From IMG/VR virus record IMGVR_UViG_3300044621_001585, positions 1-38,479 of that record: a stretch of DNA of 38,479 nt, one strand, 5' to 3'. The DNA is from a virus. The notes below the pieces were generated by a model. It made no database searches. It had not been told where the DNA came from and saw only the letters and a list, made by a program, of their open reading frames with translations. Of the stretch, positions 1 to 38,479 are shown in pieces. Each line of letters begins with the position of its first letter. Positions within the stretch are counted from its first letter, which is position 1. Made by a program: the position numbers and the translations under genes.

Positions 1-147
1 CACGTCGTCCGACGTGTTGTGGTCCGCTTCCCAAAGAATCTCGGCAATAAGCGCCTGCTTAGCCTCTTCGAACGTCGCGGACTCTGTCGGGATCACATCA
101 GGGAGGTAGCCCGAGTAGTTGGTGCCGGAGATGTAGTAGGTAGCCAT
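1..147 (-). CDS. Small hypothetical protein, 5' part (runs off the left edge)
   Basis: A leftward reading frame starts at ATG 147-145 and stays open for 49 codons to base 1. The protein begins MATYYISGTNYSGYLPDVIP and ends at the edge with SDDV. A purine-rich stretch (GAGGTTAGGAAC) just before the ATG is a plausible ribosome binding site, and a TTGACC/TAGACA promoter lies upstream. If the right end of the window is joined to the left, the frame continues for 12 more codons to a TAG at 38443-38441, giving 61 residues followed by a terminator hairpin. I do not recognise a family; Tyr/Gly-rich start, acidic C-terminal half. Function unknown. Confidence 0.75.
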   Translation of the reverse strand, partial: MATYYISGTNYSGYLPDVIPTESATFEEAKQALIAEILWEADHNTSDDV

Positions 148-176
148 GTTCCTAACCTCATTCGCTCGCTTGCTGT

Positions 177-193
177 CGGCCGACCATCGGCCG
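177..193. other. Short inverted repeat in leader of leftward gene
   Basis: CGGCCGA (177-183) and TCGGCCG (187-193) form a perfect 7-bp inverted repeat with a 3-nt loop. It lies in the untranslated leader between the predicted leftward promoter (203-231) and the ATG at 147, so it could form a hairpin in that mRNA. No function is shown. Confidence 0.35.
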
Positions 194-372
194 CCGGGGT
201 GATGTCTAGCAAGGGTCGAAACGTAGGTCAAGACATTAGGCGAAGAATATTCTAGGTAGAGGCTAGGACCGTTGTGGTTACTGGCATCGGCCACCGAAGA
301 AACTTCGCAACCCTTGCCACCATCGGCCACCATCGGCGCGCCGACCATCGGCCACCCTTGCCACCATCGGCC
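185..372. repeat. Interspersed CATCGGCC repeats in non-coding DNA
   Basis: The octamer CATCGGCC occurs at 185, 285, 321, 346 and 365, with a one-base variant (CATCGGCG) at 331. Several copies sit in a longer CCACCATCGGCCAC context. The stretch carries no credible gene on either strand. Iteron-like repeats of this kind can mark a replication origin, a packaging or recombination site, or a regulator-binding region; which applies is not decidable here. Confidence 0.6.
203..231 (-). promoter_or_regulatory. Leftward promoter for the gene starting at 147
   Basis: On the minus strand TTGACC (231-226) is followed after 17 nt by TAGACA (208-203, then T). This resembles a sigma70-type promoter and parallels TTGACC-N18-TAGTCT upstream of 38221. 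The predicted transcript has a leader of about 50 nt. Confidence 0.5.
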
Positions 373-475
373 ACCCTTGACCCTTGACCCTTCACTCTGC
401 CAGCAAGCGAGCACCTACCCTCGCGGCCACCCTGCCATGCCACGCCGCGGCCACCCTTGACCCTTGACCCTTCAC
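369..475. repeat. 27-bp direct repeat with tandem TTGACCC heptamers
   Basis: An identical 27-base block occurs at 369-395 and 449-475, exactly 80 bp apart. Each begins GGCCACCC, then carries a 7-bp tandem (TTGACCC repeated, ending TTCAC). Six ACCCTT hexamers fall inside these two blocks (373, 380, 387, 453, 460, 467). The region between them and up to 566 is C-rich non-coding sequence with a poly-C tract near 523-540. No coding potential is convincing. Confidence 0.7.
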
Positions 476-566
476 CCGACCGACCGACCCAACGACCCGC
501 CGCCGATCCCGGCTTGCCCACCCGCCCCCCCCACCCCCCCGGGAGGGCGCAGTCTGCAAACGGGGG

Positions 567-599
567 GTATCTGAACGAGCCCTACCTGCATTCAGATAC
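567..599. promoter_or_regulatory. Perfect 9-bp inverted repeat, candidate operator
   Basis: GTATCTGAA (567-575) and TTCAGATAC (591-599) are perfect reverse complements separated by 15 nt. The right arm lies where the -35 and spacer of the promoter for the gene at 623 would be, so a bound protein could block or activate this promoter. The sequence shows only the symmetry; the operator role is inferred. Confidence 0.5.
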
Positions 600-610
600 G
601 AGGGTGAGGG

Positions 611-616
611 TAGGGT
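611..616 (+). promoter_or_regulatory. -10 box of a leaderless rightward promoter
   Basis: TAGGGT is followed by 6 nt and then the ATG at 623. In Actinobacteria a TANNNT box 6-7 nt before an RTG start marks leaderless transcription. No good -35 is visible; the corresponding region is covered by the inverted repeat ending at 599. Confidence 0.5.
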
Positions 617-622
617 GACGGC

Positions 623-946
623 ATGGACACACCCTTCGTTGTGATCGCTGTGCTTGCCGGCATGGCTCTGGTGGTGACCGCTGTCGGTTGGGCAGTCACC
701 CGGATCCTTGACGTGGCGTTCAGTCGAGCGATCGAACTTGCGACGGTCCCCGACCCAACGTCCCCAGCTCGTTCCCCTCAGCCGTCCGGTGAACTGGAAG
801 CGATCCGCGAGTTCTTGGAAGACCAGACTTCTCCTGTTGTCGATCTGCCGTACCCGGTGATCGACCCGACGGACTGGTCGATCCCTGAAGCGTCCCGACC
901 GAAAGTCGCGAGGGTCGAACCAGGCGAAGGGCTGGTTCCCGAGTGA
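623..946 (+). CDS. Small membrane-anchored protein, unknown function
   Basis: 107 residues. Residues about 6-30 form one strongly hydrophobic helix (VVIAVLAGMALVVTAVGW), followed by a Pro- and acid-rich soluble tail. This suggests a single-pass membrane protein with a cytoplasmic or external tail. ATG 623 lies 6 nt after a TAGGGT box, so the start is probably leaderless. It overlaps the next gene by 4 nt (GTGA). It is first in the packaging operon; similar positions in other phages hold unannotated proteins. No family recognised. Confidence 0.7.
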   Translation: MDTPFVVIAVLAGMALVVTAVGWAVTRILDVAFSRAIELATVPDPTSPARSPQPSGELEAIREFLEDQTSPVVDLPYPVIDPTDWSIPEASRPKVARVEPGEGLVPE

Positions 947-1236
947 GTTCGTCGAGCCTCCCTGAGCCTTCCGATGTCACCGACCTCCTTCCGGGGCTCC
1001 CACTGCTTCCCCCACCCGAACTCGTCGAGTACGCCCGTTTCACCGCGTACGTCGGCGGGTTCTCCACCGGCAACCGGCAAGGCGACCTGATCCTCACTTA
1101 CAAGGTTCCGCCCGACCAGAAGTACGAAGCGTTCCCCGTCACCGACCTTCAAGACGAACTCGTTGAACTGGTCGTGATGCGAAGAGTCATGCCGTCGCTC
1201 GGTGTCATCTCCGACCTGGGGTTCGACGATGAGTGA
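943..1236 (+). CDS. Hypothetical protein in packaging operon
   Basis: 97 residues starting at GTG 943, which overlaps the previous stop by 4 nt, a sign of translational coupling. The protein has a Pro/Leu-rich N-terminus (residues 7-30) and a mixed alpha/beta C-terminal part with many acidic residues. No signal peptide or membrane segment. It ends in an 8-nt overlap with the next start (ATGAGTGA). I recognise no family; location immediately before the terminase genes suggests a role in packaging or head assembly, but this is only by context. Confidence 0.7.
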   Translation: MSSSSLPEPSDVTDLLPGLPLLPPPELVEYARFTAYVGGFSTGNRQGDLILTYKVPPDQKYEAFPVTDLQDELVELVVMRRVMPSLGVISDLGFDDE

Positions 1237-1540
1237 CCCGTTGAACCTCGAAGCGCAGCTCGCCGCCCGGATCGAACGGCTCACTCTCCGTGTCCTCGAC
1301 GATCTCGAATGGCAGATGGTGAACGCCCCGCCGGCCGCTCGCCGCGATCTACTCAAGTCGGTCATCCCGGCGTTGTTCAGAGACAAGGAAGCGTCGTCGG
1401 ACGAACTGGCCGACATGCGCGATCAACTCAACGCCCTCCACGCCCAAACCCGCACCGAGCTGTACTCGACCCCCACTTCAGCGGTCGAGCAGCCCACTCC
1501 CACCTCGTTGCCCACGATCCCTCTCGACCAGCCCCAGTGA
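1229..1540 (+). CDS. Putative terminase small subunit (by position)
   Basis: 103 residues from ATG 1229 (MSDPLNLEAQ). An earlier in-frame start at 1202 exists but lies deep inside the previous gene. The body (residues 5-80) is predicted helical, with charged heptad-like stretches such as LEAQLAARIERLTLRVLDDL, and the tail is Pro/Thr-rich and probably disordered. It directly precedes and overlaps the large terminase by 4 nt (GTGA), the usual place of the small subunit. No clear helix-turn-helix can be read by eye, so the call rests on size, helical character and position. Confidence 0.45.
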   Translation: MSDPLNLEAQLAARIERLTLRVLDDLEWQMVNAPPAARRDLLKSVIPALFRDKEASSDELADMRDQLNALHAQTRTELYSTPTSAVEQPTPTSLPTIPLDQPQ

Positions 1541-3159
1541 AACTCCAGTCGTTCCTCGAATCCCTGATGATCCAGCAGAAGGACGCGCGGGTTGTGCCGT
1601 TCCGGTTGAACTGGGCTCAGCAAGAAGTCCTGGAAGTTGTCGAACGTCAGATGCGAACCACTGGCCGGGTTCGCATCATCGTGCTGAAAGCCCGCCAGCT
1701 CGGCATCTCCACGTTCTTCCAAGCTCTTCTGTTCGTCCTGTCGTTCCTCACTCCCGGCTACCGCGGCCTCGTTGTCGCCCATGAGATCCCCGCTTCGCAG
1801 AACCTCCTGGCGATGACGCACCGCTACTGGGACACCTACCCGTTCAAACGACTGTTCACACTCAAGTCGATGTCGAAGAACGACCTGTCATGGGTCGAAA
1901 CCGGGTCCGCTATCAAGATCGCGACCGCCGGCAACAAAGCACTCGGCCGATCATCGACGATCCATTACCTCCACGCTTCCGAGGTGGCGTTCTGGCCCGA
2001 CGCCGACATCGCGATGCTGGGGCTCAGACAAACCGTTCCGAACGAACCCGGCACCGTGATCGCTATGGAATCGACCGCTGAAGGCGTCGGCAACTTCTTT
2101 CATCAGCAATGGAAACTCGCTGAGGACGGCGAAAGCGAATACGAACCGATCTTCCTGCCGTGGTGGCGGCACCCCGAATACTTGGCGTCGCACATCAACG
2201 TGCCGCACGACAACCTTGGGTCGCTCGACTCCGAAGAGAAGATCCTGCGCGGCATGGGACTGTCCGACGACCGGTTGGCGTGGCGACGTTGGGCGATCAA
2301 GAACTTGTGCGGCAACGATCTCCGCAAGTTCCAGCAGGAATACCCGGCAACCCCCGAAGAAGCGTTCCTGTCGTCCGGTTCGAACGTGTTCCCCGCCCAT
2401 TCGCTACGCGACTGCTACAAGCCTGAACGCGGCTACCAGGGGATGCTGGTGCGCGACGGACTGTCAGTGAAGTTCGTTCCGCACGAAGACGGGCCGCTCA
2501 CCGTGTTCCAAGCCCCGTCGAAAGACCGGGATTACGGCAAGTACGTCGTGGCCGGCGACCCGACCCACACAACCCGTGGCGACTTCGCGTGCGCCCAAGT
2601 CCTCAACCGTCGCACGATGGAACAAGTTGCGGTGTGGCGCGGACGGATCGACCCGGCGTCGTTCGGGGAGGAACTGTTCAAACTCGGGCTCTACTACCAC
2701 GAAGCGTTGGTCGTGTCCGAGATCGAAGGTCCCGGCTACTCGACGATCGGGAAACTGCTCGGCATGGAATACCCGAACATCTACCGGCGCGCCCGCCCCG
2801 ACTCGACCCCCGGCAAAGTCTCCGGTGACCTTCACGGCTGGTCGACCACCGTCCAGTCCAAGCACCTCGCGATCGGATGGCTGTTGAAGTGCGTCGTGGA
2901 CGGGTCGCTCGCCATTCACCACCCCAAGACGTACGGCGAGATGGGGAACTACATCACGTTGGAGAACGGCGGCTACGGAAACGCCGACCATGAAGCGCAC
3001 GACGACACCGTGATGGCACTCGCGATCGCTGTCACCTGCCACATCCTCGACGGCCCCCTCATGGCGTACGGATCCAACCCTGGCCCCGCCGTACCAGGAT
3101 CGCTCGACCCTGACGCCTGGGGTGACCTCGACACCTACGACCCGGAATGGAAGCCGTGA
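1537..3159 (+). CDS. terL: Terminase large subunit (packaging ATPase and nuclease)
   Basis: 540 residues from GTG 1537; the open frame extends upstream to 1309, but that part is the shadow of the preceding gene. The motor pumps DNA into the procapsid through the portal and cuts the concatemer. The ATPase domain shows a terminase-type Walker A (K51-A-R-Q-L-G-I-S-T59), a Walker B with catalytic Glu (LHASE, E149) and the coupling motif ESTAEG (178-183). The C-terminal RNase H-like nuclease shows acidic residues D341 (AGDPT), E395/E397 (SEIEG) and D489-D490 (HDD). All core residues are present, and size is normal for the family. It overlaps the next gene by one base (TGATG). Confidence 0.95.
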   Translation: MKLQSFLESLMIQQKDARVVPFRLNWAQQEVLEVVERQMRTTGRVRIIVLKARQLGISTFFQALLFVLSFLTPGYRGLVVAHEIPASQNLLAMTHRYWDTYPFKRLFTLKSMSKNDLSWVETGSAIKIATAGNKALGRSSTIHYLHASEVAFWPDADIAMLGLRQTVPNEPGTVIAMESTAEGVGNFFHQQWKLAEDGESEYEPIFLPWWRHPEYLASHINVPHDNLGSLDSEEKILRGMGLSDDRLAWRRWAIKNLCGNDLRKFQQEYPATPEEAFLSSGSNVFPAHSLRDCYKPERGYQGMLVRDGLSVKFVPHEDGPLTVFQAPSKDRDYGKYVVAGDPTHTTRGDFACAQVLNRRTMEQVAVWRGRIDPASFGEELFKLGLYYHEALVVSEIEGPGYSTIGKLLGMEYPNIYRRARPDSTPGKVSGDLHGWSTTVQSKHLAIGWLLKCVVDGSLAIHHPKTYGEMGNYITLENGGYGNADHEAHDDTVMALAIAVTCHILDGPLMAYGSNPGPAVPGSLDPDAWGDLDTYDPEWKP

Positions 3160-3476
3160 TGGCGCTTTACACTTACCGCTGCTCGAACTGCTCCAGCATT
3201 GCCACTGTCCAAGCGCCGATCGCCGAAGGTCCGACAGCCCCGTCCTGCGGGGACTGTGGGTACGTCGGGCTGATGGTCCGCGACTACCGCACCGACGCCC
3301 CCCAACCCGCGCCGATGTGGCCCGAACACTTCAACCCTTCGTCCGGGACCGTTGTCCGAACCGAACGCCAGCTCGCCGACGACTTGAAGCGCAAAGACGA
3401 AGCTCTCTACCAACGAACCGGGATCGAACAACGGTCAGTTGTCGTGTCCGCAGCGGACACCAAACAGCCAGACTGA
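3159..3476 (+). CDS. Zinc-ribbon protein
   Basis: 105 residues from ATG 3159, which shares one base with the terminase stop. Residues 1-40 form a compact zinc ribbon with two CxxC knuckles (C8, C11 and C30, C33), in the style of FmdB-type regulatory ribbons. The rest is polar and ends in a Lys/Glu-rich helix. Such small ribbons occur next to terminase and portal genes in many phages, where their job is not established. Nucleic-acid or protein binding is likely. Followed by a 56-nt gap with the portal promoter. Confidence 0.8.
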   Translation: MALYTYRCSNCSSIATVQAPIAEGPTAPSCGDCGYVGLMVRDYRTDAPQPAPMWPEHFNPSSGTVVRTERQLADDLKRKDEALYQRTGIEQRSVVVSAADTKQPD

Positions 3477-3519
3477 CCCCTTCGACTCTTCGTCACCCTT
3501 CCTGACCGTTCCCTACCGC

Positions 3520-3525
3520 TACACT
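3520..3525 (+). promoter_or_regulatory. -10 box of leaderless portal promoter
   Basis: TACACT lies 7 nt before GTG 3533, with no ribosome binding site between, so transcription probably starts at or next to the start codon. The 16-base block at 3510-3525 (TCCCTACCGCTACACT) recurs exactly at 14090-14105. ACCCTT occurs just upstream at 3495. Confidence 0.55.
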
Positions 3526-3532
3526 TGCCGAT

Positions 3533-5587
3533 GTGAGCACGGCGCAGCCCTACGCACCGCCTGCCCCCGAGGGGGAGAAGCCGGCTTCTCCACGTCCCCA
3601 CGTCGACCAGGCCAAAGCGGCGTACGTCCGAGAGTTGTTCCAACGAGCCCGGAACCATCGCCGGCCGATGCTCGACAAGTGGACATCGAACTACGAAATC
3701 CTCCACAACGACGTGTGGGCACCGAACCGTCCCGCCTGGTTGCCGTCCCCGAAGGTCGCTGAAATCTTCCCGACGATCGCGTCGCTTGTCGCTTGGGAAT
3801 CCGACGCTTCCCCCACCTACGACATCACGCCGTACGCCGACCCGAACTCGCCGTACCACCAGACTCTCGAAGAGAGGGCACGGGACCTTCGTACCGCTGT
3901 GAAAGCGTCGTGGCTGATCAACAACTACGACTCCGAACTCCAGAAGATCCTGTGGGACGGCAAGACGTACGGCACCGGGATCTCGAAAGCTGTGTGGGAT
4001 CCGCACGCCCACAAGGGTCAAGGCGACGCGACCCTGCGGCGAGTCGACCCGTTCTGGTTCTACCCGGATCCCGACGCGACGAACATGGACGACGGCCGGT
4101 ACTACGTCGAGTGCTACGAACTGTCCGACGACGAACTCGAAGAACGGTTCCCTGGTGCGCTCGCAAAGGTCGGTGCCGGCGACAGCGAAGACATCGACCG
4201 GTCCCCCACCCAGCTCGACTCTTCCCCCGGATCCCGCCCCAAGGCGAACACCCGGCCGATTTCCCCTGCTACCAACTCGTCGTTCTCCCGCCCTGGGCAG
4301 ATCCATTCGTGGTCGTCCAACGTCGAATCGAACCGGCACACGATCATCGAATGTTGGCATCGCTGCGAATGCGGAGAGTCGGAACACGACAAGCGGATCA
4401 AAGCTCAGAAAGCGAAAGAGCAAGAAGCAGCCGAAGTCGGCATGGACGTGGAGTCCATCGAAACCCTTCGCCGGATGGCCGACGAAGTGACCAGCGAAGA
4501 ACCAGCCGCACCGCCGGCCGCACCACCCGATCCTCTCGCTGACCCTTCGCTCGAAGCGGCGTTCCAAGGCGACATGGGTGGCGACATGGGCATGGGTGAG
4601 CCCGCACCCGCACCCGCCCCCGAAGCTGCCCCTGCTCCCGTCCCGCTTCCCGACCCGGCAGGTTTCACCCCTACTTCGCATTGGCATTGCACAGTCATCA
4701 CTGCTTCCGCTGTGCTGATGGACGCTCCGGTCGACGCGATCTGGTCGCATGGCCGGCATCCGTTCGACCGGTTCGTCCCGGTTGACCAGGGCGAGTTCTG
4801 GGGTGTCAGCATGGTCGAGCTGCTGGCCCCGGTTCAGCATTCGATCAACCGTCTGCTTTCCGCGATCGAACAGAACATCTGGCTGGCCGGCAACCCGGTG
4901 TTCAAGGAAGACAGCCGATCCGGCTTGCAACGCACGAAGATCACGAACAAGCCGGGTCAGCGGCTCACGGTCGCAGCGAACTCGCAGGCCGAATGGTTGA
5001 ACCCGCCGCAGATCCACCCTCAGCTCGCCATGCAGCTCGTCACGTTCTACGTCGATCAGATCGAACGGATCTCCGGGTTGTCCGCTGTCGTGCGGGGCGC
5101 TACCCCGACCGGTCGCAACGCTCAAGGTGTTCTCGATTCGGTTCAGGAAGCAGCGTTCGTTCGTACCCGGATGGCGCTCCGCAACCTCGAAACGATGCTG
5201 CGGAACTCAGGCCAGAAGATCGCAGCGTTGATCGCCGAGTTCTACGACACCCCAAGGGTCGTGGCGACAGTCGGTCCGACCGGCGAGAAGTCCGTCACGT
5301 CGCTCCAAGCGCAGCATTTCTACGTTCCCGATTCCAGCGGCACCCCGACTCCGATGGAGTTCCAGCTTTCGATCCAGGCCGGTTCGACCCTTTCGACTTC
5401 TCGCGCCGCCCGGATCGCTGAAGCCGACACTCTCTTCGCGATGGGAGCGATCGACGAGGAAGCCCTCTTGATCGCTCACGATTTCCCGAACTGGCCGATC
5501 GTCGCCGCAAGGGTCCGCGAGATGAAAGCGGCGATGGGAATGGGTCCGCAACCAAACGCCCGAGCAGCAGCAGGGAGACTCACATGA
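3533..5587 (+). CDS. Portal protein
   Basis: 684 residues from GTG 3533. The portal forms the dodecameric ring at one capsid vertex, through which DNA passes. The N-terminal half has the usual all-helical and Trp-rich core (AEIFPTIASLVAWE, ILWDGKTYGTGISKAVWDP, RRVDPFWFYPDP), and the C-terminal part (residues about 400-640) has the long helical stem region with AIEQNIWLAGNPVF and ISGLSAVVRG. Length and order resemble large portals of short-tailed phages. A Pro/Ala/Asp/Met-rich low-complexity insert lies around residues 320-378 and is unusual. The gene ends in an ATGA overlap with the next. Confidence 0.88.
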   Translation: MSTAQPYAPPAPEGEKPASPRPHVDQAKAAYVRELFQRARNHRRPMLDKWTSNYEILHNDVWAPNRPAWLPSPKVAEIFPTIASLVAWESDASPTYDITPYADPNSPYHQTLEERARDLRTAVKASWLINNYDSELQKILWDGKTYGTGISKAVWDPHAHKGQGDATLRRVDPFWFYPDPDATNMDDGRYYVECYELSDDELEERFPGALAKVGAGDSEDIDRSPTQLDSSPGSRPKANTRPISPATNSSFSRPGQIHSWSSNVESNRHTIIECWHRCECGESEHDKRIKAQKAKEQEAAEVGMDVESIETLRRMADEVTSEEPAAPPAAPPDPLADPSLEAAFQGDMGGDMGMGEPAPAPAPEAAPAPVPLPDPAGFTPTSHWHCTVITASAVLMDAPVDAIWSHGRHPFDRFVPVDQGEFWGVSMVELLAPVQHSINRLLSAIEQNIWLAGNPVFKEDSRSGLQRTKITNKPGQRLTVAANSQAEWLNPPQIHPQLAMQLVTFYVDQIERISGLSAVVRGATPTGRNAQGVLDSVQEAAFVRTRMALRNLETMLRNSGQKIAALIAEFYDTPRVVATVGPTGEKSVTSLQAQHFYVPDSSGTPTPMEFQLSIQAGSTLSTSRAARIAEADTLFAMGAIDEEALLIAHDFPNWPIVAARVREMKAAMGMGPQPNARAAAGRLT

Positions 5588-5844
5588 GAAGCATCGCCCG
5601 TACCGTCACCACCACCCGATCGTTGGTCGCGTCGGGTGGCACGACTGTCAACTCGAAGTCCGTGGCGGTCCAGGTGCCCGTCACCGGAGTTGTCGTGTAC
5701 GTCGGCGGGGCCGATGTCACCACAGCGAACGGGTTCGAGGTTGCGTTGGGGGCAACGATCTCGGTTGATCTCACAGGTGACGAACTGTGGGCTGTTGTCG
5801 CGTCCGGTACGCAGACCGTGCGAGTGCTGGAAGAGAACGCCTGA
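5584..5844 (+). CDS. Small beta-rich virion protein
   Basis: 86 residues starting at ATG 5584 inside an ATGA overlap with the portal stop. The sequence is rich in Val, Thr and Gly with alternating hydrophobic residues (VVVYVGGADVTTANG, LWAVVASGTQTVRVLE), as in small beta-sandwich proteins found beside head and fibre genes of many phages. Probably a virion component, such as a head fibre or decoration protein. Exact role unknown. Overlaps the next start by one base (TGATG). Confidence 0.75.
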   Translation: MRSIARTVTTTRSLVASGGTTVNSKSVAVQVPVTGVVVYVGGADVTTANGFEVALGATISVDLTGDELWAVVASGTQTVRVLEENA

Positions 5845-6152
5845 TGCCTGGGATCCTGTACGACCCGCCGTCAGGGGGTGCGACCCCCGGCGAGATCCAA
5901 GCAGCGGTCAACGCGTACCTCACCGCGAACCCTCCCGGTATCCCCACCGCGACACAGATCGTGTTCTCCCCGAACCCGGACAACAACCTGGTGGGGCTCA
6001 ACAACCTCCAAGCTCTTGTCAACGATGTCGACGAACGAAACCTCGTCGTGTCGACCGACGACACGATCAACGACGTGCGACGTGTCACCCAGGCGCAGTA
6101 CAACGCGTTGACACCTCCGAACTCGACAACTTTGTACATGGTGGTCGGTTGA
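5844..6152 (+). CDS. Fibre-type virion protein with shared N-terminal domain
   Basis: 102 residues from ATG 5844, coupled to the previous stop (TGATG). The N-terminus (ILYDPPSGG, then [17 protein letters not shown]) closely matches the N-terminus of the collagen-like protein at 10270, so both probably use one virion-docking domain. The C-terminus (VTQAQYNALTPPNSTTLYMV) resembles a short beta motif common at ends of tail-associated proteins. It lacks the collagen part, so it may be a short baseplate or fibre adaptor. Overlaps the next gene by one base. Confidence 0.75.
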   Translation: MPGILYDPPSGGATPGEIQAAVNAYLTANPPGIPTATQIVFSPNPDNNLVGLNNLQALVNDVDERNLVVSTDDTINDVRRVTQAQYNALTPPNSTTLYMVVG

Positions 6153-6391
6153 TGGGGTTGTTCGACAGCGAAGGCCGTGTCGTGGACCGCGAAGCGTTGC
6201 GGTCCGTTCAGATCGCTGCGAACGGTCCCCGCCGGCCGGTCACAACGATCGACCGTGACCGCAACGTGAAGATCGTCGAATCGGTCCGCGACGACAACGG
6301 CGCAACCGCCGGTTTCCACACCCATCACGCTTCGGGGCGTGTCGACTGCGACGTGTTCGCCGAAACCGCCCGAACGTCTGTCACCAGCTAG
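6152..6391 (+). CDS. Small hypothetical protein in adhesin module
   Basis: 79 residues from ATG 6152, coupled to the previous stop (TGATG). The protein is polar and Arg/Asp-rich with DREALRSVQIAANG and a His-rich GFHTHHASGRVD segment near residue 60. No membrane segment or known motif. It lies inside a run of tightly coupled virion genes, so a minor structural role is likely but unproven. An 11-nt gap with GAGGAG follows, the ribosome binding site of the next gene. Confidence 0.65.
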   Translation: MGLFDSEGRVVDREALRSVQIAANGPRRPVTTIDRDRNVKIVESVRDDNGATAGFHTHHASGRVDCDVFAETARTSVTS

Positions 6392-6402
6392 AGGAGCCCC
6401 CA

Positions 6403-6849
6403 ATGTCTTTCGCAGCTTCATACGTCAACGGTAAGTACCTCGAAGGGTTGATGCAGCAGACCATCAACCCGAACTGGTCAACCGATTCGATCGCTGTCGC
6501 GTTGCACACCGATGCGATCTCCAGTCAGAACAAGAACAACCAGGAGTCATGGCCCGGCACCAGCACCGAAGTGTCGTCGGCCGGGTACACGTCGAAGGGA
6601 CAGACGCTCACCGCGCCGTCGTTCGTCGCGTCCGGTAGCGTCCTCGCGTTCGACGAAACCGACGCGAACATGCAGTGGACCGGTGTCACGTTCACCGCGC
6701 AGGGTTGCATCATCTTCAACGACACGACCACATCGCCGTACGCCGATCCGGTGATCTGCGCGATCAACTTCGGCACGCCGCAGAACGTTGTGAGCGGCAC
6801 GTTCACGATCACCTGGGCTGCAAGCGGCATCTTCGTCGCGAACTACTGA
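6403..6849 (+). CDS. Putative virion structural protein
   Basis: 148 residues from ATG 6403, preceded by a strong GAGGAG site. The N-terminus (MSFAASYVNGKYLEGLMQQT) and the later block MQWTGVTFTAQGCIIFND are of a type often seen in uncharacterised structural proteins of tailed phages, combining Thr/Ser-rich beta strands with a conserved Trp. No enzyme motif. Likely a capsid-surface or tail-associated subunit. Assignment rests on composition and context. Confidence 0.75.
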   Translation: MSFAASYVNGKYLEGLMQQTINPNWSTDSIAVALHTDAISSQNKNNQESWPGTSTEVSSAGYTSKGQTLTAPSFVASGSVLAFDETDANMQWTGVTFTAQGCIIFNDTTTSPYADPVICAINFGTPQNVVSGTFTITWAASGIFVANY

Positions 6850-6861
6850 AAGGCCGGTGTC

Positions 6862-7671
6862 ATGCCGATCACCACTCTCGATCAGGTCATCGCCGGTTCC
6901 CAACCGCCGCAGTTCGCCACGAAGCTGGCGTCAGGCACGCTGGTCGCTGGCCGTCCGTTCGCACCGTTGTTCCTCGGGGGGCAGCCGGGTGCTGCTACCG
7001 CCCCAACGCCCGGTATCGGTGGTGCTGTCGTCACCAGCCTCGCGGGGCAGATCCCGTTCACGAACCCGACTGGCGGCAACTTCACCTACCTGTCCCGGTT
7101 CTCGGGTGCGTCCACCTCGGCGGGTGTGCTGATCCTGTGCGACTTGTTGTGGTGGAACAGCGGTATCACCATCACCGCTACCACCGAACAGACGTTCACA
7201 TCGTCGCCGCAGATTCCGGCCCGTGACGCCAACGGAGCGAATCTTGGTGCTGGCGTGTACGGCGGGCTGCTGGTGTCGACCGCGACGGGTGCCGGTACAC
7301 CGACTGCGACGCTGAAGTACACGAACCAGGCTGGTACGCAGGACCGTACCGCCACCAATATCCAAGCAACTGCCGCCACTACCCCCGCCGGCACCCTCTA
7401 CCAGTTCGGGTTGGCCGCTGGTGACACAGGTATTCAGCGTGCTCAGTCCATCCAGCTTTCTGCCACTTGGACTTCCGGCACGATCCACGCCGTGCTCTAC
7501 CGGCCCATTGCTGTCTTGGAGCTGGCTACCGGCAGCATCCCGAACGCGACCGACGCGATCTCCGGTGGACTCCCCCGCCTCTACGACAACTCTGTCTTGT
7601 TCCCGTTGCTGATCCCGGCGTCGACCACCTCTTCGAACATCTCGGCGTCGATCGTCTACACGCAAGGCTGA
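6862..7671 (+). CDS. Putative virion structural protein
   Basis: 269 residues from ATG 6862 with an AAAGG site upstream. The sequence is dominated by Thr, Ala, Gly and Ser with beta-forming stretches (LCDLLWWNSGITITATTEQTF, residues about 92-112, and GAGTPTATLKYTNQAGTQ). Highly regular, no enzyme motif, no coiled coil. The composition is typical of major or minor surface proteins of phage particles. It precedes the esterase-bearing protein by 4 nt. Function within the virion is not determined. Confidence 0.75.
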   Translation: MPITTLDQVIAGSQPPQFATKLASGTLVAGRPFAPLFLGGQPGAATAPTPGIGGAVVTSLAGQIPFTNPTGGNFTYLSRFSGASTSAGVLILCDLLWWNSGITITATTEQTFTSSPQIPARDANGANLGAGVYGGLLVSTATGAGTPTATLKYTNQAGTQDRTATNIQATAATTPAGTLYQFGLAAGDTGIQRAQSIQLSATWTSGTIHAVLYRPIAVLELATGSIPNATDAISGGLPRLYDNSVLFPLLIPASTTSSNISASIVYTQG

Positions 7672-7675
7672 CATC

Positions 7676-10270
7676 GTGCCTGTCGTCGGCACCAACTATC
7701 AGCAAGCGATCCGGTTTCGCGTCCCGTACGTTCGACGAACCGCGACCGGTGCCGCGCCTGTCACGTTCAACACGTTCTTCTTCGGTAGCTCTTCGGACAG
7801 CGTCACGACGAGCCCGCCGAGAGTCACAGCGGCCGTCCCAACTCCGGTCATGCCGCTGCTGTACCGCTACCAGGGGACAGCAACACAAGGGCTTGGTGAA
7901 CCACCGACACCGGGCTCGTCAGCGTGGGGATCTGTTGGTGTCGCAACCGGCGGCAAGTACGACCCCCCGGCACTCGACAACATCCTGACCGGCACTTCGA
8001 CGATCGGGTCGCGTTCTGTCGAAACGCTCCGGTTCCGCGACGCGCTCGCGGGCGGGGCACCCCGCTGGGATCTCGCTCTTGGCGCGCAACCCGACAGGCT
8101 GTTACCGACACGACTCACTGGGCCGTACTCGTTGCGGTTCTACTTTCGGATCCCGAACGACACCATCGGCAGCTATCCGCTTGTCAGTTTCTACAACCAG
8201 GGTTCGCTCGAATACTGGTTGTTGACGTTCTACGACGCGACAAACAAGAACCGCCCGTTCTTCGGCACCGGCCTCACCGGTCAAGCTCCTGCTCTGACCC
8301 CGGCGAGTGGCTGGTTCCGTTGCGAAATCCAAGTCGACCCGGACCGGTCACCGAAAGTTGTTACCCGCTACTACGCGGCTGACTCGGCAACTGTTCAACA
8401 GTCGCTCACCGCGAACCCGACGAACACAACGATCGACATGGTTCGGATCGGGGCGCACACGGCAGCGAACCTGTCTGGTTCCGAACTCCAGTTCACCGAT
8501 TTCGAGATTTATTCGGACTACACGCTCGGCGGGCAGTTCACCTCGAACCCGGCAAGTCCAACAGCAGCGTCGACCACCGCGACCGGAGCGCCTGCGTCGA
8601 ACCAGACGATCGACGCGAAGTTCAACTACAACTCGGCGACGAACAGTTCGCTTCCCGGCGCAACCCTGGTTGACGGCACCGACTACACGACGCTCATCAA
8701 CCAGCATTACACGACCGCTCAAACGTTCGGCCGGCAGTTCACCTTGTATCAGCCGACCGGCACCCCGCCTGCGGGTGGTTGGCCGGTTGTCGTGTGGGCG
8801 CACTCCGGGTTCTTCCGGTCGGGTTCACGCGCCGATCTGCCGCCAGCCTGGCGCGACGACCTTCTTGCCGCCGGTTACGCCGTCGCAACGATCTCGTATG
8901 TCCGCACATCGGTTGATGCGAACCCGACGTACGACCCTTACGGGACCGCTGACCCGTTGGCAACCCCGGCGAACAGTCCCGGTTTCGGCCGTTACCCGTC
9001 GATGATCCTTGATTACAAGCGGGCCGCGGCGTTCATCAGGGACAACGCTTCGACGGCGTCGGGCGGCAACAACACCTACCCGAATCTGAACGGTCAACGG
9101 CTCATCGCGACCGGTTTCTCCGCAGGCGGCTACCTGGCGTTGGCAGCAGCAACAACCCGTAACCTCGGTTTCGACCGCCAAGGCAACGAACTGTCGCTCG
9201 CGAAAGCAGCAGCAGCCGGCCGACCGTGGGCCGACGGCTACACGGGCTCCGACCCCGAGTTCCTGGGGGCGTTCGTGTACGCCGCCCCAATCGACCTCGA
9301 CCGGGCAGCAGCGTGGGATCCGACCCGCCCCGAGAACGGCAGTTTCATCAACACTGCGTACCGGGCGTTCCAAGGGTTGTTGAACATCGGGACAACCATC
9401 GCGCCACCCGCCCCGCACACAACCATCGCTGCCTTCATCGCTGCGAACGCCGCGAACGTCCCACCGATCGCGTATGTGCGTGGCGCATCCGACTATCTCG
9501 TCCACTGGGAACACCAGCAGGTACTCGCCGACGCGATGAAAGCCGCTGGGCTCGAATCGAACTACCTGGAAGTTGTCACCCCGAACATTCACAACCGGGC
9601 GAACCTCATCTACGACCGCGAAACCGACATCGGGATCATCAACGGGATCGCAGGGAACACCGGCAGTGACGCTTCGGTCACAACAACCGCTCCGACAGTC
9701 ACAGCGACCGTTCCCGAAGTGTCCACGCTGGTTGTGCAGAACCGTTCGGTCGAAACAACCTCACCGGCCGCGTTCTTCAACGTTCCAGAAGACAACGATC
9801 CTTTCGTTCAGCAGAACCGTACGGTCAATCCAGACGCCCTAACCGTTGGGTTCTCAACGTCAGCTACCGGTTCGGTGTCCGGTGCCGTCGAGGTGACACC
9901 AACTCCACCGGTTGTCACGGTCACTGTCCCCAATTCCGGTGCCCAAATCCAACAGGACCGTTCGGTCACACCGACCCCACCAGCAGTCAACCTGTCGACT
10001 TCTGCTACCGGTTCGGTATCCGGCGACGTTTCGGTCGACGTTTCGGCTGTTTCGATCACGTTCACTGCTGCGGCTACAGCTCTGGTTCAACAGGACCGGC
10101 CGATCACACCGATCCCGCCGTCTGTCGGGATGGTTGTTGTTCAACCAGCAGTCGAAGTAACACAGATCCCGATCCTTGTCGGCACCGGTCGTATCACCGG
10201 TCTATGGATCGGCAACCAGACGGTTTCAAGGGTGTACGTTGGGTCGAACCTGATTTGGAGCAACAACTGA
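7676..10270 (+). CDS. Tail-spike-like protein with alpha/beta-hydrolase (esterase) domain
   Basis: 864 residues from GTG 7676. Three parts are visible. Residues about 60-285 form a beta-rich lectin-like (ConA/LamG-type) region ([24 protein letters not shown]). Residues about 340-660 form an alpha/beta-hydrolase: oxyanion-type WAHSG (H376), nucleophile elbow G480-F-S482-A-G484, acid D606 (GASD) and H639 (PNIHN), a full Ser-Asp-His triad. Residues about 670-835 carry four imperfect copies of a QQ(D/N)R...TPxPP motif, and the end ([19 protein letters not shown]) resembles fibre C-termini. It probably de-esterifies or deacetylates a host surface polymer. A true secreted lipase is less likely because the domain is embedded between beta-rich parts. 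Confidence 0.85.
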
Positions 10271-11046
10271 TGCCCATTTCCTACGATCCGCCCCCTTCAG
10301 GCGGCACCGCTCCCGCTGACATCCAAGCTGCTGTCAACGCATGGTTGACTGCGAATCCTCCTGGTATCCCGAACCATTCAGCGTTGCCTGACCGGTTGAC
10401 GAACGGTCACCCTGGTTCTGTCGTGACGTTGACACCGCCGTCGGGCACCGGTTTGTTGCCGAACACTGTCAACAATGTCCAAGCGTTCCTCACCGCGATC
10501 GACGCTGTTCCGCTCGGCACCGGGCTTCCCGGCCCGCAAGGGTCGCAAGGGTCGCAAGGACCGGTCGGTCCTGCTGGCCCCGCTGGTCCCGCTGGGGCAC
10601 AAGGACCGATCGGTAACACTGGGTCACAAGGCCCGGTTGGTGCCACTGGTGCCACTGGTGCGGCAGGAGCTACCGGTCCTGCTGGTGCGACGGGTCCCGC
10701 CGGTCCCGCCGGTCCTGCCGGTCCCGCCGGCACGAACGGCACAAACGGTGCGAACGGTTTGTCGGCCTACCAGGTCGCGCAGAACAACGGGTTTCTCGGC
10801 AACCAAACCCAATGGCTCGCTTCGCTTGTCGGCACCCCCGGCGTCCAGGGACCCCAAGGTGATCAAGGTGTGCCCGGCCCGATCGGCGAAACCGGTCCGA
10901 CCGGCCCGCCGGGTGTGTCGATCACTGACAGCGAAGTGGTTGCTGCCCGTTCGACGTTCCCGACGCTCGGCGCTCGACTCGATTCGATCCAAACCAGCGG
11001 TTCGACCCCAGGTGTTGTCACCGCGACAGTGCAGGAGATTGTCTGA
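10270..11046 (+). CDS. Collagen-like tail fibre protein
   Basis: 258 residues from ATG 10270, coupled to the previous stop (TGATG); a longer in-frame start at 10204 lies inside the upstream gene. Residues 1-75 repeat the docking domain of the gene at 5844 ([17 protein letters not shown]). Residues about 85-160 and 190-217 are Gly-X-Y collagen repeats, rich in [12 protein letters not shown] and GPQGDQ. Between them lies [20 protein letters not shown], a helical module typical of collagen-bearing fibres. The product is expected to form a trimeric rod at the tail. Ends in a one-base overlap with the next gene. Confidence 0.9.
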
Positions 11047-12137
11047 TGCCCAACGAGATCCCACCGAACAACATCGTTGCCGGCGACACCCGGCACGTCT
11101 TGTTCCACAACAACATCAGCGACGTGTTGACGAACCATCTGTCGCGCCTCGGTGTGCTGGAGAACAACCAGCTTGTCGTCAAGGGCACGGTGTCGTCCGA
11201 GTCGAACCTGCCGGCTGTCGGCACTCCCGGCGACTTGTACTTCGTCGGAAACGAAGGCGATCTGTACGGCTGGGATCCGACAAGCGGAACGTTCAAGTTC
11301 CTTCAGAACTTGTCGGGCCCCACCGGGCTCACCGGCACACCCGGCACGATCGTCGGGTTGCTCAGCACCGGCCAGAACCCGCCGGTCGGTTCGCCGTACG
11401 GTTCGCTCTGGTTCGTCGCGAACACCGCTCTTCCGAACCCGACGGTCACCCCGGCGTTCGTCGGTTCGACCGCGAAGTGGGTTGGTTCGACAACCAGCAC
11501 GACGATCTCGGTGCCGAACACAGGTGTGCAGAACGGCGACATCGGTGTGATGGCTGTCGCGTTCTCGACAACGAACACGTTGCACACCCCCGCGCCGGCC
11601 GGCTGGACGTTGATCGAAACGGTGCGCGACACGAACTTCTCGGCGTTCCTGTTCGTCAAGGAGATGGCGGTGTCCGATTCGTCGTTCACGATCGCTCAGC
11701 CTGACGGCACCGGTTACCGCAAGGCGGCGTCGATGATGGTGTTCCGCAACGTCCGGTTGAACACGTCGCCGGTCGCGCCGCACGCCCGTTCCACATTGAA
11801 CGTGAGTACCGCGTCGAACACCCAGGCGATCCCGACGGTCGCGACGACAGTCACGTCGATGCTCGCAACGTTCTGGTTGGAACGCCAAGGCACATCGGTC
11901 GGGTACACCGCTGGCGGCACCGGGTTCACTGCACCGTCGGCGTTCACGAAGGCGAACGGCGAAGGGATCAACACCGAAACCGGTACGTCGTCGGCGTCGT
12001 CGGTCATCGGTGCGTACGACCTCACTGAACGGGCGACAGGCACGATCCCGTCGGGTTCGCCGACATGGACCCGTGAGAACCTTGGTTCGCCCACTACGAA
12101 CAACGTCGTGTTCACCGTGGCGCTAGAGGCTCTGTAA
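11046..12137 (+). CDS. Tail fibre or virion surface protein
   Basis: 363 residues from ATG 11046, coupled to the collagen-like gene (TGATG). The N-terminus contains helical NNISDVLTNHLSRLGVLENN and then a beta motif common in fibre proteins (LPAVGTPGDLYFVGNEGDLYGW). One short collagen-like stretch (SGPTGLTGTPGT) follows at about residue 95. Residues 140-363 form a Thr/Ser-rich beta sandwich (PAPAGWTLIETVRDTNFSAFLF), a design seen in phage receptor-binding proteins. No enzyme motif. Likely the distal part of the fibre. Confidence 0.8.
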   Translation: MPNEIPPNNIVAGDTRHVLFHNNISDVLTNHLSRLGVLENNQLVVKGTVSSESNLPAVGTPGDLYFVGNEGDLYGWDPTSGTFKFLQNLSGPTGLTGTPGTIVGLLSTGQNPPVGSPYGSLWFVANTALPNPTVTPAFVGSTAKWVGSTTSTTISVPNTGVQNGDIGVMAVAFSTTNTLHTPAPAGWTLIETVRDTNFSAFLFVKEMAVSDSSFTIAQPDGTGYRKAASMMVFRNVRLNTSPVAPHARSTLNVSTASNTQAIPTVATTVTSMLATFWLERQGTSVGYTAGGTGFTAPSAFTKANGEGINTETGTSSASSVIGAYDLTERATGTIPSGSPTWTRENLGSPTTNNVVFTVALEAL

Positions 12138-14071
12138 TGCCTGTCAGGTTGTGGACCGACACCGGTTGGGTCGACGGCAACGTTGTCATGTCGAACGGTT
12201 CCGGCGGCACTGTCGCCGGGGAGATCCGCGCGTGGCCGTGGCTGCCCGGTGTCAACCTGGTGAACCAGCTCATCTACCCGGCGTTCGCGGCGGTGCGACT
12301 CGGTCACAACGAAGCGAACGACGGGACACCGTTCGCGGCGAACGCTTTGTACACGTCGGAAACCCTTGAGTCGTTGCGGCCGCGGATCCTCGGCCATGTG
12401 AACCTGCGGGTGTTGTCGACCGGTGAACTCGTTTCGTCGTTCGCTGACACAGTGTCGGCAACCGCTGTGTCGGCAACCACTGCTACGACATGGAACACGC
12501 GGACAGTCGCGTCGCCGGTTGGTGGCGCAGCGCAACCCGCCGGGTTCTGGGCAAACGCGACGTACCCGACGAAGTCGATCGCTACCGAATGGGCCGGCAA
12601 GCAGATCCTTGTCGCCGAGCTGTCTGTCGGCACCGCCCGCGATCCTCTCAAGTCGTGGGTTGCGGCGAACCAGGCGCAAGGGTCGACGATCGCGTTGTCG
12701 TCGGTGTACGCCGACTGTACGAACATGGCGGCTGCCGGGCTGTACACGGTGTGGCAGCCTTCGACGTTCCCCGGTGATTCCGGCAACGCGACGTACGCTG
12801 CTGCTGCTGCTGCCGGCATATGGGGTGTGTACATCGCTGCTGGGACCGTGACGAAGCAGATGTGCGACGCCGCGAAGGCAGCCGGGTTGAAGGTGTGGTC
12901 CGGGCAGTTCACCACCCCAGCAGCCGCGTCCGCTGCGGTAGCTCTCGGTGTCGACGTTGTTCTCACTCCGAACCCGACAACGGTCGCGCCTGCAACGGGA
13001 CCGTTCCCGGTGAACCAGACGATCACCCACGGGTACACCTGGGCGTCCGGGTCGAGTGGCCAGTACAACCCCGACTACATGATCAACACTGTCGGGTTGC
13101 GCGCCCCCCAGGTGATCCGCAGTTACAACGCAGGGAACCTCGGGTCGGACACGCCTGCGTCACGGCTCGCACTCGGCTACCCGGTGTCTCTGTCGTGGAA
13201 GCCTGACGAAGCAACGTTCGGCACCAGCTACAACGCGGTGTGGCGCACCACCGCCGAAACATGGATCCGTGCGAACGTCCCGAAGTCCACGAAGGTGTTC
13301 CTCACCGCGCATCACGAACCGGAAGGGCCGTGGCCGTTCCCTTCGACCGACGGTTCCGACTGGCAGCGACGCTGGAAGATCGGTCAGAACCAGGTGACAC
13401 AGATGTGCCGGAACCTTCGGTTGGAAGGCTGGGACATTTGGGGTATGCCGATCCTGTGCGACTGGCTCGACTACTGGAACGACGGCCATTCCTTCTCCGG
13501 GTGGGCTCCAACCGACGGGTCGTTCGATGTCGACATCATGGGTTGGGACGCCTACCCGATGGGCAACACGGCTTCGGGTCGAGCTCGGATCGGTCGACTC
13601 AAGATGACCGCCGATTTCGTGCGGGCACCGTACGCGTACCCGTACAACCCGGCGACGTTCAAGGGTGCCGACGGGCGCAACGACATCTACGCGACAACTC
13701 GCAAGCTCGCGAAGCATTCGTTGGATCTGTCAGCGGCGTTGGGTCGCGAAGTGCCGTGGGCGAACCTCGAAGTCGGTTTGATCCGCGGTGATGTCACTGG
13801 CACCCCGCCGGCTGCCCGCCCGACAACCGGCAGCCCGACCGACGGCACGTCCGACACCCGCTACTGGTACACGCTCGAACAGCGAGCCCAATGGTTCCGT
13901 GATTACGGCAACGATCTGTACACCCTTCCGGCGCAAGGGTTGCCGGCCCCGCTGTTCGTCACTTGGTACTTCAACGGTGGATGCATGGTGTTCGCGAACG
14001 AAGGCACAGCCGTCGCTGCGATCAACCAGACGTTGGACCGGTCGGTGCCGATCAACTGGCCGCGAGCCTGA
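12137..14071 (+). CDS. Tail-associated glycoside hydrolase-like protein with GDPD-like segment
   Basis: 644 residues from ATG 12137. Residues about 220-290 resemble the C-terminal half of a glycerophosphodiester phosphodiesterase barrel (AKAAGLKVWSGQFTTPAAAS, then ALGVDVVLTPNP), but the catalytic N-terminal HRG motif is not seen, so activity is doubtful. Residues about 340-640 look like a clan GH-A (alpha/beta)8 glycosidase: LTAHHEPEG with candidate acid/base E394 or E396, FDVDIMGWDAYP, and ANLEVG with candidate nucleophile E545. The gene closes the adhesin module, so the enzyme probably cuts host wall or capsule glycan. The exact GH family cannot be set by eye. Confidence 0.75.
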   Translation: MPVRLWTDTGWVDGNVVMSNGSGGTVAGEIRAWPWLPGVNLVNQLIYPAFAAVRLGHNEANDGTPFAANALYTSETLESLRPRILGHVNLRVLSTGELVSSFADTVSATAVSATTATTWNTRTVASPVGGAAQPAGFWANATYPTKSIATEWAGKQILVAELSVGTARDPLKSWVAANQAQGSTIALSSVYADCTNMAAAGLYTVWQPSTFPGDSGNATYAAAAAAGIWGVYIAAGTVTKQMCDAAKAAGLKVWSGQFTTPAAASAAVALGVDVVLTPNPTTVAPATGPFPVNQTITHGYTWASGSSGQYNPDYMINTVGLRAPQVIRSYNAGNLGSDTPASRLALGYPVSLSWKPDEATFGTSYNAVWRTTAETWIRANVPKSTKVFLTAHHEPEGPWPFPSTDGSDWQRRWKIGQNQVTQMCRNLRLEGWDIWGMPILCDWLDYWNDGHSFSGWAPTDGSFDVDIMGWDAYPMGNTASGRARIGRLKMTADFVRAPYAYPYNPATFKGADGRNDIYATTRKLAKHSLDLSAALGREVPWANLEVGLIRGDVTGTPPAARPTTGSPTDGTSDTRYWYTLEQRAQWFRDYGNDLYTLPAQGLPAPLFVTWYFNGGCMVFANEGTAVAAINQTLDRSVPINWPRA

Positions 14072-14099
14072 CGTTCCCTCTTTGCCATCTCCCTACCGC

Positions 14100-14105
14100 T
14101 ACACT
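14100..14105 (+). promoter_or_regulatory. -10 box before the tiny basic protein gene
   Basis: TACACT ends the 16-base block 14090-14105 that is identical to 3510-3525. Here the start codon is 30 nt downstream and has its own Shine-Dalgarno, so the transcript is not leaderless. A promoter is likely because the block is intergenic and conserved. Confidence 0.5.
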
Positions 14106-14135
14106 GACTCTTGACCCATCACACAGGAGGCAGCC

Positions 14136-14273
14136 ATGCCGCAGGGACACAAGGCCAAGACGGGCAACGCTCCGATCCGCAAGGTCGGCCACACGAACGG
14201 TTCGCGCTACGGCCAGGACGGTTCGGCGAAGGTGCGGGGCTCGAACTCGGGCTCCGAGAACACCTACAAGTGA
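14136..14273 (+). CDS. Tiny basic Gly/Ser-rich protein (45 residues)
   Basis: Reading from ATG 14136 gives MPQGHKAKTGNAPIRKVGHT and continues, with Gly, Ser, Lys and Arg dominating, to YK then TGA 14271. It has the strong site AGGAGG (14125-14130) and its own candidate promoter, and a 14-bp hairpin follows the stop. This suggests high expression of a small, basic, probably disordered protein. Its place just before the scaffold and capsid genes suggests a head component or nucleic-acid binder. No family recognised. Confidence 0.7.
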   Translation: MPQGHKAKTGNAPIRKVGHTNGSRYGQDGSAKVRGSNSGSENTYK

Positions 14274-14279
14274 CCTGAC

Positions 14280-14319
14280 CCCCCACCTACCTTTGTGACC
14301 CCCCGAAGGTAGGTGGGGG
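14280..14319 (+). terminator. Strong 14-bp hairpin after the tiny basic gene
   Basis: CCCCCACCTACCTT (14280-14293) and AAGGTAGGTGGGGG (14306-14319) pair perfectly with a 12-nt loop. The start of the left arm lies 6 nt after the stop at 14273. No U-tract follows (TAAAGGGTTT), so it may be a weak terminator, a processing site or an mRNA 3'-end stabiliser rather than a full intrinsic terminator. Confidence 0.6.
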
Positions 14320-14346
14320 TAAAGGGTTTCGACGAGAGGAACCAGC

Positions 14347-14769
14347 ATGGCTTCAGGCACCCGACAGACCAACACTGCGGACGAACAGCTCCGCAAGCTG
14401 CTGCCGATGATCACGGAGCTGAAGCTCTCCGAAGACGCCGACCCGGATTTCGTCACCGAACTGGAAACCCGTGTCATCTCGAAGATCCGCGAGCCGTTGG
14501 ACCGAGCGAACGCGTTGTCTCAGGCGGCGCAGCAGATGGGTGGAGCGGCGGCTGGAGGGGCTGGTGGGGCGGCAATGGGAAGCGCGATGGGGATGATGGA
14601 CCCCGCCGCTTCTGCCGCTCCCACCACCGAAGCAGCCGGCATGCCGATCGAAATGCTGGCCCAGGTGCTCGCCTCTCAGGCACCCCAGGCAGTTCCTCAG
14701 CGCGGCCTCCAGCCGTCACCCGCAATGCCGCCGCCCGACGAGCTGCGGCGCATCCTCACCCCTCAGTAA
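14347..14769 (+). CDS. Hypothetical protein before scaffold
   Basis: 140 residues from ATG 14347 with GAGAGGAACC upstream. The N-terminal half is charged and helical (DEQLRKLLPMITELKLSED), the middle is Gly/Ala/Met-rich (GGAAAGGAGGAAMGSAMGMM, residues 65-84), and the C-terminus is Pro/Gln-rich. The design resembles head-assembly accessory proteins, and the gene sits just ahead of the scaffold. No enzymatic motif. Function is not known; a role in capsid assembly is inferred from position. Confidence 0.7.
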   Translation: MASGTRQTNTADEQLRKLLPMITELKLSEDADPDFVTELETRVISKIREPLDRANALSQAAQQMGGAAAGGAGGAAMGSAMGMMDPAASAAPTTEAAGMPIEMLAQVLASQAPQAVPQRGLQPSPAMPPPDELRRILTPQ

Positions 14770-14781
14770 CGGAGGAACCCC

Positions 14782-15831
14782 ATGACCACCCCTGAAGCAT
14801 CCACCGATCAGTCCGACGCGTCCGACATCGAACCCGACCCGGTCGGGCAGATCACCCCGGCGTTCAACGAAGACGATCTGCGTTCCCACTTCGAGCCCGA
14901 CCCCGACCCCGAGCCGGAACCCGACCCGGAACCGGAACCCGAGCCGATCGCAGCGGAGGACCCCAGTGACCCTTCGGAGCCCTCGCCGGAACCCGCGGTG
15001 GAGGTGGAGGAACCGGTTCCCGCAGCCGACCACACCGCCCCGGAACCCGAACGGCCTGCCACGCCCGACCCCACCGCGGACCCACGAACCGCGACCATTG
15101 AGATCGGTGGCACCACCTATCTGTTGAGCGACGTTCAGGCGCAGTTGGAGTGGGCTCGTTCGCTCACCCCGGACCAGGCGGCAAGGGTCGCGACAGCGTT
15201 GACCGACCCTTCCCCCCAGGTCGCTCCACCCGTTGAACCCGCTCAGCCTGTTGCTGCCAGCCCCCAGTTCGATCCCGACGAGTTCGTCGACCCGCAACTC
15301 GCCCAGTACGTCCAGCAGCAGCTCGCTGAACGCGACGACGAGATCGCTCGCCTTCGGCAGATCGAAGAGCAGCGAGCCAACGTCGAGTTCGCCGATCAGC
15401 AAACCCGGATCGAACAGTCTTGGCGGGTCACCCAGTCGACGGTCGCTGAGCAGTACGGGTTGTCGGACATCGAAATGTCGGCGCTCACTTCGACGATGGA
15501 ACGGTCCGGGATCGTCGCGTTCCTCGCGCAGCGCGACGGGATCGCCGATCCCGAAGCGTTGTTCCGCACGGCGTACGAGCAGACCTACTGGACGACACCG
15601 GAGTTCCGCGACCGGGCGATCCAAGCGACCGCGCAGCAGACCGCGAACGAAGCAGCTCAGCGCGCGGCTGAAGCAACCCAAGCTCAGCAGGACCGCAAGA
15701 CCCGCGCTGCTGCGCTCACGGGTGGCGGCGGAACCCCTCCATCTCGTCAGCCGGCACCTGCTCCGTCGTCCAGTCAGGACCGGTTGGCAGCTCTCGCTGA
15801 AGGGATCCGACAGGGCATGTCCACCAACTGA
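14782..15831 (+). CDS. Scaffolding protein
   Basis: 349 residues from ATG 14782 with a strong GGAGG site. Residues about 10-80 are extremely acidic with Pro-Asp/Pro-Glu repeats (DPDPEPEPDPEPEPEP). The middle and C-terminal parts are helical and Gln/Glu-rich (ARLRQIEEQRANVEFADQQT, AIQATAQQTANEAAQRAAEA), and the tail is Lys/Arg-bearing and polar. This acid-rich, coiled-coil design directly before the major capsid gene is the usual form of a phage scaffold, which organises coat subunits and then leaves the head. No protease motif is seen. Confidence 0.8.
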   Translation: MTTPEASTDQSDASDIEPDPVGQITPAFNEDDLRSHFEPDPDPEPEPDPEPEPEPIAAEDPSDPSEPSPEPAVEVEEPVPAADHTAPEPERPATPDPTADPRTATIEIGGTTYLLSDVQAQLEWARSLTPDQAARVATALTDPSPQVAPPVEPAQPVAASPQFDPDEFVDPQLAQYVQQQLAERDDEIARLRQIEEQRANVEFADQQTRIEQSWRVTQSTVAEQYGLSDIEMSALTSTMERSGIVAFLAQRDGIADPEALFRTAYEQTYWTTPEFRDRAIQATAQQTANEAAQRAAEATQAQQDRKTRAAALTGGGGTPPSRQPAPAPSSSQDRLAALAEGIRQGMSTN

Positions 15832-15844
15832 CCCTTTCTGCCCC

Positions 15845-15850
15845 TACACT
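15845..15850 (+). promoter_or_regulatory. -10 box in the capsid gene leader
   Basis: TACACT occurs in the 103-nt gap between scaffold and capsid genes, preceded by CCCC and by CTGACC (15828-15833). It resembles the boxes at 3520 and 14100. It would give the capsid mRNA a leader of about 80 nt, ending in a GGGAGG ribosome binding site. Confidence 0.4.
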
Positions 15851-15934
15851 TCACTTATTCCTCTCCCCTGGGGTCTTCCAATCCAGATCCGACCTCACCC
15901 TTCAAACCGGTGAGTCCCCCAGTGGGAGGAATCC

Positions 15935-16915
15935 ATGCCAGCGACCGCCATCGGCGTCGACACCGTGTCAGCCCTGTCTCGGCAGTACGTCATGCCCGAG
16001 ATCGTGGACGCTGTGTACGACTCGAACGTCCTGTTCCACCGGCTCACCAAGGCCAACAAGAAGGTCATCCAGGGCGGCACCCACATCGAGGTGCCCATCC
16101 AGTACGCCCGTCCGAACAACGCGCAGGCGTACTCGGGCTACGACGTGCTGAACACCGCTCCGTTCGACGTGATCCGCAACGCGGTGTTCGACTGGAAGCA
16201 GTACGCCACCCTCGTCACCGTCGATGGTCTGACGCTGATCAAGACCGACAACCCGGAAGCGATCGCCCAGCTCATCAAGACGCAGTTCGAGCTGGCGAAG
16301 GCCGACTTCGTCCACGTCCTCGGCACCGACCTGTACCGGGGCAACGCTTCGGACCCGGACCGGCTGACCGGTCTGTCGCAGGCCGTCGCCGCATCCGGCA
16401 CCTACGGTGGCTTGAACCATTCGAACACGTTCTGGCAGTCCAAGATCGACAACAGCACGGCGCTCGGTTCGATCAGCCTGGACACCCTCCAGACGATCTT
16501 CTCGCAGCTCACGATCGGTCGTGAGTCCCCGACGCTGATGATCGGTCGGCGTCCCGTCTACAACCGTCTGTGGAACCTGATCTACGGCACCAGCGGTGCG
16601 AACGTCCAGATCAACGTGCCCGCAGGCGGCGCAGACGAACTGCTCGCCACCGCCGGCTTCACGAACATCCTGTTCAACAACGTGCCGCTCGTCATGGACT
16701 CGCAGGTGGACGCTTCCACCGGCACCCCCACCAACGGCAAGCTGTACATGCTGAACGAGAACTGGTTCGAGCTGGCAGTGTCTCCCCGCGCCGACATGGC
16801 GATGGAGGACTTCGTCACGCCGCACGACCAGGACGCCATGACCGCGAAGATCCTGTTCGCGGGTGAGCTGATCTGCAAGAACCCCCGCCTCCAGGGCGCT
16901 TTCACGGCGCTCTGA
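15935..16915 (+). CDS. Major capsid protein
   Basis: 326 residues from ATG 15935, preceded by GTGGGAGGAATCC, a strong ribosome binding site. The sequence has the layout of HK97-fold coat proteins: an N-terminal arm (LSRQYVMPEIVDAVYDSN), an extended loop with KKVIQGGTHIEVPIQY, a helical spine (LIKTQFELAKADFVHVLGTD), and a C-terminal A-domain ending in DMAMEDFVTPHDQ and LICKNPRLQGAF. Position after the scaffold and the optimised, strongly biased codons support a highly expressed coat. It has its own candidate promoter. No protease domain, so no sign of autoprocessing. Confidence 0.9.
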   Translation: MPATAIGVDTVSALSRQYVMPEIVDAVYDSNVLFHRLTKANKKVIQGGTHIEVPIQYARPNNAQAYSGYDVLNTAPFDVIRNAVFDWKQYATLVTVDGLTLIKTDNPEAIAQLIKTQFELAKADFVHVLGTDLYRGNASDPDRLTGLSQAVAASGTYGGLNHSNTFWQSKIDNSTALGSISLDTLQTIFSQLTIGRESPTLMIGRRPVYNRLWNLIYGTSGANVQINVPAGGADELLATAGFTNILFNNVPLVMDSQVDASTGTPTNGKLYMLNENWFELAVSPRADMAMEDFVTPHDQDAMTAKILFAGELICKNPRLQGAFTAL

Positions 16916-16951
16916 TCCGGCCCACAAACCTTCGAGAGAAGAGGAACCTTC

Positions 16952-17410
16952 ATGTCAGCACACATCACAAACCCGAAGGGTGCGTTCGGCCAGCGGGCCG
17001 ACGACAGCCCGGCCGGTCAGGTCACCACCGAGTACGAGGCTTCCGCAGCCATCACGCTCGGCCAGGTGGTCGCGATCACCTACACGGCAGCGACCGGCAA
17101 GTTCACCGTCGCCCCGACGACCGCCACGACCGACCAGGCGATCGGCGTCGCGACCCGTTCCGTGGACACTGGCGAGACAGTCAAGGTCGTCACGTCGGGA
17201 CCGGCGCTCGTCCGCGCAACCGCCTCTCAGACCGCAGGCGCGAGCGCGACGACCCGAGCAGTGTCCGGGTCCGCCGCCGGTCGCATCGTCGCTTCCCCCG
17301 CCACGCTCGGACATCGCACCCTCGGGTTCGTGATGGAGAACATGACGGGCCTCTCGAACGACGCGCTGGTGGCCGTCTACGTCACGCCCCACACGGCGTA
17401 CGCGAGCTGA
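16952..17410 (+). CDS. Capsid decoration or stabilisation protein (DUF2190-like)
   Basis: 152 residues from ATG 16952 with GAGAAGAGGAAC upstream. The protein is a Thr/Ala/Val-rich beta barrel by composition, with EYEASAAITLGQVVAITYTA, then TTDQAIGVATRSVDTGETVK. This resembles the DUF2190/decoration-type proteins that sit after major capsid genes and bind the capsid surface. No cysteine and no enzyme motif. The gene is followed by a 119-nt gap with a promoter and a hairpin. Confidence 0.75.
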   Translation: MSAHITNPKGAFGQRADDSPAGQVTTEYEASAAITLGQVVAITYTAATGKFTVAPTTATTDQAIGVATRSVDTGETVKVVTSGPALVRATASQTAGASATTRAVSGSAAGRIVASPATLGHRTLGFVMENMTGLSNDALVAVYVTPHTAYAS

Positions 17411-17421
17411 CCAACCCTTCA

Positions 17422-17451
17422 CTGACCCCATCACCCTTGTAAGGGTAGGAT
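17422..17451 (+). promoter_or_regulatory. Promoter for the 17530 operon
   Basis: CTGACC (17422-17427), an 18-nt spacer, then TAGGAT (17446-17451). The same arrangement, CTGACC-N18-TAGGCT, occurs at 21975-22004. ACCCTT/AAGGGT hexamers at 17414, 17433 and 17441 surround it, and a short palindrome (ACCCTTGTAAGGGT) lies at 17433-17446. Confidence 0.55.
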
Positions 17452-17481
17452 CGACCGGAACCACATGGTTCCGGTCGATCC
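17448..17481 (+). promoter_or_regulatory. Perfect 15-bp hairpin at the 5' end of the 17530 transcript
   Basis: GGATCGACCGGAACC (17448-17462) and GGTTCCGGTCGATCC (17467-17481) are perfect reverse complements with an ACAT loop. The left arm overlaps the -10 box, so most of the stem would form at the extreme 5' end of the mRNA. It may stabilise the transcript or act as an operator. There is no U-tract to make it a terminator for the gene before. Confidence 0.6.
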
Positions 17482-17529
17482 GCGTTCGGGACCCTTCAGC
17501 CTCACGACTTTCCCCACAGGAGTCCCACC

Positions 17530-18054
17530 ATGCAGCAGTCGATCCGCCTCAAGAACGCTGGCACCGAACCGTTCGAGCACCTGTACGCAGGTGAGATGGT
17601 TCGGATCGAACCCGGTTCCGAACTGTTCGTGCCGTTCGACGCGATGGTCGCGTTCATGGGCCACCCGAACCTCCGCAACAACGAGTACGAGAACTGGCGG
17701 GACGAGTCGTACATGAACCTCTGCTTGTTCTACGGAGCGGTCGGAGTCGAAGGGGTCGACGTGAAAGTCCTTCCCAAGCTCGAAGCGTGGGATTCGGACG
17801 GCAACCGGATCTCCACGATCCTCGACGACCCTTCCGGTGAACGAATCCAAATTGATGCCCCCGAGCATTCGGACACGGCGATCATGGCTCAGCAGCTCGC
17901 AGCGATGAAGGCGGCGATGGAATCAGCCGGCATCGACATCCCCGACGCGAACACCGCAGCTCCCGCAGCCCCTTCGGTTCCCGCCGGCCCGATCACCGAC
18001 GAGATGCCCCCCGCTGACGAGCCCGTCAAGGTAAAGGTTGGGCCTGCCCGATGA
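17530..18054 (+). CDS. Head or head-tail connector protein, unknown
   Basis: 174 residues from ATG 17530 with ACAGGAGTCCCACC, a good ribosome binding site. Residues 1-60 are beta-rich (RLKNAGTEPFEHLYAGEMV, RIEPGSELFVPFDAMVAFMG), the middle is acidic, and the C-terminal 50 residues are Pro/Ala-rich and disordered. It lies between the decoration-type protein and the tail nozzle, with its own promoter. No known motif. An ATGA overlap links it to the next gene. Likely a virion or assembly protein. Confidence 0.7.
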   Translation: MQQSIRLKNAGTEPFEHLYAGEMVRIEPGSELFVPFDAMVAFMGHPNLRNNEYENWRDESYMNLCLFYGAVGVEGVDVKVLPKLEAWDSDGNRISTILDDPSGERIQIDAPEHSDTAIMAQQLAAMKAAMESAGIDIPDANTAAPAAPSVPAGPITDEMPPADEPVKVKVGPAR

Positions 18055-18347
18055 AGCAGATGGGTCAGATCGACTTCGATCGCCTGCTCGAAGTGACGAT
18101 CGAACTGGCGCGCAAGCACGTCGAGCTGGCCGAACTCACTGCCACCGAGAAGGAAGGGAAGGTCACCGGCCATTTCCGTGCTGAAGAGAAGTCGGTGAGC
18201 GCACGGGACCGCGAAGCCGAGTTCCAAGTCCTCAACCTCACCACCGACATCATCCGGTTGAAGGGTCACATCGCAGCGCTCGAAGTTGAGCATCGGACCC
18301 TTCTGGCGTGGCTCGATTTCCAAGGAAACGTCGGGTCTTGGAGCTGA
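18051..18347 (+). CDS. Small helical protein, unknown
   Basis: 98 residues from ATG 18051, sharing ATGA with the previous stop. It is almost all helical and charged (DFDRLLEVTIELARKHVELA, VLNLTTDIIRLKGHIAALEV) and may form a coiled-coil dimer. No cysteine or membrane segment. It precedes the nozzle gene by one base. In other short-tailed phages this location often holds a small assembly chaperone or connector. Function unknown here. Confidence 0.7.
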   Translation: MKQMGQIDFDRLLEVTIELARKHVELAELTATEKEGKVTGHFRAEEKSVSARDREAEFQVLNLTTDIIRLKGHIAALEVEHRTLLAWLDFQGNVGSWS

Positions 18348-18348
18348 C

Positions 18349-20706
18349 ATGCCGGCGAACGACGAACTGACTTTCATCGAACTGTCCGATTTCACACCGG
18401 GGATCACTTCGGCGTACCAATCAGCCGGTGGCCCCACACCGTCGCCCGGTCCCGGCGAAACCCCATCGTCGAACGCTCAGATCCGCGACACCTGGGGTTG
18501 TTACGGCCATCCGAACGGTGGGCTCCACCCGCTTCCCGGTGCGGTCGAAACGATCACCGAAACGTTGCAGCCGATCTCGTCGGGACACGCCCGGATCTGG
18601 CCCGGCGACGCGATCCTCGCTACCCATGTGATGTCTCCGGTTGTCGGGAACACGACCCGTACGCAGACCAGCGCTTCGTTCCCAGCGACTCCCGATTTGA
18701 TCTCGGTTGTGTACGGGGCGCATACGAACAACGGGAACAACCGGAGGATCAGCTACCGGATCGTCCAGTATCGCCGCGGGTCGACGCCCGCCACCCGGTT
18801 CGTACCCGCTTCGTGGGTCGATGAATCCCCTGACATGGTGAACTATGCGGCGTCGGTCGCTCAGGTCACAACCGGCACCGTGTGGGACGAATCGGTCAAG
18901 GCGTACCAGGGGTACACGACCGACGACGGCGAATCGGTGCCCGGTCACCAGCCGGGACGTGTCGGGTTGATCTACAACATCAACGGGGCCGGGGCCGGCA
19001 CCCAAGGCCGGGCGTACATTTGGCCTCGGATCCATTACCGCACCGCGGCCGAAACCGAATCCGCTGGCTTGTTCATCGACGCGGCATACCGTTTGCGGCC
19101 GTACATCAACGAACTGTTCCAGAACCCGCAGTTGTTCCCGGCGTACATCGGGTTGTCGCACCAGAACCGGTATCTGTTCTGCAAGCAGGCGTACACAGCG
19201 AACCCGCTGCTCGACCCGTTCCTGCCGTGGGGCCAGCAAGGGATCCGGCTGGGTTCCGAATCGCAGTTCGCGTCGGGTGATTTCTGGCGGTACACCCCCC
19301 CGAACGACCTTGCCGGCGAAGGGTACACAACGTCGACACCGACGGGCATCGGTGTGTTTCCGGCTGTCGAGTTCACCGCTACCCGATTCGGGCAGGCCAC
19401 TTCCGGGTTCGGGGCGGCAGCGTCGATGAACGCTTCGGAGTTGTACCTGGTGAAGCAGACCGGCGGCGGAACGATCGTTCGTGGCAACATCGACTCGCCG
19501 CAAGTCACTGACTATCCAGGGATCCCTTCGACGATGGGAGCGGCGTGTGTTCCGGCGGTGTCGCCGCTCGGGATGATCTACGGGACAGTGAACGGTGTGT
19601 ACGCGTGGTCCGGTGCCGACCAGGCGCAGAACATCGCCCCGCAGCTCGAAGGGTGGTTCTGGAAACCGCAGGACGGCAGCACGGAACGCAACGAGTTCAA
19701 CGCGTCGCACGGCAAGTTCATGTACCTGTACCCGTTCGTGTTCGCTCCGAACAACTGGGTGATGGACACCCGGACCGGCGGCTGGTTCCGGTTGAGCGAC
19801 CCTGATGACGGCGTGTGGAAGGACTACAACGCGACAGCAGTCGGGTCGTTCTACGCGCATCCCGGCCGGTTGTACGACAACGCCGGGACAGTCGCGACAC
19901 GATTCAGCATGAACGCCGGTCAGCACAACTGGTCGTGGCGGTCCCAGCCGATCCCCGCGACCCGTTCCCGCACCCTTCGGTTCCGCGAAATCAACATTGT
20001 TGCCCAAGGGTACGGGCAGATCGTTGTGACGCTCCACGGGATCAACGGCCTGTCGGGCTCCGCGACGTTCACCGTTGATTCCGACGCGCCTATCGCTCAG
20101 ATCCTTCCGGTTGCTGTCGACACCCACGATGTCGAAATCCAAGTCGAAGCGTTCGGCGATCCCAACGACCCGGTAGCTCCCGCCCCGATCCTGTACCGCA
20201 TGTCGGTCGGGCATCAGCCCGGCAACACCGTCGGCAAGGTTGTGCCGCCGGAACCCGGTATCTACACGGCGAACGTCGCGTCGGAACCGGCGGTCACTGC
20301 TGCGGTCCCGAGAACGTTCACGCTCAACGACCTGTTCGCTTCGGTGACCGGCGGCGGAACGGTCACCGCTGTCAACGAACTCGAACTCGACATCGTCTGC
20401 CAGGTGAACAGCAGCCCGGTCGCGTCGTTCGTGACGATCGCTTTGTCGGGCGGTGCCGGCGGCGGCGAATGGGAGTTCGACACAGTACCGGGAAGGAACA
20501 TTGGAACGTCCACTGTTGAGGTGGGGCGCACACAGTCGTTCACGGTCACGTCCCCGCCGTTCGATTCCGTTGCCGGTGTCCAAACGATCCGGTTCACTCC
20601 CGACAACCCGGCTGCCTGGTCGGGGTTGACCGCTGCGATCACAGTGACCGGCGGCGCGTTCTACCGGATCGTCGGAGCGCGAACGAAACTGATGCTGGGG
20701 TTCTGA
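18349..20706 (+). CDS. Tail nozzle protein (T7 gp12-like tubular protein B)
   Basis: 785 residues from ATG 18349; a longer frame from 18286 overlaps the previous gene and is rejected. The central part has a beta-propeller-like pattern of repeated Trp/Tyr/Gly strands (NASELYLVKQTGGGTIVRGN, PLGMIYGTVNGVYAWSG, PQLEGWFWKP, FMYLYPFVFAPNNWVM, TGGWFRL). This resembles tail nozzle proteins of podoviruses, which close the tail tip and keep the DNA in. The C-terminal region (residues about 630-785) is a beta-sandwich with many Val/Thr. The gene is coupled to the next by TGATG. The family match is by pattern, not by search. Confidence 0.75.
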   Translation: MPANDELTFIELSDFTPGITSAYQSAGGPTPSPGPGETPSSNAQIRDTWGCYGHPNGGLHPLPGAVETITETLQPISSGHARIWPGDAILATHVMSPVVGNTTRTQTSASFPATPDLISVVYGAHTNNGNNRRISYRIVQYRRGSTPATRFVPASWVDESPDMVNYAASVAQVTTGTVWDESVKAYQGYTTDDGESVPGHQPGRVGLIYNINGAGAGTQGRAYIWPRIHYRTAAETESAGLFIDAAYRLRPYINELFQNPQLFPAYIGLSHQNRYLFCKQAYTANPLLDPFLPWGQQGIRLGSESQFASGDFWRYTPPNDLAGEGYTTSTPTGIGVFPAVEFTATRFGQATSGFGAAASMNASELYLVKQTGGGTIVRGNIDSPQVTDYPGIPSTMGAACVPAVSPLGMIYGTVNGVYAWSGADQAQNIAPQLEGWFWKPQDGSTERNEFNASHGKFMYLYPFVFAPNNWVMDTRTGGWFRLSDPDDGVWKDYNATAVGSFYAHPGRLYDNAGTVATRFSMNAGQHNWSWRSQPIPATRSRTLRFREINIVAQGYGQIVVTLHGINGLSGSATFTVDSDAPIAQILPVAVDTHDVEIQVEAFGDPNDPVAPAPILYRMSVGHQPGNTVGKVVPPEPGIYTANVASEPAVTAAVPRTFTLNDLFASVTGGGTVTAVNELELDIVCQVNSSPVASFVTIALSGGAGGGEWEFDTVPGRNIGTSTVEVGRTQSFTVTSPPFDSVAGVQTIRFTPDNPAAWSGLTAAITVTGGAFYRIVGARTKLMLGF

Positions 20707-21275
20707 TGCCGATACCGCGTCAATCCAAACTGAACCTTGTTGACTCGAAGCTCGGTGCGTCGCTCGGCGAGTCATCGAACTGGTTGAACCTCGAACAGAC
20801 TTTCCAACGGTTGCCGTTCTTCCCGGTGTTCGAGAAGGACATCACGTTCCCGGCAGGCAGCACGATCATCACCGCTCAATCAGCGGTCGAGATGTTCCTG
20901 ACCGGCGACGGCTATGTGCGGGTCCCGTTCTTCAAGCAGGAAGAATGGACTGACATGGTGGTGCGGATCGAAATGTCCGGTTGGACAAGCGTGGCACCAA
21001 CCCGCGTGAACTTCGGTGGGCAGTTCGTTCGCCCGAAGAACGCCGCTGACACGTTCCGATGCCCACAGGTTGGCCGTTACCAGTTCGGTGCCGGTCAAAC
21101 ATCGGATCACCGGTTCATGGCCGGTCAGCAGCGTGTCAGCGGGATACGGCCGGGGCGTTGGGAGTTCCGGCCGTCATGGTGGGTCGATGGAACAGATTTC
21201 CGGTTCAACACGAACTCGACGTTGTACATCAGTGTCGCCGAGATGATCCCCCCAGCCGTGTACTTCCAACTGTAA
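20706..21275 (+). CDS. Virion structural protein, unknown
   Basis: 189 residues from ATG 20706, coupled to the nozzle stop (TGATG). A mixed beta-rich sequence with Phe, Trp and Arg (FQRLPFFPVFEKDITFPAGS, RPGRWEFRPSWWVDGTDFRF). No enzyme motif. It lies between the nozzle and adaptor genes, so a tail-tip or knob role is likely. A TAAGGAAC ribosome binding site for the next gene overlaps its stop. Confidence 0.7.
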   Translation: MPIPRQSKLNLVDSKLGASLGESSNWLNLEQTFQRLPFFPVFEKDITFPAGSTIITAQSAVEMFLTGDGYVRVPFFKQEEWTDMVVRIEMSGWTSVAPTRVNFGGQFVRPKNAADTFRCPQVGRYQFGAGQTSDHRFMAGQQRVSGIRPGRWEFRPSWWVDGTDFRFNTNSTLYISVAEMIPPAVYFQL

Positions 21276-21285
21276 GGAACGATGG

Positions 21286-21978
21286 ATGATGGCAACTCAA
21301 GGACAGATCCTTTCCACGGTCCGCATCCGGCTCGACGAACCGGTCGCTACCCGCTGGTCCGATCCTGAGTTGCGGACCTACATCAACGAAGGCGTGAAGG
21401 ATGTGGCGCGCCGATCCGAAACGATCCAGAAGCAGGTGGACCTTCCGGCGGTCGAAGGGGAACGCAAGTACCGTTTGCCGGCTGATGTGCTTCGCGTCCA
21501 CAAGGTCGAGTTCCAACGCACGGGAGACACCCGGATCTTCCCGATCGAATACGCGGACCTTCATTCGATGGACGCCATGTGGTACACGCAGCAGGCTGTC
21601 ACCCGCCGCACCCCCACCCATTTCACGATGTGGGGCTACCCGCCGGTCCTCGACCTGGTTTGCTACCCGACACCGGACACTGGGGGTTCGTGGCGGTTGC
21701 ACTACTACTCGCTTCCCGACGACCTCGCGACCGTCGATGCGTCCGACCAGACCACACAGCTCCAGATCCCTTCAGGTTGGGAGGATCTGGTGATCGAATA
21801 CGCGATCTACCTCGCGCTCCGCAAGGACGCTTCGCCTCGCTGGCAAGAAGCGAAGGGTGCGTACGAAGAGCACATCGACGACATGCTCACCCGCACCGCA
21901 CGTTGGACCGACCAGGGTGGGGCGATCTCGCCGAACACCGGTCGGATGCTTCCCGATTGGCTCGTCGGCGGGTACTGA
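21286..21978 (+). CDS. Head-to-tail adaptor protein (podovirus type)
   Basis: 230 residues. ATG 21286 and ATG 21289 are tandem in-frame starts after TAAGGAACGATGG; either is possible. The sequence (TVRIRLDEPVATRWSDPELR, TYINEGVKDVARRSE) fits a helical adaptor fold in which the protein binds under the portal and holds the nozzle, as in T7 gp11 and SU10-type adaptors. The C-terminal half (LVIEYAIYLALRKDASPRWQ, AYEEHIDDML) is the long helical part. The -35 box of the next promoter overlaps its stop. Confidence 0.78.
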   Translation: MMATQGQILSTVRIRLDEPVATRWSDPELRTYINEGVKDVARRSETIQKQVDLPAVEGERKYRLPADVLRVHKVEFQRTGDTRIFPIEYADLHSMDAMWYTQQAVTRRTPTHFTMWGYPPVLDLVCYPTPDTGGSWRLHYYSLPDDLATVDASDQTTQLQIPSGWEDLVIEYAIYLALRKDASPRWQEAKGAYEEHIDDMLTRTARWTDQGGAISPNTGRMLPDWLVGGY

Positions 21979-22004
21979 CCCTTCACTCACCCTTCCGGTA
22001 GGCT
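21975..22004 (+). promoter_or_regulatory. Leaderless promoter for the ejection-protein operon
   Basis: CTGACC (21975-21980), an 18-nt spacer, then TAGGCT (21999-22004). The next start, GTG 22011, follows after only 6 nt, so translation probably starts at the first transcribed base. ACCCTT occurs twice in the spacer area (21978, 21989). Confidence 0.6.
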
Positions 22005-22010
22005 GAAGGC

Positions 22011-23177
22011 GTGAGCGTCATGGCGCAGTTGCGAGCCGGAGCGAAGAGCCCGCACCCTCGGGCGCCTCAAGGCGGTCCGAGAACTCCGCAAGCAAACCCT
22101 CGGATGCCCCAGGGGGGCGCAAGGGTTCCGCAGGCAAACCCTCGGATGCCCAGCGGTGGTCGCCCGCTATCCGGCGGTGCTGCTGTGAACCCGTTGCCGT
22201 GGACTCCACCGGGCGTGGTAGCGAGAGACATGGCTCGGGATGAAGCCCCGCCGTTCAGTGTCGACAACTCCCAGTTCGACCAGATCGCAAAGATGATGTT
22301 CGGTGGGGCCGCTGGGACGATGTCGGCGTACGACGCCGCGTACAACCGGTCGGTAACTTCCTCGCAGCTTCGCGACGCAGGGTTCTCACAGGTTGATGCC
22401 GCTATCCGCAACTCGCTGAACGCCGACTTGGCCGGCGTGAACCTCGACCGGCAAGTCACCGGGGTCCAGCAGTCGTACATCCCTGATTACATGCGGATGC
22501 TTGCCGGTCAGCGGCGCATCGCTCAAGGCCAGTACGACACCGCTGTCGGTCAGCTCAACAACGCCAGCACCGAAGCGAAGAACCTGATCGGGGTCGACCG
22601 GCGGGAGAACGCCCGGTTGACCGGCGAAAGCGAAGCCAGCGAAAGCCGCGACATGCGCCGGATGCTTGGCGAGCAAGCGGCGTCCGGTGCGATCGCTTCG
22701 TTCGGTACGCGCGATTTCGGTGGTCAGATCCGGTCGGAAGGCCGGTCGGAACGCGCAGGGTTGAGCGAAGGGTTGCAACGGCAGGAAATCAGGTACAACA
22801 AGGCGATGAAGGACATCCAGTCTGGCAAAGACAAGCTGAACTGGGACCTGAAGAGCGCGAACCTGGGTATCGAAGAAGCCGAAACGCGACTGAAGGAACG
22901 TTCCAAACTGTTGAACCTCGAAGCTCAACGGCACAACATCACCGCTCAGCAGCTCCAAACCCGCGCCGAGGAACGACTCGCCCAGCTCGGCCTCGACAAA
23001 GCGATTTCGGCTGGTCAGCTTGTCGAAGCAGCAAACTCGCGTGACATCGCGAAGGCGCAAGCGGCGCAACAGTTCATCCAGTCGCTCGCCCAAACCCAAG
23101 CTGCTTTCCCGGCGCAAGTCAAGGCGAACCCTGACAGTCGGGCGAACCCGCGGAGGTACAACAATGTCGGCGGCTGA
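22011..23177 (+). CDS. Ejection or internal virion protein, helical
   Basis: 388 residues from GTG 22011, the start placed 6 nt after TAGGCT. An N-terminal Pro/Arg-rich repeat (residues about 14-60) uses PRTPQANPRMPQGG and PRMPSGG units. The rest is long and helical, rich in Gln, Arg, Glu and Ala (IQSGKDKLNWDLKSANLGIE, LKERSKLLNLEAQRHNITAQ). This resembles internal core proteins of short-tailed phages that are ejected with DNA. It overlaps the next gene by 14 nt. Another possibility is a minor structural linker. Confidence 0.65.
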   Translation: MSVMAQLRAGAKSPHPRAPQGGPRTPQANPRMPQGGARVPQANPRMPSGGRPLSGGAAVNPLPWTPPGVVARDMARDEAPPFSVDNSQFDQIAKMMFGGAAGTMSAYDAAYNRSVTSSQLRDAGFSQVDAAIRNSLNADLAGVNLDRQVTGVQQSYIPDYMRMLAGQRRIAQGQYDTAVGQLNNASTEAKNLIGVDRRENARLTGESEASESRDMRRMLGEQAASGAIASFGTRDFGGQIRSEGRSERAGLSEGLQRQEIRYNKAMKDIQSGKDKLNWDLKSANLGIEEAETRLKERSKLLNLEAQRHNITAQQLQTRAEERLAQLGLDKAISAGQLVEAANSRDIAKAQAAQQFIQSLAQTQAAFPAQVKANPDSRANPRRYNNVGG

Positions 23178-24546
23178 CCCGTACGCAACCCTTCGTCGAG
23201 CCCTCGAAGCGACTGAGCGTTCCAAGCTGAACCGCCGGGTGATGGCGGAAGCGATGCGGACCGGTGATGTTTCGCCGATCCAAGGGTTCGGTGGTGCGCT
23301 TCCCGATTCCACAGTTGCGCCTGCCAGCGCGGTCCGACAGGCGCTCGGGGCGGGCACTGGGGCGGGCGGTGCAGGCGGAATGGGTGGTGCGGGTGGAATG
23401 GGTGGTGCAGGTGGGATGGGTTCGCCGCCGGCGATGTACCGCCCTGACTCCCTTGACGCTCTCCGGGCTCAACGCGCCGCCGCTCAAGCTGCCCCTGTTT
23501 CCGACGCGGCGAGGAAAGGGATCATGGGTCAGGTCGCCGGCAAGATGGGCGGCAGAGGTCTGGCCGGTGTGATCGAACGGAAAGCCGCAGAGGTCGGGGC
23601 TCGGGAAGGGGCCGGTCGTCTAGCCCAGTTTGCTGGCCGGAACCCGGCGATGCTCGCGCGAGGTGTTGCCGGGCCGTTGAGTTTGGTTGGTGGTGCAGCC
23701 GCCGGTCTTGCTGCTGATCAGATCAACGTTGGTGGGGAAGGCTCGAACTGGGATGCGTTCACTTCGGGTGCGGCAGCCGGCGCTGTTGGTGGTGCCGTGT
23801 TCGGCCCGAAGGGTGCGCTGGTCCTTGGGTTGATCGGCGGTGCCGGCAACGTGCTGTTGAACGAGCTAGGCGTCTTGAACGACGAAGCCGGTTCGGACCA
23901 GACGATCGACGACCAGGTCAACAATCTGGTGTCGGCGTCGATGGGGATGGTTGAACCGGACGCGATCGACATGATTCGTCAACGGTTCGAGATGCGGAAC
24001 ACGTTCGGTCAACTTCAGGAACCTGACCGTTCCCTCGACGAGATCCGCCAGGAGAACTACGGGTTGATGGTCGAAGAGATGCGGAACGCTGCGGACGCCG
24101 AAATGATCGCCCGGCAGGAACAGGCGGCGCTCGAAGCGCAGCCCGGCTACATGACCCCTGAAGAGAGAGCGATCTCGAACGCGTACATGCAAGCTGTGAT
24201 GGGTGCGTACATCAAGCCGTTCGCCGACGAAATGTTGGCGTCGGGTGACGCTTCGGCTGCGTCGCTCGAACAGCTTGCAGGGTCGTCAGGGAACCTCGCT
24301 CCGATCCTTCGCAACCAAGCGCAGCTCGAACGAGCGAACTCGGCTCGGATGGCCGGCGGGCTCATGCAGTCAGCGATGGCTGAACCGTGGCTCCAAGCGG
24401 CCCGCACCCAACAATCGCAGATCGCTCAGCAGTCCCAGCAGATCCTCGCTCAAGCGATGTCAGCGGTGAACTCGGGTGGCATGGGTGGCATGGGTGGCAT
24501 GCCGACTGCTGCTGGTGGAGTGAACTTGGCTGACTTCGGGTTGTGA
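23164..24546 (+). CDS. Ejection protein with hydrophobic Gly/Ala segment
   Basis: 460 residues from ATG 23164 with GGAGG 9 nt upstream, inside the last codons of the previous gene. Residues about 71-86 are Gly-Met repeats (GGMGGAGGMGGAGGMG), and residues about 165-235 form Ala/Gly-rich hydrophobic helices (VAGPLSLVGGAAAGLAADQ, AAGAVGGAVFGPKGALVLGL) suited to enter membrane. The C-terminal half is polar and Gln-rich and ends in another Gly-Met stretch. The pattern fits proteins that form a conduit across the host envelope during DNA entry. No lytic motif is clear. Confidence 0.65.
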   Translation: MSAADPYATLRRALEATERSKLNRRVMAEAMRTGDVSPIQGFGGALPDSTVAPASAVRQALGAGTGAGGAGGMGGAGGMGGAGGMGSPPAMYRPDSLDALRAQRAAAQAAPVSDAARKGIMGQVAGKMGGRGLAGVIERKAAEVGAREGAGRLAQFAGRNPAMLARGVAGPLSLVGGAAAGLAADQINVGGEGSNWDAFTSGAAAGAVGGAVFGPKGALVLGLIGGAGNVLLNELGVLNDEAGSDQTIDDQVNNLVSASMGMVEPDAIDMIRQRFEMRNTFGQLQEPDRSLDEIRQENYGLMVEEMRNAADAEMIARQEQAALEAQPGYMTPEERAISNAYMQAVMGAYIKPFADEMLASGDASAASLEQLAGSSGNLAPILRNQAQLERANSARMAGGLMQSAMAEPWLQAARTQQSQIAQQSQQILAQAMSAVNSGGMGGMGGMPTAAGGVNLADFGL

Positions 24547-24554
24547 CCTGACCC

Positions 24555-27500
24555 ATGTCGGACACTCCTGTTCACCCGATCTACCGAACTCTTCCGAACG
24601 CTGTTTCGGGGATCCAAACTCGTTACTCGGACCCTGCGTTCACTGAGCAGTTCGGGCAGCTTCCTGGTGTTGTCCAGCAGGCGCTCCGAGCGCAGGACAT
24701 TGAACGGATGCGGAAGGGTCTGATGCCGGTGTCGGCTGAAGACCAGCTCAAAGCCGGCGTTTCTGCGGCTACTGGTCGTGCTGTCACTCCGGCACCGGAA
24801 CGGTCCCTTGTGAACGTCCCAGGCAACGCCGTTGAAGACGTGAAGTTGATCGGCAAGTCCCTGACGAAGATCCCTGGGATGCTGCTCGAACAACTCAAGG
24901 CGATCCCGAAGTTCGAAGAGAAGTTCGACGAGAACCGGCGCGCCGGCCAGAACCCTGTCGAAGCGTTCCTGAACCTTCCTCTCATCCAGTTCTTGCCCGG
25001 CAGTTACGTCGCAGCGAACGTCGCTGGTGGGAACCCAGGTGAGCTGGCCCGCCACCCGGTGTTCACCGCGCTCGACGTGTTGCCGTACGCGAACCGGGCA
25101 GCGAAAGGCACGAAGCGGTTCAACATCGCGTTGGACGAGCACCGCACAGCTTTGGATCAAGGGTTGTACACCCGTAAGCCGCGGCCGTTGGGTGTGGTGG
25201 CGTCAACGAAACTGGAAACCGATCTGTCGTTCGGCAACCCGATCGAAACGTTGGTGCCGAACAAGTTGGGTCGCGGCATCCAGAAAGCGTTCGGCGACGG
25301 GCCTTTGGCGAAGCTGTCGGATTTGATGGGTCACCGTGCAGTGGAACTGTCCCGCATGGTCGAGATCGGCAACCAGGAAGCTCGCGATCGGATCCTCGGG
25401 ACGTTGCATCTGGCTGACGACCCGATCGCCGACATGACCCGGACCCTTCACCAGCTCACCGACGAGAAGAAGTTGATCGGCAAGTACGGGATCGACTCGG
25501 CTCGCGAAGTTGAGATCAAACGGATCATGACCGAAACCCCGGATCTGATCCCGACGCTCAACCCGCAGGAACAGTTGTTCGTCACTGACATGGATCGGGT
25601 GGGGCGCGCGTACGCCGACTACATGGTCGACAACAAGATGGGGCTCGACCGCTACCAGGCATCCGGCTGGACCCGTCACGAGTACTACCCCGAAGATGTT
25701 GTTGCCCGGTTCAAGCGGAACGAACTTGTTCTGAACCGGCGGAAAGTCGAGTTCTTCGGCGGCGAACGCGAAATCCTTGCCGGCCCCCGCAAGGGTCAGT
25801 CCCAGCGGGTCAAAGGGTTCATGGAGGATTTCGAGCGGTTGGCCGCAGCGGACCAGACCGGCCGGTTCCGTGAAGCGTTGGAGATGGTGAAGGCCGGCGA
25901 CTTGAAGTCCGCGGCGACGAAACTGAACCGCAAGCAGAACTATCCGACGCCGCGTGTCGGTGTGGAGATCCGCGAGGTGATCCTTCCTGACGGTTCGGTC
26001 AGCCAGGTGCGTCTTCCTGGTATCACCGACAAGCGCGTCGGGAAGCTGATCGACAAGCTCAACGGGATCGCGAAGAAGGAACAGGCGTTCGGGGATTTGT
26101 TGCGGGACAACGCCCCGGCTCGGTTCTCTGACCTTGTCCGCAAGCGTGCCGTTTCGCAGTACCTCAACGATTTGGAACAGCGAGGTGTGCTGTCGGATCG
26201 GGGTGCGGCGGAACGGTGGGTCCAACAGGGGGTGCTCGACAGGGTCCCCGGCTGGGACATGAACGAGTACGCGAAGCATCAGCGGGGCATCGCGAAGACA
26301 TGGCAGGCACTTCAGCAGGCCGGCGAAGACCCGATCTACATCCCGAGAGTTTCGACTCGTCAAGCTGAACAGATCAACTACCCGTCGCTCACCGACCGTG
26401 TCCGCGATCCCCGCACCGCGAAGGAACGGATCGTCGATTTCTCTCCGTCGGTCAACTCGCCGAGCATCGCTTTGACCTACCAGGGGTTCGAGATCGTGAT
26501 GCGGGAAACCGGCGAAAGGGTCACGAAAGAGATTCAGGAGAAGTTCGGGCTCCAAGAAGCTCAGCTTCGGCAGCTTGTCCGACCTGAAGCCGAAGCGATG
26601 GCGGCAAGGGATCCACGCACCGACATTCTCGGTTTCGAGAACGACATCATGTCGAAGCGGTACATGCCGTACGACCCTGAGAAGCACGGCGTGTTCGGTG
26701 GTTCGGCGTTGACTCCGACGGCGAAGGATCGGATCTGGTTGCCTCGCCAGACAGCGAAGGCGTTGGAAGCGATGAACAAGGAGGTTCACACGTCGATCAA
26801 ACGTCTGGTCGATCCGGTCACCGGGCTGATGCGCGTGTCGTTGCTTCCTCTGTCTCCCCGCTGGCATCTGTACAACATGGTCGGCGGTGCGGTCATGTTG
26901 GGTTCCGAAGCCGGCATGGGTGCGTTCAAGCCGTCGAACATCCGCAAGACGATGAGCGTGCTGAAAGCCGCGAAGAACAGCGTCGAGCTGCCGGTCGAAG
27001 TGCCGAAGGAAATCTCAAGACTGCTTGGTTACGCCGGCCGTGAACAGGTCGAGCTGGCGTTCGGACGCGGTTCGTTCCTGAAGCGGATCTTTGAGGAATC
27101 CCAAGCTGGTCGGCTCGCAAAGGGTTTGATCCAGAAGTCGTTCAACGCCAACCAGCATTTCGACGATATGTACCGGACGATGGGCTACTTGTACGGCCAG
27201 GACAAGGCGCTCAGGAAAGGGTTGTCGAAAGCCCAGGCGGAAGCTGAAGGGGTGCGGATCGCCCGCAAGGTGTTGCAGGACTCCGCGGCGCTCACCCCGT
27301 TCGAGCGGAACGTTCTCCGTTCCGTGTTCCCGTTCTATTCGTGGCTGTCTCACATTGTCCGGTTCGCGTTCAACTATCCGATGGATCACCCTTGGCGAGC
27401 TGCGATCGTCGGTGGTTTCGCCCGGCAGGTGTGGGAAGACATGGGTGACGGCGCAACGCTCGACATGCTCGACGTGATCTATTGGGGCGACTCCGACGAG

Positions 27501-28112
27501 AACGGCGACAAGCGCGGTATGAACGTGCGGGCGATGAACCCGTTCTCTGATGTGGGCAGCTTGTTGACCCTTGCCGGCTGGATGGGTTCGATGAACCCGT
27601 TGGGTTCAACGGTGCTCGACCAGCTCGGTGTCGACCGGATGTCCGGTGGACCCGAGTTGTTCCCAACGCTTCGGTATTCGACTGAGACTGGGCAGCTTGT
27701 CGCGCAAGCTCCGAACCCGATCTCGAACTTGTTGTACAACACGATCCCTCAGTCTCAGGCGATCGCACGGTTGGCTGGTTGGGACGCCGAGTACCGGGAA
27801 CTGAAGAAGGTCAACCCTGATGCTGCGTCGAGGATGCTCAAGTCGGGGTTTGGTATCCCGATCTTGCGGCGTACCTATTCGCCGGAGAAGCAGTACGCGA
27901 AAGCCGAGGTGAAACGTCAGGAAGCGCGTACTGCCCGGATTTCAGCGTTGTTGAAGAAGGGCGACATCGAAGGGTTGATAAGCCAGGGTGTGCCCCAGGA
28001 GTCGGTCGACATGCTGTTGAGGTTGCAGGCGTCGGGTGCGTTGAAGGAGTACGACCCGGAACAGAACGAGACTGTGCAGTCGCTTGTTCCGAACCCGGTC
28101 AACCCGAGATAG
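24555..28112 (+). CDS. Large internal virion / DNA-ejection protein
   Basis: 1185 residues from ATG 24555, the longest gene. Mostly helical, with long Lys/Arg/Glu-rich segments and a C-terminal part that includes ERNVLRSVFPFYSWLSHIVR (around residue 920), a block seen in large internal proteins of short-tailed phages. No lysozyme or transglycosylase motif is plain. Its position, size and partners suggest it is packed in the head and injected early to help DNA entry. The ribosome binding site is weak (the ATG follows CTGACCC), so it may be coupled to the preceding gene 8 nt away. Confidence 0.75.
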   Translation: MSDTPVHPIYRTLPNAVSGIQTRYSDPAFTEQFGQLPGVVQQALRAQDIERMRKGLMPVSAEDQLKAGVSAATGRAVTPAPERSLVNVPGNAVEDVKLIGKSLTKIPGMLLEQLKAIPKFEEKFDENRRAGQNPVEAFLNLPLIQFLPGSYVAANVAGGNPGELARHPVFTALDVLPYANRAAKGTKRFNIALDEHRTALDQGLYTRKPRPLGVVASTKLETDLSFGNPIETLVPNKLGRGIQKAFGDGPLAKLSDLMGHRAVELSRMVEIGNQEARDRILGTLHLADDPIADMTRTLHQLTDEKKLIGKYGIDSAREVEIKRIMTETPDLIPTLNPQEQLFVTDMDRVGRAYADYMVDNKMGLDRYQASGWTRHEYYPEDVVARFKRNELVLNRRKVEFFGGEREILAGPRKGQSQRVKGFMEDFERLAAADQTGRFREALEMVKAGDLKSAATKLNRKQNYPTPRVGVEIREVILPDGSVSQVRLPGITDKRVGKLIDKLNGIAKKEQAFGDLLRDNAPARFSDLVRKRAVSQYLNDLEQRGVLSDRGAAERWVQQGVLDRVPGWDMNEYAKHQRGIAKTWQALQQAGEDPIYIPRVSTRQAEQINYPSLTDRVRDPRTAKERIVDFSPSVNSPSIALTYQGFEIVMRETGERVTKEIQEKFGLQEAQLRQLVRPEAEAMAARDPRTDILGFENDIMSKRYMPYDPEKHGVFGGSALTPTAKDRIWLPRQTAKALEAMNKEVHTSIKRLVDPVTGLMRVSLLPLSPRWHLYNMVGGAVMLGSEAGMGAFKPSNIRKTMSVLKAAKNSVELPVEVPKEISRLLGYAGREQVELAFGRGSFLKRIFEESQAGRLAKGLIQKSFNANQHFDDMYRTMGYLYGQDKALRKGLSKAQAEAEGVRIARKVLQDSAALTPFERNVLRSVFPFYSWLSHIVRFAFNYPMDHPWRAAIVGGFARQVWEDMGDGATLDMLDVIYWGDSDENGDKRGMNVRAMNPFSDVGSLLTLAGWMGSMNPLGSTVLDQLGVDRMSGGPELFPTLRYSTETGQLVAQAPNPISNLLYNTIPQSQAIARLAGWDAEYRELKKVNPDAASRMLKSGFGIPILRRTYSPEKQYAKAEVKRQEARTARISALLKKGDIEGLISQGVPQESVDMLLRLQASGALKEYDPEQNETVQSLVPNPVNPR

Positions 28113-28126
28113 GGGAAGGGTGACGG

Positions 28127-28132
28127 TAAGGT
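28127..28132 (+). promoter_or_regulatory. -10 box of leaderless promoter for the HTH gene
   Basis: TAAGGT lies 6 nt before ATG 28139, and AAGGGT occurs just upstream at 28116. No clear -35. The earlier in-frame GTG at 28133 touches the box and is unlikely as a start. Confidence 0.45.
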
Positions 28133-28138
28133 GTGGGG

Positions 28139-28462
28139 ATGCGGAAGGTCCCTGGACGCCAGTACCCGACCCACACGCCGCTCGGAAAGCTGATGCGGCA
28201 TTACGGGTTGCGGGTGAAGGACGTGGATCAGCACACAGGGATCTCGTACCGGACCTTGTCGGACTATCTGGCGAACCGCAAGCCGATGCTGCCGAGGCAT
28301 CAACTTCTGTTGGCTGCGCTGTTCCACGTCGCCCCTGAGCAACTGGTCGTCACCCCGGAAAGCAGTGAGCCCCCGGTAGGAACTTCCGGGGGCTCACAAG
28401 CAAGCCCTCAGAACGTAACCCGTGGTTCTACCGATTGCAACCCCAGTTTGGAGATTCTCTGA
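28139..28462 (+). CDS. Helix-turn-helix (XRE-type) regulator
   Basis: 107 residues from ATG 28139. Residues about 15-60 form an XRE-type helix-turn-helix (GKLMRHYGLRVKDVDQHTGI then SYRTLSDYLANRK), followed by a helical LLLAALFHVAPEQLV. The C-terminal 40 residues are polar and disordered. It could be a prophage repressor or a late-gene regulator. A 12-bp perfect hairpin (28365-28397) lies inside the C-terminal coding part. The gene overlaps the endolysin by one base. Being upstream of lysis genes on the same strand is unusual for a CI-type repressor. Confidence 0.75.
   Translation: MRKVPGRQYPTHTPLGKLMRHYGLRVKDVDQHTGISYRTLSDYLANRKPMLPRHQLLLAALFHVAPEQLVVTPESSEPPVGTSGGSQASPQNVTRGSTDCNPSLEIL
28365..28397 (+). 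terminator. 12-bp hairpin inside the HTH gene 3' end
   Basis: GTGAGCCCCCGG (28365-28376) and CCGGGGGCTCAC (28386-28397) are perfect reverse complements with a 9-nt loop. It lies 65 bases before the endolysin start. It has terminator-like strength but no U-tract, and it is translated, so ribosomes could melt it. It might act as an attenuator between the HTH and lysis genes. Confidence 0.45.
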
Positions 28463-28977
28463 TGACACATCCGATCGTTGTCGAGCGAGCCGACTGGGGT
28501 GCCAAGTTCAGCCCAGGAACCCGACCGATGCCCGGCCGGCTGAGCGAAGTGAACATCCACCATTCCGTCACCCGCGCGTCCCGCCACGACCCGTGCGGCG
28601 ACATGCGTCAGATCGAACGGGTCCTCCACAGCCGAGGGCTCGACCCCGGCTACTCGGCGTGTATCCACCCGACCGGTGTCATCCTGATCGGAGCCGGCGA
28701 CAAGATCGGCAAGCACACGAAGGGTCGCAACTCGAAGTCGTACGGGATCTGTTTCATCGGCGATTTCACACGCGACCATCCGACGTGGGACGCGTTGCAG
28801 TCCGCTGGATGGCTGATCAACCTGTTGCGGTTCACCGGCAAGCTGGTGCCGCAGCTCAACAACATCACGATCCAGCCGCACAGCGCCACGTCCGCGACGG
28901 CGTGTCCCGGTGAGAACCTTCGGAACCGGATCGGAGCGATCCGGTTCTTCGCCGGGTTGCCGGAGGTGTCGAAGTGA
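28462..28977 (+). CDS. Endolysin, N-acetylmuramoyl-L-alanine amidase
   Basis: 171 residues from ATG 28462 with GGAG about 8 nt upstream. It has the Amidase_2/PGRP pattern: NIHHS (H33), the later H140 and C148 (PHSATSATACPG), which together form the zinc-binding triad, and GICFIGDF in the core. It cuts the amide bond between muramic acid and the stem peptide at the end of infection. No signal peptide, so a holin is needed. No separate wall-binding domain is visible. It is coupled to the next gene by GTGA. Confidence 0.9.
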   Translation: MTHPIVVERADWGAKFSPGTRPMPGRLSEVNIHHSVTRASRHDPCGDMRQIERVLHSRGLDPGYSACIHPTGVILIGAGDKIGKHTKGRNSKSYGICFIGDFTRDHPTWDALQSAGWLINLLRFTGKLVPQLNNITIQPHSATSATACPGENLRNRIGAIRFFAGLPEVSK

Positions 28978-29297
28978 TCGACGTGATCGGTTTGCGCGAC
29001 ATCTTCATCGGCGCGTTCATGTTCATCGTTGCGTTGTCGTCGGCGGTCGCGGTGTTGAACCGTTGGATCATCTTGCCGTTGCAGCGGGCTGATCGGCGGG
29101 TCGCGTCGGAGATCGTGACGGACGAACTCGACCCGATCCGCGAGTCGTTGGATCAGATCCATGCGTCGTTGCAGGACATCCGGTACGAGGTGCGGATCAA
29201 CTCGGGTGGGTCGCTGAAGGACACGGTGATCCAGATTCAGCGGGATCTGGTCCGGTTGCAGCAGGATTTCACGAGTTACAAGGAGCATCACCAGTGA
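28974..29297 (+). CDS. Membrane-anchored coiled-coil protein, lysis cassette
   Basis: 107 residues from GTG 28974, with GGAGG 9 nt upstream. Residues about 8-35 form a hydrophobic membrane helix (IFIGAFMFIVALSSAVAVLN), and the rest is a charged coiled coil (IRESLDQIHASLQDIRYEVR). It is similar in design to membrane-anchored proteins that lie beside lysin genes in actinophages. It may be a holin partner, spanin-like factor or anchor for the endolysin. Overlaps the next gene by 4 nt (GTGA). Confidence 0.7.
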   Translation: MIDVIGLRDIFIGAFMFIVALSSAVAVLNRWIILPLQRADRRVASEIVTDELDPIRESLDQIHASLQDIRYEVRINSGGSLKDTVIQIQRDLVRLQQDFTSYKEHHQ

Positions 29298-29536
29298 ACG
29301 ATCAGCAGGAGTTGTTCGACGTGGGGGGCGATGGAGCCGGGGATGGGGCTGGGGATGAGTTCCCGGTGAGCTGGTTGACGTTGCCGCGTCGCGCGTTGAT
29401 CTACCGGACGGTGCTGGCGGTGGCGACGTTCCTGGTGGTGATCGGTGTGATCACTGATGAGGTGGCGTTGGGGTTGGTGGCGTTGGTGGGGACGATCCTG
29501 TCGACCGGTATGGCGGTCGCGTACACGAAGCCCTGA
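29294..29536 (+). CDS. Putative holin
   Basis: 80 residues from GTG 29294 with AAGGAG about 8 nt upstream. An acidic N-terminus is followed by two membrane helices (ALIYRTVLAVATFLVVIGVI, residues about 34-53, and VALGLVALVGTILSTGMAVA, residues 57-76) with a short turn. The gene closes the lysis cassette. Small two-helix proteins after an endolysin are usually holins, which open the membrane to let the lysin out. The family is not fixed. Confidence 0.7.
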   Translation: MNDQQELFDVGGDGAGDGAGDEFPVSWLTLPRRALIYRTVLAVATFLVVIGVITDEVALGLVALVGTILSTGMAVAYTKP

Positions 29537-29547
29537 GCGTTTGCGTC

Positions 29548-29579
29548 GATAGAACATTCACTCCCGTCATTGTTCTATC
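29548..29579. promoter_or_regulatory. Perfect 9-bp inverted repeat at the integrase promoter
   Basis: GATAGAACA (29548-29556) and TGTTCTATC (29571-29579) pair perfectly, with 14 nt between. The right arm overlaps the -10 box TATCCT (29576-29581), which is 7 nt before ATG 29589. The left arm would lie near the -35. It may be an operator for self-control of the integrase, or part of the attP site, since serine integrases use short dyad sites often next to their gene. Confidence 0.6.
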
Positions 29580-29581
29580 CT
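29576..29581 (+). promoter_or_regulatory. -10 box of leaderless integrase promoter
   Basis: TATCCT is followed by 7 nt (CGCAACC) and ATG 29589, with no ribosome binding site. This matches the other leaderless starts in the window. It overlaps the right arm of the inverted repeat. Confidence 0.5.
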
Positions 29582-29588
29582 CGCAACC

Positions 29589-30992
29589 ATGTCGATCTCG
29601 ACTCGTTACGCGATCTACGTCCGCGTGTCCAAGGACCCCGAAGGCAAGTCGGTGTCCCCCGCCGCTCAGCTCGCCGAATGCTGGGAACACGTCGACCGGC
29701 AAGGGTGGGACCGAACCGACGTGACCGCCATGTCCGACGTGGACGTGTCAGCGTGGCAACGCAAAGTGACCCGGCCAGGGTTCCAACAGGTCGTCGAAGG
29801 GATCCGCAACGGCACACTCGACGGTGTCGTGATCCACGACCTCGACCGGTTCCTGCGCCGCTCATGGGAACTGGAGGATCTGATCCTCGCGATCGAACAA
29901 CGGGGCCGCGAGTTCGCAGTCCACTCCCCTCGTTCCAAGATCAACCTGTCGACACCCGAAGGCCGGGCGATGGCCCGGATCATGGTCGCGATCGCCGAGA
30001 AAGAGTCCGACGACAAGTCGCGTCGACTCCGGCTGGTTCTCGGCCAGAAAGCCCGCGAGGGCCGCTCTCACGGCGGCAGACTCCCCTACGGCTGGCAACC
30101 TGACCGAACCACCCTCAACCCGGCAGAAGCCCAGGTGGTGCGTTTGATGGCCGACGCGATCATCAGCGGCGAATCGTTGACAGGAGTGGCCCGCCACCTC
30201 AACGCCACCGAAACCCCCACCCGCAACGGTGGACCGTGGCGACCGATCACCGTTCGGAACATCCTGAAGAACCCGCGGGTCGCCGGCTACCGATCCCACA
30301 ACGGCAAAGTCGTCGGCAAAGGACAGTGGGAACCAATCCTTGACGACGACACCTACCAGACCCTTCAACGGATCTTCGCCAGGCCAGCCGCCGGCAAGAA
30401 CACCACCCCGGAACGAAAGTGGTGGGTCAGTTCAGTGCTTCGCTGCGGAACGTGCGGACGCAGAATGCAGTCGATCCCCCACACAACCGGCCGCAGATAC
30501 CAGTGCCCCCCGAAACTCGACGGGTGCGGCAACGGGATCGCAGCCGAACCCATCGACCGGATCGTCGAAGGGGTACTCCTAGCGATCCTCAACTCGAACG
30601 AAATCCGAATCCCCGGACAAACAAGCGTCGACACGGTACTGATCGAACAAGAACTCACCGCTGCTGAACAACGCATGGCCGGCCTTGTTCACGACCACTA
30701 CGTCGAAGGATGGTTGAGCCGGGGAGAGTTCACCGCAGCGCACGGCCCGCTCGAAACCCGCATCGCTGAACTCGCCGCGAAACTCGAACAAGCCCGAGCA
30801 ACAACCCCAAGCTCGGCAAGCATCCTCGAAGCATGGGAACAGTTCACGCCGCTCGAACGAGCCGACATCGCCCAGCTCGTCTACGAAACCGTCGAGATCG
30901 GACCGTTCAACCCTTCGGTACGGAAGTTCGATCCGGCACGCGTGACGCTCGTTGGACGGAACGCAGCCGGTAACGAGCAAACACAGAACTGA
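29589..30992 (+). CDS. int: Large serine integrase
   Basis: 467 residues from ATG 29589. The N-terminal resolvase domain (about 1-155) has the catalytic Ser (YVRVS, S14) and HDLDRFLR. The recombinase domain follows (VARHLNATETPTRNGGPWRP), and a zinc ribbon has C286, C289, C306 and C313. A coiled-coil region (residues about 355-405) completes the large serine recombinase layout. The enzyme joins phage attP to host attB and integrates the genome; excision usually needs a directionality factor, which is not identified here. All key residues are present and the length is typical. It converges with the leftward operon, and its end overlaps a small antisense gene. Confidence 0.92.
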   Translation: MSISTRYAIYVRVSKDPEGKSVSPAAQLAECWEHVDRQGWDRTDVTAMSDVDVSAWQRKVTRPGFQQVVEGIRNGTLDGVVIHDLDRFLRRSWELEDLILAIEQRGREFAVHSPRSKINLSTPEGRAMARIMVAIAEKESDDKSRRLRLVLGQKAREGRSHGGRLPYGWQPDRTTLNPAEAQVVRLMADAIISGESLTGVARHLNATETPTRNGGPWRPITVRNILKNPRVAGYRSHNGKVVGKGQWEPILDDDTYQTLQRIFARPAAGKNTTPERKWWVSSVLRCGTCGRRMQSIPHTTGRRYQCPPKLDGCGNGIAAEPIDRIVEGVLLAILNSNEIRIPGQTSVDTVLIEQELTAAEQRMAGLVHDHYVEGWLSRGEFTAAHGPLETRIAELAAKLEQARATTPSSASILEAWEQFTPLERADIAQLVYETVEIGPFNPSVRKFDPARVTLVGRNAAGNEQTQN

Positions 30993-31068
30993 TCTGTTCG
31001 ACCGTCACCCGGTCAAGAGTCAGGTCGCCACGCACCCGCACCCCTTCGGGAACCAAGTCGGCGCTCAT
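30907..31068 (-). CDS. Small hypothetical protein overlapping the integrase 3' end
   Basis: Reading leftward from ATG 31068 gives 53 codons to TGA 30909-30907. The protein begins MSADLVPEGVRVRGDLTLDR and continues VTVEQISSVFARYRLRS before a basic tail. The ATG lies in an ATGA overlap with the stop of the gene before it, a sign of real coupling. The last 86 nt are antisense to the integrase end, which is unusual. Codon use in the first part looks coding. Unknown function. Confidence 0.5.
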   Translation of the reverse strand: MSADLVPEGVRVRGDLTLDRVTVEQISSVFARYRLRSVQRASRVPDRTSVPKG

Positions 31069-31253
31069 TCGCCCATCCGGTCGACTTGCAGCACGATCGC
31101 CGGCACCTCGCGGTCAGTGACCTGTTCCACGAAGTCGACCAGGTGGTATTTGCATGAGTCGACGGCGTCCAACCCGCCGGTCGCCATCACTCTCCACCGT
31201 GGCCGCTTGTCGCACGGCCGGATGTCGTCGATGTACCCGGCGCATCTCAACAC
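31065..31253 (-). CDS. Small Cys/His protein, likely zinc-binding
   Basis: 62 residues from GTG 31253, overlapping the ERCC4 gene end by 7 nt. C4, C14, C34 and H37 could hold a zinc ion (LRCAGYIDDIRPCDKRPRWR then SCKYHLVDFVEQV). The layout is like small actinophage proteins with a C/C/C/H knuckle and a C-terminal beta strand. Function unknown; a nucleic-acid-linked role is suggested by the operon. It overlaps the next gene by 4 nt (ATGA). Confidence 0.7.
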   Translation of the reverse strand: MLRCAGYIDDIRPCDKRPRWRVMATGGLDAVDSCKYHLVDFVEQVTDREVPAIVLQVDRMGE

Positions 31254-31900
31254 GGGTTGATCGCTTCCATCATCCGATCAACTTTCTTGTTGCCGAGCCC
31301 GTCGACCGTCAACAGTTCTTCGCGTCCGACGCGCCAACCGAACGGCATCCCGAGCTGATCAAGGATCCGGCCGGCCAGTTCAACTCCTACCCCTGGCAAC
31401 CCTTGGAGTAGATGGATCTGGTAGTCCCGGTTGTTCGCTTTGCCCCAACTCGACCTGACCCCAGCTCTTCCACCCAAACTGCTGTGATGCTCTTTGCGGC
31501 ACCACTGTTCAAACGCGAGGACAAGCCCGATGGTGTCGTCCAACGTGTCGGTCCATTCGACCCACACCCCCGCTGCCCGCACAGACCACAGCAACTTCCG
31601 CAGGTTCGCCCGGCTGATCCCCCGCCCCCAGGTCTGGCCGACCAGTTCACCGTCAAGGGTCCATTTGAGCGACCCTTCGATGACAAGCATCCGGTATTCC
31701 AAACCGGTTGCCATCTTGAGGATCTGTTCGCCGAGCCTTCCGTCGCCGATCGATCCGAGCAGATCCTTCACCTCTTTGCGTTGCACACCAGCCCACGTTC
31801 CGTTCGCTGCCATCAACAGGTCGCACCCGAACTCTTCGGGGAACGTGCTGACAGTTCCCAACTCGCGCAACTTGAACGGTTCCGTGTTCGAGATGATCAC
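31247..31900 (-). CDS. ERCC4/XPF-type nuclease with HhH motifs
   Basis: 217 residues from GTG 31900. The N-terminal half has the XPF-type nuclease signature (CDLLMAANGTWAGVQRKEVKDLL), with D27, R41, K42 and D46; the usual Glu of ERK is Gln (Q40). It continues DGRLGEQ. The C-terminal part has two helix-hairpin-helix motifs (LPGVGVELAGRIL, VDGLGNKKVDRMM) that bind DNA structures. Such enzymes cut branched or flapped DNA near junctions. In this operon it probably resolves recombination or replication intermediates. It overlaps both neighbours by a few bases. The Q40 change may affect metal binding but is seen in other phage-like forms as I recall. Confidence 0.82.
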   Translation of the reverse strand: MIISNTEPFKLRELGTVSTFPEEFGCDLLMAANGTWAGVQRKEVKDLLGSIGDGRLGEQILKMATGLEYRMLVIEGSLKWTLDGELVGQTWGRGISRANLRKLLWSVRAAGVWVEWTDTLDDTIGLVLAFEQWCRKEHHSSLGGRAGVRSSWGKANNRDYQIHLLQGLPGVGVELAGRILDQLGMPFGWRVGREELLTVDGLGNKKVDRMMEAINPC

Positions 31901-32259
31901 GCCCCCTCCTTGTCGGGCTCAGGGAACGGCAACGGGATGACCTTCGCTCCTGCTGCCGCTTCCATCTCGGCGAGTTCCTGTTCGGCTGACCGGACCGCTT
32001 CGTTGATCGACTCGGCGAAGAACTTCGCGCCGGCAACGGTCGATACGACACCGACCGTGATGGGTTCGTTGGTGTCCACGTCCACGTCGAACCCGAACAG
32101 CACAGCGGGGATCTGTTCGCTGCCGTCAGAGGTGTACAGCAGAACGCCTTGAACTGACCCGCCGATCGCAGCGAAGTAGCTTTGCCCGTCCAGTTCGATG
32201 CACCGAGGTTCGACCGGTTTGCCATCTTCCCGGCTGATTTCAAGACGGTAATCGGTCAC
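31897..32259 (-). CDS. Hypothetical protein in recombination operon
   Basis: 120 residues from GTG 32259 after AGAGGCGGAAGC. It overlaps the ATPase gene and the ERCC4 gene by 4 nt on each side. The sequence has a beta-rich start (YRLEISREDGKPVEPRCIEL) and a helical, acidic second half (AVRSAEQELAEMEAAAGAK). No motif recognised. Its fixed location between a RecA-like ATPase and a junction nuclease suggests a partner role, but this is not shown. Confidence 0.7.
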   Translation of the reverse strand: MTDYRLEISREDGKPVEPRCIELDGQSYFAAIGGSVQGVLLYTSDGSEQIPAVLFGFDVDVDTNEPITVGVVSTVAGAKFFAESINEAVRSAEQELAEMEAAAGAKVIPLPFPEPDKEGA

Positions 32260-33032
32260 GCTTCCGCCTCTGCTGTTTCGTTCCTGGCGGGACGCCAGCC
32301 AGCAACCCTGAGCAAGTAGTCCCGCCCGAAGTCGCTGATCACGCTTTCCTTCAGTTCACCTCGTTCCCGGTCCTTCACAGTTGTGGCGGTGAACTCGCCG
32401 GTTCGTTTCCGCCCGAGGAACAGCACGGTGTGCGGCGTGTACCCGAGCGTCTTCTGACCCTTCGGCTTGAACCCGAACGTGGCGTACAACCCTTTGATCC
32501 GCCGGTCGTCACGATCACCGATCGCGTCGGATTCAGCGGTGAGCAACAGGTGACCCTTCGTGGTGAACAACGCCTGGAACATCTTGTTGAACTCGGCGTT
32601 GATGACCTGCCAGTTCATGTCGGCGTCGGCCTTCTCGTTGTCCTTGCGTCCCCCGGTCGCGAAGAAATCGAAGAAGTCGTCGCCGTGCTTCATCGTGATG
32701 TACAGGGTTTGGAGCGCCTGCCAGCACGGTGTCGCCGAGTCGAGCACCAGCCAATCCCCCGGTTCGCACTGCTCGGCCGCTGACCTGACAGCGTTCAACT
32801 GGCCTCGCCAGTCGTCCGGTCCGACGACTTCCACATGGATCCGGTCGGCCACATCGTCGTACCGACCTGATCCGATCGAACGGTGGTAGCTGGCCGAGTA
32901 GTCGGTGTCGACGACCCGCATCACTCCGTCGATGTACTTGACGATCGACAACGCCGCGGTTGACTTGCCCGAACCGGGATCTCCGTACAGGAGGATTCGT
33001 TCCGGTGCGTTGTTGGGTGGTGAGAGCTTCAT
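32256..33032 (-). CDS. RecA-like ATPase, Sak4/AAA_24 type
   Basis: 258 residues from ATG 33032 with a strong GAGGAAGGAACC site. Walker A is G17-D-P-G-S-G-K-S-T25, and Walker B is WLVLD (D98). Later blocks (GHLLLTAESDAIGDRDDRR, PHTVLFLGRKRTG) match phage RecA-like ATPases of the Sak4 or AAA_24 group, which help strand annealing or exchange together with ssDNA-binding proteins. The gene lies 10 nt after the Cas4-like nuclease and overlaps the next gene by 4 nt. A distinct helicase-loader role is less likely. Confidence 0.82.
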   Translation of the reverse strand: MKLSPPNNAPERILLYGDPGSGKSTAALSIVKYIDGVMRVVDTDYSASYHRSIGSGRYDDVADRIHVEVVGPDDWRGQLNAVRSAAEQCEPGDWLVLDSATPCWQALQTLYITMKHGDDFFDFFATGGRKDNEKADADMNWQVINAEFNKMFQALFTTKGHLLLTAESDAIGDRDDRRIKGLYATFGFKPKGQKTLGYTPHTVLFLGRKRTGEFTATTVKDRERGELKESVISDFGRDYLLRVAGWRPARNETAEAEA

Positions 33033-33042
33033 GGTTCCTTCC

Positions 33043-34056
33043 TCAACCTGTTCCGAACGGGTTGTCGGTCGTGTCGATCGTGTCGTCGGTGTCGTCGCTG
33101 ATCTTCGGGTACTCCGACACGCTGGCCTTGTAAGTGACGGTACGTTCGGGTCGTTCGGTCCGCACCCAGGTAACCCGCTTGCCGGAACCCTTCAACCGTT
33201 TGCCGTGCTTCTCGACAAGCAGCTTCAAGTGGTCGGTCGCGGTTGCTTTGAGAGCTTTCAACGCTTTCTCGTCGCCGCGGATCTGTTCGATCGTGTCGAC
33301 CGCCCGCCGGAACTCGTTGAGTTCATCGCCGGTCAGTTCGACTGGTTCAAGCCGATCCTCAACCTGCGGGTACGGGCATCCCCATTCGCCGCCTTCGCGG
33401 GGGCATGGGAACTCGGTGAACGGTGTGTTGTCGCGGGCTGCGGTTTCGATCCGTTCAACCTTTCGCCACAAGCCGTCGAGCCCGTAGCCGCGCTCGTTCA
33501 GTTCGGCGATGTCGACGCTGACGTACCGGACGGGAGAGTCAGCGGTGACAGTCCCGTCGTCGTTCTTCAACGCGACGGCAAGCATCGCTTCGTTCACGTC
33601 CCAGCCGAGAACCCCGAGTCCTGCGGCGTACACGGCGAGCTGCGCGCAGTAATGCGGGAACGCCCATATCCCCTGCTTGTCGAGCTTGTCCCAAAGCGTC
33701 TTACCGAACGCTTTCGCGTCGACCGGGTACGCGAGGTTGTGTTCGCCGTGGTGGGCGTACCCGTCGAGCGAACCGCGGATCGCTGCGCCGAGATCAGGGT
33801 CGACGATCTGGACTTGTACCTGCCGGCTGTTCTCGCTGGTGACAAGAGCCCAGGTGTGGTTGTCCTGCCAGCGTCGCATGATCAGGTCCTCAGCGGCGTG
33901 GCCCTGATCGAACGCTGTTTGCAGGGTTGGTGGCGGCGGGCTGGCAGGTTCTTCGCGGCGTGCAGCAAGCAACGCTCGTTCGCATCCACCGAGAGAACTC
34001 GCCCGGTACACCCACAGGTTGTCATCGCGGTAGACGCGTGGCCGGTCGTCACCCAT
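33043..34056 (-). CDS. Cas4/RecB-like PD-(D/E)XK nuclease
   Basis: 337 residues from ATG 34056, with GGGAG upstream. The nuclease core shows GSLDGY (D98) and VDAK (D113, K115), the PD-(D/E)XK residues. Cysteines at C25 (GGCER) and at C218 and C227 (CPREGGEWGC) resemble the iron-sulphur cluster ligands of Cas4/AddB-type exonucleases; a fourth is not obvious. It likely resects dsDNA ends to make ssDNA for the RecA-like ATPase next to it. The acidic tail after residue 310 is disordered. It overlaps the small membrane gene by 8 nt. Confidence 0.82.
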   Translation of the reverse strand: MGDDRPRVYRDDNLWVYRASSLGGCERALLAARREEPASPPPPTLQTAFDQGHAAEDLIMRRWQDNHTWALVTSENSRQVQVQIVDPDLGAAIRGSLDGYAHHGEHNLAYPVDAKAFGKTLWDKLDKQGIWAFPHYCAQLAVYAAGLGVLGWDVNEAMLAVALKNDDGTVTADSPVRYVSVDIAELNERGYGLDGLWRKVERIETAARDNTPFTEFPCPREGGEWGCPYPQVEDRLEPVELTGDELNEFRRAVDTIEQIRGDEKALKALKATATDHLKLLVEKHGKRLKGSGKRVTWVRTERPERTVTYKASVSEYPKISDDTDDTIDTTDNPFGTG

Positions 34057-34201
34057 CGGACCACTCCCGCTTGTTGACTCGTTGGTCCCATTCGGGGACG
34101 CGTGGTTCGTTGCGGGTGTTCGTTGCGGCGAACCGTGCGATGGTGAGCACGATGAGGGTGTAGGTGGCGACGCCGGCTGCGATCAGCAGGATCGTGGTCA
34201 C
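34049..34201 (-). CDS. Small single-pass membrane protein (50 residues)
   Basis: Read leftward from GTG 34201, which overlaps the preceding stop (GTGA). The protein is VTTILLIAAGVATYTLIVLT, a membrane helix, followed by a charged tail RFAATNTRNEPRVPEWDQ and an end in EWSDG. The stop overlaps the Cas4-like start by 8 nt. Below usual gene-length cutoffs, it would be missed. No function known; it could be an early membrane factor or exclusion protein. Confidence 0.6.
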   Translation of the reverse strand: MTTILLIAAGVATYTLIVLTIARFAATNTRNEPRVPEWDQRVNKREWSDG

Positions 34202-34488
34202 TGGTCACCTGCCAGGTATCGGACCCACAGGTCGGAACTGGTTCCGTCGTCGGCCTTGTGCTGGCGGAACTCCCAATCGCCGTCGGGGATGACGGTCTTG
34301 CCGTTGCGGATCCTCTTGAGTGCGTCCCTGGCGCCGGTTGGGCTGTCGTAGTGGGTGAGGTGGATCCACTTGCTGTGGTTGTCCTTGAGCTTGATCAGCT
34401 CGGTCAACGCTTCGTGGTATTCGCGACGCCGCCCCCCTCGCTTCGGGGGCTTCGGTTCGCCGTGTTGGAGTACGAACTGCTTTGCCAT
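34198..34488 (-). CDS. Small basic protein, unknown
   Basis: 96 residues from ATG 34488, with GAAAGGACACGG upstream. The N-terminus is very basic (KPPKRGGRRREYHEAL), the middle has HYDSPTGARDALKRIRNGK, and the end is beta-rich (LWVRYLAGDQ). The pattern is like actinophage proteins of unknown role that carry a short RNGK/IPDG module. Basic charge and operon context suggest nucleic-acid binding. Coupled to the next gene by GTGA. Confidence 0.65.
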   Translation of the reverse strand: MAKQFVLQHGEPKPPKRGGRRREYHEALTELIKLKDNHSKWIHLTHYDSPTGARDALKRIRNGKTVIPDGDWEFRQHKADDGTSSDLWVRYLAGDQ

Positions 34489-34517
34489 TTCCGTGTCCTT
34501 TCGGTCGGAAGGGTCGG

Positions 34518-34570
34518 AGGGTCCAGGGGGAGGTCAGGAAGGAGAGGTGGGAGCCTCACCCCTGGACCCT
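34518..34570 (-). terminator. 12-bp hairpin between the ssDNA-binding-type gene and downstream genes
   Basis: AGGGTCCAGGGG (34518-34529) and CCCCTGGACCCT (34559-34570) pair perfectly, with a 29-nt loop, in the 110-nt gap after the gene ending at 34599. It could reduce readthrough into the lower operon and so set a higher level for the upstream gene. No U-tract follows in the leftward direction, so it may instead be a processing site. Confidence 0.45.
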
Positions 34571-34598
34571 TCCGGTTGTGGTCCTTCAGGGGGGAAGG

Positions 34599-35270
34599 TC
34601 AGGAAACCTTCACTGCCTCGAAGAACGCGGGGTCGACGATGGACGCTTCGAGGTCGGCGGGGATCTCGAAGTCGGTGGAGGTGAACACCTTCTCGACGAA
34701 GGCGTTGGCGTCGGCGGATCCGAGTGCGACGGCCCGAAGGGTGCCTCGCAACGCCGGGTCGATCGAAGCGACGAGTTCGTTCATGCCGTTGGGTGCCGGT
34801 GCGGCAGCGGCGGTGGGGGCGGGGTCGCTGTCGGCGGAGTCGATGAGCATCCGGTTGTAGGTCTGCTCTTCGCCCTTCTTGTTCTTGAAGGAGAACTCCT
34901 TCTGGCGGAACGTGACGTTGAGTCCCTTCCAGATGCTCGCGGTGAACGGGTCACCCTTCGCGCCGAGGGTGTCGCGGAGCCCGGCGTCCATCGCGGACTT
35001 GAGCAGGACACCCATACCGGACTGGGCGTTGTAGTTCTTCGGTGCGCCGCTGGAGTGCCGCACCTTGTTGCCGTTGTCGTACGGCTCGAAGTCCTTGCAG
35101 GGGTACAGGAGGGTCTGCTCGCCCAGGGTGGCGTCGGCGACGACAAGCTTGAGGACACAGGTGTTGCCGTTGTCGTAGCTGTTGTCGAAGCTGAAGTAGG
35201 CGTCGGCGATCTCGCCGCTCACCACTTCGGAGAGTCCGGTGCTGAGCGCCCACGGATCGAAGTCGGTCAT
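34599..35270 (-). CDS. Putative single-stranded DNA-binding protein
   Basis: 223 residues from ATG 35270, with AAGGAACAG upstream. A beta-rich body (residues about 20-135: DAYFSFDNSYDNGNTCVLKL, GLNVTFRQKEFSFKNKKGEE) has the size and Phe/Tyr pattern expected for an OB-type or annealing-type binder. The C-terminal part is helical. It has its own promoter and lies between the helicase and a RecA-like ATPase that would need such a partner. The call is from context and composition; no diagnostic motif is seen. A hypothetical DNA-metabolism protein is the safe reading. Confidence 0.5.
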   Translation of the reverse strand: MTDFDPWALSTGLSEVVSGEIADAYFSFDNSYDNGNTCVLKLVVADATLGEQTLLYPCKDFEPYDNGNKVRHSSGAPKNYNAQSGMGVLLKSAMDAGLRDTLGAKGDPFTASIWKGLNVTFRQKEFSFKNKKGEEQTYNRMLIDSADSDPAPTAAAAPAPNGMNELVASIDPALRGTLRAVALGSADANAFVEKVFTSTDFEIPADLEASIVDPAFFEAVKVS

Positions 35271-35325
35271 GGTGGTCTGTTCCTTGTGTCGGTTCCCCGG
35301 CCGGCGTACCCGGTGGGGTGCGGAA

Positions 35326-35355
35326 ACCTTAGACCTACGCTAGACCTAACCGCAA
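35326..35355 (-). promoter_or_regulatory. Leftward promoter with TAGACC repeats in its spacer
   Basis: On the minus strand TTGCGG (35355-35350), an 18-nt spacer, then TAAGGT (35331-35326). The plus strand carries TAGACC at 35330-35335 and 35341-35346, 11 bp apart, inside the spacer and touching the -10. ATAGACAG occurs again at 35377-35384. These match boxes upstream of the 38221 gene and may be an operator. Confidence 0.5.
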
Positions 35356-35372
35356 GCATTACATCGAAGTAA

Positions 35373-35462
35373 TTACATAGACAGTTGGTAGAACGACGAA
35401 GGCCTGGGGGTCGAGCTTGCGCTGTCACCCCAGGCCCATCCGGCCACCTCACGCATCTTCAC
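35373..35462 (-). CDS. Possible 29-residue peptide after the helicase
   Basis: GTG 35462 starts one base after the helicase stop and reads VKMREVAGWAWGDSASSTPR then PSSFYQLSM and TAA. No clear ribosome binding site other than helicase coupling. The hairpin at 35401-35436 lies within it. It may be a chance frame. Reported only because the coupling and residue mix look gene-like. Confidence 0.25.
   Translation of the reverse strand: MKMREVAGWAWGDSASSTPRPSSFYQLSM
35401..35436 (-). terminator. 9-bp hairpin downstream of the helicase
   Basis: GGCCTGGGG (35401-35409) and CCCCAGGCC (35428-35436) form a perfect stem with an 18-nt loop, 28 nt after the helicase stop. Leftward it is followed by TTCGTCGTTCT, a moderately U-rich run. 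It probably ends the helicase transcript just before the promoter of the next gene. Confidence 0.5.
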
Positions 35463-35463
35463 C

Positions 35464-37227
35464 CTAACCGACTCTTCGGCCCCCAACCCTGCCCATGAAC
35501 TCCGGTGGGGTAACTGTTTCGTCCAACGCTTCGATCCACCAGCCGGGCAGCAGACGCTTCGCTTTCCTGAGCACGTTCGTGTAGAAGGCGGCGTCAAGGA
35601 TGTAGGTGTGGCACCAGTCGGTTTCGCTTCGCACTCCCCGCCCGGTCATCTGTACCAGCGTGCGGACCATCTGCACCGAGTACCACCATTCACCTGCTTC
35701 GGTTCGCATCCGTTCGGACACGACCCGGTCACCGAGGCTGGGAAACGGGATCTTCGCGACGACCACAACCCTTGCTTCGTCCCCTTTGAAGTCGAACCCT
35801 CGGTCGACCGACGGGGCGAACAGGACGCCGGCTTCGGTTCGTTTGAACTGTTCGACGACCCGTTCCCGGTCTTTCGAGCTGGTGTACCGGAACTTCACTC
35901 GCCCCCCACCTTTCACTTCTCGTTCCAAGTATTCGGCGAGAGCGAAACTGACGGTGTGGACAAGGATTCGTTCGCCTGGGTGAAGCTCCAACACTCGTTC
36001 GATGCCGCGTGCCATCTCGGGCCACGCCTGGTCCCGGTTGTTGTAGTTCATTTCGGTGAGGGGAACAGCTCGAATCTTGCGGTTCTCGACAGGGAACTGC
36101 ATCGGGACCCGCACCTGTCCCCATGACCCTTCGATCCCCAAGCTGTCGGCCATTTCGTCGGGCGAGATGATCGTCGCTGACATGAGTAGCCATTTGTTGC
36201 CGTGCCGCCAGATCCGGCCGGGTCCGAACTCGTCGACTTTCACGGGTTTCAACACCAGGTCGAGCTGCCCGGACCGGTAGTCCCTTGTCCACAACCCCCC
36301 TTCGATGTGTTCAGCGGCGACTCTTGCTCGTTCGAGCATGTTGTTGAGCCGGGCTCGTTCGCGCATCTGGTCGAGCCCTTGACCTTTGATTCGTTTCCGC
36401 TGGTCGTCGACCGCTCGGGTGAACTCGCCGCGGATCCATTTGACGATCGTCGGTTTGTGAACTGCTTTGCCGGGGATGTCGACCCTTAGCCGGCGTGCCA
36501 TCCCGCTGCTGACCCGGAACTCGACGGCTCCCATGAGGATCCCTTCGAGGGTGTCGGCTTCGTCGATGATGACGAGGTCCCTTCCGGCGAGCCCGCTGTG
36601 CTGCCCGCTGATCTCGGCGAGCATGTACGCAGTGTTGGTGACAGCAAGGTTCCCGGCTAACGCTTTGCCGCGTGCCATCCGGTAGGCGCATTCCAACGGT
36701 TGGTCGCACCATCGGCATCCTTCGCCGTCGCGTGTCTTGGTGCAGTCAGCGCAGGTCACCTGGGGGAACGGTTCGTTCTGAGTCGGGTAGTTCGCTTTGC
36801 CTTTGAGGACGTTGGCGTACGGGAAATCTCGGGCGAACTGGTCTTGGAGGCCGAGCCCGTGACAGACGTACAAGCTTCGACCGCCGACCCTTCGCCTGAC
36901 CATCTCGCCGATCAGGGTCTTGCCGGCTCCGGTTGGTGCGTCGAGAAACACGATGTCGTGCTGCTCGAACTGTTCGAGGATTTCGTCGACCGCGTCGAGT
37001 TGGGTTGAGCGGAACCCTTCGACCCATCCGGGTAGCGGTGCGGGTTCGTGGATCTGCCACCCTCCGTACCGTGGGTCAGCCCACCGGGAACAGTCCTCCC
37101 CACCCAGGGGAGAGACAGGGGGGTGAGCTGGGCGATCCGCTCCAGTGACATCCTTCCTGTCCCCCCTCCCGGTGTTGGGGGATCGAGGCGGCGCAGCCGC
37201 CGAGATGGGAGCAGGGTACACGCTCAC
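35464..37227 (-). CDS. XPD/DinG-like iron-sulphur DNA helicase
   Basis: 587 residues from GTG 37227, which overlaps the previous stop (GTGA). Walker A is A97-P-T-G-A-G-K-T104, and the DEAD-type Walker B is D222-E-A-D225. Between them five cysteines (C159, C162, C171, C174, C180) occur where XPD/DinG helicases hold a 4Fe-4S cluster. Motif VI is Q526-M-T-G-R530-G-V-R. This is a superfamily 2, 5'-3' type helicase; in the phage it may open the origin, remove R-loops or assist recombination. The N-terminal 35 residues are Pro-rich and weakly conserved looking, so the true start could be further in. No primase or polymerase accompanies it. Confidence 0.88.
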   Translation of the reverse strand: MSVYPAPISAAAPPRSPNTGRGDRKDVTGADRPAHPPVSPLGGEDCSRWADPRYGGWQIHEPAPLPGWVEGFRSTQLDAVDEILEQFEQHDIVFLDAPTGAGKTLIGEMVRRRVGGRSLYVCHGLGLQDQFARDFPYANVLKGKANYPTQNEPFPQVTCADCTKTRDGEGCRWCDQPLECAYRMARGKALAGNLAVTNTAYMLAEISGQHSGLAGRDLVIIDEADTLEGILMGAVEFRVSSGMARRLRVDIPGKAVHKPTIVKWIRGEFTRAVDDQRKRIKGQGLDQMRERARLNNMLERARVAAEHIEGGLWTRDYRSGQLDLVLKPVKVDEFGPGRIWRHGNKWLLMSATIISPDEMADSLGIEGSWGQVRVPMQFPVENRKIRAVPLTEMNYNNRDQAWPEMARGIERVLELHPGERILVHTVSFALAEYLEREVKGGGRVKFRYTSSKDRERVVEQFKRTEAGVLFAPSVDRGFDFKGDEARVVVVAKIPFPSLGDRVVSERMRTEAGEWWYSVQMVRTLVQMTGRGVRSETDWCHTYILDAAFYTNVLRKAKRLLPGWWIEALDETVTPPEFMGRVGGRRVG

Positions 37228-37514
37228 CCCTTGTCCCCTGCCTCACCCACCATGTCTCGAAACGTGACGCGGATCTGGTCGAGCGAAGCGAGTACAGCTA
37301 CTGCTGTCCTGTTGTCCCCGTTGACTTCCAGCGCGTAGACCGCGTACCGGCCGTGTTCCAGCATGAGTGCAACGGTTTGTTCGACGAGTTCCGTTGGAAG
37401 GGTTTCGTGGTGGACGATGAGGAACTTTCCGAGAGCGGCGACGATCCTTGCGCTTTGCGCTCCGGCTTCGGCGATCGCTTTGACTTCTGCTTTAGTGAGG
37501 TCGTCGGGGTGCAT
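37224..37514 (-). CDS. Hypothetical helical protein
   Basis: 96 residues from ATG 37514; GTG 37517 is 3 nt earlier but too close to the GGAGG site, so ATG is favoured. The protein is helical (DDLTKAEVKAIAEAGAQSAR, VEQTVALMLEHGRYAVYALE) with a charged C-terminus. No motif or membrane segment. It lies between the ribbon-helix-helix-like gene and the helicase, overlapping each by a few bases. An accessory to the helicase is possible from context only. Confidence 0.7.
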   Translation of the reverse strand: MHPDDLTKAEVKAIAEAGAQSARIVAALGKFLIVHHETLPTELVEQTVALMLEHGRYAVYALEVNGDNRTAVAVLASLDQIRVTFRDMVGEAGDKG

Positions 37515-38221
37515 CACTGGCCTCCCCGGTTCATCTGGATGAGCCGCATTTCGATGGTGTCGGCGAGTTCCCGCAGCCGGTCTTTGCTGTTGGCACCCTT
37601 CACTTTGGTGATGGCGTCCTTGACCCGGTCGGCGAGTTCGATCATGTCGGTGCGGTTGCCGGTGTTCGAGATGTCTTCGAAGATTTGGTGGAGGCGTGAC
37701 ACCCGTTCGAGTTCGCGGGTGTTGAGCATCGACAGCATCTCTTCCCGAGCTCCATCTCGGGCGTCTTGTGCGAGTTCACGGACGTAAGGGTCGTCGATGT
37801 AGACGGGCACGCCTTCGGTTCCGTGGGTGAGCTGGTGGACGCGGTGCAGCACGGCGTCACGGATGAGGTCTTGCACCGTGTTGTAGGCGGGGACGACTCG
37901 CTGTTGGACGATCGCGCTGGCGATGGCGTGGAGTTGCGGGTCGAGCGGGACCTGCACGTTCCTCGGCTGGCCTCCTTGACGCTTGCTCAGCACGGTCTTG
38001 ACGTAGAACCGGCCGGGTTCGTACCCGTCTTGTTGTTCGTCGACTGTCCAGGGGTCGAAGCTTCCGTTCTCCTGCTGCTGCTGGGCGAGTTCGTGTGCTG
38101 CGGCCGGCGGCAGGTCGTCGGTGATGACGACGGAGTCGGGTTCGGGGGGCTGGATTTCCCGAGTTGGTGGGAGTGGGAACTGTGGCAGCGCGGCCACGTC
38201 CACCGATTCCAGGTTCGGCAT
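37514..38221 (-). CDS. Ribbon-helix-helix-like DNA-binding protein
   Basis: 235 residues from ATG 38221, with a strong GAAGGAG site and a good TTGACC/TAGTCT promoter. The N-terminal 70 residues are Pro/Gln-rich. Residues about 75-135 have a strand (RNVQVPLDPQ) followed by two helices (LHAIASAIVQQRVV, TVQDLIRDAVLHRVHQL), the layout of a ribbon-helix-helix domain. The C-terminal part is long and helical (ELADRVKDAITKVKGANSK) and may multimerise. As first gene of the leftward operon it may regulate early promoters, perhaps through the nearby TAGAC boxes. The fold is inferred. Confidence 0.6.
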   Translation of the reverse strand: MPNLESVDVAALPQFPLPPTREIQPPEPDSVVITDDLPPAAAHELAQQQQENGSFDPWTVDEQQDGYEPGRFYVKTVLSKRQGGQPRNVQVPLDPQLHAIASAIVQQRVVPAYNTVQDLIRDAVLHRVHQLTHGTEGVPVYIDDPYVRELAQDARDGAREEMLSMLNTRELERVSRLHQIFEDISNTGNRTDMIELADRVKDAITKVKGANSKDRLRELADTIEMRLIQMNRGGQ

Positions 38222-38250
38222 GGATGCTCCTTCAGGGGTTGGTGAAGGAG

Positions 38251-38280
38251 AGACTAGGGTAGGTAGAGGGATAGGGTCAA
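38251..38280 (-). promoter_or_regulatory. Main leftward early promoter
   Basis: On the minus strand TTGACC (38280-38275), an 18-nt spacer, then TAGTCT (38256-38251). The start is about 7 nt downstream, leaving a leader of roughly 20 nt with GAAGGAG before ATG 38221. This is the best sigma70-like promoter in the window. Confidence 0.65.
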
Positions 38281-38293
38281 GGACCGGAGGGCC

Positions 38294-38380
38294 ATAGACC
38301 GAAATAGACAGGGTCTAAGGGGCATAGACGGTCTATTTCCAATAAGCGATGCAAGCCCAAAAAACACCGTATAGGTCTAT
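38294..38380. repeat. Cluster of ATAGAC/GTCTAT boxes upstream of the early promoter
   Basis: ATAGAC occurs at 38294, 38304 and 38324 on the plus strand, and its reverse complement forms (GGTCTA at 38312, GTCTAT at 38331, GGTCTAT at 38374) follow. Spacing is close to 10 bp in the first cluster, and 38324-38336 is a near-palindrome (ATAGAC-G-GTCTAT). Similar boxes occur at 35330, 35341 and 35377. The pattern suggests a multi-site operator. The rest of 38281-38398 is AT-richer non-coding sequence. Confidence 0.6.
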
Positions 38381-38398
38381 GAGGTGCCTGCGGAGCAC

Positions 38399-38430
38399 AA
38401 AAAAGCCCCCGCCAAAGAGGGGGGGGTTTC
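38399..38430 (-). terminator. Intrinsic terminator, leftward
   Basis: Read on the minus strand, AAA and a run of eight C (38426-38419) pair with GGGGG (38410-38406) over a short TCTTTGGC loop, followed by C and six T (38404-38399). It lies about 10 nt after the TAG at 38443-38441, which would be the stop of the gene that starts at 147 if the ends join. This is a classical intrinsic terminator. Confidence 0.75.
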
Positions 38431-38440
38431 GCGCGCGTCG

Positions 38441-38479
38441 CTAGCAAAAGAAAGGCGGAAGGGTAGCACACCAAGTAAA
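38441..38479 (-). CDS. Small hypothetical protein, 3' part (joins 1-147 if circular)
   Basis: From base 38479 leftward the frame reads FTWCATLPPFFC and then TAG. It is in phase with the open frame that runs off base 1, so together they would give a 61-residue protein that ends just before a terminator. On its own this stretch is too short to support a gene. The joining across the ends is an inference. Confidence 0.5.
   Translation of the reverse strand, partial: FTWCATLPPFFC

Follow-up and report, generated by a model that had tools for sequence, protein, structure and literature searches.

A conserved five-gene operon of a podovirus-like phage lineage, read as a probable single-strand-annealing and recombination module, with an altered XPF-type active site

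In the present work, we examine a leftward operon of an uncultured, podovirus-like phage, IMG/VR record IMGVR_UViG_3300044621_001585. The window, i.e. the whole stretch of DNA that was analysed, is a linear contig of 38,479 nucleotides, and its right end probably lacks small early genes amounting to a few kb. Five genes for proteins of DNA metabolism lie on the minus strand between positions 31247 and 37227. In the order of transcription they encode an XPD/DinG-type helicase, an SSB-like protein, a Cas4-like nuclease, a Sak4/RadB-like ATPase and an XPF-type ERCC4 protein. The first-pass annotation had placed the module at 31065-37227; the five genes are indeed found there, but the operon reaches further rightward, to 38221. 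At its head is a 235-aa protein of no family (37514-38221, cluster 21), for which the HMM matches of many relatives lie immediately upstream of the helicase gene, followed by a 97-aa protein (37224-37517) that overlaps its neighbours by 4 bp. A 96-aa protein (34198-34488, cluster 23, 7 of 25 family contigs) matches PHROG 2660, which has no function, at 1e-4, and two coding calls without family, of 120 aa between the Sak4 and ERCC4 genes (31897-32259) and of 62 aa at the operon end (31065-31253), complete the leftward set.

Convergent with the module is a serine integrase gene (29589-30992, plus strand), recognized by tblastn to phage serine integrases (best identity 32%) and common to only four of 25 contigs (cluster 31). 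The lineage is marked by the terminase large subunit (1309-3159, plus strand; PHROG 2, 3.9e-24; kept in 22/25 contigs) and the major head protein (15935-16915, plus strand; PHROG 9953, 1.2e-48). The best-covered terminase match among isolates is Roseobacter phage CRP-7, at 34% identity, which gives no host assignment. Searches of the window gave no Rfam match and no tRNA, and promoter and terminator scans were no better than on shuffles. A search of 84,980 cellular genomes for prophages carrying the QRKE-type pattern described below found no relative. In cellular genomes the helicase matched a single fragment of an Actinomycetes MAG; for the rest, its matches were mainly XPD-like proteins of archaea and proteins of planctomycetes.

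When IMG/VR was scanned with one protein at a time, neither the helicase nor the ERCC4 protein returned anything, and relatives were retrieved with the motif pattern QRKE..DL..S..DGR. The five genes occur together in 38 distinct contigs, in the order helicase-SSB-nuclease-Sak4-ERCC4 in every one of them, so the co-occurrence that the first-pass annotation proposed as a check is borne out. More distant helicase relatives lack the five-gene set.

The helicase (587 aa, or 585 from an alternative start at 37221; 35464-37227) matches Pfam Helicase_C_2 (PF13307, 4e-23) and the DNA helicases of PHROG 2488 (7.5e-91), and its profile finds archaeal XPD (2.6e-24), FANCJ and DinG in the PDB. The window protein has a Walker A motif DAPTGAGKT, a DEAD box, MSAT and QMTGRGVR, and SF2 motifs I-VI are kept in 13 relatives (Walker A, DE[AGC]D, ATI/V/L/P after MS/T, and Q..GR..R). 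Four cysteines, C160-x8-C169-x2-C172-x5-C178, are invariant in 13/13 relatives and are predicted to be Fe-S ligands. The protein thus shares both the SF2 core motifs and the four cysteines with the XPD/DinG Fe-S helicases, including the PHROG 2488 phage helicases, but its identity to the relatives listed from isolate phages is only 23-34%. The lineage differs further in that eight contigs encode the helicase as two genes, split between the motor domains, and two relatives have probable inteins. Another identity considered was CasDinG of type IV-A CRISPR systems, since the helicase scores 1.3e-55 against the PADLOC type IV-A DinG model. This was rejected: the helicase keeps four cysteines whereas the Fe-S domain of CasDinG is vestigial, and the operon holds no csf genes apart from the helicase's own match.

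The SSB-like protein (223 aa, 34599-35270) has no sequence family. AlphaFold predicts an OB fold for it (pLDDT 91.9). The top Foldseek matches of this model are bacterial SSBs (E about 1e-3, probability 0.9-0.99, low TM), and VIA ranks PrgE first (Z 6.5); these modest scores point to an SSB-like protein. The acidic C-terminal tip of bacterial SSBs is absent: the window protein ends in ...FFEAVKVS, and its relatives mostly in F, Y or W plus a few residues, with no acidic run.

The nuclease (337 aa, 33043-34056) matches PHROG 1990, 'Cas4-domain exonuclease', at 2e-13. It has no match in Pfam or NCBIfam, Cas4 models included, and its profile finds no relative in the PDB. A PD-(D/E)xK motif is present, formed in the window protein by D98 and D113-A-K115. 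Of these residues, D98 and K115 are found in 22/22 proteins, as are Q139, C218 and C227, and C25 in 19/22. H233 is present in most relatives and is E in the window. The PD-(D/E)xK residues and the N-terminal cysteine are as in Cas4 and the PHROG 1990 phage exonucleases. Cas4, however, has four conserved Fe-S cysteines (PMC5704561), while this protein has three (25, 218 and 227), and by its sequence we classify it as Cas4-like, not as Cas4 proper.

The Sak4/RadB-like RecA-fold ATPase (258 aa, 32256-33032; Walker A GDPGSGKST) matches PF13479 (6e-10) and the 'Sak4-like' PHROG 124 (4e-9). Its NCBIfam RadB match (5.6e-5) is below that model's cut-off, its best PHROG is 1366, which has no assigned function, and its profile finds P-loop proteins in the PDB, with RadB only at E 0.11. 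The proximity of Sak4 and SSB genes in the lineage reproduces a known functional pair. Annealing by Sak4 of HK620 is boosted by its SSB (PMC5928155), and in S. aureus phages Sak4 and Ssb are required for phage replication, the mutants showing fewer concatemers (PMC5499656). The lineage shares with the modules of HK620 and phi11 a RadB/Sak4-like ATPase and a phage SSB-like gene, but its SSB is very divergent, it adds the Cas4-like nuclease, the XPD-like helicase and the XPF-like protein, and no initiator or helicase loader is seen.

We now consider the ERCC4 protein (217 aa, 31247-31900), in which an XPF-type nuclease domain (PF02732, 1.8e-8) is followed by (HhH)2, as is typical of XPF/MUS81 proteins. 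An archaeal Xpf/Hef model of NCBIfam also matches. The predicted structure (pLDDT 92.9) corresponds to Aeropyrum XPF over its full length (Z 15.2) and to the Hef nuclease (Z 14.9, 2.1 Å over 120 residues), so that XPF and Hef are matched across both the nuclease and HhH domains. HMM and structure searches thus uphold the XPD/DinG, Sak4 and ERCC4 identities of the first-pass annotation, while its 'Cas4' is weakened to Cas4-like and its 'SSB' is placed by fold match.

The catalytic signature GDXnERKX3D of XPF/MUS81 is not intact. The window protein has QRK at positions 40-42 in place of ERK, with D27, D46 and E7 kept, and QRK is found in 32/32 lineage proteins of our alignment (A7). In 31/32 the D and R of VDxRE are also replaced, by S/A and by T (or A, S, G) at the positions of D687 and R689 of human XPF. 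ERK is retained in four homologues from plasmids and in one from an unrelated phage, the phage outgroup. It is important to note that the QRKE pattern itself selects for QRK; the glutamine was re-checked on loci picked by the helicase alone, and it is also present in about 20 contigs beyond the reach of the pattern. Compared with archaeal XPF/Hef and human XPF-ERCC1, the ERCC4 fold, the tandem HhH, S..DGR, RK..D and the D of GD are alike, but the lineage differs in the QRK, in the VDxRE changes and in having no fused helicase domain. On sequence comparison the changed site, which the first-pass annotation missed, appears to be new, as it is unseen in the relatives checked.

With one metal-ligand carboxylate lost, in most cases together with D and R of VDxRE, the protein could be inactive. 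The metal modelled in human XPF is coordinated by D715 and E725 (PMC5983712), and all lineage members seen have Q where human XPF has E725. The family does have inactive members, ERCC1 with LFL for ERK being one (PMC6320978), and a possible though less than probable alternative is that QRK has removed metal-dependent cutting, leaving a DNA-structure-binding subunit like ERCC1 or FAAP24 that would guide either the Cas4-like nuclease or the helicase to DNA junctions. R41, K42, D46 and D27 are nevertheless fixed in all aligned lineage proteins, which are only 27-58% identical to that of the window, and E7, which ERCC1 has lost, is retained. Moreover, in BtgZI, which belongs to this superfamily and is active, the corresponding glutamate is replaced by glutamine (PMC4081073). 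This alternative concerns one step only, and the rest of the recombination reading developed below stands with either.

Since the window is probably incomplete at its right end, the absence of replication genes is better judged from the relatives. No polymerase or replicative helicase was found in the window, and PolA, DnaB, Toprim_3 and Prim-Pol gave no match above cut-off in 38-43 records. A PolB search of the relatives, which also gave no match above cut-off, had no positive control and is uninformative, so that absence is shown for the enzymes searched with a working control. Within this scope, the statement of the first-pass annotation that no polymerase, primase or replicative helicase is seen holds for window and relatives alike. 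A Pfam scan of the relatives' larger early genes revealed a glycosylase, methylases, amidases, a glycoside-hydrolase-like protein, DUF932, DUF7192 or nothing, and no replication initiator. MW202803, a relative in TerL, portal and major capsid, is annotated with a DnaB-like helicase, a primase small subunit, a PD-(D/E)xK nuclease and RusA. This suggests, by analogy, that the five-gene cassette occupies the replication slot, where the ERCC4 protein may replace the junction resolvase RusA. The replication block of Magroviruses (PolB, ligase, ERCC4 nuclease and DNA glycosylase; PMC10160649) likewise has an ERCC4 nuclease and a glycosylase, but, unlike the lineage, these viruses encode PolB and ligase, and the text of that paper names no helicase, Cas4, XPD or RadA.

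Taken together, we favour, with a probability of roughly 0.6, the reading that the leftward operon is a single-strand-annealing/recombination module of a podovirus-like lineage that uses the host polymerase. The Cas4-like nuclease would resect double-strand ends, and the SSB-like protein would coat the exposed strand. Sak4 would then anneal complementary strands or load them for strand invasion, the XPF-type protein would remove non-homologous 3' flaps and other branched intermediates, and the 5'-3' Fe-S helicase would open DNA ends, flaps and joint molecules. In this way, concatemers and restarted forks would arise, to be used in headful packaging. These biochemical steps, and the service of the module to replication, we infer; recombination-dependent replication with the host polymerase is plausible. 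How replication starts is unexplained by this reading, because no replication initiator was found. A literature search that covered few subscription journals gave no paper joining Sak4, Cas4, phage and ERCC4.

Another option is a DNA-repair module that works like nucleotide or base excision repair and shields the phage DNA from damage. XPD and XPF are the excision-repair pair of eukaryotes, a parallel already drawn in the first-pass annotation, and a uracil-DNA glycosylase gene is present in 12/38 records, near the ERCC4 gene in several. The resemblance stands, but the parallel is weak: the genes scanned revealed no lesion-recognition factor, XPB, UvrA-like protein, ligase or polymerase, the window has no glycosylase gene, and the company of Sak4, SSB and an end-processing nuclease favours recombination. 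The role of XPF-ERCC1 in single-strand annealing, where it cleaves 3' flaps (PMC6320978), suits the neighbouring genes better than excision repair, which we consider unlikely here.

It is about equally improbable that five separately useful DNA genes are kept together only by shared phage ancestry. Terminase, portal and capsid genes are common to most of the 25 fully fetched contigs, and the fixed order inside one phage lineage partly reflects common descent. The order is nevertheless unbroken in 38/38 contigs, although the helicases share only about 34-46% identity and the small genes interspersed among the five are unrelated and vary in their presence. Furthermore, one contig (G018) has four of the five genes, SSB-nuclease-Sak4-ERCC4, and is the only such contig without matching terminase or portal genes. 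A module directed at host DNA or defences (genome breakdown, CRISPR or RecBCD evasion) would fit the PADLOC score of the helicase and the altered CRISPR spacer acquisition caused by Cas4-like proteins of Campylobacter phages (PMC5704561), but is improbable, as a search of the operon for Cas1, Csf or other defence genes found none and the set adjoins a recombinase and SSB.

The annealing and recombination reading, if true, would join phage single-strand annealing by Sak4 and SSB to flap-cutting of the XPF-ERCC1 type in one compact operon, small enough to be rebuilt in vitro. A bolder version, which we put forward tentatively and consider rather doubtful, is that this polymerase-less lineage replicates its genome, or assembles it, by a self-contained single-strand-annealing machine of eukaryote/archaeal-type parts, with an XPF-family nuclease active with a glutamine-containing QRK metal site and, in one branch, an XPD-type helicase of two polypeptides. 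The change from ERK to QRK, fixed in the lineage, amounts to a natural experiment on the metal site in a family of nucleases with an important part in human DNA repair; the split helicase likewise offers a natural XPD-like motor in two parts. The findings raise the question of how replication starts in a 40-kb phage without a detected polymerase, primase, replicative helicase or initiator, and the five-gene set offers a good opportunity to test how phages of this kind copy their genomes and join them.

The window covers the whole of one IMG/VR record, 38,479 bases of viral sequence in a linear contig. On the rightward strand it carries genes for a terminase, a portal, the major head protein and further structural proteins, followed by a serine integrase. 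A large protein of the structural region (7676-10270), a possible tail or spike enzyme, has a BD-FAE esterase-like domain (5e-10). The leftward operon runs from 38221 to 31065 and contains the XPD/DinG-type helicase, the SSB-like protein, the Cas4-like nuclease, the Sak4-like ATPase and the ERCC4 protein, together with six small genes. Many adjacent operon genes overlap by ca 4 bp, which suggests translational coupling. In relatives, small genes occupy 2-9 kb upstream of the helicase, so the right end of the window is probably short by a few kb. Each of the five proteins is a member of a known family, and the names given in the first-pass annotation are upheld by the sequence and structure tests, with two cautions: the nuclease is Cas4-like rather than Cas4 proper, having three of the four Cas4-defining cysteines, and the SSB assignment is based on a structure model with an OB fold.

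Among 50,697 isolate phage records, tblastn gave no relatives of the nuclease, Sak4 or ERCC4 protein. The IMG/VR contigs used below were gathered first with a motif pattern and next with a helicase profile, the distinct ones being scored with five home-made HMMs. All five genes co-occur in 38 distinct contigs, in every case in the order helicase, SSB, nuclease, Sak4, ERCC4; module-bearing contigs are mostly 30-60 kb. Contigs with a partial set are mostly truncated by the contig end. The exception is the 45-kb contig G018 (L060-L062), which has four of the five genes as SSB-nuclease-Sak4-ERCC4, lacks the helicase and shows no matching terminase or portal genes; the module may have been transferred here. 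The helicase alone was found in 42 contigs: L099, L117, L119 and L120, plus 38 of a group of 39 distant relatives (L127-L165). Many of these distant relatives are located in larger phages, and among them only L160 has an ERCC4 gene in addition to the helicase. A uracil-DNA glycosylase superfamily gene, not present in the window, occurs in 12 of 38 lineage records (including G001, G013, G025, G032 and G035), and in some of them lies immediately downstream of ERCC4. A literature search, with most subscription journals outside its reach, gave no account of the five genes as a set.

In line with the first-pass annotation, in which no polymerase, primase or replicative helicase was seen in the window, family searches found no PolA in the window and relatives (43 records), and for DnaB, Toprim primase and Prim-Pol (38 records each) nothing exceeded the curated cut-offs; two weak matches fall below them, G029 for DnaB and G040 for Toprim. 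The PolB_2 search gave no signal in the records, and none from the control either. Direct terminal repeats of ca 125 bp mark G007 (43.8 kb) and G020 (37.9 kb), both relatives, as probably complete genomes; their early genes are small. Two TerL relatives with annotated genomes have conventional replication sets: MW202803, also related by portal and capsid, is annotated with a DnaB-like helicase, a primase small subunit and RusA, and CRP-7 with a DNA polymerase and a primase. At the operon head of the window lies a conserved 235-residue protein (37514-38221) without known family, the middle of which resembles a ribbon-helix-helix by eye; it is a possible regulator or replication initiator.

The Sak4 of HK620 performs single-strand annealing, stimulated by its cognate SSB (PMC5928155), S. 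aureus phages need Sak4 and Ssb for replication (PMC5499656), and during single-strand annealing XPF-ERCC1 cuts off 3' flaps (PMC6320978). Combining these precedents, we propose, with a probability of about 0.6, that the operon would resect, coat, anneal and trim DNA, together with a helicase.

The active site of human XPF comprises D687, R689, E690, D715, E725, R726, K727 and D731, with the metal modelled on D715 and E725 (PMC5983712). In our alignment, the E725-equivalent position is Q in all 32 lineage proteins, giving QRK in place of ERK, while the equivalents of E690, R726, K727 and D731 are retained and the position of window D27 is always aspartate. In 31 of the 32, S or A stands at the D687 position and T, A, S or G at the R689 position; the remaining protein, from L103, is canonical (D and R) at both. 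The ERK motif is present in four plasmid-borne homologues and in phage L160. The fixed Q is not a selection artefact, because ca 20 lineage contigs were reached via the helicase and could not match the QRKE search pattern. The strongest rival, that the protein is a non-cutting scaffold, would leave the remainder of the model standing; we consider it less likely than not. The restriction enzyme BtgZI has the identical E-to-Q change in its PD-D/EXK domain (PMC4081073), so that a glutamine here can be compatible with activity; in ERCC1, on the contrary, the entire motif is lost (PMC6320978). Excision repair, which the pairing of XPD- and XPF-like enzymes recalls, and action against the host are less likely.

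The four helicase cysteines are invariant. The PADLOC type IV DinG model matches the protein; CasDinG, however, lacks three of the four (PMC10450177). Four contigs have a DUF932 protein upstream of the helicase (L037, 18383-19537, and three relatives), and L167, a contig of phage-like character from an Actinomycetes MAG, has a fragment of the C-terminal half, which is a weak clue to a host. Inteins are probable in three helicase genes: the L112 protein (1022-4252) is interrupted close to Walker A by an Intein_splicing domain (4e-12), L114 (211-2685) has a LAGLIDADG_3 domain, and in L103 (9971-12442) the intein match is weak and lies in a C-terminal extension. In eight contigs (L099 and L120-L126) two genes encode the helicase, for example at 9989-10966 and 10963-11586 of L121, and the break, near residue 365 in window numbering, falls between its two motor domains. 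The junction is a 4-bp overlap in at least two of the eight, and in L124 the halves are ca 700 bp apart with other DNA between them. It is this split helicase, together with the fixed QRK site, that constitutes the surprising part of the module.
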